DNA of 64,000 bases, taken from the NCBI GenBank assembly GCA_900318375.1, contig ONKG01000015.1:1-64000 (forward strand), written 5' to 3'. Below the pieces are notes generated by a model. That model worked only from the letters and a program-made list of their open reading frames with translations. It did not search any database and was not told the origin of the DNA. The DNA is from an uncultured Lachnospiraceae bacterium. GTDB lineage: Bacteria > Bacillota > Clostridia > Lachnospirales > Lachnospiraceae. A program made the position numbers and the translations under genes. This document shows positions 1 to 64,000 of this stretch, piece after piece (the first letter of the stretch is position 1; each line of letters opens with the position of its first letter).

Positions 1-22
1 GGTTCAAATCCTCCCCCCGCTA
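1..22 (+). tRNA. tRNA 3' end, cut by the window edge
   Basis: The window opens inside a tRNA T arm: GGTTCAAATCC gives the canonical T loop (TTCAAAT). A C-rich 3' acceptor strand and a discriminator A at 22 follow. No CCA is encoded (CTA follows). The anticodon lies outside the window, so the identity cannot be read. The C-rich acceptor strand resembles that of initiator tRNA-Met, but this is only a guess. It sits 4 nt before tRNA-Phe, so the two are probably one tRNA operon. Confidence 0.75.
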
Positions 23-26
23 CTAT

Positions 27-99
<73 letters not shown>

Positions 100-109
100 C
101 GTTTTTTTT

Positions 110-145
110 CTCCTATGCAGAGTTATTCTGTATGGGAGTTTTTTT
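110..145 (+). terminator. Intrinsic terminator after the tRNA operon
   Basis: A 12-bp stem, CTCCTATGCAGA (110-121) with TCTGTATGGGAG (127-138), includes two G-T pairs. It has a 5-nt loop and is followed directly by seven T residues. It ends tRNA transcription and separates it from the membrane protein gene at 232. Confidence 0.88.
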
Positions 146-151
146 ATGTGG

Positions 152-180
152 TTGCCATTCTTTTCTATGTCGCATAAAAT
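152..180 (+). promoter_or_regulatory. Sigma-A-type promoter for the YfhO/GtrA/GT2 operon
   Basis: TTGCCA (152-157) and TAAAAT (175-180) are separated by exactly 17 bp. The promoter lies between the tRNA terminator and the start at 232, so it should drive 232-5144. Read from consensus only. Confidence 0.65.
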
Positions 181-231
181 GGATAGATGGAAAATGCTAT
201 GAATAAACGGTTTTTCAGGTGATAGATTAAT

Positions 232-3200
232 ATGAATAAAAAAGAAATAGATCACAATATAATTGAATCTTCTGAGGCCTCCGGGAGCGAAGTCTCCGGG
301 AATGAGATTTCCGGAGGTGCGGTCTCTTCAGGTATAGACTCTGTAAGAGAGGCCTCCGGAAGTGAAGTCTCCGGAAGTGAAGTCTCTGGGAGCAGTAGAG
401 CAGAGCTGTCTGAAAAGACAGAGGAAAGTATAAGGGCAGAGAGTTCTGATTCGACAGCAAAAAACACAGTTGACAGCATAACGGCAGATGATTCTGACCC
501 TGCTGCAGAAGAAAGGGGTGACAGCACACCGGCAGAGGATTCCGATCCGTCAGAAGAAGACGGGTTTGGAGACGGCGCCGGGGAGCCTGCGGAAAACGAC
601 GCTGAAAGCAAAAAAGATAAAAAGAAACGAAGAAAAGAGGACAGTAGGGCAGATGGTATGGACGGCATGCCTCCTGCACGACGCAGCTGGTTTGTGAAGT
701 TCCTTTTGTGCTGTGTTTCTTTTCTGGCTGTGTTCGGCATTGTAAACCTTGCTTTTTATGTGCTGGGCATGGAACCCTTCGGCACAAAGACGGCTGCCAT
801 CGATGATGCGAAGATTCAGTATATAGACTTTTTTACATATTATGTGGACGTTCTGCACGGAGTCCGGCCGCTGTCCTATGATTTCAGTAATATGATGGGC
901 GGAAGTTCCGTAGGAATGTTCAGCTACTACCTGGCGTCACCCTTTAATCTGCTTTTATATTTCTTTGGAAAAGAGGGGGTATATCGATTTTTCGATGTAG
1001 CGGTCGCCTTGAAACTGGCCACAGCCGGAGCAACCTTTAACTGGTATCTGCAGCGGCGCTTTGCGAACAGGATCAGACCTGTTTTTGTGATTGCGCTCTC
1101 CATGGGCTACGCGCTGATGAGTTATCAGATCGCACAGAGCAGCAATATCATGTGGCTGGACGGCGTATATATGCTTCCGCTGATCATGCTGGGTGTGTAT
1201 GAGGTGCTCCACAGGAAAACGGTCTGGAGGCTGGTACTGGCTGTTGCCTTCTGTATCTGCTGCAATTGGTATATTGCCGGAATAAACTGTCTGTTCTCCG
1301 GAATCTGGTTCCTTTTTGAGTTCTTTTTCCAGGATGATTTCATCGCCGAAAAGAAGCTGGCGGCACCTGCAGTGCCTGACCGCAGATACAGCGGCAGCCG
1401 CAGACGTGCTACAGGCCCTTTGCTCGGCATAACGGATTTTGTTGTGTCCGGATGCCGTTACGGCTGGGGCATGGGGCTGGGCGTTGCGCTGAGTTCCATT
1501 CTCTTTCTGCCGGCGGTCAGCGCCATGCGGCAGGGCAAGGGACAGTTTAAGAATATTGAGTTCGAAATGAAATTCCTGGGCGACCTGCTCTCGTCTGTGC
1601 GGGGCTATGTGATCGGCTATACGGGGGATACCAGGCAGGCAGGTTATGCGGCGCTCTTCTGCGGCGGAATTGCAGTTGTGACAGCTGCGGCACTCATTTT
1701 CTCCGGCTCCTGGAAGATCCGCCAGAAGATTGCCTACCTGGGTCTGGCAGGAATCTGCTTCCTGATGCTGTACTGGCAGCCGGCAACACTCATTTTTTCT
1801 CTTTTGAAGAGAGCTGACAGCTACTGGTACAGGTATAGTTATCTGGTATGCTTTGCCCTTCTTTTCGGAGCGGGAGCATATTTGAGCCGCGCGGAGAGAG
1901 ACCGCTGGTCAAAAATATTCCCGGTATTGGCCGCGCTTCTGTACGCTGCCGGCGTTCTGAAACTGAACGGCATTCATTTTGCGGATTTTCAGGCGCAGGG
2001 GCTTGCTCTGGCACAGGCAAATAAACCGGTGTTCGCAACGGTGTGCGTGTCGCTTGTACTAACCCTGCTGACCCTGCTTTTGATCTCCGTCAGACCGCCG
2101 GAAAAGGGCGGCTTAGTGAGCCCGAGAGGCATTGTGCGGCTTGCGGCGGGGCTTTTGCTGCTGGTGGCTGCAGGCACAGAACTCTGGGCAAATGCCAGGA
2201 TGATCTGGAGCCGGAACTACGACCAGTCGCAGAATCTGTATTTGGAATATTCGGAAGGGCTGCAGGAACAGCTGGCACAGCTGAGATCCGTAGACGGCGG
2301 ATATTATCGTATTGCCCAGGACAGAACACGCTGGCATTATACGGACGATGATGATCTGACGGCCTTTTTCAACGACTCACTCGCGCAGAACTACTGGTCC
2401 AATACGGCTTATACGTCGAGCCCTGACAAGGCACAGCTGGATCTGATGTGGAGACTGGGCTACCGCGATGAGGCGGGATGCATGATGATCGTGCGTGACC
2501 CGGTGATTCCTTCGGATTCCTTCCTCGGTGTCAAATATTATCTGGAGAGTATGCCGGTGCAGGGGCTTGAGCCTGTTGAGGGTGTAAAGGCTTTTAACGG
2601 CCGCAAAGTCTACCGTAATCCTTATGCGCTGCCGATGGCCTTTGTATATGACGGGTCAAAACTCCCGACCATGGAATACAACACGACCTTTGCTTATCAG
2701 AATGCTCTGTTTTCCACACTGGCAGGGAAGGATATTACACTGTACACACCCCTCTCCTGGACGCGTGAAAACAAAGAGAATATGACGTATTTCAGTGTTT
2801 ATATTCCCAAGGGAAATTATCTGGCATACGGAAACCTTCTCTGGAATGAAAAAAAGACCGGCCGCATGTCTGTCAACGGGACACAATCCTTCGGATACTG
2901 CCGGTGGATGTCCCCTGCGGCCTTCCTGATCAGAAGCCGTGAGGAACAGGCGCAGTCTACGGCTTCGGAGAGTCTGCAGGAGATTCAGGAGGCACAGAGA
3001 AAGGAGAAGGCAAAGGAAAAAGAGAAGGCAAAGGCGGATGCAGATGCAGATGCTGAAGAAGTGCCTGTGACAGAGACAGTAAGCGTCATCGAGCAGGAGC
3101 GGACGGAGCTGGAGGAAGCGGCAGCAGCCTACGACAAGGATGTTCTGGCTTCTCTGAAATCCGAATCCTACGCGGATGTCCGCACAGTCGTATTCCGCTC

Positions 3201-3615
3201 TGATAATCCCGCGCCCTTTAAGGACTATCAGTTCTATGGCCTGAATCTCGATTCGCTGCAGGAAGCTGTGGACACGATCCGCGAGACTGCAGTGCCTGAT
3301 GAAAGTCTGACGATAGAAAACGGATATGTCACCTGCAGTCTGACGGGAAGACCCGGGCAGAGCCTGTGTCTGCTGGTACCGTGGTCCAAGGGCTGGAAGG
3401 CCCTGAGGAACGGCGAAATCGTACAGCCGGATACAGTTGCAGGTACCATGATCACAATTCCGCTTGTGAACGGTCAGAATACGATCGAACTGACCTATCA
3501 GCCCCCCTTTGTCAGGGAAGGAATGTACATTTCCGCCGGCGCGCTTGCAGTTCTTTTGATCGACATCCTGTGCAGGCTGATCGCCAATAGAAAGAAAAGG
3601 AAAAACAGAAGATAA
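232..3615 (+). CDS. YfhO-family membrane glycosyltransferase with acidic Ser-rich N-terminal tail
   Basis: This 1127-residue protein is predicted to be a multi-pass GT-C-like enzyme that moves a sugar from a polyprenyl-phosphate carrier onto a cell-envelope polymer outside the membrane. YfhO does this for lipoteichoic acid in Bacillus. The first ~150 residues are low-complexity, with repeats of ASGSEVSG and then Asp/Glu/Ser-rich and Lys-rich stretches. The first membrane span begins near residue 152, about a dozen spans follow, then an extracytoplasmic domain, a last span near 1100 and a basic end (KKRKNRR). A Glu/Lys/Ala coiled-coil-like insert (about 910-965) interrupts the outer domain. 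A GtrA flippase and a GtrB-like synthase follow in the same operon. Two more family members lie at 7484 and 10643. The acceptor polymer is not known. Confidence 0.88.
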   Translation: MNKKEIDHNIIESSEASGSEVSGNEISGGAVSSGIDSVREASGSEVSGSEVSGSSRAELSEKTEESIRAESSDSTAKNTVDSITADDSDPAAEERGDSTPAEDSDPSEEDGFGDGAGEPAENDAESKKDKKKRRKEDSRADGMDGMPPARRSWFVKFLLCCVSFLAVFGIVNLAFYVLGMEPFGTKTAAIDDAKIQYIDFFTYYVDVLHGVRPLSYDFSNMMGGSSVGMFSYYLASPFNLLLYFFGKEGVYRFFDVAVALKLATAGATFNWYLQRRFANRIRPVFVIALSMGYALMSYQIAQSSNIMWLDGVYMLPLIMLGVYEVLHRKTVWRLVLAVAFCICCNWYIAGINCLFSGIWFLFEFFFQDDFIAEKKLAAPAVPDRRYSGSRRRATGPLLGITDFVVSGCRYGWGMGLGVALSSILFLPAVSAMRQGKGQFKNIEFEMKFLGDLLSSVRGYVIGYTGDTRQAGYAALFCGGIAVVTAAALIFSGSWKIRQKIAYLGLAGICFLMLYWQPATLIFSLLKRADSYWYRYSYLVCFALLFGAGAYLSRAERDRWSKIFPVLAALLYAAGVLKLNGIHFADFQAQGLALAQANKPVFATVCVSLVLTLLTLLLISVRPPEKGGLVSPRGIVRLAAGLLLLVAAGTELWANARMIWSRNYDQSQNLYLEYSEGLQEQLAQLRSVDGGYYRIAQDRTRWHYTDDDDLTAFFNDSLAQNYWSNTAYTSSPDKAQLDLMWRLGYRDEAGCMMIVRDPVIPSDSFLGVKYYLESMPVQGLEPVEGVKAFNGRKVYRNPYALPMAFVYDGSKLPTMEYNTTFAYQNALFSTLAGKDITLYTPLSWTRENKENMTYFSVYIPKGNYLAYGNLLWNEKKTGRMSVNGTQSFGYCRWMSPAAFLIRSREEQAQSTASESLQEIQEAQRKEKAKEKEKAKADADADAEEVPVTETVSVIEQERTELEEAAAAYDKDVLASLKSESYADVRTVVFRSDNPAPFKDYQFYGLNLDSLQEAVDTIRETAVPDESLTIENGYVTCSLTGRPGQSLCLLVPWSKGWKALRNGEIVQPDTVAGTMITIPLVNGQNTIELTYQPPFVREGMYISAGALAVLLIDILCRLIANRKKRKNRR

Positions 3616-3650
3616 CAAGAACGTGAAAAGAGACAGAGAGCGAAGGTTTT

Positions 3651-4136
3651 ATGCTGGAATCTAATGAAAATAATGAAAAAGCGAAAATAAATGAGCATGA
3701 GGAAAAGAGCGGTGCAAAGCCTCAGAGCAGGCTGATCCGGCTCCTGACTTCAGAGGGAATGCGGTACCTGTTCATCGGCGGATGCACGACGCTGGTCAAT
3801 CTGGTGGTCTACACGATTCTCTGCCGTGTAGTGCATTTAAATGTCAATATCAGTAACATTATTTCGGTTGCGGTATCCATCTTGTTTGCCTATGTGACCA
3901 ATAAACTGATTGTATTCCGGTCTCACTGCAGCAGTCTCGGCGAGCTGGCAGGGGAGTGCCTGCGGTTTATCGGCGCCAGACTTGCAACAATGGTCATTGA
4001 GGTGGGCGGTGTGTATTTTCTTTATGAGATCATTCATCAGGACGAGATCATCGCCAAGCTGGAGACACAGGTGCTGGTTGTGATCGGAAATTATTTTATC
4101 AGCCGCTTCATCGTATTTCGCGGGCGGAAGAAATAA
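3651..4136 (+). CDS. GtrA/GtcA-family polyprenyl-phosphate-sugar flippase
   Basis: This small integral membrane protein (161 residues) has a charged ~33-residue N-terminus followed by four hydrophobic spans, the standard GtrA layout. Recognisable features are RYLFIGGCTTLVNLVVY at the first span, the Asn/Lys-containing SILFAYVTNKLIVF segment and the closing NYFISRFIVFRGR. Family members are proposed to flip undecaprenyl- or polyprenyl-phosphate sugars to the outer leaflet. It lies between a YfhO transferase and a GtrB-like synthase, so it probably supplies the lipid-linked sugar to the YfhO protein. It starts 35 nt after the previous gene. Confidence 0.9.
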   Translation: MLESNENNEKAKINEHEEKSGAKPQSRLIRLLTSEGMRYLFIGGCTTLVNLVVYTILCRVVHLNVNISNIISVAVSILFAYVTNKLIVFRSHCSSLGELAGECLRFIGARLATMVIEVGGVYFLYEIIHQDEIIAKLETQVLVVIGNYFISRFIVFRGRKK

Positions 4137-4193
4137 AGCGGAAGGCTTTTGAAGTCTGTTTTGTCGTAAAGAAGAAGCTGGAAGAGGGTGAAA

Positions 4194-5144
4194 ATGCTAT
4201 TATCCGTAATTGTGCCTTGCTATAACGAAGAAGGAAATATTGATCTGTTTTATGAGGAGACCGTAAAGGCGCTCGGGGATCTGATGCCGGAGACGGAACT
4301 GATCTTTGTGAACGACGGGAGCAGGGATTCCACGATCCGGAAGCTTCGGTCGCTCTGCGAGCGTGCCGAATACCGGGTGAGGGTTGTCAGCTTTTCCCGC
4401 AATTTCGGCAAGGAGGCTGCGCTTCTGGCAGGTCTTGAAGCTTCACAGGGAACATTTACATCCATTATCGACGCGGATCTTCAGCAGAATCCTGCGTATA
4501 TTGTGGAAATGATGCAGATCCTGAACGAGCATCCGGAGTACGACGCTGTCGCCGCATATCAGCAGGAGAGGAAAGAAGGAATGATCCTGTCCCTCTTCAA
4601 AAAAATGTTTTATAACGTGATCGACAGTCTGACGGATGTAAAAATCATGCAGGCTGCCAGTGATTTCAGACTTCTGCGCAGGCCGGTGGTGGATGCCATC
4701 CTCTCACTTCCTGAAAAATGCCGTTTTTCCAAGGGAATCTTCGCCTGGGTGGGATTTGAGACCTATTACATGCCTTATACGGTCGAAGAGCGCGCCAGCG
4801 GCACATCGAAGTGGAATTTCTGGAAACTCATGAAGTATGCTTTTGACGGAATCATTGCTTTTTCCAATAAGCCGCTGATCATGTCCTCCATCGCCGGCCT
4901 GTTTATCTTCGGACTGTCGATTCTGTATCTGATCATCATCGTTGTAAAGACGATCCTGTGGGGGGATCCGGTCGCCGGTTTTCCGACACTTGCATGCCTG
5001 ATCCTGATGCTGTCGGGAATACAGCTTCTGGGCATCGGCATACTGGGCCAGTATCTGGCGAAAAATTATACGGAGAGCAAGGAAAGGCCTGTCTATATCG
5101 TAAAAGAAGAACTGGACAACGGCGCGGACCAGGAACTGCCGTGA
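4194..5144 (+). CDS. GT2 polyprenyl-phosphate glycosyltransferase (GtrB/CsbB/DPM1-like)
   Basis: The N-terminal GT-A domain carries LSVIVPCYNEEGN, the nucleotide-sugar motif FVNDGSRD, FSRNFGKEAALLAG and the acceptor-site DADLQQNP. Two C-terminal membrane spans (about 230-300) place it with the GtrB/CsbB synthases that load a sugar on undecaprenyl phosphate at the inner face. A GTG at 4188 extends the frame by two codons. ATG 4194 is preferred because GGAAGAGGG ends 5 nt before it, whereas it overlaps the GTG. It is about 50 nt after the flippase gene and is probably the last gene of the operon. It is paralogous to the gene at 13849. Confidence 0.92.
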   Translation: MLLSVIVPCYNEEGNIDLFYEETVKALGDLMPETELIFVNDGSRDSTIRKLRSLCERAEYRVRVVSFSRNFGKEAALLAGLEASQGTFTSIIDADLQQNPAYIVEMMQILNEHPEYDAVAAYQQERKEGMILSLFKKMFYNVIDSLTDVKIMQAASDFRLLRRPVVDAILSLPEKCRFSKGIFAWVGFETYYMPYTVEERASGTSKWNFWKLMKYAFDGIIAFSNKPLIMSSIAGLFIFGLSILYLIIIVVKTILWGDPVAGFPTLACLILMLSGIQLLGIGILGQYLAKNYTESKERPVYIVKEELDNGADQELP

Positions 5145-5242
5145 CAGAATCTCTGAAGAACTGCATAAAAGACACCCGCGGTGCCGGGCAATGTGTGCTT
5201 TCTTTCTACATACGGCAATGGTCCTGCGCCGCGTGTAAAAAG

Positions 5243-5384
5243 GCGCAGATATAAATGGCGTCAAGTAAAAAAAGCTGCAGGTATAAAAAGCTGCAGGTAT
5301 AAATAGCTGCAGGCATAAAAATCGCAGGCATAAAAAATCGCAGGCATAAAAAATCGCAGGTATAAAAGCGTCAAGTATAAAAAA
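5243..5384. repeat. Degenerate tandem array of about 16-bp units
   Basis: Units of the form GCTGCAGGTATAAAAA recur head to tail at 5274, 5290, 5306, 5322, 5338, 5354 and 5368. The first half drifts from GCTGCAG to TCGCAG, and weaker copies sit upstream from 5243. No open frame uses it. It lies between convergent transcription units just before a shared terminator. Confidence 0.85.
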
Positions 5385-5427
5385 GCCGGAAGGCAGAGAT
5401 CACAGACTGATCCGCCTTCCGGTTTTT
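5385..5427. terminator. Bidirectional intrinsic terminator
   Basis: CCGGAAGGC (5386-5394) pairs with GCCTTCCGG (5414-5422). A T run follows on the plus strand, and an A run precedes on the plus strand (a T run on minus). It ends the glycosyltransferase operon and could also end luxS-mtnN transcription from the right. Confidence 0.85.
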
Positions 5428-5641
5428 ATGTCTGAAGAATAAACGCTCCGCGGGAAAACCCGCAGACGAGAGCCCATGCTGTGCATGGACGCAGCTGTGT
5501 TCATCGATGCCGACGCTGATGCCGACTCTGTAGATATCTATGAGACCCCATGCTGCGCATGGGTGCAAGGACCCGCGGGCAGGTCTTGAGACTGATTGAA
5601 GTCCGCGCGTCTGCCGGTCAGGTCACAGGTCAGGCCACAGG
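5428..5641. other. Gene-free spacer with three short hairpins
   Basis: Three perfect small hairpins are visible: GCGGG/CCCGC (5450-5463), CCATGC/GCATGG (5474-5488) and CCCATGC/GCATGGG (5547-5563). From 5619 a short direct repeat, CAGGTCAGG(T/C)CA, runs into the end of mtnN. No coding frame is convincing. The stretch may be the 3' untranslated region of the luxS-mtnN transcript. Confidence 0.5.
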
Positions 5642-6355
5642 TCAGGTCATGGAGCGCACCATGCAGGAGACGAGTTTAGCGCAGTTTTCGGCGGCCTGAC
5701 GTTCAAAGGTCTCGTAGGAGACGTCAGCCTCTTCGTCGGCCTTGTCGGAAATGGCGCGGAGGATGACGAAGGGGACTTCGTTGAGATAGGCAGTGTGGGC
5801 GATGGCGGCGCCTTCCATTTCCGTGCAGAGGCCGTGGAAGGTGTCTGCGATATAGTGCTTTTGCTTCGATGTGCAGATGAACTGGTCGCCGCTGACGACG
5901 CGGCCTTCATGGATGCCTATTCCGGGGGCGGCTTCTTTGCAGGCGGCGACAGCTGCTGCGCGCATGGAGGGATCCGCGGGGAAGTTCCTGAGGCCGTTCG
6001 GTGTTCCCATCTGAGGGATGACGCCGGGGGCGTAGCCGAAGACGGTGACGTCCATGTCGTGGTACATGGCGTCCTCGGAGACAACGATGTCACCGATGTT
6101 GATGCTGTGATCAAGGGAGCCGGCGATGCCGGTGTTGATCAGGTGGGTGACGCCGAAGATGTCGATCAGGATCTGGGCGCAGACGGCCGCGTTTACTTTT
6201 CCGACACCGCTCTTGACGATGACGACGTCAGTATGGCCGAGTTGTCCGATGTGGAATTTCATGCCGGCCTTTTCAGTGATTTCTGCAGAAGACATCTCTT
6301 CAGTGGTCAGTTTTTCGATTTCAAGGTCCATAGCGCCGATAATGCCGATTTTCAT
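5642..6355 (-). CDS. mtnN: 5'-methylthioadenosine/S-adenosylhomocysteine nucleosidase
   Basis: This cytoplasmic enzyme removes adenine from S-adenosylhomocysteine and methylthioadenosine, giving LuxS its substrate S-ribosylhomocysteine. The 237-residue length is typical. The start MKIGIIGAMDLEIEKL contains the catalytic Glu12. The ribose-binding TEMEGAAIAH and the catalytic Asp in ISDKADEEADVSYE are present. AAAGGAGG lies about 14 nt before the ATG, a somewhat long spacing. It is the second gene after luxS on the minus strand, separated by a 38-bp tandem repeat, which fits an activated-methyl-cycle operon. Confidence 0.96.
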   Translation of the reverse strand: MKIGIIGAMDLEIEKLTTEEMSSAEITEKAGMKFHIGQLGHTDVVIVKSGVGKVNAAVCAQILIDIFGVTHLINTGIAGSLDHSINIGDIVVSEDAMYHDMDVTVFGYAPGVIPQMGTPNGLRNFPADPSMRAAAVAACKEAAPGIGIHEGRVVSGDQFICTSKQKHYIADTFHGLCTEMEGAAIAHTAYLNEVPFVILRAISDKADEEADVSYETFERQAAENCAKLVSCMVRSMT

Positions 6356-6386
6356 ATTGTTGATGGAAACCTCCTTTTATACCTTG

Positions 6387-6478
6387 CTGATAAGATCTTA
6401 ACTTGGTGAAAAGATCCTGACTTTCTGATAGGTTCTTAACTTGGTGAAAAGATCCTGACTTGATGATAGGTTCTCAAT
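6387..6478. repeat. 38-bp tandem repeat between luxS and mtnN
   Basis: Two nearly identical 38-bp units (6387-6424 and 6425-6462) and a third partial unit (to 6478) share AACTTGGTGAAAAGATCCTG. The partial unit overlaps the last codons of luxS. The array fills the space between the two genes and would be transcribed as part of their operon. Confidence 0.88.
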
Positions 6479-6959
6479 CGGGATAAACGAGATGTTTTTC
6501 ATCGATATCGTAAAGAGTGTTTTCAAGGAAACGCGATGCCAGGAAACGGGCCATACCGGGATTCTGATCCAGGTAATTGCCGCAGTCCCGGGCAGCGGCA
6601 CCGGGGATCTCACCCTCGTAATCGCGGATGAACTCGTACATTGCCGTGATGAGGGGAACGATCTGCGCGGAAGTGTACTCGCCCGCGAGCAGCAGGTAGA
6701 AGCCCGTGCGGCATCCCATGGGGCCGAAATAGACGATCCTGTCGCCGTATTCCGCGCTGTTCCTCAGGAAGGTGGCGCCGAGATGTTCGATCGTGTGCAT
6801 CTCCGCAGTGTTCATGACGGGCTCGCGGTTGGGAGCGGTCATACGGAGGTCGAATGTGGTGATGGCGGTATCGCCGTAGTGATCGATGCGGGAGACATAG
6901 ATACCGGGCTCCAGTACGAGGTGGTTGATGGTAAAGCTGGTGATTTTTTTCAGTTCCAT
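6474..6959 (-). CDS. luxS: S-ribosylhomocysteine lyase (AI-2 synthase)
   Basis: LuxS cleaves S-ribosylhomocysteine to homocysteine and the AI-2 precursor DPD. The protein has 161 residues, the usual size. The metal-binding HTIEH motif is at residues 55-59, the catalytic Cys is in GPMGCRTG (about 83), and the third metal ligand is the Cys of RDCGNY. GGAGG sits 8 nt before the ATG. It is the first gene of the luxS-mtnN pair, with a good promoter about 150 nt upstream. The homocysteine produced can be methylated by the MetH encoded at 24.9 kb. Confidence 0.97.
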   Translation of the reverse strand: MELKKITSFTINHLVLEPGIYVSRIDHYGDTAITTFDLRMTAPNREPVMNTAEMHTIEHLGATFLRNSAEYGDRIVYFGPMGCRTGFYLLLAGEYTSAQIVPLITAMYEFIRDYEGEIPGAAARDCGNYLDQNPGMARFLASRFLENTLYDIDEKHLVYPD

Positions 6960-7109
6960 GTGTATTCCTCCAATGGGCAGGCCGTCCGGAGGCGGATGCC
7001 TGCACAGAATAAAAGCTGTGATCCTTCACTGTTTCCGTCTCTGCGGATTTCTCCCCGGGTGCCGCTTTTGAGGGCGGCATGGTCGGGAAGACTGAAAACA
7101 GACCTACAC

Positions 7110-7138
7110 ATTTTAACAGGGAAAAAGTCTGTATGCAA
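7110..7138 (-). promoter_or_regulatory. Sigma-A-type promoter for luxS-mtnN
   Basis: Read on the minus strand: TTGCAT (7138-7133), a 17-bp spacer and TAAAAT (7115-7110). The untranslated leader would be about 145 nt and contains a small GCCGC/GCGGC hairpin. I see no SAM or SAH riboswitch motif in it. Confidence 0.6.
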
Positions 7139-7180
7139 ATGTTACAGGAAACCTGCAGCCCCTCTGTTCTGCTTTTCCCG

Positions 7181-7265
7181 CCTGCTGTTCCCGGCTGCCT
7201 GCTGTTCCCGGCCGCCCGCTGTTCACGGCCTCCTGCTGTTCACGGCCGCCCGCTGTTCACGGCCT
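7181..7265. repeat. Five tandem 17-bp units
   Basis: Five exact-length units start at 7181, 7198, 7215, 7232 and 7249. Each fits C-C-(T/C)-GCTGTTC-(C/A)-CGGC-(C/T)-(G/T). They lie between the divergent luxS promoter and the yfhO-type gene at 7484. No coding frame is convincing here. Confidence 0.9.
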
Positions 7266-7376
7266 CGGCGCCCGGGGTGTTTACCGGGAATAATGACCTG
7301 CTGACAACAGGAAAACACGAAGAAAATACGGAAGAAGGGCAGGTTTTACGTTTTTTGAGCGGAAAGTCTGTTTCTG

Positions 7377-7385
7377 TGGTAAAAT
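7377..7385 (+). promoter_or_regulatory. Extended -10 element upstream of the second YfhO gene
   Basis: TGGTAAAAT matches TGn plus a -10 hexamer about 100 nt before the start at 7484. The only -35-like hexamer, TTGAGC, is spaced 19 bp, so support is modest. Confidence 0.4.
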
Positions 7386-7483
7386 CATCTTAATTATGTC
7401 CTTATGCAGGGATCCTGTCTGCCGCTTTGCGGGCGGAAAGAGGATGACAAGCACAGTCCGGATACAGCATTCTGGAGGAGTAT

Positions 7484-10400
7484 ATGAAGTTTTTGAAGGG
7501 GAAAAAGGAGCAGGATACAGCAGGCAGCCAGGCTGCGGCTGTCATGCGGGAGCCGGAGAAGAGAAGTTTCGGCTGGAAGGGATACCTGCTCTATTATCTG
7601 GGATATACGCTGCTGTTCGGCGCAGTGGCCGCTTCTGTTTTTGTGTGGTTCTTTCTGAAGAAGCGCCGGTTTGTATGGCAGACAGACGGTGTCAACCAGC
7701 ATTATTACGGTCTTGTGTATTTTTCCAGATGGGGAAAAGAAGTTCTGCGGCAGTTCAGGGAGACCGGGTCGCTGCAGTTTCCGACATTCACGCTCCGCAT
7801 GGGCTACGGAGGGGATTTGTATACGACACTGGCATATTATGTCATCGGCGATCCATTCAGCCTGCCCGCTGTCTTTGTGCCCGAAAAGTATCTGCTCCAT
7901 TATCATGACCTGATGCTGCTGGCCCGCTTCTGGCTCGCGGGCATTACTTTCAGCGCCTACAATTTTTATATGGGCCATAAGAACCGGATCAGCGTGCTGG
8001 CCGGCGCACTGGTCTATATTTTCAACGGATTTACCATGTCGGGAATGCGGCACCATTATTTCCTCAATCCCTTTGTGTTCTTCCCGCTCCTGCTGATCGG
8101 ATGCGAGCTGTATTTCCGTAAAAAAAGGCCCTGGCTCTTCCTGCTGATGGTCTTTGTCACGGCGATGAGCAATTTCTATTTCTTTTACATGATGGTGATC
8201 ATGACGGTGCTGTATGCGGTCTGGCGCTCTGTCCGGCTGCACGGTTTACGTCATTTCGGCGCTGTGATCCTGGACGGGATCGCCTTTGTCTGGTACGGAC
8301 TGATCGGGACGCTGCTGGCATCCTTCCTTTTTCTGCCGATCATCCTGCGTTTCATGCAGGATCCGAGGGCGGCGGATGAAAAACAGATCCCCTTTTTCTG
8401 GGCTTTGTCTTATTATCGGAATTTTATCGACTGCTTTTTGACAAACGGGACATCGGCTCTGGCGGAGTCCTGGACATATATGGGATTCGGAGCCGTGGCT
8501 CTGCTGAGCGTGCTCTTCATCTTTACCCAGATCAAAAAGCATTTTGATCTGAAGGCGGCATTTATCGTTCTCACCGGACTTTTGCTGACGCCGACGGCGG
8601 GCTTTGTGCTGAACGGCTTTTCCTATCCCGCCAACCGGTGGATGTGGGCCTACGCCCTGCTGGTGGGCACGATGACGGCGGCTGCTGTACCGGAGCTGGT
8701 GCAGGCCGGTTCGAAAAAGCTCCTGGCTGTCCTGCTGCTGATGGTGATCGCAGCGGGGATCTGCGTCGGCTGGGAATACACTTTTTCAAGGGCAAGCGCG
8801 CAGTCTGTAATAATCGGAATCCTGGGGCTGACGGCTGTTCTTTTCGGACGTATCTTTCTGCTTGAGAAGGAATTCAGGGAGGAGTCGGACCAACAGTACA
8901 GGGGGAAAATATCCCGGAACGTGCAGTCGACCCTTCTTGTGTGTGTGATTCTTTCGATCGTGTCTGCGGCATATTTTGATTTTGCGCCGGACAGGTCAGC
9001 GAAGACGATAGAGTATCTCTCCAGAGCGCAGATCGAGACCAATACAGCCAAGGACGCAAAGGCGGCCGCGGAGCTGATCGACGGTCAGCTTCTGAAAGAC
9101 CAGGCGAATGAAGAGGGGAAGGTCCCTTTTTACAGGTATACGACATATAATCCCGAGAATAACACATCCCTTTTATATGGGGTGTCCAATACGCAGTATT
9201 ACTGGAGCCTCTCGGATCCTTCTGTCGCGCAGTTTCTGAGCGAGACAGGCCAGCTCAACCGCATGATCCATCTGTACGATACGCTGGATGACCGGACCCT
9301 GCTCAACGAGATCGCCGGAATCCGGTATTTCCTCGGCAGTGATGAGGAAGGCGTCCCCTACGGCTATGAGAAAAAAGAGGGACTCTCTTATAACAATAAC
9401 GATATATGGGCGGACAACGAGGGGATCGAGCGCTATTCCTGCCAGGTCTATGAAAACAAGTATGCCCTGCCGATCGGTTTTACCTCCGACAAGTGGATCA
9501 GCCGTGAAGAGTACGACGCGCTGGATATTCCGCAGCGTCAGCAGGCCCTGATGCAGGGAATTCTGCTGGAAAAAGATCCGGGTGAGGATTATGTGCAGAT
9601 CAGCGGTACAGCCGCCGGTAATGGTTTTGTTTTCACTGATCAGCGTGTGCCCGTTCAGATCGAGTGCGAGGGGAAAGAGGTTCCTGTCGAGAGCGGAAAA
9701 AAGATCACCTTTGACTTTGCGGAGGGCGGCCAGACGGTAACAGTCCGTTTTGCGGGGATGCCGGATTGTGAGACTTCGCTGTATGTCCGCGGCCTGAAGT
9801 ATACCCCTCCAGCGGGAGGAACGGGAATCGCCACGACCAAGATGCTGATCCCGGTCACAGGCTTTTCCGGTGAAAAGACGGAGTCCTCCAAGCAGATCGG
9901 ATTTACCACACCGGCTGACCCGTGGACGACCGGCCGGAAGGATTTCATGGTCAATATGCTCTATCGCAGTGAGGCACTGGATCGTTTTGAGATCGTATTT
10001 CCCGCGCCGGGCACCTATACACTGGATGCGGTCGAAGTGGTCTGCCAGCCGATGACAGGCTATGAAAAGCAGGCGGAAGCGCTGAGAGCTTCCTCACTCA
10101 GCAATCTGGATATCCACGAGATGGGCGGAAGCTTTGCGACAGACAGGATCACGGGTCATATCGATCTGGAGACACCGCAGATCCTCTGCCTGCAGATCCC
10201 CCGCACTGCGGGCTGGACGGCCTATGTGGACGGGACAGGCACGGAGCTGCTGCAGGCGGACACTATGTTCAGCGCCATCCTGCTTCCCGCAGGAAGCCAT
10301 GAGATCGAATTGCGTTACCAGACTCCCGGACTTCGGCTGGGTGCCGCTGTATCCCTGGGGACGCTTGCGGTGCTGATACTCTTCCTGATCATATACACGC

Positions 10401-10639
10401 TTGTCTCGCTGATCCTTCACGGCCGTGACAGACGCCTTGAGGCAATCCCTGTAGGCACGTTTGAACAGGCAGAGATCAGGGATGGGATAATCGACGCGGC
10501 AATTGACACGGTAAAGGAAAAAAATGCCGCAGCCGGAGAGGCTGATCTTTCCGCGGAAAAGGAAGAAAACAGAGCTGCGGATACTGCAGAGGCTGCAGGA
10601 GTGATTACCGCCGCAGCGGAAGAAAACAGTGTTGATTAA
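7484..10639 (+). CDS. YfhO-family membrane glycosyltransferase, second copy
   Basis: This 1051-residue multi-pass protein is of the same family as the product of 232-3615. It has a short basic N-terminus, about a dozen spans from residue ~28, a large extracytoplasmic domain (about 510-960), a final span and an acidic/Ala-rich cytoplasmic tail of ~70 residues. The catalytic-region motif around WQTDGVNQHYYGL near the first outer loop is shared with its neighbour (WRGDGLSQHYVAL). GGAGGAG lies 3 nt before the ATG. The next family member begins only 3 nt after the stop, so the two are co-translated. Predicted role is transfer of a lipid-linked sugar to an envelope polymer. Confidence 0.88.
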   Translation: MKFLKGKKEQDTAGSQAAAVMREPEKRSFGWKGYLLYYLGYTLLFGAVAASVFVWFFLKKRRFVWQTDGVNQHYYGLVYFSRWGKEVLRQFRETGSLQFPTFTLRMGYGGDLYTTLAYYVIGDPFSLPAVFVPEKYLLHYHDLMLLARFWLAGITFSAYNFYMGHKNRISVLAGALVYIFNGFTMSGMRHHYFLNPFVFFPLLLIGCELYFRKKRPWLFLLMVFVTAMSNFYFFYMMVIMTVLYAVWRSVRLHGLRHFGAVILDGIAFVWYGLIGTLLASFLFLPIILRFMQDPRAADEKQIPFFWALSYYRNFIDCFLTNGTSALAESWTYMGFGAVALLSVLFIFTQIKKHFDLKAAFIVLTGLLLTPTAGFVLNGFSYPANRWMWAYALLVGTMTAAAVPELVQAGSKKLLAVLLLMVIAAGICVGWEYTFSRASAQSVIIGILGLTAVLFGRIFLLEKEFREESDQQYRGKISRNVQSTLLVCVILSIVSAAYFDFAPDRSAKTIEYLSRAQIETNTAKDAKAAAELIDGQLLKDQANEEGKVPFYRYTTYNPENNTSLLYGVSNTQYYWSLSDPSVAQFLSETGQLNRMIHLYDTLDDRTLLNEIAGIRYFLGSDEEGVPYGYEKKEGLSYNNNDIWADNEGIERYSCQVYENKYALPIGFTSDKWISREEYDALDIPQRQQALMQGILLEKDPGEDYVQISGTAAGNGFVFTDQRVPVQIECEGKEVPVESGKKITFDFAEGGQTVTVRFAGMPDCETSLYVRGLKYTPPAGGTGIATTKMLIPVTGFSGEKTESSKQIGFTTPADPWTTGRKDFMVNMLYRSEALDRFEIVFPAPGTYTLDAVEVVCQPMTGYEKQAEALRASSLSNLDIHEMGGSFATDRITGHIDLETPQILCLQIPRTAGWTAYVDGTGTELLQADTMFSAILLPAGSHEIELRYQTPGLRLGAAVSLGTLAVLILFLIIYTLVSLILHGRDRRLEAIPVGTFEQAEIRDGIIDAAIDTVKEKNAAAGEADLSAEKEENRAADTAEAAGVITAAAEENSVD

Positions 10640-10642
10640 GTA

Positions 10643-13600
10643 ATGATGAAAAAAAACAGGACAGAGCAGAGAAAAGTATTCCTGCTTCTATATACAATTT
10701 TATTTGCTGTTTCCTGTGTACTGGTCTTCTGGTATTTCCCGGCGAAGGGCAAGCGCATGGTCTGGAGGGGAGACGGGCTTTCGCAGCACTATGTGGCGCT
10801 ATGCTACTATGCCAGGTGGGGCAGGGCGGTCCTGAAGAGTGTTCTGGAGGGACATCCGTCATTTCCTGCATTCAACATGCACATGGGATTCGGGGCGGAT
10901 CTGTTCACGACACTGCAGTACTATGTGATCGGTGATCCCTTCAGCCTGCCGGCAGTCTTCGTGCCGCAAAAGCATATGCTTTTTTTCCACGACGCGATGA
11001 TCGTTTTGCGGATGTATCTGGCGGGCATATGCTTTGACAGCTATTGCCGCACTATGGGGCACCGGAATCTGACAGGAAATCTGTGCGGAACGCTGATCTA
11101 TGTCTTCAGCAGCTTTGTGCTTTTCGGCATGCGGCATCCGTATTTCCTCAATGCCATGATCTGGTTTCCGCTGCTTTTGATCGGGGCAGAGCATATTTTC
11201 CGCGGCCGCAGGGGGCGGCTGTTTACAGCGGCGGTCTTTCTGGCCTGTATCAGCAATTTCTATTTTTTCTATATGCTGGTGCTCATGACGATCATCTATG
11301 TCGTGTGGCGGGCACTGCGGATCTGCCTCTTTCCGGTCCTGATGCACAAAGAGCAGGATAGACAGGAAAAAGACCGACAGAATCCGGGAAGCATTGCGGA
11401 CGCGGTAAAAAGGATATTTGCCTTCGCAGGCAGATTTCTGCAGCGCGCTGTTCTGGGGACGGCCCTGGGCGCCTGTTTTCTGCTGCCGATCCTGCTGCGG
11501 TTTATGCAGGACCCCAGGGCTTCGGAGGGTGTGGCTTACAGCATGCTTTATCCGAAGGCCTATTATAAGGGCTTTCCGGAATCCTTTGTCGGATTCGGCG
11601 CGGAGACCCTGCTGGAGAACTGGACCTGTCTGGGTGTGGGCGGGATCGGCCTGCTGGCTGTAATTCTTTTGTTTATCGGCAGCGGCGGAAAGGGTACTGA
11701 CAAGCGCTCGGAAAAAGGCGCCTATGCTCCGGACTGCGCAGGCGGCGGAACATCCGGCTCCGGGCATGGGGATCTGAAAATCGCCCTGACTGCCATGCTG
11801 GTGATGACCCTGCTGCCCGCCGCGGGCGCGGCGCTCAACGGATTTACCTACCCGGCAAACCGCTGGATCTGGGCGCTCTGCATGCTGGCTGCGTATATTG
11901 CGGCAGTCACGCTCCCTTCCCTGCAGAATCTGTCAGCGGGCAGGATGGCGCTGGCACTTCTTTTCATGTCTGTATACGCAGTGATCTGTGCTCTTCTGGA
12001 TGCGCCGCGGAGTGTCCTTCTGGACCTCGTGCTGGCTGCAGCGGCAGCAGCGATCGTGCTGGCTGCAGCGGGAGCGCTGAAAGGGGGCGCGCAGGCGGAT
12101 GCCGGAAAGGACAGAGAGGACGGCGGCGGGAGAAAGCAGGACCGCGGGGGCTCTGTTTCTGCCTTCTGCTGCCTTGTACTGACCGGAACAGTGGTCCTGA
12201 CCTCGGCGCTGCACGGCTATGTCTGCTTTGCCAAAGGTGTACGCTTCAGCGGGCTTGAGGAATATCACACGGATCATTATATCGCCGGTATGATGGCATC
12301 GGATGCCTACGGAATGCGCAGCCTTCTGGGAAATGATACTTTTTACAGATATTCCGGCAGGTATATTTCCAACAATTTCAACCTCTTGAACGATGTATCT
12401 GACACCCAGTATTACTGGAGTCTCTCAGACAGCCGGATCGACCGGTTTTTTACAGAGACGGGACAGTACAACGGTATGGTGCATCTGTTTGACAATCTGG
12501 ACAACAGAACCATGCTGGATGAGATTTCAGGAGTTGGCTATTACAAGCGGGGCGACGGTTCGCTTCTGCCCTTCGGCTATGAGAAAATGGAAGGCCTGCA
12601 TTTCGACAACCGGGAGCTGTTTGAGGAGAAGGCGGACGACCCCCTTCCGGTCTTTGCTTTTTCTGTATACAAAAATAAATATACCCTTCCGCTGGGCTTT
12701 ACAACGGACAGATATGTGACCAGAGAGACTTATGACGCGCTGTCGATCCCGCAGCGTCAGGAGGCTCTGATGCAGGGCGTCCTGCTGGAAGAAGAAGGTC
12801 TGGAGAGCCTGAAGGAAAGGAATATGCAGGCGCAGAGTGCGCAGACGGACGCCGGCGGAATCCGCGAGGCAGAGCTTTCCTTCACTTCGGAAGAGCTTCC
12901 GTTTTTGACAGAGGAGGAGGAAGGCATTGAGATCAGCCGGAAGGAAGACGGCAGTGTACAGGTGACGGTCCTGAACACGGAGGCATGCCTGCATCTGCGC
13001 GCGGAGGCCAAGGATGCCCTGTCACAGGGGGAGATCAGTGTGCTGCTGACCGGTATGGCTTACGCTGCGCCGGAAACAGTCCCTCAGGGGGAGGAAATGC
13101 CCGAATATGCCAATACGGACCCTGTAGAGGTGAGGATCACAGCACGGCGGGGAGATAAGACTGTTTCCGACAGGGAAGTGGAATACACACTTGCGGACAA
13201 CCCCTGGAAATCGGGCAGGACGGACTTTCTGAGCTGCTGCGGCTTCACAGAGGAGGCTCTGTCAGGCCTGGAGCTGAAGTTTTCCCGCAAGGGTGTCTAT
13301 ACATTCCGCGAAATGAAGATTATCCGTCAGCCCATGGACAACTATCCCGGGCAGGCACAGGCGCTCGGAGAATATGTTCTGGAGGATCTTGACCTGCACG
13401 AGCTTGAGGGAAGCGGGGCGACAGACAGGATCACCGGAAGGCTGACACTTCCGGAAGCGCGGATCCTGTGCATGCAGATTCCCCGCTGCCAGGGCCTGCG
13501 GGCTTACGTGGACGGAGAGCAGGTACCCCTGCTGCAGGCGGACACCATGTTCAGCGCTGTGGCTGTGGAAGCCGGTACACATGAGATCGAGCTTCGATAC

Positions 13601-13705
13601 CGGACGCCCGGACTGGCGGCGGGAGCAGCCATATCCGCGGCAGCCTTGCTGCTGGCGGCGGCTGAGACCCTGACCGGTTTTTTCAGGAGACGGAAAAAGA
13701 GTTAA
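10643..13705 (+). CDS. YfhO-family membrane glycosyltransferase, third copy
   Basis: This 1020-residue protein is a close paralogue of the product of 7484-10639. It shares the TDTQYYWSLSD-type segment, the (S/D)IPQRQ(Q/E)ALMQG(I/V)LLE block and the C-terminal LLQADTMFSA block before the last span. It lacks the long acidic tail of its neighbour. Two charged insertions occur: an Asp/Gln/Lys loop at about 234-255 and a Gly/Ala/Asp/Arg loop at about 475-510. It is in tandem with the preceding gene (3 nt gap) and is followed by a GtrB/CsbB-like gene, which would load the donor lipid. Acceptor and sugar are unknown. Confidence 0.88.
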   Translation: MMKKNRTEQRKVFLLLYTILFAVSCVLVFWYFPAKGKRMVWRGDGLSQHYVALCYYARWGRAVLKSVLEGHPSFPAFNMHMGFGADLFTTLQYYVIGDPFSLPAVFVPQKHMLFFHDAMIVLRMYLAGICFDSYCRTMGHRNLTGNLCGTLIYVFSSFVLFGMRHPYFLNAMIWFPLLLIGAEHIFRGRRGRLFTAAVFLACISNFYFFYMLVLMTIIYVVWRALRICLFPVLMHKEQDRQEKDRQNPGSIADAVKRIFAFAGRFLQRAVLGTALGACFLLPILLRFMQDPRASEGVAYSMLYPKAYYKGFPESFVGFGAETLLENWTCLGVGGIGLLAVILLFIGSGGKGTDKRSEKGAYAPDCAGGGTSGSGHGDLKIALTAMLVMTLLPAAGAALNGFTYPANRWIWALCMLAAYIAAVTLPSLQNLSAGRMALALLFMSVYAVICALLDAPRSVLLDLVLAAAAAAIVLAAAGALKGGAQADAGKDREDGGGRKQDRGGSVSAFCCLVLTGTVVLTSALHGYVCFAKGVRFSGLEEYHTDHYIAGMMASDAYGMRSLLGNDTFYRYSGRYISNNFNLLNDVSDTQYYWSLSDSRIDRFFTETGQYNGMVHLFDNLDNRTMLDEISGVGYYKRGDGSLLPFGYEKMEGLHFDNRELFEEKADDPLPVFAFSVYKNKYTLPLGFTTDRYVTRETYDALSIPQRQEALMQGVLLEEEGLESLKERNMQAQSAQTDAGGIREAELSFTSEELPFLTEEEEGIEISRKEDGSVQVTVLNTEACLHLRAEAKDALSQGEISVLLTGMAYAAPETVPQGEEMPEYANTDPVEVRITARRGDKTVSDREVEYTLADNPWKSGRTDFLSCCGFTEEALSGLELKFSRKGVYTFREMKIIRQPMDNYPGQAQALGEYVLEDLDLHELEGSGATDRITGRLTLPEARILCMQIPRCQGLRAYVDGEQVPLLQADTMFSAVAVEAGTHEIELRYRTPGLAAGAAISAAALLLAAAETLTGFFRRRKKS

Positions 13706-13848
13706 ATCTCCGGAGAACATTTATTTCAGGGAAAATTACAGAGATATAGTAGATATAGTTCCGAAAGCACGGTTTTTCCGGAGGCGGTAAAAGAGAAGGC
13801 CTGCCGGAAAAACAGCACACAGAAACAAGCATTGAAAAGGGACAGAAG

Positions 13849-14802
13849 ATGGGTGATCTGATCAGTATTATCGTACCCTGCTATAACGAAGAGGAGTCGC
13901 TGCGGCTGTTTCATACGGCAGTGAAGAAGATGGAGAAGACCCTGCCGGACTGCAGGTTCGAGATCCTTCTGATCAATGACGGATCGAAGGACAAGACCGT
14001 GGAGGTCATGCGGGAACTGGCAGCAGAGGATCCGGAAGTCAGTTATTTCAGCTTTTCCAGAAATTTCGGCAAAGAGGCCGCCATGTTCGCAGGCTTTTGC
14101 AATGCGCGCGGGGATTACGCAGCGGTCATGGACGCAGACCTCCAGGACCCGCCTGATCTGCTGCCGGAGATGTATCGGATTCTGAAATCGGGCGAGTATG
14201 ACAGCGTCGCCGCGCGGCGTGTCAGCCGCGACGGAGAACCGCCCATACGGAGCTGGTTTGCCAGACGTTTTTACCGTCTGATCAACCGCATTTCAGAGGC
14301 TGATATCGTGGACGGCGCGCGGGATTTCCGCCTGATGAAGAGGGATATGGTGGACGCGATCCTGGCCATGGGAGAGTCGAACCGTTTTTCAAAGGGTATT
14401 TTCGGCTGGATCGGTTTCAGGACCTACTGGATGCCCTATAAAAATGTGGAACGGGTTGCCGGAGAGACCAAGTGGAATTTCTGGGGCCTTCTGGGGTATG
14501 CCATAGACGGCATTGTGAACTTCTCCCATGTGCCGCTCGATATTGCGTCGTGGTTCGGGATTCTGATGACCATGGTCTCCTTCCTGGCGATCATCTTCAT
14601 AGTGGTAAGAAAGCTCCTCTTCGGTGATCCTGTTGCGGGATGGGCTTCGACAGCATGTATCATCACATTTATCGGCGGAATCCAGCTGCTGTGTCTGGGT
14701 ATCATCGGAAAATATCTTGCTACTGTCTATCAGGAGGTCAAAAAACGACCTCATTACATCATCAGCGAGACGAGCCGGGACGACGCAAAAAGGATCGGAT
14801 GA
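13849..14802 (+). CDS. GT2 polyprenyl-phosphate glycosyltransferase, second copy
   Basis: This 317-residue homologue of the enzyme at 4194 has ISIIVPCYNEEESL, INDGSKDKT, FSRNFGKEAAMFAG and DADLQDPP, followed by ARDFRLMKR and two C-terminal spans (about 232-300). This is the GtrB/CsbB/DPM1 architecture that makes polyprenyl-phosphate sugar on the cytoplasmic face. The acceptor-site sequence differs from the first copy (DLQDPP against DLQQNP), so the two may differ in sugar or lipid. The ribosome-binding site (AAAAGGGACAG) is weak. It is the last gene of the 7.5-14.8 kb block. No second flippase gene is present, so the GtrA at 3651 may serve both sets. Confidence 0.92.
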   Translation: MGDLISIIVPCYNEEESLRLFHTAVKKMEKTLPDCRFEILLINDGSKDKTVEVMRELAAEDPEVSYFSFSRNFGKEAAMFAGFCNARGDYAAVMDADLQDPPDLLPEMYRILKSGEYDSVAARRVSRDGEPPIRSWFARRFYRLINRISEADIVDGARDFRLMKRDMVDAILAMGESNRFSKGIFGWIGFRTYWMPYKNVERVAGETKWNFWGLLGYAIDGIVNFSHVPLDIASWFGILMTMVSFLAIIFIVVRKLLFGDPVAGWASTACIITFIGGIQLLCLGIIGKYLATVYQEVKKRPHYIISETSRDDAKRIG

Positions 14803-14845
14803 CGTCACCGGGGTCCGGTCATTTGATAATGGAGTTTGAAAACAT

Positions 14846-16492
14846 ATGACTTTTCGAAAAAGACTGATGGTAATGTTTGCCACGGTCATCGTGGTGCCGA
14901 TCCTGCTGTTTGCCATATCATTTATGGCTCTGGGCAATTATCTGATCGGAGAAAAGGGAGAATTATCGGGCTATACGTCCATTGTCGGCAATTATGATAC
15001 GCTCGATGTAGACGCAGTGCAGGTGTTTCAGAAAGCGGAGCAGAACCCCGGAAGACTGCATGATGTGGAATTTCTGTCTTCTATTTCCCAGGGAATCCAC
15101 GACCGCAACAGTTATCTTATAGTCCGTCGGGACGAAGGACTCTACTTTGCCAGTGACGAGATGAAGGGGGCTGACGATCTTGCATATCTGCCCGCGTGGA
15201 AGGAAGACACTGCCGGAAAACTGCAGAGCGGAGAAATCCCGACAATGAATATGACCCTGCAGGATGGTCCTGCAGCAGAGCAGAGGGATGCGTCGAAGAC
15301 CGGAGACCAGGCCGGAAAAACAGGACAGCCGGTTGATCCGGCGGACACAGTGAGGGATGCGGCTGCGGACAGCCTGCAGGGAAACCAGCTGATTCAGGCA
15401 GGGAAGAAAAGCCTGCTGGTACGGCAGCTGGATTTCTGCTTTCCTGACGGAGCCCGGGGCAGCCTGTTTATTGTCAAGCGGGTCATGGGACTGATCTCCG
15501 GAAAATTCCTGAGCGGTCTGTTTGTCTCCATGCTGACGATATTGGTATTTACAGCCTTTCTGCTGACCCGATGGCTGGAGAGGAGTATTTTTACACCGAT
15601 CAGCGCGATCAACATCGCCATGAATAATATCCGCGACGGAAACTTCACCTATACACTCTCCACCGGAGAAGAGGGCGAGATCGGCGATCTTTACCGGAAT
15701 TATGAAGACATGCGTCTGCGCCTGAAGGAGTCTGCGGATGAAAAACTTGAGCGCGAAAAGCAGAACCGCGAGCTGATCAGTAATATTTCCCATGATCTGA
15801 AGACGCCGATCACGTCAATCAAGGGATATGTCGAGGGCCTGATCGACGGAGTAGCAAACACTCCGGAGAAGCGGGAAAAGTACATCCGGACCATCTACAA
15901 CAAGGCCAATGACATGGATCATCTGATCGACGAGCTGACCCTCTATTCCCGCTTTGAGAGCGATCGTATCCCTTACAATTTCCACCGCCTCGATGTCGGT
16001 GACTATTTCGGTGACTGTGTCGAAGAGATCGGCATGGATATGGAATCGAGAGGGATTGAGCTCAATTACACGAATCTTGTCTCTCCCAGGACCAGGATCA
16101 TTGCCGATCCCGAGCAGATGAAGCGTGTAATTAACAATATTGTGGGAAATAGTGTAAAATATATGGATAAGGAGAAGGGGCGGATCGATATCCGGATTCT
16201 CGATGAACACGACAGTGTCCGCATTGAGATCGAGGACAACGGCAAGGGAATTGCCGCCCGCGACCTTCCGAATATTTTTGACAGGTTCTACCGAACGGAT
16301 TCCTCCCGCAACTCCGCCCAGGGCGGCAGCGGGATCGGACTTTCCATTGTGCGCAAGATCATTGAAGACCACGGCGGATATATCTGGGCGACAAGCCGGG
16401 AGGGTGAGGGCACCTGTATGCACCTCGTGATCCGCAAGTATCTGGAGCAGGAGGACGAGACTGTGGACTCCATGCATGAAGAGATGATCTGA
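14846..16492 (+). CDS. Membrane sensor histidine kinase (HAMP-HisKA-HATPase)
   Basis: This 548-residue sensor has an N-terminal span (about 8-30), an extracytoplasmic domain of about 180 residues with a Gln/Asp/Ala-rich middle, a second span (about 222-245), a HAMP linker, and a kinase core. The phospho-acceptor His is in ISNISHDLKTPITS. The ATP-binding N box is NNIVGNSVKYMD, G1 is EDNGKGIA, and G2 is GGSGIGLSIV. The matching OmpR-type regulator follows 134 nt later. The pair resembles envelope-sensing systems, but the signal is not evident. It starts 43 nt after the glycosyltransferase gene and may share its transcript. Confidence 0.94.
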   Translation: MTFRKRLMVMFATVIVVPILLFAISFMALGNYLIGEKGELSGYTSIVGNYDTLDVDAVQVFQKAEQNPGRLHDVEFLSSISQGIHDRNSYLIVRRDEGLYFASDEMKGADDLAYLPAWKEDTAGKLQSGEIPTMNMTLQDGPAAEQRDASKTGDQAGKTGQPVDPADTVRDAAADSLQGNQLIQAGKKSLLVRQLDFCFPDGARGSLFIVKRVMGLISGKFLSGLFVSMLTILVFTAFLLTRWLERSIFTPISAINIAMNNIRDGNFTYTLSTGEEGEIGDLYRNYEDMRLRLKESADEKLEREKQNRELISNISHDLKTPITSIKGYVEGLIDGVANTPEKREKYIRTIYNKANDMDHLIDELTLYSRFESDRIPYNFHRLDVGDYFGDCVEEIGMDMESRGIELNYTNLVSPRTRIIADPEQMKRVINNIVGNSVKYMDKEKGRIDIRILDEHDSVRIEIEDNGKGIAARDLPNIFDRFYRTDSSRNSAQGGSGIGLSIVRKIIEDHGGYIWATSREGEGTCMHLVIRKYLEQEDETVDSMHEEMI

Positions 16493-16626
16493 ACCGGCCG
16501 CCGGGCACAGGACTCGTGAGCGAATCTCGAGTCATATGTTTGTGCGGGCGCGGGACCATGGCTTCAGGAATGACGTAGATGACAGACTGACCGTCTTACC
16601 GGAACGAACGGAAAAAGGAGAAATGA

Positions 16627-17316
16627 ATGAGCAGAATATTGATCATTGAAGATGAAGAGGCAATCGCAGACCTGGAAAAAGATTACCTGGAACTTTCCGG
16701 TTTTGAAGTGGAGATCGAGACCAGGGGCGACCGCGGCCTGACGGCGGCCCTGCAGAAGGATTTTGATCTGATTATACTGGACCTGATGCTTCCCGGCATC
16801 GATGGTTTTGATGTCTGCCGCAAGATCCGTGAGAAGAAGGATATTCCGATTCTGATGGTGTCGGCCAAGAAGGACGACATCGACAAGATCCGCGGTCTGG
16901 GTCTCGGCGCGGATGACTATATGACCAAGCCCTTCAGCCCCAGTGAGCTTGTCGCGCGGGTCAAGGCGCATATGGCACGCTATCAGCGTCTGGTCGGCGC
17001 CGGCCAGAAGACCAATGATGTTGTGGAGATCCGCGGCCTCAAGATCGACAAGACAGCCAGGCGTGTCTTTGTGGACGGCACGGAAAAGAACTTCACCACC
17101 AAGGAATTTGACCTGCTCACCTTTTTGGCGGAAAACCCCAACCATGTTTTCAGCAAGGATGAGCTTTTCCGCAGGATCTGGAACATGGACAGTGTGGGGG
17201 ATATTGCGACTGTCACAGTCCATATCAAAAAGATCCGTGAAAAGATTGAGTTTGACACCTCTCATCCGCAGTATATTGAGACCATCTGGGGTGTGGGATA
17301 CAGGTTCCGTGCATGA
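16627..17316 (+). CDS. OmpR/PhoB-type response regulator
   Basis: The 229-residue protein has a receiver domain with acidic pocket EDEE (8-11), phospho-acceptor Asp52 in LIILDLMLPG, the conserved Lys in DDYMTKPFS, and a C-terminal winged helix (about 130-229) ending IETIWGVGYRFRA. It is the cognate regulator of the kinase immediately upstream. Its TGA stop overlaps the ATG of rsuA (ATGA), so the two genes are translationally coupled. AAAGGAG precedes the start. Confidence 0.95.
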   Translation: MSRILIIEDEEAIADLEKDYLELSGFEVEIETRGDRGLTAALQKDFDLIILDLMLPGIDGFDVCRKIREKKDIPILMVSAKKDDIDKIRGLGLGADDYMTKPFSPSELVARVKAHMARYQRLVGAGQKTNDVVEIRGLKIDKTARRVFVDGTEKNFTTKEFDLLTFLAENPNHVFSKDELFRRIWNMDSVGDIATVTVHIKKIREKIEFDTSHPQYIETIWGVGYRFRA

Positions 17317-18197
17317 GTAAAAAAACAGACCGCAAAAAAGCGGCAGGGGCGGAGTCTGTACGCCTGGACAAACTGCTTGCGCAGGAGGGATTCGGCACGC
17401 GCAGTGAGCTGGGAAGAGCGATCCGTAAGGGCAGTGTCTGTGTGAACGGAGAGCATGTAAAGGATCCCGGCATGAAGGTGTCTTCGGAGGACGAGATTCT
17501 CTTCGACGGCAAAGCTGTCCGTCAGAAGGACCATGTTTACTATATGCTCCACAAACCTGCAGGTGTCGTCTCTGCCACGGAGGACGGCCGTGAAATGACA
17601 GTGCTGGATCTGCTGCGGAATCCTTCGGTCACAGGGACCGGGGCTGCCGGCGGTCCGGAGCGGGATCCCCTTTCAGAACCTGTGCTCAGGCGAGGTCTTT
17701 TTCCGGTGGGAAGACTGGACAAGGATACAGAGGGGCTTCTTCTGATCACTGATGACGGACAGCTGGCACATCGTCTGCTGTCGCCGGCAAGGCATGTGGA
17801 CAAGACTTATTATGCGATCGTGACAGGAAAAGTGACCGGGGAGGATATCCGGGCATTTGCGGAAGGGCTCGAGGTGGATGATGAGTTCACCGCCATGCCT
17901 GCGCGTCTGTGCACGGATCTGGAAGCGGACGCCGGAAGGGCCGCACTGATCCCGGGAAATCTCAGCGGGATACTGCCCGGCGGAACAGGCCAGTATTCAC
18001 AGACGATCGTCACGATCAAAGAGGGCAAATATCATCAGATCAAGCGGATGTTCGCTGCACGGGGGAAAGAAGTACTTTACCTCAAGCGCCTTAGCATGGG
18101 ACCGCTGTATCTCGATCCGGCTCTTGCGCCGGGCGGGTTCCGGCCGCTCAGGCAGGAGGAGATTGAGGCGCTTATGAAGGCAGACAATACGATATGA
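17313..18197 (+). CDS. rsuA: 16S rRNA pseudouridine synthase, RsuA/RluB family
   Basis: An N-terminal S4 RNA-binding domain (VRLDKLLAQEGFGTRSELG... about 16-70) is followed by the pseudouridine synthase core with the catalytic Asp in GRLDKDTEGLLL and the YHQIKRMF motif. Family members of this size (294 residues) modify U516 of 16S rRNA, while close relatives act on 23S rRNA, so the exact site is inferred. A Gly/Pro-rich insert (about 105-125) is slightly unusual. It overlaps the regulator gene by 4 nt and is itself overlapped by the reading frame of the next gene. Confidence 0.88.
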   Translation: MSKKTDRKKAAGAESVRLDKLLAQEGFGTRSELGRAIRKGSVCVNGEHVKDPGMKVSSEDEILFDGKAVRQKDHVYYMLHKPAGVVSATEDGREMTVLDLLRNPSVTGTGAAGGPERDPLSEPVLRRGLFPVGRLDKDTEGLLLITDDGQLAHRLLSPARHVDKTYYAIVTGKVTGEDIRAFAEGLEVDDEFTAMPARLCTDLEADAGRAALIPGNLSGILPGGTGQYSQTIVTIKEGKYHQIKRMFAARGKEVLYLKRLSMGPLYLDPALAPGGFRPLRQEEIEALMKADNTI

Positions 18198-18217
18198 ATT
18201 ATCTGGAGGATACTCGA

Positions 18218-20503
18218 ATGCGGGCTTCTTTCGTTCATAATAGATTTTTTAAGAACAAGGGACTATGTAAACGGATCATTGCACTGACAGCGGCTCTGGC
18301 TGCAGCTGTCTGTCTTCTGAGCGCCTGCGGACCGGAACCGGGTATAGACGGCGGAGCAGGGCAGGCTGAAGGCGGCGGAATGTTTCCCGGAGAGAATCCG
18401 GATACGTCAAACGGGAACGGCGCAGAAGCGGATGCAGGTTCCAAAGACGGGAAAAACGGCGCGCAGGAAGGTTCATCAGGAGAAGAAACGGCGGCAGACG
18501 GACATGCCGGCACTGGTCAGGAGGCTTTTGCCGATCCCGGCGCAAATACAACAGGCAGCGGTAATTCAGGATCTGCACTGACCGGCGCTGAGTCGGCAGA
18601 AGAGAACTATCCCGCCCGTCCGATCCAGGGCGAGATCACCCGGAGTGACGCACAGACACTTCAGACCCTGCAGGAATATCTGAATGAAGACAGCAGCTAC
18701 GGTTTTTTGCTGTCCTCTTACGATATCCCTGAGGATATTGACCTGAACCAGGTCTTCTATTCCGGGGCAGGGATTGAACAGGAAAAATTGACAGATCAGG
18801 AAAAAGACCTGCTTCTGGACAGGATCCCCCAGGAGGAGATCAGAACACCGGTCGTCAAGGTGGCAGATGATCAGATTGAAGATCTGCTGAGCCTTAAGAC
18901 AGGGCTTTCTTATGATAGGTTCAGAAAGCAGCTTGACGAAAAAGAGGGCTGGGTGCGTATAGCCAGATACCAGGCATGGTACGCGCTTCGCGGTGACACA
19001 AACCGGATGTATGTCCGGTGCACGGACGCCTGGCAGCAGGGAGATACGTTCATTGTCCACTATCAGCTGGAAGCGCAGGAGGGAGATATTGCGCAAGAGA
19101 CTGAGCAGGCCGTGACAGATTCAGTAGAAACCGATGTAGATGATGTGAGTAATGCAGGTGCTGAAAGCGCGGCGTCATCCGCGGCAGAAGTGGCGGAAAC
19201 TGCACAGAAAGGCGAAACTGCCGATCGTGCTGCAGTCTCAGACACTGCAGCCACAGCAGCTTCAGCAGTCTCAGACACTGCAGCCACAGCAGCATCAGCA
19301 GCCTCAGCCACAGCAGCCACAGCAGCTTCAGCAGCCTCAGATACTGCAGCCGCAGCAGATTCTGCTGATACAGCGGCCGAAGAAGCCGGTTCAGAGACTG
19401 CTGATACATCGGCCGCAGAGAGTGAGGAGAGCGCTGCAGCCGCGAATGATGCACTGTATCAGCCCACCTATGAAGTTGAACTGCAAAAGGCGGATGGCGG
19501 ATACCGCTTCTGCTATAACATCGTCTGGACACAGAAGGACCTCATTGAGGCACAGTCCTACAGCGCTGAACTCAATCCGGCGGGAGAGGTGTTTTTTGCT
19601 CCTTTCTATCCCGATACGAAAAAGAACGAAAAAGCGGATGTGACCTTTGCCCTGGAACAGGACCGGGCAATATTGGCAATCCTTGATCCCATAGAGGCGG
19701 GCAATATACGGACAGACCGGGTTTTTGCCGGCGTGGATGCTGTTGATTTTACAGATTACAACAAAGACGGATATACAGATATCCTGACAGTCTGCAGTTA
19801 TACACAGGTCGGTGAAGACGGAAAAAAGACCGGGAATGTGCGGGAAGCGAGAGTATATTCCGGACAGAAGGACGCGGTTCCCGCCCTTGACAGCACAAAG
19901 ACAGAGGCAGTTAATCGTGATGTTGAAGTGCTCAATATCACGAATGTGACCAGTTATCTGACCGGCAAAAATGACGGAACTGCGCAAAAATACAGTTCAT
20001 GGAAAGAAGCGTACGCCGACCGCATCAAGGGGATTGATGAGGAAGAATATGAAGGCTTTGCCCTGATTTATCTCAATGACGACCGCACACCGGAGCTGGT
20101 ACAGGTCGGTGCAACTGCTGCAAAGGGCGTGACCATAGTCGTCTACCGCAGCGGCACACTCGAGGAGACCTGGCTGAACCGCAGGGATTTCCAGTATCTG
20201 GAATATGAAAATCTTCTCTACAGCCCTTCCGGGGTGGAAAATCTGCACTTCGATACGATTTACAGTATTTCCGGCGGAAGACTCGGGGTCTCTGTACAGG
20301 GATATTACGGCAACAACAGCTTTGCCCGCGTGCGCTTTGACGAGAGGGGAGAGGAAGTCTGGGACTATTACTGGGAAGGCGGCCAGGTGTCAGAGAGCGG
20401 ATACCGCGACGGTCTAAGCTTCGTGTTTGATACAGCCAGAGCCAGGACCTGTAAAGGGGAACAGCTTCTGACAGCGGAGGAATTGCTGCAGCAGCTGCAA
20501 TAA
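18218..20503 (+). CDS. Lipoprotein with Ala-rich repeat linker and calcium-loop-like motif
   Basis: I do not recognise a family. The signal peptide ends in the lipobox LLSAC, so it is probably anchored outside the membrane. An acidic Gly/Asn linker follows, then a folded region (about 140-300), a ~90-residue Ala/Thr/Ser linker built of (D/A)TAATAASA repeats, and a C-terminal folded region. The last contains DYNKDGYTDIL, a calcium-loop motif of the FG-GAP/VCBS kind, and FALIYLNDDRTPEL. The frame is open from an ATG at 18194 that overlaps rsuA. ATG 18218 is preferred because GGAGGA lies 7 nt before it. The product is then 761 residues. Confidence 0.8.
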   Translation: MRASFVHNRFFKNKGLCKRIIALTAALAAAVCLLSACGPEPGIDGGAGQAEGGGMFPGENPDTSNGNGAEADAGSKDGKNGAQEGSSGEETAADGHAGTGQEAFADPGANTTGSGNSGSALTGAESAEENYPARPIQGEITRSDAQTLQTLQEYLNEDSSYGFLLSSYDIPEDIDLNQVFYSGAGIEQEKLTDQEKDLLLDRIPQEEIRTPVVKVADDQIEDLLSLKTGLSYDRFRKQLDEKEGWVRIARYQAWYALRGDTNRMYVRCTDAWQQGDTFIVHYQLEAQEGDIAQETEQAVTDSVETDVDDVSNAGAESAASSAAEVAETAQKGETADRAAVSDTAATAASAVSDTAATAASAASATAATAASAASDTAAAADSADTAAEEAGSETADTSAAESEESAAAANDALYQPTYEVELQKADGGYRFCYNIVWTQKDLIEAQSYSAELNPAGEVFFAPFYPDTKKNEKADVTFALEQDRAILAILDPIEAGNIRTDRVFAGVDAVDFTDYNKDGYTDILTVCSYTQVGEDGKKTGNVREARVYSGQKDAVPALDSTKTEAVNRDVEVLNITNVTSYLTGKNDGTAQKYSSWKEAYADRIKGIDEEEYEGFALIYLNDDRTPELVQVGATAAKGVTIVVYRSGTLEETWLNRRDFQYLEYENLLYSPSGVENLHFDTIYSISGGRLGVSVQGYYGNNSFARVRFDERGEEVWDYYWEGGQVSESGYRDGLSFVFDTARARTCKGEQLLTAEELLQQLQ

Positions 20504-20663
20504 AAGGACTCTGTGACGTTCCCCGCCGGATGCAGGAAAGGAGCAGCCTGAAAACCGCCGGCAGGAAATGATCCATCAACGAACCATTAACCATTAATTC
20601 ATTAACTATTGTACGGAAACCATTGTACGGATTAACATTGTCTTTGACAGAAAGGAGCCGGAT

Positions 20664-22766
20664 ATGTTCTGTATTAAATGCGGGAATAATATTCCGGAGG
20701 GAAACCGTTTCTGCCCTGTATGCGGAGAGCCGGCGGAGATAGAACTCAACCCGGAAGACAGGACACTGACGTCCTATGACGGAAATCAGGGACATTCGGA
20801 AGGTATAGAAGAAGGCGGCTTCGTAAAACAGGGATTCAATAATGCCGACCGCAGGGATCAGGGAATGTACGGCGGTCAGTCTTACGGAGACGGCAGAGAC
20901 TACGGCGGACAGGGAATGTACGGCGGTCAGTCTTACGGAGACGGCAGGGATTACGGCGGCCGGGAAATGTACGTCAGCCGGCCTTACGGAGACGGCAGAG
21001 AGAACAGCGGCAGCCGGCCCTATAGTGGTGGAAGGGACCGCAGACAGAGCGGAAACAAGGGAAAGGGCAAATCGATCATCATAATCGTTCTCCTTGTCAT
21101 CATTGCCATTCTGCTGGGCCTTGTAGCCTTCTCCCTGCTGCACTCCAAAGACGGGACAGATGATAAAGATACAGCGGATCAGAGAACCGAAACCAAACAG
21201 GAAGAGGATGATACCGACACCGGGGGCGGAAATCAGGATACCGGCGCTACCGACACCGGGGGCGGAAACCAGAATACCGGCGGCAGTGACACCGGAGGCG
21301 GAAACCAGAACACCGGCGGAAGTGACACCGGAGGCGGAAACCAGAACACCGGCGGAAGTGACACCGGAGGCGGAAACCAGAACACCGGCGGTACCGACAC
21401 CGGAGGCGGAAACGACACCGGAGGAAAAAACACAGAGGCCGTTTCTTATGACTCTATCCGGAACAGTGTCTATAATTCCGGCGGCTCGGAGGGGACTTCC
21501 CTGGAACTGGTCACGACAGATGTCTCCGGGTATCCGAATGTAAAAGCCTATTATCGTCTTGAGGATTCTTATGGCGAGACGATCATCCTGGACTCTCCCA
21601 CAGCCGGCATCACGGAGGCTGTCTCGGGAGGTGCGCAGATCGAAAGAAAGATCCGCAGCATCGAGCGCCTGGAAGGAAATCAAGGTCTGGGGATGGATAT
21701 TGTCGTCGATAAATCCGACAGTATGGAGAGTGATTTTGCACAGGTCCAGTCCATCCTGAATGACTTTATCCGCAGCATGGACTATGCGTCCGGGGATGCG
21801 GCAGAAATCATTGCCTTCGACAGCTATATCATGTATATGTGCAGTTACACCAATGAGATGTCCAATCTTTTGAACGGCATCGATAACATGAGCACCTATG
21901 GAATGACTGCGCTGTATGACGCGCTCTGGACAGGCGTCACCAATGCCGGACGCCGGACCGGCGCCAACTGCGTGATCGGCTTTACAGACGGCGCGGACAA
22001 CGAAAGCACACATACCTATGAAGAGGTGATCAGCCTCGCGAACTCACTGGAGATTCCGATTTACCTCATCGGCACTTCAGGCGCGGATTATACCGTTCTG
22101 AATTATATCTGCGAATCGACGGGCGGCCGATGCTGGGACATCAATTCGATCCAGGATATGAATGATATCCTCAGCGAGATCTATAAGGTACAGAAAAACA
22201 TGTACTGTATTGAATATGTCTCGGACAACTCCGTGGATGCCTATGCGACCAGAACGGTTTCCGCAGCGCTCATCGACAATAACAGGCAGGTCGGCGGAGT
22301 CTCCGAGGGAGTCACATTCACACCTGCAAAGCGTGCGGAACAGAAAAAACACAGTACACGTTATGAACTGGTCAAAAAGGACATCAGCTGGACGGATGCC
22401 AACGACGCCTGCCTGGCCCAGGGCGGCCATCTGGCGACGATCACCTCACAGGAGGAAATGGACAAGATAACAGCTGCGGCGGAAAAAGCAGGGATCAAGT
22501 TTCTCTGGATCGGCGGATACACCTCTGTGCGTGACAACACAGTATACGGTCATTGGCTGACCGGTGAGCCTTTTGACTTCACCGCCTGGCATCCAGGAGA
22601 GCCTTCCAGAAACGACAAGCTTGACGGCGAGCCCGAATTCTACCTCATGCTCTGGAGCGTCTCGGAAGACGGGAAATGGACCTGGAACGACCAGCGAAAC
22701 GACGTCCTGAACATCGGTCTCGATTATTTCACCGGCAATATGGGCTACGTCTGCGAGTATGAATAA
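20664..22766 (+). CDS. Zinc ribbon-TM-VWA-C-type-lectin-like surface protein
   Basis: The 700-residue protein has an unusual domain string. An N-terminal zinc ribbon has two CxxC pairs (CIKCG and CPVCG). A Gly/Tyr/Arg repeat region (about 68-130) contains GGQSYGDGRDYG twice. One membrane span (about 139-160) follows, then five to six copies of a 12-residue repeat TDTGGGNQNTGG (about 190-252). A VWA domain comes next (MIDAS VDKSDSMES near 350, FTDGADNES near 440). A C-terminal C-type-lectin-like domain (about 565-700) has WTDANDACLAQGGHLATITS, FLWIGGY, WTWND and GYVCEYE. The ribbon should be cytoplasmic and the VWA/lectin part outside. Ligand unknown. AAAGGAG lies 7 nt before the ATG. Confidence 0.85.
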   Translation: MFCIKCGNNIPEGNRFCPVCGEPAEIELNPEDRTLTSYDGNQGHSEGIEEGGFVKQGFNNADRRDQGMYGGQSYGDGRDYGGQGMYGGQSYGDGRDYGGREMYVSRPYGDGRENSGSRPYSGGRDRRQSGNKGKGKSIIIIVLLVIIAILLGLVAFSLLHSKDGTDDKDTADQRTETKQEEDDTDTGGGNQDTGATDTGGGNQNTGGSDTGGGNQNTGGSDTGGGNQNTGGSDTGGGNQNTGGTDTGGGNDTGGKNTEAVSYDSIRNSVYNSGGSEGTSLELVTTDVSGYPNVKAYYRLEDSYGETIILDSPTAGITEAVSGGAQIERKIRSIERLEGNQGLGMDIVVDKSDSMESDFAQVQSILNDFIRSMDYASGDAAEIIAFDSYIMYMCSYTNEMSNLLNGIDNMSTYGMTALYDALWTGVTNAGRRTGANCVIGFTDGADNESTHTYEEVISLANSLEIPIYLIGTSGADYTVLNYICESTGGRCWDINSIQDMNDILSEIYKVQKNMYCIEYVSDNSVDAYATRTVSAALIDNNRQVGGVSEGVTFTPAKRAEQKKHSTRYELVKKDISWTDANDACLAQGGHLATITSQEEMDKITAAAEKAGIKFLWIGGYTSVRDNTVYGHWLTGEPFDFTAWHPGEPSRNDKLDGEPEFYLMLWSVSEDGKWTWNDQRNDVLNIGLDYFTGNMGYVCEYE

Positions 22767-22794
22767 AACAGCGAGCGGAATCCGGATGTTCGGA

Positions 22795-22842
22795 GCATTG
22801 CGAGAGCGCCGGAGCGCGGAGCTATGCCTGGTTATATTCATA
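22795..22842. repeat. Dispersed hairpin element, copy A
   Basis: A GC-rich imperfect palindrome, GCATTGCGAGAGCGCC...GGAGCTATGC, is followed by TTATATTCATA. It resembles the stretch at 23918-23964. Both copies lie just downstream of a gene stop. Confidence 0.45.
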
Positions 22843-23011
22843 AAAAAAACAAACAGCGGGAAAAGCCGGGGGAGCATCATGCTTGCATGAACGCTCAAGA
22901 GGCCTTTCCTGTCTGTTATCAGTTCGGTATTTATAAAATGCTGAAATAGTGATAATATGTTCCGAACAGGTCCTGTCACAGTGAGGCAGGATAGAAAGGA
23001 ATTAAGTAAAA

Positions 23012-23890
23012 ATGAGAATCATCGACATCCTGAACGAAAAGAAAGTTACACTGTCGTTTGAAGTATTTCCGCCCAAGACAGAAGCGGGTATTCTGACCGT
23101 CGAACAGGCGACAGAACAGATTGCGGCGCTCGGACCTGATTTTATGAGTGTCACCTACGGCGCCGGCGGCGGTACAAGCAGGCATACCACCAGGATCGCT
23201 GCGGATCTGCAGCAGAAATATCATACGAACGTGCTCGCGCACCTCACCTGTGTCTCGTCTACGAAGGAGACTGTCAGAAAGATGATCGAGACCTATCGTG
23301 AGAACGGGATTGAGAATATCATGGCTCTGCGCGGAGATATCCCGGCAGAAGGCAGGACTGTATTTGATTACGATCACGCCTCGGAGCTGATCTATGATAT
23401 CAAGGCCATCGATGAAAATATGTGTATCGGAGGAGCCTGCTATCCGGAAGGACACGTGGAATGCGAGCGCCAGTCTGATGACATCCGTCACCTCAAGGAA
23501 AAAGTGGATGCGGGCTGTGACTTTCTGACGACTCAGATGTTTTTTGACAACTCAACAATGTACAGCTTCCTTTACCGGATCCGCGAGGCGGGGATCGAGG
23601 TGCCTGTCGTGGCAGGAATCATGCCGATCACAAACGCCGGTCAGGTCAAACGCAGCGTAGCTCTTTCCGGGGCCACGATTCCCCAGCGCTTCCGCACCAT
23701 GGTCGACCGTTTCGGTGACGACCCCCTGAGTATGAAACAGGCGGGTATCGTATACGCTGCGGAGCAGATCGTCGATCTGATCGCAAACGATGTGGGCCAT
23801 ATCCATGTCTACACCATGAACAAGCCGGAAATCGCGTCAGGAATCCGCAACAGCCTCTCTGCCTTGTGGGGAATTTCTCTGACTGAGTAA
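23012..23890 (+). CDS. metF: 5,10-methylenetetrahydrofolate reductase
   Basis: The FAD-dependent enzyme reduces methylene-THF to methyl-THF, the methyl donor for MetH encoded 1 kb downstream. The 292-residue length is normal. Family motifs are FEVFPPKT near the start, the THF/FAD-site FMSVTYGAGGG, HLTCVSSTKE, IMALRGDIP, FLTTQMFFDN and VVAGIMPI. AGAAAGGAATT precedes the ATG. A strong terminator follows at 24023, so it may be transcribed apart from the two methionine synthase genes. Confidence 0.97.
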   Translation: MRIIDILNEKKVTLSFEVFPPKTEAGILTVEQATEQIAALGPDFMSVTYGAGGGTSRHTTRIAADLQQKYHTNVLAHLTCVSSTKETVRKMIETYRENGIENIMALRGDIPAEGRTVFDYDHASELIYDIKAIDENMCIGGACYPEGHVECERQSDDIRHLKEKVDAGCDFLTTQMFFDNSTMYSFLYRIREAGIEVPVVAGIMPITNAGQVKRSVALSGATIPQRFRTMVDRFGDDPLSMKQAGIVYAAEQIVDLIANDVGHIHVYTMNKPEIASGIRNSLSALWGISLTE

Positions 23891-23917
23891 GGCTGGCCGG
23901 GACGTTTTTACGGCATA

Positions 23918-23964
23918 CCATTGCGGGAACGCCATAGCGCGGAGCAATGCGTAGTTTATTCATA
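23918..23964. repeat. Dispersed hairpin element, copy B
   Basis: CCATTGCGGGAACGCC, AGCGCGGAGCAATGC and TTTATTCATA match copy A at 22795-22842 with several substitutions. It lies downstream of metF. Confidence 0.45.
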
Positions 23965-24022
23965 CATGACTGCGGGTACGAGACCATGACTGGAAACATG
24001 TATGAGAAAAGGATCATCCGGG

Positions 24023-24059
24023 AGTGTGACAGAAGACAGGCGCTTCTGTCACACTTTTT
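24023..24059 (+). terminator. Intrinsic terminator after metF
   Basis: A perfect 13-bp stem, AGTGTGACAGAAG (24023-24035) with CTTCTGTCACACT (24043-24055), is followed by TTTTT. Confidence 0.93.
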
Positions 24060-24098
24060 GTGAGATACAAACCGCTTATTTCAAGTGGAGAGATATAT

Positions 24099-24848
24099 AT
24101 GATCAATGTTGATAAAAAAGAAATCTACCGTTATCTTGGTTATCGAAGGAATATGCCGGATGCGGAAGTCTTAAGGACTGTGGACTACTGCCTCGGGGAA
24201 CTGCAGCGGGAGATCACGCCCCGTTTTGTTTACCGTCAGTATCCCGTGGAGAGTGTCTTTACCATGCCCGGTATGCAGTCACATGATACGGGAATTTCGC
24301 TGCGGACGGAAAAGGGTGCCGGTATTTCTTCGGACCGGAAAAAGGGGCCGCAGATTCCTCTGCTCCGTATCGCGGGGATGGAAATCCGCAGTCTTAGCCT
24401 ATCCCGGAATCTTCGCGGGTGTGAAAATGTATATCTGATGGCGGCAACGCTGGGGCTGGGACCGGACCGGCTGATCGCGAGGGCAAGTGTCACGCACATG
24501 AGCCGCGCCGTGATCCTGCAGGCAGCGGCAGCAGCCATGATCGAATCCTGGTGTGACGAGGTCAATCAGAGGATCATCGATGAGGCGGCTTCGCAGGGGC
24601 TCTACTGCAGGCCTCGTTTTTCGCCCGGTTACGGGGATTTCCCACTGGAGTATCAGCAGGATTTTGCGCAGATTCTGCGCATGCAGAAAGAAATAGGCGT
24701 ATCTCTGACAGAAAGCTGCCTTATGATGCCCTCCAAGTCGGTGACGGCTGTCATCGGCATCACAAAGGAGAAGCAGGGATGTGTACTGCACGGCTGCGAA
24801 GTATGTGAGAATTCATCGGAGTGTGCGTTTTCCAGAAATGGAGTATAG
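24099..24848 (+). CDS. Free-standing MetH activation-domain protein
   Basis: This 249-residue protein matches the C-terminal reactivation domain of cobalamin-dependent methionine synthase, which uses S-adenosylmethionine to remethylate oxidised cob(II)alamin. The signature RPRFSPGYGDFPLEYQ (about 173-188) is the SAM/cobalamin-contact motif of that domain. A Cys-rich end (GCEVCENSSECAFS) is seen. The frame is open from a GTG at 24060. ATG 24099 is preferred because GTGGAGAG lies just upstream. The metH-type gene begins 8 nt after the stop and its product lacks this domain, so the two polypeptides should act together. Confidence 0.9.
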   Translation: MINVDKKEIYRYLGYRRNMPDAEVLRTVDYCLGELQREITPRFVYRQYPVESVFTMPGMQSHDTGISLRTEKGAGISSDRKKGPQIPLLRIAGMEIRSLSLSRNLRGCENVYLMAATLGLGPDRLIARASVTHMSRAVILQAAAAAMIESWCDEVNQRIIDEAASQGLYCRPRFSPGYGDFPLEYQQDFAQILRMQKEIGVSLTESCLMMPSKSVTAVIGITKEKQGCVLHGCEVCENSSECAFSRNGV

Positions 24849-24855
24849 AAGATTT

Positions 24856-27471
24856 ATGACAGAAAAAGGAACAGGAAAAGTCAGAAGGCCTCTTCTGGAG
24901 CGCCTGGGTAAAGAATGGCTGTTTTTTGACGGCGGGACAGGGACGATTCTGCAGGAAAAGGGCCTGAAGGGAGGCGAACTTCCGGAGAGGTGGAATCTTT
25001 CACGTCCTGAGGACATTATCGATCTGCACTGCGGATATCTGAAGGCGGGGTGTGATATTTTCAACACCAATACTTTCGGGGCGAATTCGCTGAAGTTTTC
25101 CCGGGAGAACGGCGAGCTGAAGCAGATCGTCGAGGCGGCGGTTGCCCTGGCAAAGGAGGCGCGGCGCCGCACGGACCGTGAGGATGCCTATATTGCCCTG
25201 GATATCGGACCGACAGGACGCCTTCTGGAGCCTCTGGGGGATCTTTCTTTCGAGCGCGCGGTGGAGATTTTCGGAGAAGTTGTGCGAATCGGCGCGGCGG
25301 CGGGTGCAGACCTGGTGCTGATCGAGACTATGAGCGACAGCTATGAATCCAAAGCAGCTGTTCTTGCCGCAAAGGAAAACTGTGACCTCCCCGTTCTGAT
25401 CACCAATGTCTATGACAGCAGCGGCAAGCTCCTGACAGGCGGCACAGTGGATTCCACGGTCGCGCTGCTGGAGGGCCTGCGCGTGGACGGTCTGGGTGTC
25501 AACTGCGGTATGGGACCGGAGCAGATGATTCCGATCGTGCAGCGGATGGTCGAAACGGCTTCCGTGCCCATTCTTGTCAATCCCAATGCGGGTCTTCCCC
25601 GCGCGGAAAACGGCAGGACGGTCTACGATGTCGGCCCCGAGACCTTTGCGGACTGGATGAAAAAAATCGCCGGAATGGGCGTGCAGGCCGTCGGCGGCTG
25701 CTGCGGTACGACACCCGAACATATACGGAGAACTGTACAGGCAGTCAGAGGCACTGCGTGCCTGCCCGGTGAACCCGGCAAAGCTGCAGAGGTAGCAGGC
25801 GGAAGCGGTGCGGAAACCGCAGCAGAGCGGGGGGTTCCTTTTGTACCCAATACCAGGAAAGGCCGCACAGTGGTCTCCTCTTTCTCCCGGGCTGTGGAAA
25901 TCGGCAAAAAGCCTGTCATCATCGGCGAGCGGATTAATCCGACCGGAAAGAAGAAGTTCAAGCAGGCTCTGCGCGACAACGACATCGAATATATCCTTTC
26001 GGAGGGACTCAATCAGGAGGAGAGCGGTGCCCACATCCTGGACGTCAATGTCGGACTCCCTGAGATCGATGAACCGCAGATGATGGCGGAAGTTGTCTCC
26101 AGGCTGCAGAGTATTCTGCCCCTGCCGCTGCAGATCGACACATCGGATCCGGCTGCCATGGAGCGCGGCATGCGCCTCTACAACGGCAAGCCCATGGTGA
26201 ACTCTGTAAACGGCAAAAAAGAGAGCATGGAGGCTGTTTTCCCGCTGGTCAGGAAATACGGCGGCGTAGTCGTGGGTCTGGTATTGGACGAGGACGGGAT
26301 TCCGGAGACAGCAGACGGTCGTATGGCAATTGCAAAGAAGATTTATGAGACCGCGGACCGTTACGGTGTGCCCCGCGAGGATATCGTGATCGACGGCCTT
26401 GCAATGACCATTTCCTCTGATACGAAGGGCGCGCTGACGACCCTGGAGACTCTGCGCCGCGTCCGGGATGAGCTTGACGGTCACACCATTCTGGGAGTGT
26501 CCAATATTTCCTTCGGTTTGCCTCAGCGGTCCGTTATCAATGCGCATTTTCTGACTATGGCCATGCAGATGGGGCTTTCCTGCGCCATCATGAATCCGGG
26601 AAATGAGGATATGATGTGTGCCTATCGCGCCTTTCTGGCACTCTCAGACATGGATCCGCAATGCATGGGCTATATAGAGGCATACGCAAATGCACAGAGA
26701 ACGACAGTGACAGCAGCGGCAAAAGCCGGCAGCGGGAGCAGTGCTGCAGGTCCTTCAGATAAAACAGGGACCAGCCCGGGAGGAACGTCTGCCGAAGGGA
26801 CGGCCGGGGGGCCGGCTCTTCCGGATTCTGCAGGAATGTCCCTGGGCGACAGCATCCGCAGAGGTATGTCAAAGAGCGCAGCCGATGCGGCAAGGGTCCT
26901 GCTTGAAGCCGGGACGCCGGCCTTGAGGCTTATTAATGAGGAACTGATTCCGGCCCTTGATTATGTCGGCAAAGGTTTTGAGAAGGGCACCATCTTCCTG
27001 CCCCAGCTTCTTATGAGCGCGGAGGCAGCCAAAGCGGCTTTTGAAGTCGTCAAAGAGTCCATGCAGGACGAAAAACAGGAGACAAAGGGCAGGATCATCC
27101 TTGCCACTGTCAAAGGAGACATCCACGATATCGGCAAGAACATCGTCAAGGTCATGCTGGAAAACTACAGCTTTGAAATCATCGACCTGGGAAAGGATGT
27201 CGCCCCGGAGACCATTGTGGAGACGGCGATCCGCGAGAACATTTCTCTCGTGGGTCTCAGTGCTCTTATGACGACTACTGTCGTCAGCATGGAGGACACC
27301 ATCCGTCTGCTCCGTGAAAAGAAACCGGATACAAAGGTCGTTGTCGGCGGCGCAGTCATGACGCAGGAATACGCCGATTCCATCGGCGCCGACTGCTATG
27401 CGCCGGACGCTATGGCTACCGTTCACTTTGCGGAAGAGGTTTTCGCGCGTTCAGACCATACCGCTTCCTAG
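24856..27471 (+). CDS. metH: Cobalamin-dependent methionine synthase lacking the activation domain
   Basis: The enzyme transfers methyl from methyl-THF to homocysteine through cobalamin. In order, the 871-residue protein has a homocysteine-binding barrel (FFDGGTGTILQE; Zn ligands in GVNCGMG and VGGCCGTTP), a pterin-binding barrel (GERINPTGKKKFKQAL near 380), the cobalamin-binding cap and a Rossmann B12 domain with KGDIHDIGKN carrying the axial His. A low-complexity Gly/Ser/Ala linker (about 615-665) separates the pterin and cap domains. The reactivation domain is absent and encoded just upstream. The frame is open from 24781, inside the preceding gene. ATG 24856 is chosen on GGAG spacing; ATG 24838 is an alternative. 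Confidence 0.95.
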   Translation: MTEKGTGKVRRPLLERLGKEWLFFDGGTGTILQEKGLKGGELPERWNLSRPEDIIDLHCGYLKAGCDIFNTNTFGANSLKFSRENGELKQIVEAAVALAKEARRRTDREDAYIALDIGPTGRLLEPLGDLSFERAVEIFGEVVRIGAAAGADLVLIETMSDSYESKAAVLAAKENCDLPVLITNVYDSSGKLLTGGTVDSTVALLEGLRVDGLGVNCGMGPEQMIPIVQRMVETASVPILVNPNAGLPRAENGRTVYDVGPETFADWMKKIAGMGVQAVGGCCGTTPEHIRRTVQAVRGTACLPGEPGKAAEVAGGSGAETAAERGVPFVPNTRKGRTVVSSFSRAVEIGKKPVIIGERINPTGKKKFKQALRDNDIEYILSEGLNQEESGAHILDVNVGLPEIDEPQMMAEVVSRLQSILPLPLQIDTSDPAAMERGMRLYNGKPMVNSVNGKKESMEAVFPLVRKYGGVVVGLVLDEDGIPETADGRMAIAKKIYETADRYGVPREDIVIDGLAMTISSDTKGALTTLETLRRVRDELDGHTILGVSNISFGLPQRSVINAHFLTMAMQMGLSCAIMNPGNEDMMCAYRAFLALSDMDPQCMGYIEAYANAQRTTVTAAAKAGSGSSAAGPSDKTGTSPGGTSAEGTAGGPALPDSAGMSLGDSIRRGMSKSAADAARVLLEAGTPALRLINEELIPALDYVGKGFEKGTIFLPQLLMSAEAAKAAFEVVKESMQDEKQETKGRIILATVKGDIHDIGKNIVKVMLENYSFEIIDLGKDVAPETIVETAIRENISLVGLSALMTTTVVSMEDTIRLLREKKPDTKVVVGGAVMTQEYADSIGADCYAPDAMATVHFAEEVFARSDHTAS

Positions 27472-27506
27472 AGCGGCATCCGCGGGAAAAATTAAGTCAA
27501 AAAACA

Positions 27507-27555
27507 AACTCTGCAGAATCCAGGACATGGAGAGAGGATTCTGCAGAGTTTTTTT
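27507..27555 (+). terminator. Intrinsic terminator after metH
   Basis: AACTCTGCAGAATCC (27507-27521) pairs perfectly over 15 bp with GGATTCTGCAGAGTT (27536-27550), followed by a T run to 27555. Confidence 0.95.
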
Positions 27556-27679
27556 GAGCGGCAGGATAACCGGCGGAAAACATACACAAGTGCTCATCAG
27601 TTTACAGCTGCAGGCGCGGGCACACCGTCGACCAGGTGCTTTCATGCGTTCTCCGCATGCGAGCTTCCAAACAGGACAG

Positions 27680-27706
27680 TTCACATTTGTTCACAATTGT
27701 TTCACG
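27680..27706 (+). promoter_or_regulatory. Direct-repeat operator candidate upstream of citrate synthase
   Basis: TTCACATTTG (27680), TTCACAATTG (27690) and TTTCACG (27700) form a 10-bp-periodic direct repeat ending 20 bp before the -35 hexamer. One-turn spacing on one DNA face is typical of an activator or repressor site. No regulator is assigned. Confidence 0.4.
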
Positions 27707-27725
27707 AAATATTGGCCGAAAACCA

Positions 27726-27754
27726 TTGAATAAAAAAATACCAGACGGTAAAAT
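27726..27754 (+). promoter_or_regulatory. Sigma-A-type promoter for citrate synthase
   Basis: TTGAAT (27726-27731), a 17-bp A-rich spacer and TAAAAT (27749-27754). The implied leader of about 160 nt consists mainly of the 20-bp repeat array. Confidence 0.7.
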
Positions 27755-27786
27755 AAACTTTCTGAATTAATACAGTACTACTGATT

Positions 27787-27906
27787 TTGACGGATATTAC
27801 ATGTAATGAACGGATATTTCAAGTAATGAACGGATATTTCAAGTAATGAACGGATATTTCAAGTAATGAACGGATATTTCAAGTAATGAACGGATTTTAC
27901 AAGCAG
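27787..27906 (+). repeat. Six 20-bp tandem units in the citrate synthase leader
   Basis: Units begin at 27787, 27807, 27827, 27847, 27867 and 27887. Units two to five are identical (TGAACGGATATTTCAAGTAA). The first and last are diverged. Each junction reads TAATG, so every core unit contains a complete mini-frame, ATG AAC GGA TAT TTC AAG TAA, overlapping the next by one base. The array ends immediately before AAAGGAGG and the gene start. There are no spacers, so it is not a CRISPR array. Confidence 0.95.
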
Positions 27907-27920
27907 TGAAAGGAGGCGCT

Positions 27921-29267
27921 TTGGGAAAGAAATTTGAGAAGATGTTTAAGGAATATGCCGTCTCGCAGATGGGAAGGTGTGTGAAGAATGATACGATTCC
28001 GGATGCGCTCTTCCAGCACTATGAGGTAAATCGGGGACTGAGAGACCTCGACGGTAAGGGCGTCCTCACAGGCCTGACGAACATTTCGGAGATCATCTCC
28101 TTTGAGGAGAAGGACGGGAAGAGGATCCCGATCGACGGACAGCTCTGGTATCGGGGCTACACTGTGGAAAATCTGATCAGAATGTTTGCCGATGACAGGT
28201 TTGCCTATGAGACTCTGACTTACCTGCTCCTGTTCGGAGAGCTTCCGAATGAGCAGGAGAAGAAGGACTTTATTGAGATCCTCGCAGGCGCCAGGGACCT
28301 CCCCACAAACTTTGTCCGCGATGTCATCATGAAAGCGCCGACAAAGGATGTCATGAATTCCATGACCAGAAGTATCCTGACCCTGGCTTCCTATGATTCC
28401 CATGCCCAGCAGACGGACCTGCCCAATGTCATCCGCCAGAGCATTATGCTGATCGCGGTATTTCCCATGCTGGCAATTTACGGCTATCACGCTTATAATC
28501 ATTATGAGAACATGGAGAGCATGTACATTCACAGGCCGGATCCGGAGCTTTCCACTGCGGAGAATATCCTGATGATGATGCGCCCCGACCAGCAGTTCAC
28601 AGAGACAGAGGCAAAGGTTCTCCAGGCGGCCCTGCTCCTGCATATGGAACACGGCGGAGGAAATAACTCCACTTTCACCACACGTGTGGTCACCTCTTCC
28701 GGCAGCGATACCTATGCGACGATCGCAGCGGCCATGTCTTCACTCAAGGGTCCCAGGCACGGCGGTGCCAATATCAAGGTCATGGAGATGATGGACAACA
28801 TCCGCAAAAAGGTCCGCGACTGGAACGACGATGATGAGATCGACGCCTATCTTTCCAAAATGCTGAAGGGCGTCGTCTTTGATCATAAAGGGCTGATCTA
28901 CGGAATGGGACACGCAGTCTATTCGCTCTCGGATCCCCGTGAGCGCGTGTTCAAATCCTTTGTTGAACGCCTGAGCGTAGAGAAGGGGCGCCAGACAGAT
29001 ATGGCTCTCTACCAGAAGATTGAAGACATAGCGCCCAGGGTCATCGCGCGCGAACGCCGGATCTACAAGGGTGTCAGCCCCAACGTCGACTTCTACAGCG
29101 GATTCGTCTACGATATGCTCGGCATCCCGATCGAGCTCTACACGCCGATTTTCGCGCTGGCCCGTATCACCGGCTGGAGCGCTCACCGCATCGAAGAGAT
29201 TGTCGGCAGGGGCAAGATTCTGAGACCCGCCTACATGAGTGTCATGAAACGGATCGACGAACAGTAA
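27921..29267 (+). CDS. gltA: Citrate synthase
   Basis: The enzyme condenses oxaloacetate and acetyl-CoA to citrate, here probably feeding glutamate synthesis in an anaerobe. The 448-residue protein has the citrate synthase blocks GQLWYRGYTVENLI, HMEHGGGNNSTFTTR, GPRHGGANIKVME, YGMGHAVYSLSDPR and NVDFYSGFVYDMLGIP, which include the active-site His and Asp residues. A GTG at 27906 would extend the frame but lies before AAAGGAGG. TTG 27921, 4 nt after that site, gives the natural N-terminus MGKKFEKMF. Upstream are a good promoter and the repeat leader. Confidence 0.93.
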   Translation: MGKKFEKMFKEYAVSQMGRCVKNDTIPDALFQHYEVNRGLRDLDGKGVLTGLTNISEIISFEEKDGKRIPIDGQLWYRGYTVENLIRMFADDRFAYETLTYLLLFGELPNEQEKKDFIEILAGARDLPTNFVRDVIMKAPTKDVMNSMTRSILTLASYDSHAQQTDLPNVIRQSIMLIAVFPMLAIYGYHAYNHYENMESMYIHRPDPELSTAENILMMMRPDQQFTETEAKVLQAALLLHMEHGGGNNSTFTTRVVTSSGSDTYATIAAAMSSLKGPRHGGANIKVMEMMDNIRKKVRDWNDDDEIDAYLSKMLKGVVFDHKGLIYGMGHAVYSLSDPRERVFKSFVERLSVEKGRQTDMALYQKIEDIAPRVIARERRIYKGVSPNVDFYSGFVYDMLGIPIELYTPIFALARITGWSAHRIEEIVGRGKILRPAYMSVMKRIDEQ

Positions 29268-29295
29268 GCAAGTTCTTTTATCACAGGGAGGGGAT

Positions 29296-29931
29296 ATGGG
29301 AAAACTGAAGATTACCTGGCACGGACACAGCTGTTTTACACTGGAGGAAGAAGGATATTCTATCGTGCTGGATCCCTTTGAGGACGGGGCGGTTCCCGGC
29401 TTTGGAAACCTGCGTCTTGAGGCGGATCAGGTGCTTTGCAGTCATGAACATTTCGACCACAACGCGGTACAGTGCGTGAAGATCCGGGAAGGAGCGGCTT
29501 CGAAGAAGAACCCTTTCAGGATTACGGAAATTCACTCCTGGCACGATGACGCAGAGGGCACCAAGCGCGGCAGCAATATTATCCGCGTCTATGACGACGG
29601 CGAATACAGGATCGCGCATATGGGCGATATCGGCTGTCCTCCGACTGCGGAGCAGAAAGAAGCTCTCAAGGGAATAGACGTCATGCTGATGCCCGTCGGA
29701 GGATTCTTTACAATGGAGCCCGAAGACGTATGCGCTCTTGTCGGAGAACTGAAACCCCGCATGCTGGTGCCCATGCATTACAGAGGAAGCGGATTCGGCT
29801 ATGATGTGATCGCCCCTCTGGAAAAATATGCTTCCCTCTGCGGCGGTGTGATGCAGCTGGACCGGAACGAACTTTCCCTGCCGGAAGACCTGCAATCCGG
29901 CACAGTCGCCCTGGCTCCGCCTCTTGGCTGA
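29296..29931 (+). CDS. MBL-fold metal-dependent hydrolase (UlaG-like)
   Basis: This 211-residue protein of the beta-lactamase fold superfamily has the early metal motif WHGHSCF, the catalytic SHEHFDH (HxHxDH), a middle His in IHSWHDD, AHMGDIG with the Asp ligand, and a closing MLVPMHYRG. It matches the small UlaG/YtkL-like group whose physiological substrate is often unknown. GGGAGGGG precedes the ATG. It starts 28 nt after the citrate synthase stop and is followed by a terminator, so the two form a short operon. No specific reaction can be assigned. Confidence 0.9.
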   Translation: MGKLKITWHGHSCFTLEEEGYSIVLDPFEDGAVPGFGNLRLEADQVLCSHEHFDHNAVQCVKIREGAASKKNPFRITEIHSWHDDAEGTKRGSNIIRVYDDGEYRIAHMGDIGCPPTAEQKEALKGIDVMLMPVGGFFTMEPEDVCALVGELKPRMLVPMHYRGSGFGYDVIAPLEKYASLCGGVMQLDRNELSLPEDLQSGTVALAPPLG

Positions 29932-30030
29932 GTTTCTTTCCTCCGAGTATCTTTCCTGAAGAAGATTTACTTTCCGGAAGATCATTCAAAAGAACATTCA
30001 AAAAGGTGTTTCTTAAAAAAGAGCAGAATA

Positions 30031-30091
30031 GAAAATCCGATGCTTTACGATGGTTTATAAAATCAAAATGAAGCGCGGATTTTCTTTTTTT
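30031..30091 (+). terminator. Intrinsic terminator after the MBL-fold gene
   Basis: GAAAATCCG (30031-30039) pairs with CGGATTTTC (30076-30084), supported by an inner GCTT/AAGC pairing and a run of seven T residues. The rest of the 29932-30283 gap holds a candidate promoter and a leader with a TTTTCAGAC/GTCTGAAAA inverted repeat. Confidence 0.8.
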
Positions 30092-30114
30092 ATTTTTTTC
30101 TAAGTTATGACTAA

Positions 30115-30123
30115 TGATATACT
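30115..30123 (+). promoter_or_regulatory. Extended -10 element for the beta-helix lipoprotein gene
   Basis: TGATATACT fits TGn plus TATACT, about 160 nt before the ATG. The -35 region is only T-rich. Confidence 0.4.
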
Positions 30124-30283
30124 GCTAAGATGTTTTCAGACTCAGGAAAACAAAAGAACTGGTCTGAAAACAAGGCAGTGTTTCATCTTCAGCCAATCCT
30201 GCGGGATTCCGGCGGGATTGAGACAAAAAATACTGCTGCACATACATCTGATACTAAGTTGAGTTTAGAAAGGCAAGAGAAAA

Positions 30284-32119
30284 ATGAAGGCAGAAGAACT
30301 TAGAAGAAAATTTAAAATCTTTATTACCGGAGTTACAATGGCGGCCATGGTCACATCAATGGCAGCCTGCAGCTCGCAGTCCGCACAGGCAGGAAATTCT
30401 CAGGAGGCGGCTGTGGCGACCTCAGCAGACAAAGCAGAAGATGAGACGACTGAAGTGGGTCTTTCCGGGAATAGGGACGAGGACGAGAAAACAGAGAATA
30501 CCGGGAATACGGACGGGGCAGAGAGTACTGAGAATACCGGGAATACCGTAGCGGCGGCAGACGATTCGGAAGAGGCTGCGGGTTCAGCAGCCGGTCAGAC
30601 AGCCGTTTCCGGTGACTTACAGCCCGGTCCCGCAAAAGAAGACATTGAGACGACAGAGACCGTTGAAAACAACGAGGACAGCAGTCACGCGATCATGGCG
30701 GACGGGGAAGAGGCTTCCTACTCAGCCACATCCGTCACCAAGACCGGTGATTCCGATCAGGGCGATGAGGCAGATTTCTACGGCGATAATGCGGCGATCT
30801 TCGCGGCAAACGGCGGTACGCTTACTCTCTCCAATATGGCGGTGGAGACCAAGGGCACCCATGCAAATGCTGTTTTCAGTTATGGCGAAGGGACGACAGT
30901 GAATATCTCGGATTCCTATATTGAGACCAGCGGCAACTGCTCCGGCGGTCTGATGACCACCGGGGGCGGTACTATGAATGCGGAGAATCTGACCATCAAT
31001 ACCAGCGGCAACTCCTCCGCGGCGATCCGCTCCGACAGAGGAGGCGGCACAGTCACCGTGACAGGAGGATCGTACACGACCAGCGGAACCGGCTCACCGG
31101 TCATCTATTCCACCGCCGATATCACCGTCAGCAATGCTAAGATGGAGTCCACCGCCTCTCAGGGCGTTGTTGTAGAAGGTAAGAATTCCGTCACCCTCAA
31201 TAACGTGGAACTGACCGCGGACAATAACACCAAGAACAGTGACAAGTCCGACTACTATCAGGCTGTCATGATCTACCAGTCCATGTCCGGTGACGCGGAT
31301 GAGGGTACCGCTTCCTTTACCATGGACGGAGGCAGTCTCACAAACGCAAACGGAGATATTTTCTTTGTCAACAACACCGCTGCAGCCATCGACCTGACGG
31401 ATGCGGAGATCATCAACAAGGGTGACGGTGTTTTCCTCAGAGCGGCAGCAGCCGGCTGGGGCAGCGAAGGCTCCAACGGAGGCCATGTGAATATGACCGC
31501 GGCAGAGCAGGAGATCAACGGCGACATGGTTGTGGATGATGTATCTGAACTGAATCTGTATCTGAAGGAGGGTTCCGTCTTTACAGGCGCCGTCAACAGC
31601 GACGGAGCGGCAGGCAGTGTCTATGTGGAAATCGAAGAGGGCTCCAAGTGGGTGCTGACCGGAGACTCCTATATCACCAGTCTCACCTGCGGTGCCGATG
31701 CGATCGACCTGAACGGCTTCACACTTCATGTCGGCGACCAGACCTATGAGGAAGGAACAGAATCTTCGGGCCAGGCTGTCGAATTCACCCTCTCCTCCGG
31801 AAACGGGGAGGGCTCCGGTGCACCTGACGGCAGGCCCGGTGAGAACGGTGAAAACGGGGATCCTGCAGGAAAAGGAGGCCCCGGAGGCAACGGCTCTACA
31901 CCTCCCGAAAAACCCGGCGGTGAAAAAAACGGCGGAAAAAGGTCTGACGGCAGGCACAGCCAGAAGAACGGCAGCGCCTCGGGCAGCACTTCAACCGGTG
32001 ATAGATCCGGCAGCGCCTCGGGCGGCACTTCGGCCGGTGATAGATCCGGCAGCGCCTCGGGCGGCACTTCGGCCGGTGATAAATCCGGCAGCACATCCGA
32101 CGATGCTGCAGAAAACTGA
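30284..32119 (+). CDS. Beta-helix lipoprotein with Ser-Gly decorated C-terminal repeats
   Basis: This 611-residue exported protein has a lipobox TSMAAC near residue 28. An acidic Glu/Asn/Thr linker (about 40-150) precedes a region of short strand repeats with NIS, TLSNM, VTLNNVEL and INTSGN motifs (about 165-490), typical of a right-handed parallel beta-helix of the adhesin/polysaccharide-binding type. The tail is Gly/Pro/Asn-rich and ends in 13-residue repeats, SGSASGGTSAGDR, about three and a half copies. There is no LPXTG-like sorting signal. No enzyme motif is evident, and surface adhesion or glycan binding is inferred. It stands alone between terminators. Confidence 0.8.
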   Translation: MKAEELRRKFKIFITGVTMAAMVTSMAACSSQSAQAGNSQEAAVATSADKAEDETTEVGLSGNRDEDEKTENTGNTDGAESTENTGNTVAAADDSEEAAGSAAGQTAVSGDLQPGPAKEDIETTETVENNEDSSHAIMADGEEASYSATSVTKTGDSDQGDEADFYGDNAAIFAANGGTLTLSNMAVETKGTHANAVFSYGEGTTVNISDSYIETSGNCSGGLMTTGGGTMNAENLTINTSGNSSAAIRSDRGGGTVTVTGGSYTTSGTGSPVIYSTADITVSNAKMESTASQGVVVEGKNSVTLNNVELTADNNTKNSDKSDYYQAVMIYQSMSGDADEGTASFTMDGGSLTNANGDIFFVNNTAAAIDLTDAEIINKGDGVFLRAAAAGWGSEGSNGGHVNMTAAEQEINGDMVVDDVSELNLYLKEGSVFTGAVNSDGAAGSVYVEIEEGSKWVLTGDSYITSLTCGADAIDLNGFTLHVGDQTYEEGTESSGQAVEFTLSSGNGEGSGAPDGRPGENGENGDPAGKGGPGGNGSTPPEKPGGEKNGGKRSDGRHSQKNGSASGSTSTGDRSGSASGGTSAGDRSGSASGGTSAGDKSGSTSDDAAEN

Positions 32120-32183
32120 GTGCCGGTTAACATAGAACAGACTGCGGAAATTGCGGCATGATTTTAGACCCGCTGCGGTCCTG

Positions 32184-32222
32184 CAAAAAAAGAGACAGGG
32201 AGCTCATTTTCCCTGTCTCTTT
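32184..32222. terminator. Bidirectional intrinsic terminator
   Basis: AAAGAGACAGGG (32189-32200) pairs with CCCTGTCTCTTT (32211-32222). The A run before it becomes a T run on the minus strand, so it mainly ends the minus-strand CBS-ACT and liv genes. It can also stop the plus-strand lipoprotein transcript. Confidence 0.88.
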
Positions 32223-32285
32223 CAGTGCTCTGCCCATGACCGGTCAGAAGAGGACCGGTTCAGCCTGTATTACAGTCAGCCTGTA

Positions 32286-32966
32286 TTACAGATCGAAAGT
32301 CTTGATGGTGCCGAACTTGGTGGTCTGCGTGACGTTATTCAGCTTGTAGCCTGCATTGACCAGGATGTCGACCATGCTCTTGACGGAAATCTCGCCGGTT
32401 GCCTTGACAACGGCTTCGGTGCCGCGGGCCTTGGTGTGGTAGACAGCCATGGCTTCCATGTTGGCCTCGTTGTCAGCCAGAAGCTGGGCGATACCGGCAA
32501 AGAAGCCGGGTCTGTCGTCGCACTGGAAGACGAAGCGGGTGCCCTGGTGTTTATAGCCCAGAAGGTCTGTGAATGCCTGGAAAATATCTTTTTCGGTAAT
32601 GATGCCGAGCACATGGTTTTCATCATCGATGACCGGGAGAACAGAAATGCCCTCATCCAGCATCTTCTGGGCGGCTTCTTCGATAAAGGCGTCCTGATTG
32701 ATGGTCTTGACGTCGGTCAGCATGATATCCTCAACCTTGGTCTTGCTGAGCAGGTAGTTGAGCTCATAGATGGACAGAGAGGTCGCATTGGCGCCGCTCT
32801 TTTCGGTGACCAGACCGCCTGTGACCAGGCCGATCAGCCTGCCGCTCTCATCGACGATCGGAAGACGGTGAAAATGACCCTTGGACATGATGTCCACAGC
32901 CTTGGAGATCTTGGTGTCTTTTGTAACGGTGACAGGTTCCTTTGTCATATGATCTTTAACGTACAT
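32286..32966 (-). CDS. CBS-pair plus ACT domain protein (AcuB-like)
   Basis: This 226-residue protein has two N-terminal CBS motifs (MYVKDHMTKEPVTVTKDTKI and VEDIMLTDVKTINQDAFIEE), a ligand-sensing module that often binds adenine nucleotides. An ACT domain (about 150-215, RFVFQCDDRPGFFAGIAQLL) of the amino-acid-binding type follows. The start ATG has GGGAGG 5 nt upstream. A longer frame continues upstream through livF in another frame and is not used. It lies 34 nt after livF, so it is probably the last gene of the liv operon and may sense branched-chain amino acid status. No enzyme activity is apparent. Confidence 0.9.
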   Translation of the reverse strand: MYVKDHMTKEPVTVTKDTKISKAVDIMSKGHFHRLPIVDESGRLIGLVTGGLVTEKSGANATSLSIYELNYLLSKTKVEDIMLTDVKTINQDAFIEEAAQKMLDEGISVLPVIDDENHVLGIITEKDIFQAFTDLLGYKHQGTRFVFQCDDRPGFFAGIAQLLADNEANMEAMAVYHTKARGTEAVVKATGEISVKSMVDILVNAGYKLNNVTQTTKFGTIKTFDL

Positions 32967-33000
32967 ATTTCCCTCCTGTAAAATCCGATTATCCGCCGAA

Positions 33001-33705
33001 TTATCCGCCGAGATAGGCTTTGCGCACGCGCTCGTCGCGGGCGAGTCCTTCGCCGGTACCCTCCAGGGTGATCCGGCCGGTCTCCAGAACGTAGGCGCGG
33101 TTTGCGATGGACAGTGCTCTCTTCGCATTCTGCTCGACCAGCAGAATGGTAGTACCTTTTTTGTTGATTTCCTCGATGATCTGGAAGATTTCCGAGACAA
33201 GGAGGGGAGAGAGACCCATGGAGGGCTCATCCAGCAGAAGGATGGAAGGCTTGGCCATGAGGGCGCGCCCCATGGCGAGCATCTGCTGTTCGCCGCCGGA
33301 GAGTGTGCCGGCAGCCTGTGTGCGGCGCTCACCCAGACGCGGGAAGGTCTGGTAGACATCCTGGATGTCCTTGGCGATTTCGCCCTGGTCTCTGCGCAGA
33401 TAAGCGCCCAGAATGAGGTTTTCCTCAACCGTCTGCTGGGCAAATACGCGGCGTCCTTCGGGCACCTGTGCCAGTCCCAGGCCGACGATCTTGTGAGGCG
33501 GGATTTTGGTGAGTTCGGTTCCGTCAAGGCTGATCGTGCCTTCCGCTGCCTTGATCAGACCGGATATTGCGTGCATGGTGGTGGTCTTGCCTGCGCCGTT
33601 TGCGCCGATCAGGGTCACGATCTCGCCGTCGCGCACCTCAAAGGAGATGCCTTTGATGGCTTCGATCATGCCGTATCGGACTTTTAAATTTTCTACTTTC
33701 AGCAT
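33001..33705 (-). CDS. livF: Branched-chain amino acid ABC transporter ATPase
   Basis: The 234-residue ATPase is one of the two nucleotide-binding subunits of the LIV-type importer. Walker A is GANGAGKTT (about 34-42), the signature is TLSGGEQQMLAMGRALM, Walker B is SILLLDEPSMGLSP, and the family-specific VPEGRRVFAQQTVEENL is present. Its order after livG, livM and livH on the minus strand matches the common operon. The binding-protein gene is not next to it but lies at 40.8-42.0 kb and is frameshifted. Confidence 0.96.
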   Translation of the reverse strand: MLKVENLKVRYGMIEAIKGISFEVRDGEIVTLIGANGAGKTTTMHAISGLIKAAEGTISLDGTELTKIPPHKIVGLGLAQVPEGRRVFAQQTVEENLILGAYLRRDQGEIAKDIQDVYQTFPRLGERRTQAAGTLSGGEQQMLAMGRALMAKPSILLLDEPSMGLSPLLVSEIFQIIEEINKKGTTILLVEQNAKRALSIANRAYVLETGRITLEGTGEGLARDERVRKAYLGG

Positions 33706-33801
33706 ATCTATACTCCATGCCGCCCGCAGGGCGGCTCTTTTCTTGATCCGGTGACCTGATCAGTATCTCCCCGGATCACTCACTGAACAGAACCTTGCAC
33801 A

Positions 33802-34575
33802 TCAGTCGCCCAGGTAGGCCTTGATGACCTCGGGATTTGCCTGAATCTCGGCGGGGAGGCCTTCGGCCAGCAGCATGCCGTAGTTCAGAACATAAATGCG
33901 TTCGCAGATTCCCATGACAAGCTGCATGTCGTGCTCGATCAGCAGAATGGCGATCTTGAAGTGGTCGCGCACGAAGCGGATCATCCGCATCAGGTCCTCA
34001 GTCTCCTGCGGGTTCATGCCGGCGGCCGGCTCATCCAGAAGCAGGAGCTTGGGCTCGGTGGCCATGGCGCGCGCGATCTCAAGACGTCTCTGTGCGCCGT
34101 AGGGAAGATTTCCCGCGGTGACATTCGCGTATTGACCAAGTTCCATGATCTCCAGGAGTTCTCTGGACTTGCCCTCGATCTCGCGTTCCTTTGCGTAGTA
34201 GCCCGGGAGGCGGAAGACGGCGGAAACAGGGGAATATTTGATATTATTGTGATAACCGGTCTTGACGTTGTCGAGAACGGTCAGATTGTCAAAAAGACGT
34301 ATATTCTGGAATGTCCTGGCGATACCTGACTTGTTGATGTCCACAACGGTCTTGCCTGCAGTATCTTTTCCGTCAAAAAAGATGCTGCCGCGTGTAGGTG
34401 TGTAAACTTTGGTCAGCAGGTTGAAGACAGTTGTCTTGCCTGCGCCGTTGGGACCGATCAGTCCTACGATCTCTTCGTTGTAAATCGACATGTCCAGGTC
34501 GTTGACCGCTGTCAGACCGCCGAAGTCGATTCCAAGCTCTTTGACCTCCAGAACAGGAGTTTTTTTCTCGCTCAT
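33802..34575 (-). CDS. livG: Branched-chain amino acid ABC transporter ATPase
   Basis: The 257-residue partner ATPase of LivF has Walker A GPNGAGKTT, the LivG-type insert KTVVDINKSGIARTFQNIRL, signature-region LPYGAQRRLEIARAMA, and Walker B LLLLDEPAAGMNPQE. The C-terminal extension ending EVIKAYLGD is typical of LivG. It lies 49 nt downstream of livM and 96 nt before livF in the operon. Confidence 0.96.
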   Translation of the reverse strand: MSEKKTPVLEVKELGIDFGGLTAVNDLDMSIYNEEIVGLIGPNGAGKTTVFNLLTKVYTPTRGSIFFDGKDTAGKTVVDINKSGIARTFQNIRLFDNLTVLDNVKTGYHNNIKYSPVSAVFRLPGYYAKEREIEGKSRELLEIMELGQYANVTAGNLPYGAQRRLEIARAMATEPKLLLLDEPAAGMNPQETEDLMRMIRFVRDHFKIAILLIEHDMQLVMGICERIYVLNYGMLLAEGLPAEIQANPEVIKAYLGD

Positions 34576-34624
34576 AACTACCTCTTACTTATTTTCTGTC
34601 ATTTAAGGGGACACCGGAAAGGAA

Positions 34625-35677
34625 TCACGCTTTCTTTTTCCTGCGGAAGGCGGCAGCCTTTGTCTTGAGGAATTCGTTGTTGGTGACAAGCATGATCACG
34701 ATCAGGATCACGGCGTAGATCAGCATGCGGTAATCCTGCAGTCCGCGCAGCAGCTGAGGGAGCAGGAAGAGAATGACCGTGGAGATCAGTGTGCCGTTGA
34801 TATTTCCGAGTCCGCCCAGCACGACGTAGACCAGGATCAGGATCGAGGTGTTGTAGTCAAATTTGCTGGCGACCATAGTGGAGTAGTTGAGGCCGTACAG
34901 AGCGCCTGCGGCGCCTGCCAGTGCGGCGGAGACCACAAAGGCCATCATCTTGGTATTTGCGATATTGATGCCGATGGATTCTGCGGCGATCCGGTTGTCG
35001 CGGGCAGCCATGATGGCGCGTCCGTTTCTGGAATAGATCAGGTTATAGACGACGACCAGGGCAAAGACCACAAGGATGGTGCCGGCTGTGAAATTGGCGA
35101 TGCGCTCGGTTCCGGTGGCACCCATGGGACCGTTGATCAGATATTTTCCTCCGGGCTGCAGTTCGAAGTTGTTTTCAACGAAGGCAACTTTGAGACCTGT
35201 GCTGTCAAAAGCGACATAGAGGTTCATGATCAGGTTCATGACGATCTGGCCGAAGGCCAGGGTGACGATCGCAAGATAGTCGCCCTGCAGCTTCAGAACC
35301 GGAATACCGATCAGGAAACCGACGAAGGCGGTGAGCAGCATGCCGACAATGATGGCCAGGATCAGACGCGGGATGGCGGGAACGGAAGCCTTGAGCAGGC
35401 CCGAGACGCAGACGCCGGAGAAGGCGCCGACCGCCATGAAGCCGGCCTGGCCCAGGTTCAGCTCACCGGACACACCGACATTGAGATTGAGTCCGATGGC
35501 GGCGACCAGATAGCAGGTCGCCGGTACCAGAAGGCCTGTAAAAAGACTGGACAGATTGCCGGATTTAAGCAGGATCTCCAGAGCAATGTAAGCGACAGCG
35601 ACCATTGTATAGGAGATGGTTCTGGAACGATGCCGGTTGTCCAGCAGGATACCGAAAATACTTTTTTTCTCTTTCAT
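34625..35677 (-). CDS. livM: Branched-chain amino acid ABC transporter permease
   Basis: This 350-residue inner-membrane permease has about nine to ten spans. The LivM signature NLNVGVSGELNLGQAGFMAVGA is split here by residues around 70-95, and NGRAIMAARDNRIAAESIGI is the cytoplasmic loop that meets the ATPase. It pairs with LivH encoded 17 nt upstream. The basic end (RRKKKA) is cytoplasmic. Confidence 0.95.
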   Translation of the reverse strand: MKEKKSIFGILLDNRHRSRTISYTMVAVAYIALEILLKSGNLSSLFTGLLVPATCYLVAAIGLNLNVGVSGELNLGQAGFMAVGAFSGVCVSGLLKASVPAIPRLILAIIVGMLLTAFVGFLIGIPVLKLQGDYLAIVTLAFGQIVMNLIMNLYVAFDSTGLKVAFVENNFELQPGGKYLINGPMGATGTERIANFTAGTILVVFALVVVYNLIYSRNGRAIMAARDNRIAAESIGINIANTKMMAFVVSAALAGAAGALYGLNYSTMVASKFDYNTSILILVYVVLGGLGNINGTLISTVILFLLPQLLRGLQDYRMLIYAVILIVIMLVTNNEFLKTKAAAFRRKKKA

Positions 35678-35694
35678 AATAGAACACTCCCCCG

Positions 35695-36570
35695 TTAGAC
35701 TTTCTCACGGATATTTTTGCCCAGAAGACCTGTGGGCTTCACGAGCAGGATGACGATCAGAACACCGAAGACGATGACATCGGAAAGATTCGTGGAAATA
35801 TATGCCTTGGAGAGAATCTCAATGATTCCCAGCAGCAGCCCGCCCAGCAGCGCTCCGGGGATCGAACCGATTCCGCCGAAGACGGCAGCGGTGAAGGCCT
35901 TGATACCGGGCATGGAACCCAGTGTGGGAGTGACAGTGGGATAGTTGGCACACAAGAGGACGGAGGCAATAGCCGCGAGTCCCGAACCAATGGCAAAGGT
36001 AATGGAAATGATCTTATTGACGTTGATTCCCATGAGGGTTGCGGCACCTTTGTCTTCGGAACATGCGCGCATGGCGCTTCCGGTCCTGGTCCTGTTGATA
36101 AAGAGTGTCAGACAGACCATGACAACGATGCAGGTTGCGATCGTAACCAGTGTCAGATAGGAAATGGAAAGGCCGCCAAACTCAAGAGAACCGGTAGAGA
36201 TAATGGAGGGGAACATCTTGGGAGATGCACTCCAGAGAAGCTGTGCACTGTTCTGCAGAAAGTAGCTGACACCGATGGCGGTGATCAGAACAGAAAGACT
36301 CGATGCCTGCCGCAAGGGTTTGTAGGCCAGGCGCTCGATGACCACGCCCAGAACTGTGCAGCAGACAACTGCTGCCAGAATGCCCAGAGGCAGCGGAAGG
36401 CCGAAACGGGTCAGTGCGAAAAAGGCAATATAGGCACCGACCATGATCACGTCGCCGTGGGCGAAGTTCAGCATTTTCGCAATACCGTAGACCATGGTGT
36501 ATCCGAGCGCGATGATCGCATACACGCTCCCCAGCCCCAGGCCGTTTACAAAGTTTGTCAGGAATCTCAT
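35695..36570 (-). CDS. livH: Branched-chain amino acid ABC transporter permease
   Basis: This 291-residue permease is the first gene of the minus-strand liv operon. Family motifs are GLGSVYAIIALGYTMVYG at the N-terminus, LNFAHGDVIMVGAY, and the ATPase-contact loop SAMRACSEDKGAATLMGIN. GGAGGAAATTAGTACC precedes the ATG. A roughly 350-nt leader rich in hairpins lies upstream, so control in the leader is possible. Confidence 0.95.
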   Translation of the reverse strand: MRFLTNFVNGLGLGSVYAIIALGYTMVYGIAKMLNFAHGDVIMVGAYIAFFALTRFGLPLPLGILAAVVCCTVLGVVIERLAYKPLRQASSLSVLITAIGVSYFLQNSAQLLWSASPKMFPSIISTGSLEFGGLSISYLTLVTIATCIVVMVCLTLFINRTRTGSAMRACSEDKGAATLMGINVNKIISITFAIGSGLAAIASVLLCANYPTVTPTLGSMPGIKAFTAAVFGGIGSIPGALLGGLLLGIIEILSKAYISTNLSDVIVFGVLIVILLVKPTGLLGKNIREKV

Positions 36571-36591
36571 AGGTACTAATTTCCTCCTCTT

Positions 36592-36882
36592 TCCGATATG
36601 CCGTTCGTCAGAGCGGCCCCGAGGAGAAATACACCAAGGTGTTTTCTCCGATGGGATCAGCGAAGGTTTGGGCCGTCTCGCGGCACAAACCTCTGAGAGT
36701 AAAAATCCTGTATCGCCAAGACTTTTTCTCTTTGAGATTTGCGGCTGCTCAGGATTGTCTTTTTTATCTCCTGCCAGGCAATGAACAGCTGCAGTTACAT
36801 AAATATATATGATGAGGTCAAAAGGTGGTTAAGGGAGATTTAGAGCCATTGGATACCTTTTGATCTTTACATCATATATATT
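36592..36882 (-). other. Structured leader of the liv operon (three stem-loops)
   Basis: Three hairpins lie between the candidate promoter and livH. The outermost (36802-36882) has a 13-bp stem AATATATATGATG/CATCATATATATT and then a 12-bp stem AGGTCAAAAGGT/ACCTTTTGATCT with one G-T pair and a 3-nt bulge. The next (36664-36692) pairs AGGTTTG with CAAACCT and GCCG with CGGC. The last (36623-36649) pairs GGAGAAA-ACACC with GGTGT-TTTCTCC. I recognise no known riboswitch or T-box. No coding frame is convincing. Confidence 0.6.
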
Positions 36883-36928
36883 GTTTTCCGCGCACAGAAA
36901 AAAAGCTGTGCAGATTCAGCTAACGACC

Positions 36929-36937
36929 ATTATAGCA
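36929..36937 (-). promoter_or_regulatory. Extended -10 promoter for livHMGF
   Basis: On the minus strand, TGCTATAAT (36937-36929) is a full extended -10. The -35 region (TTTTCC) is weak. It would give a leader of about 350 nt. Confidence 0.55.
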
Positions 36938-37223
36938 CGTAAAACGTCTGCGGAAAAACATAAATGATAAAAAGATAGACATTCTAAAGGAAAAGTCTGG
37001 TTCTGCTGCTGTCCTGTCCCGCTGTCCTGCGCTCGCTGTCCTGCTCTTTCGAAGGCATGACAGCGGCTTGCAATAATTGCCCTCAGGGAATAAAATAAAA
37101 AACGATGTTGTCCGCGATTGCGTTTGGCAGATCTGGAGACTGCAGAGTATTTGCTGCAGGAGTATGCCCTGCAGAGAGGAACATCAAAAGACAAATCGTC
37201 ATATCTTCTGTCAGAGGTGTATT

Positions 37224-37814
37224 GTGTGTCAAAAGGACGATCAGAAAGAGCTGTTCAGGAGGAGCCGTTTTCTCCAGCAGGAAGCAGTGAGACTGCAGAA
37301 GGACCTTGAGAAGGCTGTCTCGGGACAGGCGGCAATAGCGGAACTCGGGGTGCTTGCCGGAAAACCGGTTCAGGATAAAATCGGCACAGCCCCCGCCGGT
37401 CAGTCCGGCCGGGATCCTGCTGATGACCGGTCCGGATGGTCACCGGCTTCGGCTGCCGAACTGCAAATGCTGCTCGTGAAGGTGAGAGTCTCTATGAAAA
37501 ACCTGAAGGAGATCGGCCGGAAAAGCCGCGAGGTCAATGAGCAGCTGCAGAGCCTTCGGGATGAAATTTCCTGCGGCAGCAATGGGTCAGAGAACATTGC
37601 AGCAGAGAGACTGCAGAGTCTGCAGGTGACCGGCTTTCTGCTCACTCAGACAGAAGCGGAGGCAGATGCCCTCTCTTCCGCATACGGGGAGCTGGAAGCA
37701 GCTCTGAAAGATGCCGGAAAGGCGGTGGATGAAGCCCGGTCCATACAAGTGCGGGACGCCCTGCAGCGGGCTGCGAAGCTGATCGGGGAAGCTGCTTCTG
37801 CATCGCCGGCATGA
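37224..37814 (+). CDS. Unrecognised coiled-coil protein, possibly frameshifted at its N-terminus
   Basis: No family is recognised. From GTG 37224 (AGAGG 6 nt upstream) the 196-residue protein is mostly heptad-like helix: QKELFRRSRFLQQEAVRLQ, MLLVKVRVSMKNLKEIGRK and FLLTQTEAEADALSSAYGE. A Gly/Ser/Asp-rich break occurs at about 50-75. A second helical-looking frame from TTG 37118 (LADLETAEYLLQEYALQRG) runs into it. Removing one A from the AAAA at about 37231-37234 would join the two smoothly (...VSK-DDQKELF...). The intact gene may thus be 37118-37814 with a one-base insertion. It precedes the membrane protein and SBP-VWA lipoprotein genes, and a joint function is inferred. Confidence 0.55.
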   Translation: MCQKDDQKELFRRSRFLQQEAVRLQKDLEKAVSGQAAIAELGVLAGKPVQDKIGTAPAGQSGRDPADDRSGWSPASAAELQMLLVKVRVSMKNLKEIGRKSREVNEQLQSLRDEISCGSNGSENIAAERLQSLQVTGFLLTQTEAEADALSSAYGELEAALKDAGKAVDEARSIQVRDALQRAAKLIGEAASASPA

Positions 37815-37981
37815 GATGATTGATTACAGTCCGGATTACATTCACGCTTGCGGTCATGGGCGAGTGCCCGGGCGCAGACAAAGCGTCTCTTTGCATAAAT
37901 GCCGCAGCATGCGGTTTTTGCGAGTTGCTGAAATTACCCTTGACAGGCCGCATACAGTAACGATGAAAGGAATTCCTGCCC

Positions 37982-38728
37982 GTGAAAAAAGGAAAGACAA
38001 TTGGCGCCATTCTACTGACTGCAGCAGCGGCTGCGTTCAGAATCATGGTGGAACTGAATAAAAAAGATCTTATTATCGAAAACGGAGTCAGCGGCTATCG
38101 TAATTACGCGTCGGCTTCGACTGCACTGCTGGCTGCCGCAGTTGTTCTGACAGTCATCATGCTGGCCCTGGAGGCGTCCGCCGCTGCCAGGAAGCGCAGG
38201 GAAGAGGAGGCCGCCGCCAGTCTTGCAGCAGAGGCTGCGGAAAAAAGACCCCGGGCACCCCTGTCAGTGGACGGTGTGATGAATCCGGAGGAAATCCGGA
38301 ACTACCTGGTACTGCAGGGCAGCGGGGAGTGGAGAAAATACCGCGGGAATCTCGGGCAGTGTGTCGATGTGATGGATGATATGAGCGAATGCAGGGAGCG
38401 CCTGCACAAGCTGCTCGATATGAACGGTGCCGACACACTGCGTGACACGGAAGACGTCCTCCGCCAGGTGGAACAATATATATGCCGCAATATGCGGAAG
38501 ATCATCAACAATCTTTCTGCCGTGGATATGGACAGCCCCGACTCCGGACCGAAAATACAGAAATGGTTTTCGGATTGTATTGATGACAGCAGACAGAAAA
38601 TCGACAAAGTAAATGAGTTCATTGTATCGCTGAGCGAATTCTTCAACAGCCAGGGAGAGGACTCAAGCTCTCTTGATATGCTTGATATTTACAAGGGTAC
38701 CATTCTGGAATCGATCGCAAGAGAATGA
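37982..38728 (+). CDS. Unrecognised membrane protein with helical cytoplasmic domain
   Basis: This 248-residue protein starts at GTG 37982 with AAAGGA about 10 nt upstream. Two membrane spans (about 5-21 and 42-62) precede a charged Arg/Glu/Ala stretch and a long alpha-helical domain (about 95-248) containing YICRNMRKIINNLSAV and KIQKWFSDCIDDSRQKIDKV. The layout recalls XpaC-type membrane proteins that sit beside TelA-like toxic-anion proteins, but I see no diagnostic motif and treat that as a guess. Its gene lies 74 nt before the SBP-VWA lipoprotein gene and is probably co-transcribed with it. Confidence 0.8.
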   Translation: MKKGKTIGAILLTAAAAAFRIMVELNKKDLIIENGVSGYRNYASASTALLAAAVVLTVIMLALEASAAARKRREEEAAASLAAEAAEKRPRAPLSVDGVMNPEEIRNYLVLQGSGEWRKYRGNLGQCVDVMDDMSECRERLHKLLDMNGADTLRDTEDVLRQVEQYICRNMRKIINNLSAVDMDSPDSGPKIQKWFSDCIDDSRQKIDKVNEFIVSLSEFFNSQGEDSSSLDMLDIYKGTILESIARE

Positions 38729-38801
38729 GAGGCGCACAGATGCCTCTGATTTTGTGTCGGTCTGAATAGTAATATTATTTCGGAACAACAAGGAGAATCT
38801 G

Positions 38802-40523
38802 ATGAAAAAGAATTTTACAGGAACCCGCAATCCGATAATCCGCAGGTGTCTTCCGTCTATACTTGCCATAGTTCTCGGGCTCTGTGCTCTCACAGGCTGC
38901 GGCGGCAGCAGTTCAGGAGGCGGCGCACACGGGAGCAGCGGCAAACAGCTCAGCTATGAGGACGCAGAGACAGAGCTGGATGCCCTGCTCACCAAAATCC
39001 GGGTGGATGAAGTTCAGGATCCCGCTATGGATATCTACACAGATGAGGTCTCTGTGGCGGACACACTCGCGGATATCAGCACCTTTCCTTTCACGGTGGA
39101 GGGCAGCGGAGAGATCAACATAGAGATTGCCGCCCCTTCCGAATTCACCGGAGAATCACCTGACGACTGGCTCAACGTCATTGCAAAAAAATTCAACGAT
39201 TCCGGAGCCAAAATAGACGGAAAGAGTGTTTCCGTGACTGTTCGTAAAATGGCTTCGGGCGAAGTGGTCACCTATATGACAGACGGAGGCTACCGCCCCG
39301 ACGTATATATTCCCAGCAATTACGCCCTGGGTGAAATGCTCCGCTCCGAAGGGATCGGTGTCGAAACGCTGGCAGACCGGATCGCCGGCAATACGGCAGG
39401 TATGCTGATCAAAAAAGATGTATACGATTCTTTCAAAGAAAAATACGGTGAAGCGACGGTCTCGTCTGTCCTGGAGGCGACCCTCGCAGGGGATCTGACA
39501 TTTGCATATTCGAATCCCTATACCTCTGCCACAGGACTGAATATCCTTACGGCTATGCTGTACAGCTTTGACCCTGAGAATCCGCTTTCAGATCAGGCGA
39601 GCTCAAAGCTTCTGGAGTATCAGAAAAAGTCCCCGCCTGTTGCCTATACGACAGGAATCCTCCGCACACAGGCGGCCAAAGGAGTCATCAATGCCATGGT
39701 CATGGAAGAGCAGGCTTATATCAACCAGCCTGAGCTGAAGGACTTTGTATTTATTCCCGCGGGAATCCGTCACGACCACCCCGTCTACACATTTGACTAT
39801 GTGAGCAAGGACAAACGCGCAGCCGCGGAGCTCTTTACAGAGTTCTGCCTGTCGGATGAAAGCCAGAAGCTGGCGACCGAGAAGGGCTTTAACAGAAGGG
39901 ATGAGTACGAGGGGCAGGACACCGGTCTGGACGGAGCCGGATATCGGGCTGCTCAGCGTGTCTGGAAAAAGAATAAAAACGGAGGCAGACCTATTATCGC
40001 CGTCTTTGTGGCAGATGTCTCCGGCAGCATGGAAGGAGATCCTCTCCGCTCCCTCAGGGAGTCCCTGGTCAACTCTTCTTCTTATATCAGTGAAGATAAC
40101 TATGTCGGCTTTGTGAGCTATTCCGATGATGTGACCATTAATCTCCCTATTGAACGCTTTGATGCCAAACAGCGCGCCTATTTCTCGGGCGAAGTCAAAG
40201 GCCTCACTGCGAGAGGCGGCACAGCCACTTATGACGCTGTTCTCGTGGCTGCAAGGATGATGCTGGACAAGAAGCAGGAAGTCCCCGATGCGAAAATGAT
40301 GCTCTTTGTACTCAGTGACGGCGAGCAGAACAGAGGATATAATCTCGACAGAATCGTTCCCGTGATCGAAGGTCTGAATATTCCTGTCTACACCATCGGC
40401 TACAACTATTCAGACAGCTCAGAACTGGATGAACTCTCAGAAATCAATGAGGCTGCCAGCATAAAAGCCAACACGGAAGACGTAGTAAACCATCTTAGAA
40501 ATCTCTTCTCTGTAGAGATGTAA
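38802..40523 (+). CDS. Lipoprotein fusing a solute-binding domain to a VWA domain
   Basis: The signal peptide ends in lipobox CALTGC, so the 573-residue protein should be tethered to the outer face of the membrane. Residues ~85-370 look like a type 2 periplasmic-binding-protein fold (INIEIAAPSEFTGESPDDW, YRPDVYIPSNYALGEML, SNPYTSATGLNILTAML, FCLSDESQKLATEKGF). Residues ~395-573 are a VWA domain with a complete MIDAS: VADVSGSMEGD, the Thr in ARGGTATYD, and VLSDGEQN. AAGGAG precedes the ATG. It lies behind two unrecognised genes with helical products. The fusion suggests a surface ligand sensor or adhesin. It is not an ABC-transporter subunit by context. Confidence 0.88.
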   Translation: MKKNFTGTRNPIIRRCLPSILAIVLGLCALTGCGGSSSGGGAHGSSGKQLSYEDAETELDALLTKIRVDEVQDPAMDIYTDEVSVADTLADISTFPFTVEGSGEINIEIAAPSEFTGESPDDWLNVIAKKFNDSGAKIDGKSVSVTVRKMASGEVVTYMTDGGYRPDVYIPSNYALGEMLRSEGIGVETLADRIAGNTAGMLIKKDVYDSFKEKYGEATVSSVLEATLAGDLTFAYSNPYTSATGLNILTAMLYSFDPENPLSDQASSKLLEYQKKSPPVAYTTGILRTQAAKGVINAMVMEEQAYINQPELKDFVFIPAGIRHDHPVYTFDYVSKDKRAAAELFTEFCLSDESQKLATEKGFNRRDEYEGQDTGLDGAGYRAAQRVWKKNKNGGRPIIAVFVADVSGSMEGDPLRSLRESLVNSSSYISEDNYVGFVSYSDDVTINLPIERFDAKQRAYFSGEVKGLTARGGTATYDAVLVAARMMLDKKQEVPDAKMMLFVLSDGEQNRGYNLDRIVPVIEGLNIPVYTIGYNYSDSSELDELSEINEAASIKANTEDVVNHLRNLFSVEM

Positions 40524-40618
40524 AGGAAGAACTTTCAGACAGGGTGAGGAAGCATTCTATTCAAGACCCGCCCGCGAGTCTTGCGCGATGAAGAATAAAC
40601 ATTATAAAAAGCTTTAAA

Positions 40619-40666
40619 AAGGGGATGTTGAAGAGCCGGTTTTCAGCTGCTTCAACATCCCCTTTT
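40619..40666. terminator. Bidirectional intrinsic terminator
   Basis: AAGGGGATGTTGAAG (40619-40633) pairs perfectly over 15 bp with CTTCAACATCCCCTT (40650-40664). T residues follow on plus, and six T residues follow on minus. It ends both the VWA-lipoprotein gene and the minus-strand livJ-like gene. Confidence 0.92.
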
Positions 40667-40775
40667 ATGGGCTTCAGAATATTTAAATGGACATGAAATA
40701 TTCAGGACGATGCCTGCGCACCGGGGTGCTCCGGCATACCAGGCATACTATGGAAGAAAGAATTCTGCTTTCTGC

Positions 40776-41977
40776 TTACTCTGCTGCGGGAACATATTCG
40801 CCGTTCTCGATGATCATAGCCTTGGGAGCCTTGGTGACTTCGCCGTTCTCGTTCCATGTCATGTCGGAGCCGGTCAGGCCGTTGAAGGTCATGGTGGTGA
40901 ACTGCTCAACCATGGCTGCGCAGATATCTGCGTTGCTCATGTCAGCTGTGATACCTGCAGCTTCGCAGGCCTGGGCCAGAGCGTAGATGCAGTCATAAGC
41001 GTCTGCCGCGAACTGGTTGGGGACTTCGCCGTTGGCGCGTGCCTTGTAGTTCTCAACGAAGGTCTTGGTCTGCTCATCTTCCGCGTTTGCTACGAAAGGA
41101 GTCAGCAGATAAACGCCCTCGGCGAGAGAAGTATCAAAGCCTTCCACACCGAGGATACCGTCCATACCGTCGACACCGAAGACTGTGGGCTTGTAGCCCA
41201 TCTTGTCGGCCTGGGTCAGGATCTGGGAAGCGGGTGTGTAGTAGATGGGGAGGAAGAGGAGGTCAGCGCCTGCAGCCTGCGCATCGCCAAGCTGTACGTT
41301 GAAGTCACTCTCTTCGCCCTTGAAGGTGCCTTCATAGACGATCTCGAGGCCTTCGGTCGCCGCCTGAGCCTTGAAGGTGTCGAAGATACCCTTGGAATAG
41401 GGATCGTCATTCTTGTAGATAACAGCGATCTTGGAGCCGAGGTCGGGATGAGCTGCGATGTAGGTCGCACTTCCGGAACCCTGGTTGGGATCGGAGAAGC
41501 ACATCTGGAAGATGTTGCCGTAAGCGCCGGTCATGCCTTCGCCGTCAGCATAGATAACGGAGGGGCAAAAGTCTGATCTTCCTGGTAGAGAGGAGAAACT
41601 GCTGCGCCGGGAGCGGATGTGACGGTTGCCAGAGAGATCTGCATGCCGCCGTCCTTCAGTGTGCCGTATGCAGTAGCAGCTTCTTCTGCATCGTGCTTAT
41701 CATCTTCAAACTGGAGAGAGAACTGCACGCCGTCCTTTGCGTTGATTTCTTCGACTGCCATCTCGGCTGCGGTCTTAACAGCATTGCCGTAAACAGCTGC
41801 GGGGCCGGTCAAAGGGCCGCTGCCGCCGATCTTGATCACGCCTTCAGCAGCATCGCTGCCGCCATCTGCTGCCGGAGCCGCAGAAGAACTGCCGGAAGAG
41901 CCGCCGCATGCTGCGAGCGACACTGCCATGCATGCAGTCATGACAGCTGCCAGAGTGGTTTTCCAAAACTTTTTCAT
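40776..41977 (-). pseudogene. livJ: Branched-chain amino acid ABC transporter binding protein, frameshifted
   Basis: The minus-strand N-terminal part (from 41977) has a signal peptide with lipobox SLAAC and the type 1 binding-protein start IKIGGSGPLTGPAAVYG, then runs to SPLYQEDQTFA. It then shifts frame and stops at 41531. The rest continues in another frame (SVIYADGEGMTGAYGNIF...) to a normal C-terminus at 40776. Family members have a short Leu-Thr-Pro-Ser-type stretch where only two bases remain, so a deletion of about 22 bases is the simplest explanation. Promoter and AGGAGG site are intact. This would be the binding subunit for livFGMH. The break could be real or an assembly error. Confidence 0.88.
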
Positions 41978-42131
41978 AACATAATACCTCCTGTAGGATA
42001 ATTGTTACATGTCGCCGAGAAAACAAAATGCGGGGCAGCCGCACTGTCACTTCCCATATCATACAAAAAGGAAGAAAAACAGTGTGCTGCCTGTCAAAGA
42101 GCATTTCTGCTTCATGGCGATATTAACGCCT

Positions 42132-42160
42132 ATTATAATGCGAAAGAAAGCGCATTTCAA
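42132..42160 (-). promoter_or_regulatory. Sigma-A-type promoter for the livJ-like gene
   Basis: On the minus strand, TTGAAA (42160-42155), a 17-bp spacer and TATAAT (42137-42132), a near-consensus promoter about 155 nt before the start codon. Confidence 0.8.
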
Positions 42161-42192
42161 CACTTTAGTTCGGCACATTGGGAGGAGACAGG

Positions 42193-42268
42193 GGAGGAGA
42201 CAGGGGACGGTTCTGTGTCTCCTTTTTCGGGAAAAGCAGGAGACACAGAACCGTCCCCTGTCTCCTCC
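42193..42268. repeat. Perfect 31-bp inverted repeat (dispersed GGGGACGGTTCTGTGTC-type element)
   Basis: Arms 42193-42223 and 42238-42268 are exact reverse complements over 31 bp around a 14-nt loop. The core is GGGGACGGTTCTGTGTCTCC. A 12-bp piece of the arm is duplicated just before it (42181). It starts 10 nt past the deacetylase stop and could act as its terminator. Related elements are at 61522 and 63118. Such palindromes are scattered in many clostridial genomes. No transposase is present here. Confidence 0.9.
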
Positions 42269-42277
42269 GGCGTCTTT

Positions 42278-43132
42278 CTAATTCTGCACGCCGTGATGGG
42301 CGGGTTCGCTGTCCAACTGCAGGGGCCGGATGCTATATCCATGGTCAAGAAGCCAGGGAATGAGGTATTTCATGGCCTTGACGGTATATTCCTTTGTGTC
42401 ATGGCACAGTACGACGCAGGTGTCCTGGTTGGGAAGCTGCGAGGTGATCCTGGTGATGACCATCTCCATATCCCCTTCTGTACCTCCGTCTCCGCTGGAA
42501 ATATTCCAGTCAAAATACTGGAAACCTTTCTGTGCAGCCTGTTCTGTCAGCAGGGTCATGATACCGGGTGTGTAATTGGCACTGATGGTGTTGGAACTGC
42601 CGCCCGCAAAACGCATGAGATTAGTCGTGTGTCCCGTCTGCTTCTGTACGATTGCCTGCATCTGGTCAATATCTTTCCAGAAAGCCTTGTCGTCGGAATA
42701 GATTCTTTCAAAATCGTGGGTGAGGGTGTGGATACCGATGCTGTTCCCTGCGGCGTCCTCTTTTTTGATCATGTCCTCATAAGCCGGGAAAGACCCTGTT
42801 ACAAAAAAAGTGACCTGTACTCCATAACGGTCCAAAGTGTCGAGCAGCTCTTGTGTGTAGGGCCCGGGTCCGTCATCGAAGGTCAGATAGACAATCTTGC
42901 CGTCCGCGTTCGGGTCGTCGATGTCTATCTCGGGAAAATCCTTTCCGGTGGCTTCTTTGTATCCTGTGTCAAAGGGAATATCCCTGTAAATGACAGTCTG
43001 ATTACCGGCTTTGTCAGTGACCTGGTAACAGATTCTGTCTTCCAGGACAGTTCTCTCGACCTGGTCTGTAAGATCCCCGTCCCGGTCATCTGCTGCGGAA
43101 AAGCCCTCCTCCTTATATTCCTGCCAGGGCAT
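42278..43132 (-). CDS. Polysaccharide deacetylase domain (C-terminal part of a frame-split protein)
   Basis: These 284 residues carry a NodB-type carbohydrate esterase 4 domain: the metal/catalytic motif LTFDDGPGPYT, HTLTH (HxxxH), RFAGGSSN in place of the usual RxPxG, FDWNISSGD, and VVLCHD. Before it is an Ig-like DUF5011-type segment (EYKEEGFSAADDRDGDLTDQ). The likely substrate is peptidoglycan or another N-acetylated glycan at the cell surface. The ATG at 43132 lies inside the end of the upstream frame, and removing one base near 43133-43137 would join both parts into one anchored protein (...ITLDHD-MPWQEYKEEG...). Confidence 0.85.
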   Translation of the reverse strand: MPWQEYKEEGFSAADDRDGDLTDQVERTVLEDRICYQVTDKAGNQTVIYRDIPFDTGYKEATGKDFPEIDIDDPNADGKIVYLTFDDGPGPYTQELLDTLDRYGVQVTFFVTGSFPAYEDMIKKEDAAGNSIGIHTLTHDFERIYSDDKAFWKDIDQMQAIVQKQTGHTTNLMRFAGGSSNTISANYTPGIMTLLTEQAAQKGFQYFDWNISSGDGGTEGDMEMVITRITSQLPNQDTCVVLCHDTKEYTVKAMKYLIPWLLDHGYSIRPLQLDSEPAHHGVQN

Positions 43133-43784
43133 GATCGTGATCCAGAGTGATGACAGGAGGCACCTTGTCTTTTCCTGCCCCGAAAAGCCGGGCTATTCCA
43201 AAAATAAATAGAAGTACACAGAAAATGAGAATAAAAAAGGCGGCCGTCCGCGGGAGCTGTTCCAGGAGCGTTTTTTTCCGGCGTCTTGCTCCGGAGGATC
43301 TGTATGACTGCCGCTGTGAGGAGACAGTTCTGCGGTTTACAGAATCCGTCTTATGAGCAGAGGACGCTGCACGCCTTCTGGAATTCGGGACAGGACCGCT
43401 GCTTCCCCGCCTGCTCCGCGAGGATGTGCCTTCGTACCGCCTGCCCTGCGAGGGCTTGCCTTCGTACCGCCTGCCCTGCGGGGATGCGCCTTCGTACCGC
43501 CTGTCCCGCGGTGATGAGCCTTCGTACCGTCTGCTCCGCGAGGATGTGCCTTCGTACCGCCTGCCCTGCGAGGGCTTGCCTTCGTACCGTCTGCTCTGCG
43601 GGGATGCGCCTTTGTACCGTCTGCTCTGCGGGGATGTGCCGGCAGCCCGTCGGGGCGGGGAGGATATATTGGCGCTTTGCCCTCTTCCCGGGGAGGTTTT
43701 ACTTCTTTGCCGTGCCCCTGACGGGGTTTTCCTTCTGTTGTCTGGTGTTTGTCCGGCAGGCCTGCCGGTGGTCGTCTTTTTCAA
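43113..43784 (-). CDS. Basic-repeat membrane anchor (N-terminal part of the split deacetylase)
   Basis: From TTG 43784 (AAGGAG 6 nt upstream) the 223-residue frame has a Lys/Arg/Ser-rich N-terminus. It contains eight tandem decapeptides of the type RRYEGKPSQG, RRYEGTSSRS and RRYEGASPQG (about 60-140), with a four-unit higher-order period. More basic linker, one membrane span (about 182-202) and the start of an Ig-like domain (VPPVITLDHD) follow before a premature stop. The cytoplasmic, strongly basic repeat tail is unusual for a deacetylase anchor. A longer frame to 43844 exists but lacks a ribosome-binding site. Confidence 0.65.
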   Translation of the reverse strand: MKKTTTGRPAGQTPDNRRKTPSGARQRSKTSPGRGQSANISSPPRRAAGTSPQSRRYKGASPQSRRYEGKPSQGRRYEGTSSRSRRYEGSSPRDRRYEGASPQGRRYEGKPSQGRRYEGTSSRSRRGSSGPVPNSRRRAASSAHKTDSVNRRTVSSQRQSYRSSGARRRKKTLLEQLPRTAAFFILIFCVLLFIFGIARLFGAGKDKVPPVITLDHDHALAGI

Positions 43785-43803
43785 TGAGTGCTCCTTCGGA
43801 AGG

Positions 43804-43835
43804 AAAAAACACGTCCGCACCTGGATGCGGACGTG
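43804..43835 (-). terminator. Intrinsic terminator just upstream of the deacetylase start
   Basis: CACGTCCGCA (43810-43819) pairs with TGCGGACGTG (43826-43835). On the minus strand it is followed by six T residues. It ends the DUF937 gene but lies only 20 nt before the TTG start of the deacetylase anchor, leaving little room for a separate promoter. Confidence 0.82.
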
Positions 43836-43948
43836 AAAAAGCATTGCTGTGTAGATCTGCTCAAGACCTTTTTGGGTCCCTTACAGAGATTTGCGAGTAC
43901 CGGATTCCATTGTGCATCAGGAGACAGATGCTCCCTGAAAATGTTTCT

Positions 43949-44563
43949 TTACTTTTTTGATGCTGTGAGAAGAAGGCTGAGCAGTTCTGTGCCGTCGATA
44001 CGGCCGTCGCCGTTCTTGTCCAGACCCATCTGTGCAGCCGGAGCAGCTTCCTGCTTACCGCCCGGGAGGGAACCGAAGATTCCGCCGCCGGTGAGCAGGG
44101 AAGAGAGAGGGCTTACAGGCTTCTGGGTATTGGCGGCCTGGGCGGCTTCTGCGGCAGAGGCTTCAGCGGCATTGGAAACACCGCTCATGAGGCCGGGAGC
44201 CATAATGGAAAGAACCTGGTGGATCTGGTCAGTACCCAGACCGGTCTGCGCGGACAGATCCTGTGTGACCTTGTCTTCTTTTTTGCCGAGAATGTGATGG
44301 ATGATCTTGGCCCCGTCATCTTCATCGGCATCCTTGAGCTGCAGGTCCATACTGTTATTGTTTTTATGCTGAGAGAGCGCGCCGAGCAGGGAAAGAGCGC
44401 CGTCCCCGGAAGAAGCGTTCTTGGTCATATATTTGATCAGAATCGGAAGAGCAAGCATGACAAGCTTCTGGATTTGCTTGCTGGAGAGTCCTGTCTTGCC
44501 TGAGACGGAATTGACAGACGATTGTGATAACATTGTTCCGGCCAATAAACTGAGCAGATTCAT
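43949..44563 (-). CDS. DUF937 protein with C-terminal EF-hand
   Basis: The 204-residue protein has an N-terminal DUF937-type helical region (LLAGTMLSQSSVNSVSGKTGLSSKQI..., then a second block LSAQTGLGTDQIHQVLSIMAPGLMSGV). An Ala/Gly/Pro linker and a single canonical calcium loop, DKNGDGRIDGTE, lie near the C-terminus. No signal peptide is seen. The family has no established role. The EF-hand suggests calcium binding or a dockerin-like contact. It starts at ATG 44563 with GGGAGG upstream and is followed by a terminator at 43804. Confidence 0.85.
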   Translation of the reverse strand: MNLLSLLAGTMLSQSSVNSVSGKTGLSSKQIQKLVMLALPILIKYMTKNASSGDGALSLLGALSQHKNNNSMDLQLKDADEDDGAKIIHHILGKKEDKVTQDLSAQTGLGTDQIHQVLSIMAPGLMSGVSNAAEASAAEAAQAANTQKPVSPLSSLLTGGGIFGSLPGGKQEAAPAAQMGLDKNGDGRIDGTELLSLLLTASKK

Positions 44564-44791
44564 GAGATCCTCCCTTCAATAATCGGGACTCGTCCGCGAG
44601 TCCTGTGTCCCGCATGCGGGATGCAATAAAACGATTGGATGCAGCAGCTGCAAAAGAGTCTGCGGCTGAGCCTGTGCTTATATTGTATATCATTTTCTGC
44701 TGTATCGCGAGTTTTTCTGAATGAAAACAAAGCCATAAAAACAAAGCGGGAAATCAAAGCAGAGGAAAACAAAGAAAACAAGCGGATACTC

Positions 44792-44800
44792 TGGTATAAT
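44792..44800 (+). promoter_or_regulatory. Extended -10 promoter for the uridine phosphorylase gene
   Basis: TGGTATAAT is a perfect extended -10, about 50 nt before the ATG at 44852. No -35 hexamer is obvious. Confidence 0.65.
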
Positions 44801-44851
44801 AGAGACAGAAGCAGTATCGATGGTTTTCCAGTGCAGGGGGAGGGTATAGAA

Positions 44852-45733
44852 ATGATCAATTACTCAGCGGATGTGTCGAAACAGTACCATACCCAGGTCG
44901 GAATCGGGGATGTGGGACGCTATGTCCTGATGCCCGGCGACCCCAAGCGCTGTGCCAAGATAGCCCGGTATTTTGACAATGCTGAACAGGTTGCGGACAG
45001 CAGGGAATATGTGACCTGGACCGGGACGCTGGACGGTGTGATGGTGAGCGCAACTTCGTCGGGAATCGGCGGACCTTCGACCGCAATTGCCATGGAGGAA
45101 CTGAGTCTGTGCGGGGTGGATACTTTTGTCCGTGTCGGCACCTGCGGCGGCATACAGCCCGAAGTAAAGAGCGGAGATCTGGTGATCGCGACAGGCGCTG
45201 TCCGTATGGAAGGAACATCGCGGGAATATGCCCCGATTGAGTATCCGGCTGTGGCAGACCTGCAGGTGATAAATGCCCTCGCTGCGGCGGCGAAAAAACT
45301 GGGATTCGCGTATGGAAAAGAAATAGATCCGGAGACCGGAGTCTTAAAAGGATCAGAGATATCGGCCGGGGTGCGGGAGCAGAACGAAAAGCCGGCAATG
45401 GTTCCGGCTTACCATATCGGCGTCGTCCAGTGCAAGGATTCCTTTTTCGGTCAGCATGAGCCTGAGAAGATGCCTGTCTCCTATGAACTCCTGAATAAAT
45501 GGGAGGCGTGGAAGAGAATGGGATGCCTTGCTTCCGAAATGGAGTCTGCCGCTATGTTTATAGTGGCGGAGAAGCTGCGGGCAAGAGCGGGGACCTGCCT
45601 GATGGTTGTGGCAAATCAGGAGCGTGAGAAACTCGGTCTGTATAATCCGATCGTCCGTGATACTGATCAGACGATCCGCACGGGCATTGAGGCGCTGCGG
45701 GAACTGATCCGGGCGGATCTGGGCAGGTCATAA
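44852..45733 (+). CDS. udp: Uridine phosphorylase
   Basis: The enzyme splits uridine with phosphate into uracil and ribose-1-phosphate. The 293-residue protein has the nucleoside phosphorylase I motifs [14 protein letters not shown] (phosphate site), [38 protein letters not shown] and [13 protein letters not shown]. The frame is open from 44639, but GGGGGAGGG lies 7 nt before ATG 44852 and the upstream residues do not match the family. Cytidine deaminase follows 62 nt later, so together they form a pyrimidine salvage pair (cytidine to uridine to uracil). Confidence 0.93.
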
Positions 45734-45795
45734 CAGATCATAAAGAGGAGTAAGTGCTTCCTGCCCTGGTTTCTTTTCTGAATGGAGGCTGCGTG

Positions 45796-46218
45796 ATGGA
45801 CGAAAAACTGATCAGAGAGCTTATAGAGATGGCAGCCGACAGCCGCCGCTATTCCTATGCCCCCTATTCTCAGTACAGGGTCGGCGCGGCCCTGCTTGCC
45901 GAAGACGGGAGAGTATTCACCGGATGCAACATCGAAAATGCTGCTTATGGACCGTCCATGTGCGCCGAGCGCACGGCGATCTTCAAGGCGGTCAGTGAAA
46001 ATGTACGGGATTTTGAGGCAATCTGCGTTGTCGGCGGAAAAGGAGATGTCCCCTCGGACTATTCCGTTCCCTGCGGGGTATGCAGACAGGTGATGGCAGA
46101 GTTCTGCGATTCATCTTTCAGGATCATCGTGGCGAAGGATACAGAGCACTTTAACATTTACACCCTGGGAGAACTGCTCCCGAAGAGCTTTGGGCCTGAC
46201 AATCTGACAAGCGGATGA
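45796..46218 (+). CDS. cdd: Cytidine deaminase
   Basis: This small tetrameric zinc enzyme (140 residues) converts cytidine to uridine. Motifs are YSQYRVGAALLAEDGRVFTGCN, GPSMCAERTAIFKAV (Cys ligand plus catalytic Glu) and PCGVCRQVMAEF (the other two Cys ligands). A longer frame opens at 45754. ATG 45796 with GGAGG 7 nt upstream gives the usual N-terminus. It acts with the uridine phosphorylase encoded just upstream. Confidence 0.95.
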   Translation: MDEKLIRELIEMAADSRRYSYAPYSQYRVGAALLAEDGRVFTGCNIENAAYGPSMCAERTAIFKAVSENVRDFEAICVVGGKGDVPSDYSVPCGVCRQVMAEFCDSSFRIIVAKDTEHFNIYTLGELLPKSFGPDNLTSG

Positions 46219-46318
46219 TCAGATATGATCCCGGGAGCAGGATCGGGACATTCCTTTACAGGCACTTTCCAAAACAGTGCGGCAGAACTGCTAATAAGAA
46301 CTGATAATATGATGATGT

Positions 46319-46487
46319 TGAGGTCAAAAGGTGGTTAAGGGAACACCGTCTCGTCAAGTTGCACAAACGCCTTGGGCACGCTCTCGCTCTGCCCTCGCTG
46401 GCAGCGGTGCTAAGGCCGCTAAAAATCAGCGGCCAAGTACCGGCCGCTCGCCAAGGCCCTTCGGCTGTTTGTGCAACTTGACGAGAC
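46319..46487. other. Long inverted-repeat element sharing a 24-mer with the liv leader
   Basis: Arms 46348-46368 and 46467-46487 (GTCTCGTCAAGTTGCACAA...) are perfect 21-bp reverse complements. Inside are GCCTTGG/CCAAGGC and GGCCGCTaaaaatcAGCGGCC pairings, giving a cruciform of about 140 nt. At its left edge (46319-46342) is a 24-nt sequence containing AGGTCAAAAGGTGGTTAAGG, which occurs identically at 36813-36836. The stretch 46219-46618 holds no convincing gene. It may be a non-autonomous mobile or structured RNA element. Confidence 0.65.
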
Positions 46488-46533
46488 TCAAATATGATAA
46501 TAACTGAAACAGCATGGTCTGTGTGAACAAAAC

Positions 46534-46570
46534 AAATCGGGTGAAGGAAAGATTTCCGTCACCCGATTTT
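46534..46570. terminator. Bidirectional intrinsic terminator
   Basis: AAATCGGGTGA pairs with TCACCCGATTT around a short A/G/T-rich loop, with TTTT on plus and TGTTTTGTT on minus. It lies between convergent cdd and the small gene at 46619. Confidence 0.7.
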
Positions 46571-46618
46571 CAGGACTCGTGAGTATGCCTTGAATGGACG
46601 GCATCCGGGGCAGATTAT

Positions 46619-46918
46619 TCAGCCCTCAACGATCAGATAGCGGCCGTCCCCGACAGGAAATACCTCTGCAGCAGAGAAGATATCTTCTCCCTCCACGTCG
46701 GTCCCGACTTCTTCGAAATACTGGCGTACTTCTTTTTTGGACCCGGCGACGACGGCAAAGCACATCTCCAGAAAGTCTGCTGCTTCCTCCGGTGTTGATG
46801 CCACCTCTTCGGGGAAGAGCTGAAGCTGTTTGTTCAGAAAACAATCCAGAACAGCGGCGTCGTAATCGGGGTGGGAGAAACCTTTTGATTTTTTGTCTGC
46901 TGCTTTTTTCTGTGCCAT
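46619..46918 (-). CDS. Small conserved-looking protein of unknown function
   Basis: The 99-residue soluble protein has a Lys-rich start (MAQKKAADKKSKG), then a compact acidic domain with DYDAAVLDCFLNKQLQLFPE, ADFLEMCFAVVAG and VGDGRYLIVEG. It has no signal, span or catalytic motif. No family is recognised. AGGATTGCC precedes the ATG (weak AGGA). It stands alone, bounded by a terminator on its 3' side. Confidence 0.7.
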   Translation of the reverse strand: MAQKKAADKKSKGFSHPDYDAAVLDCFLNKQLQLFPEEVASTPEEAADFLEMCFAVVAGSKKEVRQYFEEVGTDVEGEDIFSAAEVFPVGDGRYLIVEG

Positions 46919-47149
46919 GGCAATCCTTTCATATCTTATATTGAAGAATGGTGGAGAATGTACGTATATCGAAGAATATATACGAAGGGATAACGGTAAC
47001 TAATATATTTTTTTTATTATATTGATGAGCTTGTTTCTTTGCAAGGAAAAGCATGGGCCGGCAGGGAAAGGCAAAGCGATTCAAATACAGTTCACGATCC
47101 CCCGAAGGGCGTGAATATGTAAGGCTGCGCGCGGCGCAAACCGCAGTAA

Positions 47150-47178
47150 TTGACAGGGGGATTGCTGGTTGCTAAACT
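47150..47178 (+). promoter_or_regulatory. Strong sigma-A promoter upstream of the AEC transporter
   Basis: Consensus TTGACA (47150-47155), a 17-bp spacer and TAAACT (47173-47178). Transcription would start near 47185, just before the short leader frame. Confidence 0.8.
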
Positions 47179-47207
47179 GTATTCCATGTCTGCACCGGGC
47201 AGGCGCA

Positions 47208-47324
47208 ATGAGAGAGAGTTACAATAGAAACCGCAGAAACCGCTTTCGCGGGTTTTTAGTCCGGATGGTCTGTGAACGGACGTGCTCCGGACCGGCCGCA
47301 GAGAGAAATGGCAGGAAAGAATGA
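47208..47324 (+). CDS. Candidate 38-codon Arg/Asn-rich leader peptide
   Basis: The frame begins at ATG 47208, about 23 nt after the predicted transcription start, with MRESYNRNRRNRFRGF: six Arg codons in the first 14. A terminator-like hairpin (47237-47257) lies over codons 10-17. The frame ends in an ATGA overlap with the transporter start at 47321, so translation of the two could be coupled. The ribosome-binding site (GGGCAGGCGC) is weak. The arrangement resembles ribosome-mediated attenuation but is untested. Confidence 0.4.
   Translation: MRESYNRNRRNRFRGFLVRMVCERTCSGPAAERNGRKE
47237..47257 (+). terminator. Attenuator-like hairpin in the AEC transporter leader
   Basis: AAACCGC (47237-47243) pairs with GCGGGTTT (47248-47255) with one bulged G, followed by T residues to 47257. 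It lies between promoter and gene, so it would act as an attenuator. Confidence 0.5.
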
Positions 47325-48256
47325 ACACAAGTCTGGTATTGATGAGCAAGCTTGTCTCGATGATGATCATCGCGGCTGTCGGACTGCTTATAATCCGGAT
47401 CGGACTTCTGGATGAGCGGGACAGACGTCAGCTGGCAAAGCTGAGTCTTTATGTACTGCAGCCGTGCCTGATCATTATGTCCTTTCAGATTGAACTGACA
47501 CCGGAAAGGCTGCAGGGCTTTGGCCTGGCTGTGGTCTTTGCCGGCCTGGTTCAAGGAGGATTTATTATTGTAACGGAAGTGCTGGAACGAATCGGTCTGA
47601 TCGATGTCGTAGAGGAACTTACGATTATTTATACCAACTGCGGAAACCTGATTCTGCCGATTGTAAGTATGACACTTGGACCGGAGATGACTTTTTATGC
47701 CAGCGCCTTTCCGATCTTTTTTAACATTTTTTTCTGGACACACGGTGTCAGCCGAATGAGCGGAGGCGGATTTGACTGGCGAAAACTCGTCTTCAATACA
47801 AATATCATTGCACTGCTGACCGGCCTTCTGCTGATGCTGCTGCAGATTCCGATTCCGGGAGTTCTGAAGACTTCCATGGAGATGTTTTCCGACATGCTGG
47901 GACCTACATCCATGCTTGTGATCGGCATGACCATGGCAGGCGCGGATTACAAAGAAATGCTGTCCTATAAAAAAGCATATCTGGTCATCTTTTTGAGACT
48001 GATCGGATTTCCCCTTATAGCAATCGCGGTCCTGCGATTCAGCGGCTTCCTGTCCCGGCATCCGGACTTTATTCCGGTTCTGCGCGTGTCCTTTATGGCT
48101 GCAGCCGCTCCTCCGGCAGCAAATGTTGCCCAGGTCGCGGTCATTTATAACAAGCATCCTGCCAAAGCAGGTTTTTACAATATTCTGGGAATGCTTTTGT
48201 GTGTGCTCACTATGCCCTTGATCGATTACATTTACGGACTGGTTTTTTTAGGATAA
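47321..48256 (+). CDS. AEC-family (auxin efflux carrier-like) transporter
   Basis: The 311-residue membrane protein has ten predicted spans in two halves, as in AEC/BASS-type carriers. It shows LIIRIGLLDERDRRQLAKLSLYV after the first span, the central crossover YTNCGNLILPIVSM, MLVIGMTMAGADYKEML and the C-terminal AAAAPPAANVAQVAVIYNKHP, all AEC features. Substrates are usually organic acids or amino acids and cannot be fixed here. ATG 47321 (AGGAAAG just upstream) is preferred over GTG 47282. The Arg-rich leader hints at, but does not prove, an arginine-linked role. Confidence 0.9.
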   Translation: MNTSLVLMSKLVSMMIIAAVGLLIIRIGLLDERDRRQLAKLSLYVLQPCLIIMSFQIELTPERLQGFGLAVVFAGLVQGGFIIVTEVLERIGLIDVVEELTIIYTNCGNLILPIVSMTLGPEMTFYASAFPIFFNIFFWTHGVSRMSGGGFDWRKLVFNTNIIALLTGLLLMLLQIPIPGVLKTSMEMFSDMLGPTSMLVIGMTMAGADYKEMLSYKKAYLVIFLRLIGFPLIAIAVLRFSGFLSRHPDFIPVLRVSFMAAAAPPAANVAQVAVIYNKHPAKAGFYNILGMLLCVLTMPLIDYIYGLVFLG

Positions 48257-48323
48257 GTCATTTTAGGATAAGTTATTTGGAAAAAAGGATAGATTACTTA
48301 AAAAAGGATTACTGCAAAATAAG

Positions 48324-48373
48324 AAAGCGGCAGGAAGCTTCGATCATTTAATGATCGGCCTTCTGCCGCTTTT
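48324..48373. terminator. Intrinsic terminator after the AEC gene
   Basis: AAGCGGCAG(G)AAG pairs with CTTCTGCCGCTT, with an inner GATCATT/AATGATC hairpin and TTTT on plus. On minus a CTTTCTTATTTT tract may end scpA transcription as well. Confidence 0.82.
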
Positions 48374-48383
48374 GGTATTCTAT

Positions 48384-48434
48384 TAATGGGCAGCCGGAGC
48401 TAATGAGCAGCCGGAGCTAATGAGAAGCCGGAGT
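48384..48434. repeat. Three tandem 17-bp units at the 3' end of scpA
   Basis: Units at 48384, 48401 and 48418 follow TAATG(G/A)G(C/A)AGCCGGAG. They lie between the terminator and the scpA stop. Confidence 0.85.
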
Positions 48435-48448
48435 TGTCCCGGCCTTTT

Positions 48449-50218
48449 CTACAGGCGCCTGGCCCAAAGACGGGAGAGACGCGTCTGTTCCCAGGCGGGA
48501 TTTTCACGGCACTGCCCGCGGGAGGCTGTCTGCCATGCGGATCTCTTAATACAGACGGCTCCGTTTTTGAAATCGCAAAGGGGAGAAATATGACGCGGGG
48601 TCCTGCCATACCACAGATGCGCAGAAAACGGCAGTGGAGAGACTTCTTCTGCAAAAGGCGTTTCTTCTGCGCGGAGAGCCGTATCGGCGGGAGTTTCTTC
48701 TTCCGCCAGGGGAGCGTCTTCTGCAGGAGAATCCGCTTCCTGCTGCGGAACTTCCGGCGCAGGAGTCTCTTCTTCCGTTCGGGCAGCCTCTGCGCCGGGA
48801 AGTTTATCTTCCATCAGCGGAGCCTTTGCTGCGGGAGTTTCTTTTTCCATCAGGGGTGTTTCTTCTGCGGACGTGTCGACTTTTTTGGAAATCTCTGCTT
48901 CCTCTGCGGAATCATCCGCGGATCCGGATATCTCTATCTCTTCCGCAAAAGCCGCAGGCATCCGGACTTGGGTAAACATGTTTTCCGAAGAGGCGGATAC
49001 AGGATCAGCGGCAGGGAGATGGTACTCAGGGACAAAGGGAAGTACCGGGGAAACGACCTCCATTCTGCTGTGAAAGGAGAGAGAACTGATCCCGGAGGAG
49101 TCGATGTCAGTTTCTTCGGGAGGAGCAGTGTCCTCACTTTCTTCCTCATAACTATCCGCAGGAGCATTATCAGTCTTTTTCCCTTCAGGAATATTTGCGG
49201 GGGTATTTTCTTCTTCTTCAGGAACTTCGACCGGAACGTCCTCCACGGCAACTGTTATTTCCCCTGCAGAGTCCTCCCCAGCAGCTGTTTCTTCTATAAC
49301 TGCAGTTTCTTCCCGGGCAAGGTCCTCCCCAGCAGCGGCCTCTTCCCCGGCAAGGTCCTGCGCAGCAGCAGTTTCTTCCCCGGCAAGAGCTTCCGCAGCA
49401 GTTATTTCTGTCTCAGCAGAGTCATCCCCGGGAGTGGTTTCCGGAAGAGCAGAGGAAGAGTTTTCTCCTGTTTCGGAAGATTCAATTAGGATTTTTCCGC
49501 AGATGGAATCCTGGACAATCTGCACCTTCTGGTTTTTCATGAGTTCCAGAAGTATGAGGAAGGTCACGATGACTTCCTCCTTACTCTCCTGTGACTCCAG
49601 GAGAGCACGGAAATCGGTCCTGGGGTGTGCCTGCAGATAGGCGCGGATATAAAGGGTCTTGGTATCGATATTGACTTCTTCGCGCCTGATTTTACCAAAG
49701 CCGCTGCGGATCGGATCCCGGCGGCTTTTTTTTCTGCGAAGGACTTCGCCGAATACTTCTTCCAGCCTTTTGAGATCTGTGCCGCTCAGGAGTTCTTCAT
49801 AGTCGATGGGAGGCTGATAGGTGCGAACTTCCCTGGGAAGATTCTGAGCACGATAATAACGCACGCCTGCCTGCTCCCGGCAGACAGCCAGCTCCTCGGA
49901 CATGTATTTATACATCTTATATTCCAGGAGGCGGCGGACCAGCTCTTCGCGGGGATCTCCTTCCTCTTCGCCTGTTTCTTCGTCTTTTTCGCGAGGCAGA
50001 AGCATACGGCTTTTGATATCCAGAAGAGTCGCTGCCATGACGAGAAATTCACTGGTGACGTCCATGTCCTCGTGGTCCATCTGATGGACATATTCAAGGT
50101 ACTGGTCAGTGATCTCGACAATGGGAATGTCGTAGATGTCGATTTTGTTTTTTTCAATCAGGTGCATGAGCAGATCCAGAGGACCTTCGAACACCGGTAG
50201 TTTTACGGGAATAGCCAT
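48449..50218 (-). CDS. scpA: Segregation and condensation protein A with long acidic repeat tail
   Basis: ScpA is the kleisin of the SMC-ScpAB condensin-like complex. Residues 1-~245 are a normal ScpA: FEGPLDLLMHLIEKNKIDIYDIPI, LVMAATLLDIKSRMLLP, and the C-terminal winged helix VIVTFLILLELMKNQKVQIVQ. About 340 extra residues follow, very rich in Glu, Ala, Thr and Pro, with repeats such as AGEETAAAQDLAGEEAA. The last ~60 residues (from SAHLWYGRTPRH) become basic and aromatic, possibly after a frame change. Family members normally end near residue 250, so the 589-residue product is highly unusual. scpB is not adjacent. The frame starts at ATG 50218. Confidence 0.88.
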   Translation of the reverse strand: MAIPVKLPVFEGPLDLLMHLIEKNKIDIYDIPIVEITDQYLEYVHQMDHEDMDVTSEFLVMAATLLDIKSRMLLPREKDEETGEEEGDPREELVRRLLEYKMYKYMSEELAVCREQAGVRYYRAQNLPREVRTYQPPIDYEELLSGTDLKRLEEVFGEVLRRKKSRRDPIRSGFGKIRREEVNIDTKTLYIRAYLQAHPRTDFRALLESQESKEEVIVTFLILLELMKNQKVQIVQDSICGKILIESSETGENSSSALPETTPGDDSAETEITAAEALAGEETAAAQDLAGEEAAAGEDLAREETAVIEETAAGEDSAGEITVAVEDVPVEVPEEEENTPANIPEGKKTDNAPADSYEEESEDTAPPEETDIDSSGISSLSFHSRMEVVSPVLPFVPEYHLPAADPVSASSENMFTQVRMPAAFAEEIEISGSADDSAEEAEISKKVDTSAEETPLMEKETPAAKAPLMEDKLPGAEAARTEEETPAPEVPQQEADSPAEDAPLAEEETPADTALRAEETPFAEEVSPLPFSAHLWYGRTPRHISPLCDFKNGAVCIKRSAWQTASRGQCRENPAWEQTRLSRLWARRL

Positions 50219-50293
50219 AATTTTATACTCGGGATGCCGTCCTGCGGGACGAAAAGAACCTGTACTGCAGCAGAATTTTTTTCAGCAGTTTGC

Positions 50294-50302
50294 ATTATAA
50301 CA
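50294..50302 (-). promoter_or_regulatory. Extended -10 promoter for scpA
   Basis: On the minus strand, TGTTATAAT (50302-50294) is a perfect extended -10 about 75 nt before the ATG. The -35 is weak. The rest of the 50219-50652 gap holds only the terminator at 50484 and no convincing gene. Confidence 0.6.
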
Positions 50303-50483
50303 TGAAATAAAAAATAATCATCCCTGTATTTATAATAATACTGCGCAGACAAGTTCAGAAAAGAAGCCGGCAGGCAGACAGCCCATCTCTATAATGTCAG
50401 ACCCTAATGCCTCTCGCTGCCCGTCGTCAGGCTTCCGCCATCCGCTGGTTCTATGGCAAAGAAGTAAGAAACTCTGTTCTCAA

Positions 50484-50533
50484 TAAAAAGTCACCAGACC
50501 TGAATGCTCAAATGGAGACGCAGGTCTGATGAC
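50484..50533 (-). terminator. Intrinsic terminator after the Na/Pi cotransporter gene
   Basis: GTCACCAGACCTG (50490-50502) pairs with CAGGTCTGATGAC (50521-50533) with one mismatch. On the minus strand it is followed by TTTTTATT. Confidence 0.82.
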
Positions 50534-50652
50534 TATGAGGGCATTGGAAAGCCTGATGCAGAATATGCAGGATACCGTACAGCATCCGGCGGGCAGGACG
50601 CGCAGGCAGGAGTCCTGAATGATGGTTGAATGACTCTCGTCAACCGGCCCGA

Positions 50653-52473
50653 TCAGTCCGCGAAGGCGGCAGAAGCGGAACGGACGATCGGAATAGAAGC
50701 GGCACCTTGATCAGCAGCCAGTTCGATGTAGTATTCCTTGCGGAACTTATCGAAGTAGTGCTGGTAAGCGGAACTGCGGTCCTCGTGCAGCTTGGACAGG
50801 TATTCGTGCATGTCATAGCTGTCGTGGCCGGCAACGATGACGGCGACCGCGATATTCGCGCAGTGGTCGGAAACGCGCTCGCAGCCGGTGATGATATCGC
50901 TGAAGATGAAGCCCTGGGCGATAGTACAGACCTTCTTCTGGAGACGGTCGACGTGGTTGAGCTTCATGGTGTCGCAAAGATTATCGACGACCTCTTCAAG
51001 AGGCTCGATCTGCTCCGCAAGAGAGAGGTCATTATTGATAAATGCCTTGACGGCCAGGTCGGTGACTTTTTCGACTGCGTCAGCCATGACATCCATTTCG
51101 TGATCGGCATTACCGGAGAACTGGCCGAATTTCTCATAGGCTTCCCTGGAGCCGATGGCGATGACGAGAGCCTGGTCAGAGATCAGCTCAAGGTCGGAAA
51201 TGGTATGCAGGTATTTGGAGACGAGATCGTTCTGCTCGGGGGTCATCTCGCGGCCGGTGAGCTTGACGAGATAGGCGCCGAGCTTATCTTCGTAGTCATC
51301 GACGGCGGTCTCAAGTTTTCTGACCTCTTCCTGATGATCAACGCTCAGGTCGCGGGCCATCTCGAGAGCGAGCCCGACAGCCTTTTGGGTCAGGTGTGCC
51401 ATATCTTCAATGGTAATGCGGCACTGCTCGAGAGCCATGGCGGGGTGTGTGAGAAGCATTTCCTCAAGATGGACAGTAGGCAGGTCTTCGTCTTCGGGCT
51501 TGAGCGGGATGAGGAAGTTTACCAGTTTCTCGATCAGACTCGTGAAGGGGAAGAGCGCCAGTACCATGAACAGACGCATGATCGTGTTGGCTCCGGCGAG
51601 GGAAAACGGATTCATGACCATTTCCATAAACGGGAAGTGCACGACAGCGTTGGCTATGTAAAAGACCAGTGCAGTGACGATCACGCCCAGAACGGTCGCG
51701 ATCGGGTATACCATGGAGACACGCTTGCCCTTTGCGTTCGTGCCCAGAGCGGAGAGCATGACGGGCACTGCGGCACCGACGGAGATACCCAGAAGGAGCG
51801 GGAAGGCTTCTTCAAACTGCATGGCACCGGTGACAGAGAGAGCCTGCACGATACCGACGGCAGCGGAGGCGGACTGCAGGAGAGCCGTAAAGAGTGCGCC
51901 GACCAGGATGCCCAGGATCGGGTTCGACAGGGATGTCAGAACATTGGTAAACCAGGGCTGGTCTTTCAGGCCGCTGACAGCTCCGCTCATCGTGCTCATA
52001 CCGACCATCAGGACGACAAAACCCATCAGGATATCACCGACGGACTTTGTGGATTTCTTCTTACTGACCGTGCGGAGCAGGATTCCGATCACCGCGACGA
52101 CACCTGTCAGTGTGGCGGTTGAAAGGAGCTTGGCAAGACCGCTTCCGGAATCCAGATAGCTGAGACAGATGACCCAGCCGGTGATACTGGTTCCCAGAAT
52201 CGCGCCCAGGATGACACTAATGCCCTGCGAGACCTTCATCATGCCGGCGCTGACAAAACCGACGATCATGACGGCTGTGGCGGAAGAAGACTGAATGACT
52301 GCGGTGACACCTGTACCCAGCAGCAGACCGCGGAAAGGTGTGCCGGAAAGTTTGTAAAGGATCGGCTCCAATTTATCGCCGGAGACCTTTTTCAGTCCGT
52401 CTCCCATCAGAGACATACCGAAAAGGAAGAGAGCTACGCCGCTGAACAGCGCAATAACTTGTGTAATATCCAC
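50653..52473 (-). CDS. Na+/phosphate cotransporter with C-terminal PhoU-like domain
   Basis: The 606-residue protein has two inverted membrane repeats of the NptA/PNaS family, each with a QSSSA-type motif (GVTAVIQSSSATAVMIVG and ALLQSASAAVGIVQAL). A cytoplasmic helical PhoU-like domain (about 360-570) follows, with ELISDQALVIAIGS and DIITGCERVSDHCANIAVAVI. It imports phosphate with sodium. GTG 52473 is chosen because AAAGGAG lies 5 nt upstream, whereas the longer frame to 52590 has none. A Pho-box-like triple repeat overlaps its promoter, and an OmpR/PhoB-type regulator is divergently encoded at 53029. Confidence 0.93.
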   Translation of the reverse strand: MDITQVIALFSGVALFLFGMSLMGDGLKKVSGDKLEPILYKLSGTPFRGLLLGTGVTAVIQSSSATAVMIVGFVSAGMMKVSQGISVILGAILGTSITGWVICLSYLDSGSGLAKLLSTATLTGVVAVIGILLRTVSKKKSTKSVGDILMGFVVLMVGMSTMSGAVSGLKDQPWFTNVLTSLSNPILGILVGALFTALLQSASAAVGIVQALSVTGAMQFEEAFPLLLGISVGAAVPVMLSALGTNAKGKRVSMVYPIATVLGVIVTALVFYIANAVVHFPFMEMVMNPFSLAGANTIMRLFMVLALFPFTSLIEKLVNFLIPLKPEDEDLPTVHLEEMLLTHPAMALEQCRITIEDMAHLTQKAVGLALEMARDLSVDHQEEVRKLETAVDDYEDKLGAYLVKLTGREMTPEQNDLVSKYLHTISDLELISDQALVIAIGSREAYEKFGQFSGNADHEMDVMADAVEKVTDLAVKAFINNDLSLAEQIEPLEEVVDNLCDTMKLNHVDRLQKKVCTIAQGFIFSDIITGCERVSDHCANIAVAVIVAGHDSYDMHEYLSKLHEDRSSAYQHYFDKFRKEYYIELAADQGAASIPIVRSASAAFAD

Positions 52474-52578
52474 AGCTACTCCTTTCGTGAGTTGAAATTG
52501 AGGCTGTCCGTTGCAGAAAAAACAGAGCAGCCAGGTTTGATTTACACAGACATATGCAATGATGACATAATCGATAAA

Positions 52579-52622
52579 ATTATATCGCACCTATGTTAAC
52601 ATTATGTAAACTTTTATGTAAA
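52579..52622 (-). promoter_or_regulatory. Pho-box-like triple repeat and -10 upstream of the Na/Pi gene
   Basis: On the minus strand, TTTACA (52622-52617), TTTACA (52610-52605) and TTAACA (52599-52594) recur at 12 and 11 bp. TATAAT (52584-52579) follows 9 bp further. Direct TT(A/T)ACA repeats at 11-bp period ahead of the -10, replacing a -35, match the PhoP/PhoB recognition pattern known from Bacillus and enterobacteria. Confidence 0.7.
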
Positions 52623-52726
52623 AAATAAAATAAAAGGCAAACTGCTGCCTTCCAAAATCAGCCCGCAGGCCCTGCGCCTGTGAAAAGCATGGATGTTACA
52701 GTAAAGACCCACCTGAAACTCGACGT

Positions 52727-52883
52727 GTTTTTGTACGCCAAAGCGTACAAAAACCGGAGTTTTACGGCGTTCGACGCACGCGAAGCGTATTGGAATCGTC
52801 GAACGCGACGTTACGTACACGCCCTCGACAGGGCGTGTAACGCATGGATTCACGTCTGCAAGGGTACCGATAACCGCCCTTGC
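52727..52883. other. Cluster of four consecutive stem-loops
   Basis: In 157 nt there are four hairpins: GTTTTTGTACGC/GCGTACAAAAAC with a CAAA loop (52727-52754); GCGTTCGACG/CGTCGAACGC (52767-52806); CGTTA-CACGCCCT/AGGGCGTG-TAACG (52809-52842); and GCAAGGG/CCCTTGC (52858-52883). The 98-codon frame across it (52680-52973) seems incidental. The 555-nt gap otherwise contains the Pho-box promoter. The cluster may be a structured RNA or a dispersed palindromic element. Confidence 0.7.
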
Positions 52884-53028
52884 ATGCCGGCCGCAGATTA
52901 CGCTACAATAAATAACACAGTGAGCCGGGCGGGCGCAGGGGTGTGCCGGCACAAATGCCCTGCACACATTTGACGGACAGTTTGTTTTACTACATTTATT
53001 CAGGTGACGACCGAAAAGGAAAGGACAA

Positions 53029-53862
53029 ATGATCTATATTCTGGAAGATGATGACAGCATACGTAAGCTGGTTACTTATGCACTGGAAAGTCAGGGGTAC
53101 AGGGCGGCAGGATTCGCAGTTCCTTCTGCTTTTTACGAAGAGCTGGAGAAGAGGGTCCCTTCCCTTCTGCTCCTGGATATCATGCTCCCTGAAGAGGACG
53201 GGATCAGTATCCTCAGGAAACTCCGCGCAAATCCGCGCACGGCCGATCTTCCCGTGATCATGCTGACAGCCAAGAGCACGGAATATGATCATGTGGAGGG
53301 TCTGGATGCCGGTGCGGATGATTATGTCGCCAAACCCTTCGGTATGATGGAATTACTCGCAAGAGTACGGGCGGTGCTTCGCCGTGCTGCGGACGCATCT
53401 GTTTCGAAAAAAACAGCAGGCATAAAGGCAGATGTGAAAAACAGTGATTATCCTGCCGGAATGAAGGCAGGCGCTGAAGGTTCAGCCGGTGCTGCTGCAT
53501 CTGCGGAATCCAACGCGCTTTTACCGGGATCCTCCCATAACTCCTCCGGCCTGCCGGCACGGGGGCACGACGTGCTTGAGTTCGGAATTCTGCGCATTTA
53601 TCCGAAAAGATATGAAGTCTTCGTGGAAGATGAGGAGATTTCTCTGACAAATAAAGAATACCAGCTGCTCCTTCTCCTTGTGGAGAACGAGGGGCTGGTC
53701 ATGACAAGAGAGATTCTTCTGGACCGGATCTGGGATCTGGGGTCCGAGCCGGAGAATCGCACGCTGGATGTCCATATCCGGAAGATCCGTTCAAAACTGG
53801 GAGACGCAGCGGTATGGATCGAGACCATCAGAGGGGTGGGGTATCGTTTCCGTCCGGTGTAA
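53029..53862 (+). CDS. OmpR/PhoB-type response regulator with extended linker
   Basis: The 277-residue protein has a receiver domain with the acidic pocket EDDD (6-9), phospho-acceptor Asp50 in LLLLDIMLPEEDG, and Lys in DDYVAKPFG. A C-terminal winged helix (about 185-277) ends WIETIRGVGYRFRPV. Between them is a ~60-residue Ala/Gly/Ser/Lys linker, longer than usual. No histidine kinase gene is adjacent and cobS follows. The divergent Na/Pi gene with Pho-box-like repeats makes a PhoB/PhoP role plausible but unproven. AAAGGAAAGG precedes the ATG. Confidence 0.92.
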   Translation: MIYILEDDDSIRKLVTYALESQGYRAAGFAVPSAFYEELEKRVPSLLLLDIMLPEEDGISILRKLRANPRTADLPVIMLTAKSTEYDHVEGLDAGADDYVAKPFGMMELLARVRAVLRRAADASVSKKTAGIKADVKNSDYPAGMKAGAEGSAGAAASAESNALLPGSSHNSSGLPARGHDVLEFGILRIYPKRYEVFVEDEEISLTNKEYQLLLLLVENEGLVMTREILLDRIWDLGSEPENRTLDVHIRKIRSKLGDAAVWIETIRGVGYRFRPV

Positions 53863-53892
53863 GCAAGAAATTGTCGCGAGGCGAAATAGATA

Positions 53893-54660
53893 ATGATTGA
53901 CTCGATGCTGATGGCTTTTTCCCTATATTCCCGCATACCCGTTCCGCAGACAAAATGGAACGAAAAGAGTATGCGCTGGTGTATATGCTTTCTTCCTCTG
54001 GTCGGTGCCGTGATCGGCGCGGTCCAATGGGCAGCCTATATAGTGCTGACACATTTCTCATTCGGCAGGGTCTTCCGGGCAGCGGTCCTGACAGTATTGC
54101 CGGTCCTGCTTTCCGGCGGTATCCATATGGACGGATATATGGATACCTGTGACGCGATCCACTCCTACGGAAGCCGCGAAAAACGGCTGGAAATACTGAA
54201 AGATCCTCATGTGGGTGCCTTCGCGGTAATCGGCGCTTTCGTATATTTCATATTGGACTTCGGAATCTGGTCGGAGGCAGGAAAAGAGGAGATGCCTCTG
54301 CTGTGTCTGCTTTTCGTAGTCTCGCGCGCTTTCAGCGCTTTTGCCGCAGTGACATTTCCCAAGGCAAAAAAAGACGGAATGCTCCGGCAGGAGACGGATC
54401 CTGCGGCAAAAAGCACGGCTGCGGTGATGGCAGCAGTGATTCTGGCCACGGGTGCGGTCATGATTCCGGCGAGCCCTGCGCCTGCATTTCCTCTGCCGGC
54501 AGTATCCGCCCTGCTGTCGGCGCTGGCAGTCCTTCTTTACTACCGGCATATGGCCGTGAAAAATTTCGGCGGAACGACCGGAGACCTGTCCGGGTGGTTC
54601 ACCCAGGTCTGCGAGCTGCTGACCGCCGCCGTTGTGATCATAGTGTGCAGATGTCTATGA
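53893..54660 (+). CDS. cobS: Adenosylcobinamide-GDP ribazoletransferase (cobalamin synthase)
   Basis: This integral membrane enzyme (255 residues) joins adenosylcobinamide-GDP with alpha-ribazole in the last steps of cobalamin assembly. Family motifs are FSLYSRIPVPQ near the start, FLPLVGAVIG, the metal-binding GGIHMDGYMDTCDAIHSYGSREKRLEILKD-type block (about 75-105) and GGTTGDLSGW near the C-terminus. Other cob genes are not in the window, so cobinamide salvage or a distant pathway supplies it. The product serves the cobalamin-dependent MetH encoded at 24.9 kb. It lies 30 nt after the regulator gene. Confidence 0.95.
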   Translation: MIDSMLMAFSLYSRIPVPQTKWNEKSMRWCICFLPLVGAVIGAVQWAAYIVLTHFSFGRVFRAAVLTVLPVLLSGGIHMDGYMDTCDAIHSYGSREKRLEILKDPHVGAFAVIGAFVYFILDFGIWSEAGKEEMPLLCLLFVVSRAFSAFAAVTFPKAKKDGMLRQETDPAAKSTAAVMAAVILATGAVMIPASPAPAFPLPAVSALLSALAVLLYYRHMAVKNFGGTTGDLSGWFTQVCELLTAAVVIIVCRCL

Positions 54661-54788
54661 TATCGGGATGTGCATGATAATACAGACCGGGAACAGGGAA
54701 CAGCTCCGGGTTTTAACCGTACTTAAGTATGGTACAGGCCGGGAAAGGGCTCCGGAATTCAGGTGTATGTAAAGAAAATGGTCTGTGA

Positions 54789-56057
54789 TCAGTGCAGAGG
54801 AGGATTGTCAAAAGTCTCAAAGACAGGGAGATCCATCTCATCGTCGCTGGCGATATAGCTGTTTCCGTAGGTGCTGACATCACTGGAACCGAAGCGAAGT
54901 ATGGATGCGCCGCCGCTCAGCCAGCCGACATTGCGGTAGCGGTTTCCGGTCACGGTGACGGAACTGACATGTCCGCCGCCTCCCGGGGTTCCGATCCCGA
55001 CGGCAGCTTCCGCGCAGTCAGTGAGCAGATTGTCAGCGATCAGGATATTTTTTGTGGCGTGTCCGCCATGCTCTGCGCCGGCCTCGATACCGCCGTCGCA
55101 GTTTTTTACTGTATTATTGATGAAATCAACGTTCTGTGTCCCGTCCGCGTAAATAGCGAAGCCGGTATCGTACACACAGTGGCAGTTGGTGACCGTGTTG
55201 CCGAAGACCAGTCCGCCTCTGGGGTAGTCGACACCCGAAGGCGCGTTTCCATAGTTGCCGGCAAAGCAGATAGCGATGTTGCCGGTGTCGTCAAGAGTGT
55301 TTCCGACGATATTGATATCTGCCACATTGGCAGAGACGGCAATCGCTTCCGACCACCCTGTCTCGCAGTTTTCAATGGTGTTGCGGAAGAGAAGAACATT
55401 GGAAATGGTGTCTCCGCTCCGTCCCATCACCAGTATGGCATTGGCGCAATGATCTTCGCTTTTGGGGCTGGGAGTTGAGATGTTGTGAATGTACAGGTCG
55501 CTCACCACGACGTGATGGGTGCCGGGCTCGAGAAGGATTGCGCTGGCATCGCGCCCATGGGCGTTTTTCACCTCAAAGCCGCTTAGCTGCACATAGGAAC
55601 AGCCGTACAGCCAGAACATGGACGGGCCGTCCTGATCCTGGTCGTGTCCGTTGAGTCCCGAACCGTCGAAAATGACTTCCTCCCCGGGGGCGGCAGCGAT
55701 CGTGATATAGGCATCCGCAGTGCCGTTTACACCGCCGTAGATCCGGATTTTGCGGCTGTACACGCCGCCCTGAAGATATAGTGTATCTCCGGGGGCAAGA
55801 CTGTTGATGATACCCTGAACATCATCGGAGGGACCCGCGTAGTAAACCTCGCCCTGTCCGGACGGAGCCGTGACGCCGGTCTCTACGATCTGCCGTACAT
55901 GCTGCTGAAAAGCTTCATCCCCGCGGGGATGATACTCATATTTCCAAGGAGCGGAAGCTTCTGCCCGGGCCGGATACAGGGAGAAAAGACATGCTGACGC
56001 AAGCAGTATTACGCAGAATAGTCTGAGCGCAGGATTTATTTTCTTTTGTTTTTTCAT
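54789..56057 (-). CDS. Secreted right-handed parallel beta-helix protein (polysaccharide lyase-like)
   Basis: The 422-residue protein begins MKKQKKINPALRL with a signal peptide ending near ARAEA (GGAGG upstream, 10 nt spacing; a longer frame to 56126 is not used). VQGIINSLAPGDTLYLQGGVYS and ITIAAAPGEEVIFDGSG form the N-terminal cap seen in pectate/alginate lyase-type beta-helices. Repeated short strands with NTIENC, NTLDDTG, NTVTNCH, NTVKNCDGG and NLLTDCA follow. No single lyase family can be fixed and a catalytic role is inferred. It may bind or degrade acidic polysaccharide. It is alone on the minus strand. Confidence 0.85.
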   Translation of the reverse strand: MKKQKKINPALRLFCVILLASACLFSLYPARAEASAPWKYEYHPRGDEAFQQHVRQIVETGVTAPSGQGEVYYAGPSDDVQGIINSLAPGDTLYLQGGVYSRKIRIYGGVNGTADAYITIAAAPGEEVIFDGSGLNGHDQDQDGPSMFWLYGCSYVQLSGFEVKNAHGRDASAILLEPGTHHVVVSDLYIHNISTPSPKSEDHCANAILVMGRSGDTISNVLLFRNTIENCETGWSEAIAVSANVADINIVGNTLDDTGNIAICFAGNYGNAPSGVDYPRGGLVFGNTVTNCHCVYDTGFAIYADGTQNVDFINNTVKNCDGGIEAGAEHGGHATKNILIADNLLTDCAEAAVGIGTPGGGGHVSSVTVTGNRYRNVGWLSGGASILRFGSSDVSTYGNSYIASDDEMDLPVFETFDNPPLH

Positions 56058-56375
56058 AAAAATAATACCTCCGTTCATGTCGGGATGGCTGGTCACATTG
56101 CGCTTTTGCTCTGGCGGGCGGCACAAACAGCCGGCGGATCTTTGTCCTCATCGCTTCCGCAAAAACGCCTCAGAGAGCCTCGCTCAGCGTGCATGTATCC
56201 GCCTTTTGAGGGTACGTGTTCTGTTACGGCGCGAAATCATAAGCATAAGTATTTTTAATATATTGTATCACAAAGAAGGATTCTATTTTATAATTATATA
56301 AATAACCGTGATTTCCTTACATAATCCCCGTGTATGCGCCGGGGGCATCCGATTGGATGACAGAGGGATATATAG
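56058..56375. other. Divergent intergenic region without a gene
   Basis: The left half is GC-rich with no clear frame. The right half (about 56230-56310) is AT-rich and contains TTGTAT and TATAAT-like hexamers at poor spacing, so promoters for both flanking genes may lie here, but none is convincing. Confidence 0.4.
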
Positions 56376-57647
56376 ATGAAAAAAAAGATTATCGGCATTG
56401 CCGCTGTGATCGCAGCGCTGGCGGCAGGTGCTTTTTTATACACTGTCTGGAACGCGAAACAGGCGGCAGGGACCGCCGTGAGCGCCTTTAATACAGCGGT
56501 GCAGGAATATAACGAATCCATAGCGCCCTATAATGAAGCGGCGGCGGGGATCGCAGATGCGAACGGGAAGCTGCAGGCCGTCCTGGATGAGGCACAGGCT
56601 GTTCTGGACAAGGGGGAGCAGGCGTATGAGCCGGATACAATGGATGAACTGGAGAGCTCCATCCAGAGTGCCTCAAAGGCTTTTGCGGAAGTGCCGGCGC
56701 AGATCGATCCCTTTGAGGAGCGCAATGTGCCCGGGAGTTTCAGCAAAAATGAACTGGCGCTGGTCCAGCACGAGGCGGAGACTGCCCTGGGGGCGGTGAA
56801 AGAAGCCAAAGAGAAGATCCCCCCTGTTCCTGAAGTGCCCGATTTTACCGATGAGATCGAGTCTGTCCGCTCTGCGCAGAAAAAATATGAAGACAGTGTT
56901 CAGAAGCTGGCCAATATCACGGCACCCTCTGACAGCTTTGTGAAGGAACGTCTGGAGCGGATTGAAACTGTTGTGCAGGCGGAGGCAGTGACAGCAGATC
57001 ATGACCCCAACGGTCTGCTGGGTACTGAGGGCGGATATACAGGGTGCGTATATTTCCTTGACGAGCGTATAGACCGCAGTCTGCTCCCGCAGGAGGCTTT
57101 TGAAAACGAGCGAAAAGACGACAGCGAAAGCGAAATCGGTGAAGACGGTGAGAACTCCGGGGAAGACAGTGCCGGGGACAGCAGTGAAAATGCTGCGTCG
57201 GCGGAAGAGACTGCCGTGGGAGACAGTGTCGCTGGCAGTACGTCGACAGAAGAGGCTGCTGCAGGAAACAGCGCCGCTGGCAGCACATCGGCAGAAGAGA
57301 CTGCAGCCGGGGATACATCTTCGGAAGGGACAGCCGCTGCCGGGACAGCCGCCACTGCGGCAGAAGAGGCGGCTGCAGCCGACGGAAGTGCGGATAAGAA
57401 GGATAAAGGCATAGATGTCGTAATGATTGGCACCCGCGGAGGCGGCGCAGTGGAAATCTTCTCTACAGAAGAAGAGGCTAAAAAGCGCATGGAGTATATT
57501 TCCTTTTTCGACGGAAGCGTAATGGAGGCAGGATCTTGCACCATAGAAGGAACCTGCCTGATCCGGACGTCGAAATATCTGGATGAAGAGCAGCAGAAGG
57601 AACTGACTGAAAAAATCCGCCAGGCACTCCTGGCTGTGGATGAATAA
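56376..57647 (+). CDS. Membrane-anchored coiled-coil protein with low-complexity insert
   Basis: The 423-residue protein has an N-terminal span or uncleaved signal (about 4-24) and a coiled-coil region with Ala/Gln/Glu heptads (about 30-200). A C-terminal alpha/beta domain follows, whose first strand (GYTGCVYFLDERIDRSLLP) is separated from the rest (GIDVVMIGTRGGGAVEIFST...) by about 110 residues of Glu/Ala/Ser/Gly/Thr repeats (AAGSTSAEETAAGDT-like). The domain ends with GTCLIRTSKYLDEEQQKELTEKI. It resembles clostridial anchored proteins of unknown role. The repeat seems inserted in a surface loop. AGAGGGATATATAG precedes the ATG. Confidence 0.8.
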   Translation: MKKKIIGIAAVIAALAAGAFLYTVWNAKQAAGTAVSAFNTAVQEYNESIAPYNEAAAGIADANGKLQAVLDEAQAVLDKGEQAYEPDTMDELESSIQSASKAFAEVPAQIDPFEERNVPGSFSKNELALVQHEAETALGAVKEAKEKIPPVPEVPDFTDEIESVRSAQKKYEDSVQKLANITAPSDSFVKERLERIETVVQAEAVTADHDPNGLLGTEGGYTGCVYFLDERIDRSLLPQEAFENERKDDSESEIGEDGENSGEDSAGDSSENAASAEETAVGDSVAGSTSTEEAAAGNSAAGSTSAEETAAGDTSSEGTAAAGTAATAAEEAAAADGSADKKDKGIDVVMIGTRGGGAVEIFSTEEEAKKRMEYISFFDGSVMEAGSCTIEGTCLIRTSKYLDEEQQKELTEKIRQALLAVDE

Positions 57648-57721
57648 GGAATAAAAACAAAAATATGATGAAAACAGTGAGCCAAGCGGCACTTGCCCAT
57701 GGCCGTAAATATGAAACGCCG

Positions 57722-57763
57722 AAAAAACCACCTTTCACACAAAGAAGTGCAAGGTGGTTTTTT
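57722..57763. terminator. Bidirectional intrinsic terminator
   Basis: AAAAAACCACCTT pairs with AAGGTGGTTTTTT around a loop that includes CAC/GTG pairing. T runs on both strands end the gene at 56376 and the minus-strand mnmA. Confidence 0.92.
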
Positions 57764-57879
57764 GATGGTCTCAATATGATGGCTGACAGCCGGCTTGTGC
57801 GGCGGCCGGTTCACAGGATGAACTGTTTACATGAGGAAGGGGGCATATTATGTGATGGCAGGCTCATATGATTGCCGGT

Positions 57880-58971
57880 TCACATGATGATGCCGCCGCC
57901 GATGACGCAGTCGTTTTCGTCATAAAAGACGGAGGACTGGCCGGGAGCGGCAGCGCGGACCGGATCGTCGAAAGTGATCCGGACGCAGCCGTCCTCCTGC
58001 ATTTCCAGTACTGCGGGAGAAGCCGCGTGATGATAGCGGACCTTTGCCCTGGCGCGGAGCTGTTCGCCGGGTGCCATGCCGGGAATGGAGAGGAAGTTTA
58101 CATCGCGCACTTTTACAATATTGCTGAAGAGGGCAGGCTCGTCGGAGAGCACGACCTCATTCGACCCGGCACGGATTTCTTTTACATAAATGGGATGGCC
58201 GAGGGCGATGCCCAGGCCTTTTCTCTGGCCGATTGTGTAATGGGTGATGCCTTTGTGTGTCCCGAGGATGTTTCCGTCCTCATCCACAAAGTTGCCGGGC
58301 CCCGGGACTTGCATAACTGCTTCCCCGGCAAGGTCATTTTTCTTTTTCGCGAATTCCTCGATGAAATCGGCGTAGTGGCCGTCTGTCACGAAACAGATTT
58401 CCTGGGAATCGGGCTTGTGTGCCACGGGCAGACCGGCCTCCTGCGCAATCTTTCTGACCTGGTCTTTGCTGTAGGCACCCAGGGGCATGAGGGTGGATGC
58501 AAGCTGCTCCTGGCTGAGCTTGTAGAGCATATAGGTCTGGTCCTTGGCGGCGAAATCCGCCCTCTTGACGGTGTATCTGCCGTTTTCCAGACGAATGATG
58601 TGGGCATAGTGGCCTGTAGCGACATAATCCGCCTGCATGACTTTGGCAGCGTAGAGCATTTTGTCCCACTTCAGATAACGATTGCACTCAATACAGGGAT
58701 TGGGAGTCTTTCCGTCGAGATAGCTCTGTATAAAAGGCTCCACGACAGACCGGGAAAAATCGCCGACACAGTTGAGAGGATAAAAACTGATGCCCAGAGC
58801 ATTGGATACCCTGCGCGCATCATCGATCTCGCAGCACCGGCTTTCAGTCCCGTCGCCTGCATCCCAGGTGCGCAGTGTCACACCGCACACTTCATAGCCT
58901 TCTTTCTGCAGAAGATATGCCGCCACGGCGCTGTCCACACCGCCGGACATACCGACTAATACTTTCTTCAT
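57880..58971 (-). CDS. mnmA: tRNA-specific 2-thiouridylase
   Basis: MnmA thiolates U34 of Lys, Glu and Gln tRNAs. The 363-residue protein has the PP-loop GMSGGVDSAVAA at the N-terminus, the first catalytic Cys in NPCIECNRYLKWDKML, the second in SQEICFVTDGHYADFI, and the C-terminal barrel with GITHYTIGQRKGLGI. The in-frame ATG at 58989 is possible, but AGGTAAC lies just before ATG 58971, which gives the normal start MKKVLVGMSGG. It lies 79 nt downstream of helD on the minus strand. Confidence 0.96.
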   Translation of the reverse strand: MKKVLVGMSGGVDSAVAAYLLQKEGYEVCGVTLRTWDAGDGTESRCCEIDDARRVSNALGISFYPLNCVGDFSRSVVEPFIQSYLDGKTPNPCIECNRYLKWDKMLYAAKVMQADYVATGHYAHIIRLENGRYTVKRADFAAKDQTYMLYKLSQEQLASTLMPLGAYSKDQVRKIAQEAGLPVAHKPDSQEICFVTDGHYADFIEEFAKKKNDLAGEAVMQVPGPGNFVDEDGNILGTHKGITHYTIGQRKGLGIALGHPIYVKEIRAGSNEVVLSDEPALFSNIVKVRDVNFLSIPGMAPGEQLRARAKVRYHHAASPAVLEMQEDGCVRITFDDPVRAAAPGQSSVFYDENDCVIGGGIIM

Positions 58972-59050
58972 TTCGATGTTACCTGTCAAAAAAGAGCCAT
59001 AAGAGCTGAGAAACTGTTTACAAGTATCATATTCTGCCGCAGGCGGATTC

Positions 59051-61408
59051 TTAATGTGCCAGCAGGGGAGTCATTTCCCCGCGGGCAAGGACGGTGAGGC
59101 GGCGGGTCGCGCGGGAGAGCGCCGTGTAAAGACGGTGGCGGGCGAGTACAGTATCAGGATAGTTGTCCCTGTTTGCGTCAGGCAGGATCACGCCGTCGAA
59201 CTCAAGCCCCTTGGCATGGGCAAGGGTGATGAGGAAGACACCCTTCCCGGGAAGACTGTCTCCGGAGCGGATGACAGGCACAGGGCAGCTGTCCGGCAGG
59301 CCGGCAGCGGTCTTATTCTCATCAGAGACCGGGGAAACCTGCTTTTCACGATCCGCCGATTGTTCTGCGAGCAGGGCGGCAGTCTTTTCCATGCTGCGCG
59401 CGCCGGCACAGATGATGGCAGTGAGCCCCTCCTGCTGCTGTGCCCTTTCTACAGCAAGGACGAGATTCCGGGCGTACTCCTCCCTGCTGCTGCATGTCCG
59501 GAAAACAGGCTCGAAGCCGGAGGGCTGCACGGAGGAGACGAGGATCTGCTGCTCCTCGGGCAGAAGACCGGCGAACAGGGCCGTGATCTCGGGCGAGGAG
59601 CGATAGCTTGTCGTCAGAAACAACTCTGTCACCCTGCCGGGATTATCGGTTTTTGCGATCCTGTTGATCTGTCTCCCTGTGGAATCCGACGGGGCTTTTT
59701 CAAAGAGCTTATGAATCTGCGCAAAGGAGACTGTTCCCTCCCGGATGGCCTGATACTCGTCGCCCAGCAGCATAAATCTGGCGCGGGGATAGTATTTGCG
59801 CAGTATCATCAGCTGGGCAGGCGTATAGTCCTGGACCTCGTCGATCATCACATATTTGGTGCGCAGGTCCCGCTGGCCGGTGAGCAGCATTTTGAGGTAG
59901 AGCCACTCGATGTCGGAGAGATTTTTTCTGCCCAGAAGGCGTGTCCCGATCCGGTCGATATCCAGCCACTGGCAGGAATTGATGGCGTGAAAGGCGCCGC
60001 CGTACTGGCTCTGGATCCGGTTGTCCTCCGCCCTGGAGGAAGTGATATCCGCGGAGCGGGAAGAGGTCCCTTCGGAGGCTGTATCGGATTCGCTGCTTTC
60101 TGCGTTCTCCCGCATCTCGTCCTCATCGCGCTCTTTGCGGCGGATCTCGCGCCTGGCGAGTTCTTTCAGATCATCGATGACAATCTGCACGAGTCGTTCG
60201 CCGGTCGGGATTTCGGGGTGCCGGGCGAGAACTTCGGCAATGCACGTCTGCGACAGTACACGGATGTTTTTCTGATGGACAGCGCGTAGATCTTCAGGTT
60301 CAAGCCGTAGGGAAGGAAGCTTTTCCTTCATGGTGCGGAGAAATTCGGGGAGTGTCCGGAAATCTGAATCACCGCCGCCGCTTCTCCTGCGGGAAACGCC
60401 TGCCATAGACAGAAATTCCTTCCAGGTCACGGAAACGGGGTTCATTTCGCCCATGTCCGGGAGAACCTGGTCGATGTAGCGGCGGAAGATCGGATTGAGC
60501 GTCATCAGGACTACTTCGTCGGGGCGGAGTGTGTCGCGCTGGCGGTAGAAGAGCCAGGCGATTCTCTGCAGAAGGACGCTGGTCTTGCCGCTTCCGGCTA
60601 TGCCGTTGACGAGAAGGACCGGCACATTTTCATGTCGGACGACCGCGTTCTGTTCCTTCTGGATAGTCGCTGTGATCGCCTGCATCTTGTCGCTGCGCTG
60701 CCTTGTGAGCGAATGGATGAGGAGGGGGTCCTCAATTGCGATCTGTGTGTCAAAAAAGGCATGCAGTGTATCCCCGGACAGTTCAAACTGACGCCTCAGA
60801 AGCAGGTCGACATCGATCCGGCGGCCGTCCACCGTGTAGAAGGTTTTCCCGTTGTCCTGGTTGTAATAGGTCTCCGCGACGGGAGAGCGCCAGTCGATCA
60901 CCAGAGGCTCATGGGCATTCTCCGAGACACCTGTGCTGCCGATATAGTACTCTTCCGCGTCTTCGTCGGGATCGAACTGAAGCCGCACTTTGGCAAAATA
61001 GGGCGCATTTAATAGACGTCTGACCCGGCTGAGCTTTTCTGCCGCCGTGTCACGGTCAATATTGTACTGGTCGATGGCATGGTTCATGACCTCGAATTCG
61101 ATATAGGTTTCCATCGAGTCCGAGTCTCCTTCGAAATTGAGTGCCAGGTTCTCACGGATGTCCAGCTTTTCTGCTGCGGCTTTTTCCGCGATCGAACTGA
61201 TCCTGTCCTCCAGACTGCTTTCTATCGCCTCCAGTTTATGATAAACCTCGGACAGGTGCTCCTGTTCAAAGGCAAAGACCGCGGCCTCTTCCTGCTGCAG
61301 CTCCGCCCGGGCCTGGTCGACAGCGGCAGCATCCTGCTGCGTGCCTGCGGCTGTATTTTCCTGTCCTGAAACGGTCTTCTTTGAAGATACGTCTGCCATG
61401 TCCTTCAA
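59051..61408 (-). CDS. helD: RNA polymerase-recycling ATPase HelD (UvrD-like superfamily 1)
   Basis: HelD removes RNA polymerase from stalled or post-termination complexes using ATP. The 785-residue protein has an N-terminal coiled coil (about 30-140) that enters the polymerase secondary channel and YYIGSTGVSE with VIDWRSPVAETYYNQ, typical of HelD. Walker A is NGIAGSGKTSVLLQRIA, with YVMIDEVQDYTPAQL (Walker B) and a C-terminal helicase block ITLAHAKGLEFDGVI. A Ser/Glu-rich insert (about 450-485) is present. TTG 61408 is supported by GGAGG 6 nt upstream; an in-frame ATG (61399) has poorer spacing. Confidence 0.93.
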   Translation of the reverse strand: MKDMADVSSKKTVSGQENTAAGTQQDAAAVDQARAELQQEEAAVFAFEQEHLSEVYHKLEAIESSLEDRISSIAEKAAAEKLDIRENLALNFEGDSDSMETYIEFEVMNHAIDQYNIDRDTAAEKLSRVRRLLNAPYFAKVRLQFDPDEDAEEYYIGSTGVSENAHEPLVIDWRSPVAETYYNQDNGKTFYTVDGRRIDVDLLLRRQFELSGDTLHAFFDTQIAIEDPLLIHSLTRQRSDKMQAITATIQKEQNAVVRHENVPVLLVNGIAGSGKTSVLLQRIAWLFYRQRDTLRPDEVVLMTLNPIFRRYIDQVLPDMGEMNPVSVTWKEFLSMAGVSRRRSGGGDSDFRTLPEFLRTMKEKLPSLRLEPEDLRAVHQKNIRVLSQTCIAEVLARHPEIPTGERLVQIVIDDLKELARREIRRKERDEDEMRENAESSESDTASEGTSSRSADITSSRAEDNRIQSQYGGAFHAINSCQWLDIDRIGTRLLGRKNLSDIEWLYLKMLLTGQRDLRTKYVMIDEVQDYTPAQLMILRKYYPRARFMLLGDEYQAIREGTVSFAQIHKLFEKAPSDSTGRQINRIAKTDNPGRVTELFLTTSYRSSPEITALFAGLLPEEQQILVSSVQPSGFEPVFRTCSSREEYARNLVLAVERAQQQEGLTAIICAGARSMEKTAALLAEQSADREKQVSPVSDENKTAAGLPDSCPVPVIRSGDSLPGKGVFLITLAHAKGLEFDGVILPDANRDNYPDTVLARHRLYTALSRATRRLTVLARGEMTPLLAH

Positions 61409-61521
61409 AAGACTCCTCCTTCATTAATTCTGTAATGGATGTCCGCGCATGCGGTGATTTGTTTATTATAAACGATGAAAGAGAGAAAGTCCAAAAGGAC
61501 AGAAAACGGGGGAGGAAGATT

Positions 61522-61597
61522 TGGGGACTGTCCTTTTGTATCTGTCCCCTTGTCCTGAATAGGAACGATGGGGACGGATACAAAAGGACAGTCCCCA
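61522..61597. repeat. 28-bp inverted repeat, GGGGAC...GTCCCC-type dispersed element
   Basis: Arms 61522-61549 and 61570-61597 are near-perfect complements over 28 bp (G-T pair included) around a 20-nt loop. The core is GGGGACTGTCCTTTTGTATC. It lies between the divergent helD and MATE genes and is related to the elements at 42193 and 63118. The surrounding 61409-61685 gap has no gene. Confidence 0.9.
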
Positions 61598-61685
61598 TTT
61601 CCCTGCGGGTGCGTTATAATTGATTTTAATTAAATCATAAAGAGGATCCTGCCGTTTAACGGTGTAATTGTTGGGGGAAGGACAT

Positions 61686-63092
61686 ATGGCAAGGGAGACA
61701 GCAAAATACAATACAGGAAGTACTTTCTTTACCCGGGACAGATCTTTTTACAGGCAGTTGTTTTCAATCTTTATCATGGTGGCACTGCAGAATCTGGTGG
61801 CCTATAGTGTGAACATGATTGACAATGTCATGATGGGAAGCTACTCACAGACAGCGCTGTCAGGCGCCGCGACGGTAAACCAGATTTTCTTTCTGGTACA
61901 GCAGACTGCCATTTCAGTCTGTGACGCAAACATTATCCTGGCATCTCAGTACTACGGCCAGGGGAGGATGTCGCCGGTGCGGAAGATTACAGGAGTGTCG
62001 CTGAAGCTCGGCCTGGGATGCGGCCTCTTCTTTGCGGCAGTATGCGGTCTGTTCCCGGTTCCGCTGCTTCACTTTTTTACAAGAGATGCGGCGATCATAG
62101 AGCAGGGACAGATCTACCTGCAGATCATTCTGTTTACATTCCCCCTGTTCATTCTTACCAATGTACTGATGGCGGCACTCCGCTGTGTTGGAACGGTCAA
62201 AATTTCCTTTTATATTTCCGTTGTTTCTCTGATCATTAACACTTGTATCAACTATGTGCTGATCTTCGGCCGCTTTGGATTTCCTGAAATGGGTATCCGC
62301 GGAGCTGCTGTCGGGACACTGACCGCCAGGATCGCGGAACTTCTGATCGTACTTGGCTACGTTCGCTTCAGGGACAGAAAACTGCAGCTCTTCTCGGAGA
62401 ATTTCCTGTCCTGCGGCAGGCAGCTGACAGTAGATTTCCTGCGCGTTGCGGCTCCGGTCATTATGGCAAGCCTTCTGTGGGCGGTCTCAGTGCCGCTGCA
62501 GACGGCGATTCTGGGTCATCTGCCGGGTCCGGACGCGTCGGATGCCATCGCGGCAAATTCGGTGGCAACGACCTTTTATCAGTATCTCAAAGTGGTCGTG
62601 AGAGCTATGGCCTCGGCTACGGCTGTCGTGATGGGACAGACGGTAGGCAGGGGGGATCTGCACCGCATCAGGTCCGACGCGCGCACGGTTTCTGTATTGA
62701 ATCTTTGTGTGGGAATTGTTCTCGCTGTGATTCTTTTCCTGCTGCATGGACCGCTCCTGTCCCGCTACAGCCTGACACCGAATGCCATGCGCCTGGCAGA
62801 TCAGATCATGATCGTCATGTGCTTTGTCATGGTAGGCATGGCCTATCAGATGCCCGTCTGCAACGGTGTCCTGCGCGGAAGCGGCGACACGAAATTTTCG
62901 CTGATCCTGAATACAGTCAGTGTCTGGGCAATTGTTATGCCGCTCTCCCTGCTGGCCGCTTTTGTCTGGCAGCTGCCTGTGCCGGCAGTCGTCCTGTGTA
63001 TCCAGTCAGATCAGATTTTCAAGGGCCTGCCTGTCTTTTTGCGGGTGCGGAGCGGCAAGTGGATCAAACATTTGACCAGGGATGAAACGTAG
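61686..63092 (+). CDS. MATE-family multidrug/metabolite exporter
   Basis: The 468-residue protein has twelve predicted spans in two halves. It contains MIDNVMMGSYSQTALSGAA near the first span pair, QQTAISVCDANIILASQYYGQGR, and in the second half AAPVIMASLLWAVSV and CNGVLRGSGDTKFSLILN, the MATE hallmark. It exports cationic compounds by Na+ or H+ antiport. ATG 61686 follows GGGGGAAGG; a TTG at 61668 lies before that site. The last residues are basic. Confidence 0.93.
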   Translation: MARETAKYNTGSTFFTRDRSFYRQLFSIFIMVALQNLVAYSVNMIDNVMMGSYSQTALSGAATVNQIFFLVQQTAISVCDANIILASQYYGQGRMSPVRKITGVSLKLGLGCGLFFAAVCGLFPVPLLHFFTRDAAIIEQGQIYLQIILFTFPLFILTNVLMAALRCVGTVKISFYISVVSLIINTCINYVLIFGRFGFPEMGIRGAAVGTLTARIAELLIVLGYVRFRDRKLQLFSENFLSCGRQLTVDFLRVAAPVIMASLLWAVSVPLQTAILGHLPGPDASDAIAANSVATTFYQYLKVVVRAMASATAVVMGQTVGRGDLHRIRSDARTVSVLNLCVGIVLAVILFLLHGPLLSRYSLTPNAMRLADQIMIVMCFVMVGMAYQMPVCNGVLRGSGDTKFSLILNTVSVWAIVMPLSLLAAFVWQLPVPAVVLCIQSDQIFKGLPVFLRVRSGKWIKHLTRDET

Positions 63093-63117
63093 TTGGGTTG
63101 GCCAGGGGCAGGGGCAC

Positions 63118-63144
63118 GGGGACAGATACAAAAGGACCGTCCCC
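63118..63144. repeat. Half-element of the GGGGAC...GTCCCC family
   Basis: This 27-nt piece runs from GGGGACAGATACAAAAGGAC to GTCCCC and matches one arm of the element at 61522-61597. It lies 26 nt after the MATE stop. Confidence 0.8.
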
Positions 63145-63160
63145 AACCCCCAAAAACCCC

Positions 63161-63206
63161 AAAACAAACAGGCCCGGAAGCGGAGGGTAAACTGCTTCCG
63201 GGCCTG
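63161..63206 (-). terminator. Intrinsic terminator after the AraC-type gene
   Basis: CAGGCCCGGAAGC (63169-63181) pairs perfectly with GCTTCCGGGCCTG (63194-63206). On the minus strand TTTGTTTT follows. Confidence 0.88.
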
Positions 63207-63284
63207 TTCGGGTAAGGTATTATGGATTGAGCAAAGAGCCGGACGGGTTCGGAGGAGAGATGCCTCCCCGTCCGATTTCTCTTT

Positions 63285-64000
63285 TTACACATTTGAATGG
63301 GCTTTCCGGAAATCCCGGGGCGTCAGCCCGACCAGAGATAGAAAAGTGCGGTTGAAATTCCCGATATTGTTGAATCCGACATCCATTGCGATGGTGGCAA
63401 TTTTGTCATTGCTTTCTATGAGACGGACCTGCGCCCTGCCTATGCGGAGATAATTTACATACTGCATCGGCGGGTATCCAAAGCGGTCCTTGAATATATG
63501 GGACACATAGCCCGGACTCAGCGATAGGTCGTCGGCCACATCCTGCAGAGTGATCTTTTCCATGTAGTGCTCGTTGAGCCATGCGAGGATTTCCGCAGAG
63601 ACATTCTTTTTTCCGGAACTCACGAACAGGGATTTTTCCTTCTGCTCATTGCATTTCAAAATCACTTCTTCTATCAGGACTTTCATATAATTGTCCAAAA
63701 GTTCGGTCTGTCTGTAATCTCCGATCCGGACAAGGTTGAATATTCTGGAGAAGAGCATACGGAACTTTTCGAAATCATTTTCCGTGTTCAGGACTTTGGG
63801 TGCGTCCTTACCGCAGATATGATCATCGGGAAGTCCCGGAAACCGGATGCCCGTGGCTGCAACGGCATATAGAGAGAATCCCTTGTCCAGATCAGCATTT
63901 TCCTGATGATAGGAATTCCTGTTGTAAATAATGATATCTCCGACACTGACATTGCACGGAACTCCGTCAATGATCACCAGTCCGGAGCCGCCCAAGATCA
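63285..64000 (-). CDS. AraC/XylS-family transcriptional regulator, N-terminus outside the window
   Basis: At least 236 residues are present. The frame runs off the window edge with no credible start, and the first visible residues (LGGSGLVIIDGVPCNVSVGD) are the middle of a cupin-like sensor domain. The C-terminal ~100 residues form two helix-turn-helix motifs: KITLQDVADDLSLSPGYVSHIFKD and IATIAMDVGFNNIGNFNRTF, followed by the PxDFR motif (TPRDFRKA). Such cupin-AraC proteins often sense sugars. The target cannot be seen. A terminator follows at 63161. Confidence 0.93.
   Translation of the reverse strand, partial: ILGGSGLVIIDGVPCNVSVGDIIIYNRNSYHQENADLDKGFSLYAVAATGIRFPGLPDDHICGKDAPKVLNTENDFEKFRMLFSRIFNLVRIGDYRQTELLDNYMKVLIEEVILKCNEQKEKSLFVSSGKKNVSAEILAWLNEHYMEKITLQDVADDLSLSPGYVSHIFKDRFGYPPMQYVNYLRIGRAQVRLIESNDKIATIAMDVGFNNIGNFNRTFLSLVGLTPRDFRKAHSNV

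What the first reader, a model, noticed from the sequence alone, without database searches (positions are those of the whole stretch)
20664..22766. Zinc ribbon-TM-(TDTGGGNQNTGG)n-VWA-C-type lectin fusion
A cytoplasmic zinc ribbon and Gly/Tyr/Arg repeats on one side of a single span, with a flexible repeat stalk, VWA and C-type-lectin-like domain outside, is an architecture I do not know as a described system. The lectin-like fold is best known from animals and from bacterial/phage diversity-generating systems, but no reverse transcriptase or template repeat is seen nearby. It may link surface ligand binding to an inner signal.
Basis: partly seen in the sequence, partly recalled or inferred. 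Interest (0 to 1): 0.7.

Follow-up and report, generated by a model that had tools for sequence, protein, structure and literature searches.

The report
Clostridial lectin protein near cell-wall enzymes
Some clostridial bacteria carry a membrane protein with a predicted metal-binding tail inside the cell and an integrin-like plus lectin-like head outside, and in most of the relatives found its gene sits beside a gene for an enzyme that probably trims cell-wall sugars outside the cell, so it may help sense or handle pieces of cell wall.

Summary
Window 20664-22766 encodes a 700-aa protein: predicted cytoplasmic zinc ribbon, one span, repeats, a beta-sandwich/VWA unit and a C-terminal C-type lectin domain (CTL), all three domains above their Pfam cut-offs. 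The repeats are not conserved; residues ~279-700 are, in 14 lineages found here. The VWA metal-site and CTL calcium-site residues are the same in all 14.

The main addition is gene context. In 10 of 14 lineages (8 of 12 if the close L030-L032 count once) the gene adjoins a NagZ-type GH3 beta-N-acetylglucosaminidase with an export-type N-terminus, on either side. Of 30 NagZ loci sampled the other way, none had a CTL or VWA gene within 1.5 kb. One genome has the parts as separate genes in a cluster with NagZ and an N-acetylmuramoyl-L-alanine amidase. The window copy is not linked to NagZ; its genome has one elsewhere. No diversity-generating retroelement was found.

Best reading: a surface glycan receptor or adaptor in cell-wall turnover. 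The zinc ribbon-span-ectodomain chassis is already described with YARHG and NTF2-like domains, so this is a new variant of a known kind.

The parts
20651..20657 (+). Ribosome-binding-site-like AAAGGAG before the ATG
   Evidence: Read directly from the sequence
20664..22766 (+). Gene for the 700-aa zinc ribbon-TM-VWA-CTL protein
   Evidence: Open frame with start and stop and homologues of the same string
20667..20732 (+). Zinc ribbon (C3, C6, C17, C20), predicted cytoplasmic
   Evidence: PF13240 above cut-off; CxxC...CxxC in 13 of 14 lineages, absent in L029
20859..21001 (+). Gly/Tyr/Arg tandem repeat, 51-bp unit, not conserved
   Evidence: TRF; not seen in the 8 relatives
21072..21140 (+). 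Single transmembrane helix, residues ~137-159, N-in/C-out by charge
   Evidence: Hydropathy and charge; helix in the single-sequence model
21212..21431 (+). Low-complexity stalk, 36-bp repeat, not conserved in sequence
   Evidence: TRF; linkers of 13 relatives differ
21498..21671 (+). Beta strands before the VWA (residues ~279-336), first half of an inferred beta-sandwich
   Evidence: AlphaFold2 model of the module
21690..22184 (+). VWA domain (residues ~343-507) with MIDAS residues D349, S351, S353, T415, D442
   Evidence: PF00092; these residues invariant in 14 rows of A3 and in L094, L095; Foldseek matches to VWA structures
22200..22319 (+). Beta strands after the VWA (residues ~513-552), second half of the inferred beta-sandwich
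   Evidence: Model
22356..22763 (+). C-type lectin domain (residues ~565-700) with E646, S648 (EPS), E658, N675, D676 (WND)
   Evidence: PF00059, PDB sequence matches; these residues invariant in 14 rows of A3 and in L094, L095; their role as the calcium site is recalled
18194..20503 (+). Upstream lipoprotein-like gene with FG-GAP-like segment; neighbour, not shown to act with the lectin protein
   Evidence: Pfam FG-GAP only below cut-off; present before metF in same-genus genomes without the lectin gene

Best explanation
It is a membrane-anchored surface receptor or adaptor. The zinc ribbon is in the cytoplasm, one span crosses the membrane, a flexible stalk carries the head into or through the wall, and the head is a VWA unit set in a beta-sandwich plus a C-type lectin domain with calcium-site residues. 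Most likely mechanism: the lectin domain binds a GlcNAc-containing cell-wall glycan (muropeptide or glycan strand end) in a calcium-dependent way, the VWA metal site holds a second partner (a wall protein, or the exported NagZ or amidase), and so the protein keeps wall-degrading enzymes and their substrate together at the membrane, or reports muropeptides to the inside through the zinc-ribbon tail. Shown: domain string, topology signals, conserved metal-site residues, repeated gene linkage to NagZ-type enzymes in relatives. Inferred: ligand, calcium dependence, partner binding, any signal.
For: A NagZ-type GH3 gene adjoins the module gene in 10 of 14 distinct lineages: downstream in L034 (with its near-copies L026, L033), L028, L029, L030, L031, L032, L078, L094; upstream in L050 and L051. 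In 9 of the 10 the called ORFs overlap or lie 15-35 bp apart; in L051 the gap is about 80 bp counted from the Met before the zinc ribbon. L030-L032 are 73-87% identical, so a strict count is 8 of 12. The six enzymes scanned match PF00933 at 243-285 bits; the one searched against the PDB (L031) has a GH3 GlcNAcase and B. subtilis YbbD/NagZ as best relatives. Their N-termini look like lipoprotein or membrane signals by eye. Specificity: NagZ is within the held flank (about 1.5 kb, sometimes cut by a contig end) of 4 of 25 loci with a CTL but no VWA in the same ORF (L007, L067, L077 and the contig-end fragment L097), and of 0 of 28 loci with the VWA but no CTL in the same ORF (these lists hold two duplicate pairs, L002/L021 and L008/L088). 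Reverse control: 0 of 30 NagZ loci (30 of 80 listed matches, 120 Lachnospiraceae-level genomes) have a CTL or VWA gene within 1.5 kb. L160 holds ZnR-TM-CTL, ZnR-TM-VWA-YARHG, Amidase_3 (E 1.1e-40), a small ZnR gene, NagZ and ZnR-TM on one strand. Relatives of that amidase also lie beside the VWA gene of L080 and third downstream of the module gene in L104. In B. subtilis AmiE and NagZ degrade muropeptides outside the cell (PMC5061867, passages). YARHG, another ectodomain on this chassis, was proposed to bind peptidoglycan (PMC3355149, passages). The window's genome has a NagZ of this type on another contig.
Against: The window copy itself has no NagZ in the 64-kb window, nor do L027, L052 or L053 in the stretches held; L053 has only the amidase. 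Most CTL-only loci (21 of 25) show no NagZ in the flank held. On the tree NagZ linkage is scattered: 5 changes, no better than shuffled labels, so loss or repeated gain is common and many inner branches are weak. No ligand, binding or expression data exist. The enzymes score below the cut-off of NCBIfam's beta-N-acetylhexosaminidase model (167-196 against 207 bits in four scanned). NagZ could serve foreign glycans (chitin, mucin, other bacteria) rather than the cell's own wall. The lectin part of the model is of low confidence.
Confidence: 0.5

Rival explanations
1. Adhesin: the VWA and lectin heads bind glycans or proteins of plant fibre, mucus, or other microbes; the zinc ribbon is only part of the membrane anchor.
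For: VWA and CTL are classic adhesion folds (recalled); stalks vary in sequence; two record titles of relatives name ruminant gut samples (L028 sheep jejunum, L034 roe deer omasum) and the RUG names are rumen genomes by recall; the gene is accessory in the window's genus, missing between the lipoprotein gene and metF in four related genomes.
Against: Does not predict the repeated NagZ linkage or the NagZ/amidase cluster. The lectin domain is well conserved across families (44 of 136 positions invariant in 14 rows), which is not what a host-facing adhesin under pressure would lead one to expect (inference). No C-terminal wall-anchor signal is visible by eye: the protein ends with the lectin domain.
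Confidence: 0.27
2. Transmembrane signal protein or membrane-tethered regulator: ligand binding outside changes the state of the zinc-ribbon tail, which contacts nucleic acid or a protein partner inside.
For: Proposed in print for the same chassis with YARHG and with NTF2-like ectodomains (PMC3355149, PMC3924330, passages). CTLs are fused to Ser/Thr kinase domains in two proteins of the window's genome (L167, L168) and in L073.
Against: The cytoplasmic part here is a short zinc ribbon plus low-complexity repeats, with no enzymatic or clear DNA-binding domain. L029 lacks the zinc ribbon and begins with a signal peptide-like stretch yet keeps the whole head and the NagZ neighbour, so the tail is dispensable in one lineage.
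Confidence: 0.18
3. Variable protein of a diversity-generating retroelement.
For: The C-type lectin fold is used by DGR variable proteins (PMC7159879, passages).
Against: Two PF00078 matches in the 82%-complete genome, on other contigs, both with a QGG..SP motif not typical of DGRs (motif reading recalled). No template-like repeat of 22440-22766: next best match is 19 bases. Lectin residues are conserved, not variable.
Confidence: 0.02

Closest known systems
Zinc ribbon-TM-YARHG proteins (Coggill and Bateman 2012, PMC3355149, passages read)
   Same: Intracellular zinc ribbon, central span, extracellular domain, Gram-positive bacteria, peptidoglycan proposed as ligand, sister kinase fusions
   Different: Ectodomain is VWA + C-type lectin instead of YARHG; one VWA relative (in L160) does end in YARHG. 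The words lectin and VWA do not occur in that paper's main text
Zinc ribbon fused to NTF2-like DUFs (DUF4878 and others; PMC3924330, passages read)
   Same: Zinc ribbons inside, ligand domain outside; operon links to peptidoglycan hydrolases; regulatory role proposed
   Different: Different ectodomain fold; links there are to NlpC/P60 enzymes, here to NagZ and Amidase_3
B. subtilis NagZ (YbbD)/AmiE extracellular muropeptide degradation (PMC5061867, passages read)
   Same: Neighbour enzyme is related to YbbD/NagZ, and an amidase recurs in L160
   Different: No C-type lectin or VWA protein in the passages read; the amidase here is Amidase_3, not shown to be an AmiE orthologue
Animal C-type lectins and VWA receptors (mannose receptor family, integrins, ITIH1)
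   Same: CTL sequence match; ITIH1 and integrins among the Foldseek rows shown
   Different: Bacterial, one chain combining both; descent not tested
PASTA-type Ser/Thr kinases (recalled)
   Same: Membrane receptor idea; CTL-kinases occur in the same genome
   Different: No kinase domain in this protein

Membership tests
Zinc ribbon-TM-ectodomain class | N-terminal CxxC...CxxC zinc ribbon | tested here: met
   PF13240 over cut-off; motif in 13 of 14 lineages
Zinc ribbon-TM-ectodomain class | Single span with ligand-type domain outside | tested here: met
   One strong hydrophobic stretch with positive side before it in the window protein. By the same crude charge count several relatives (for example L030, L101, L103) have a reversed bias, so the topology call is weaker for them
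YARHG family | YARHG domain PF13308 | tested here: not met
   No PF13308 among matches at E<=1
VWA domain proteins | VWA fold with MIDAS DxSxS...T...D | tested here: met
C-type lectin domain proteins | Lectin_C sequence family | tested here: met
   PF00059 over cut-off; PDB sequence hits
C-type lectin domain proteins | Predicted fold is a C-type lectin | tested here: inconclusive
   Low pLDDT in the long-loop region; no lectin in the 50 rows shown
C-type lectin domain proteins | Calcium-dependent sugar binding | not testable with these tools
   Site residues present; binding needs an experiment
DGR variable proteins | DGR reverse transcriptase and template repeat | tested here: not met
   genome 82% complete, so absence is not final
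Known anti-phage defence proteins | Match to a PADLOC model | tested here: not met
   0 families at E<=0.01
TIGR03436 acidobacterial VWA family | Score above curated cut-off 81.25 | tested here: not met
   51.7 bits
NCBIfam PRK05337 beta-N-acetylhexosaminidase (the neighbour enzyme) | Score above curated cut-off 207 | tested here: not met
   167.3-196.4 bits in four scanned; related, called NagZ-type only

The most novel reading that the evidence does not exclude
Clostridia use a C-type lectin-plus-VWA receptor to recognise their own wall fragments: the lectin domain is a muropeptide receptor that hands substrate to, or controls, an exported NagZ, with CTL kinases of the same genomes reading the same glycans. 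C-type lectins would then be bacterial self-wall receptors and not only animal or phage recognition domains.
Probability: 0.33. Interest if true: 0.75.

Novelty: new variant of a known kind. Interest (0 to 1): 0.52.

Why it matters
To my knowledge (recalled, not searched exhaustively) bacterial C-type lectin domains outside phages and diversity-generating elements have few assigned roles. A repeated gene link between such a lectin receptor and NagZ- or amidase-type enzymes gives a concrete, testable ligand class (muropeptides), and it adds a lectin branch to the zinc ribbon-span-ectodomain proteins that were proposed to sense the wall.

Tried and rejected
Single-sequence structure prediction of the whole protein gave pLDDT 36 and was not used. 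Structural support for the lectin fold was sought and not obtained. Relatives in viral contigs: none by a single-protein scan, which finds close relatives only; in phages and plasmids only partial matches, 6 and 5 records, 0 covering 80% of the query. I considered that the upstream lipoprotein is a fixed partner, because L029 and L051 have an FG-GAP-like domain fused to the module: rejected, since those fused domains match each other but not the lipoprotein and the lipoprotein is kept in same-genus genomes where metF follows without the lectin gene. TcaA-like membership was considered from memory only; the one VWA sister protein scanned for it (L079) gave no TcaA family at E<=0.01. Rfam: 0 matches at gathering score in 14000-31000. 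Promoter and terminator scans of 20300-23100 gave no site that frames the gene on the + strand. Literature: ten paper searches ran; none of the titles, abstract starts or passages I saw describes VWA plus C-type lectin on this chassis; the library holds only open-licence papers and I read passages of six papers, no whole text.

Rows dropped before counts: L048 is a copy of L028; L026 and L033 were folded into the L034 lineage (the lectin end of L033 is out of frame); L095 ends at a contig edge beside the gene and was not counted for NagZ; L005, L006 and L049 are the window gene itself. L035-L045 match only the zinc ribbon or other short stretches. The reverse control looked only 1.5 kb to each side, and two of its 30 loci (L151, L156) are cut short by a contig end; one (L132) belongs to the L160 cluster, whose lectin and VWA genes lie further out. 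Of the lipoprotein loci L111-L124, four show metF next to it, L113 has another ORF between, and the rest were not resolved (metF not in the flank or not found).

Full report
Observation. The reading frame 20664-22766 codes for 700 residues. Pfam places a zinc ribbon at 2-23, VWA at 346-495 and Lectin_C at 574-651, each above its curated cut-off. A sequence search of solved structures finds C-type lectins over residues ~565-680 (best whole-chain E 1.6e-18; single-domain lectin mosGCTL-20 5.3e-8; 60 of 98 rows seen). There is one strong hydrophobic stretch at ~138-156 with net charge +5 before it and -2 after, so the zinc ribbon is predicted inside and the rest outside. Two tandem repeats are real at DNA level but are not seen in the homologues.

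Family. A genome-contig scan gave 20 loci, 9 of which (L026-L034) carry the C-terminal module at 50-63% identity in the best segment. A profile of the module found it full length in 6 of 397 genomes of the family, 2 of 392 of the order and 3 of 391 of the class, own genome counted each time and the samples overlapping (E limits 1e-20, 1e-20, 1e-40). After folding near-copies together there are 14 lineages; L030, L031 and L032 are still 73-87% identical. In 60 relatives, 36 of them from the same genus, no other genome has more than partial matches. The gene is rare and patchy. Four same-genus loci (L111 of G008, L112 of G010, L114 of G011, L115 of G014) have the upstream lipoprotein gene followed by metF with no match to the lectin gene; G018 has an unrelated ORF there; the other lipoprotein loci were not resolved. 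So the lectin gene is accessory at this site. The nearest relative on the tree is L034, an Oscillospiraceae record, with modest support (91/84).

Head. In 14 aligned rows (window plus 13) and in L094 and L095 the MIDAS residues and the positions that correspond to a calcium site in C-type lectins (EPS, E658, WND; correspondence recalled) are invariant. Invariant positions: lectin 44 of 136, VWA 37 of 165, strands before 5 of 58, strands after 3 of 40. The module model (9 rows, mean pLDDT 71.6) shows strands before and after the VWA, consistent with a VWA inserted in a beta-sandwich; Foldseek ranks ITIH1 first and also lists integrins and ANTXR VWA domains (50 of 1323 rows seen). The lectin part is not well modelled.

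Modules are swapped. The same searches return zinc ribbon-TM proteins with the VWA but another C-terminus (for example L054-L064, L079), zinc ribbon-TM proteins with the lectin alone (for example L007, L070, L072, L074, L087), and Ser/Thr kinases with a lectin domain (L073; L167 and L168 in the window's own genome). L029 keeps the head but replaces the zinc ribbon and span by a signal peptide-like start and an FG-GAP-like domain; L051 adds a similar domain after the lectin.

Neighbourhood. An all-against-all comparison of flanking ORFs showed one widely recurrent partner, a GH3 enzyme with an export-type N-terminus by eye. All six copies scanned match PF00933 strongly; NCBIfam's best model for the four scanned is beta-N-acetylhexosaminidase PRK05337 at 167-196 bits, below its cut-off of 207, so they are NagZ-type by relationship, not certified members of that equivalog. 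The best PDB relatives of the L031 copy are a GH3 GlcNAcase and B. subtilis YbbD/NagZ. It adjoins the module gene in 10 of 14 lineages, or 8 of 12 with L030-L032 as one; window, L027, L052 and L053 lack it. In two lineages it is upstream instead of downstream. Of 25 loci with a lectin ORF lacking the VWA, 4 have NagZ in the flank held (L007, L067, L077, L097); of 28 loci with a VWA ORF lacking the lectin, none has. Starting from NagZ, 30 loci out of 80 listed matches in 120 genomes were examined: none has a lectin or VWA gene within 1.5 kb, and two have a zinc ribbon-TM gene (L132, L134). L132 lies in the L160 cluster, where zinc ribbon-TM-CTL, zinc ribbon-TM-VWA-YARHG, an Amidase_3 lipoprotein-like gene, a small zinc ribbon gene, NagZ and another zinc ribbon-TM gene follow one another on one strand. 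That is the split form of the fusion. Relatives of that amidase occur beside VWA gene L080 and near module gene L104; three further matches, in L054 and L065, are weak (E about 1e-6 to 1e-5). Linkage is not clustered on the tree.

Reading. NagZ and AmiE of B. subtilis act in turn on muropeptides outside the cell (PMC5061867, passages). The most economical account is that the head binds wall glycan fragments and works with these enzymes. This is an inference from gene neighbours. It is weakest for the window copy, which has no NagZ within its 64 kb, although the genome has a NagZ of this type on another contig.

What is known. The chassis is described: 73 YARHG proteins with zinc ribbons and a central span, proposed as tethered signalling proteins with peptidoglycan as the likely ligand (PMC3355149, passages), and NTF2-like domains with zinc ribbons and operon links to wall peptidases (PMC3924330, passages). 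I found no paper describing VWA plus C-type lectin on it (searches; open-licence library only). Hence a new variant of a known kind.

Noticed in passing
L167:780-3257 (G000:C66), L168:839-3262 (G000:C164), L073:259-1983: Ser/Thr kinase-C-type lectin proteins, two in the window's own genome (L167 also with a MucBP match) and one in G165: receptor-like kinases with a lectin where PASTA domains usually sit (recalled).
   Followed up: partly
L160:5074-12592: One-strand cluster of ZnR-TM-CTL, ZnR-TM-VWA-YARHG, Amidase_3, small ZnR gene, NagZ and ZnR-TM gene.
   Followed up: yes
window 18194-20503: Lipoprotein-like gene with a 33-bp Ala-rich DNA repeat (19232-19362) and FG-GAP-like segment; found in 18 of 40 relatives besides the own genome at E<=1e-5; function unknown.
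   Followed up: partly
L001:958-2082: C-type lectin-OmpA-type protein with a signal peptide-like start (by eye) in the window's genome.
   Followed up: no
L047:1-2370: Reverse transcriptase with a C-terminal extension of several hundred residues, no group assigned beyond the QGG..SP motif.
   Followed up: no
window 24060-24848 and 24781-27471: Apparent split methionine synthase: a separate reactivation-like gene directly before metH (names recalled from sequence, no family search run).
   Followed up: no
H3-H6 (Flavobacterium phages immuto): Phage protein annotated lectin C-type domain-containing, about 30% identical to the lectin end of this protein.
   Followed up: no
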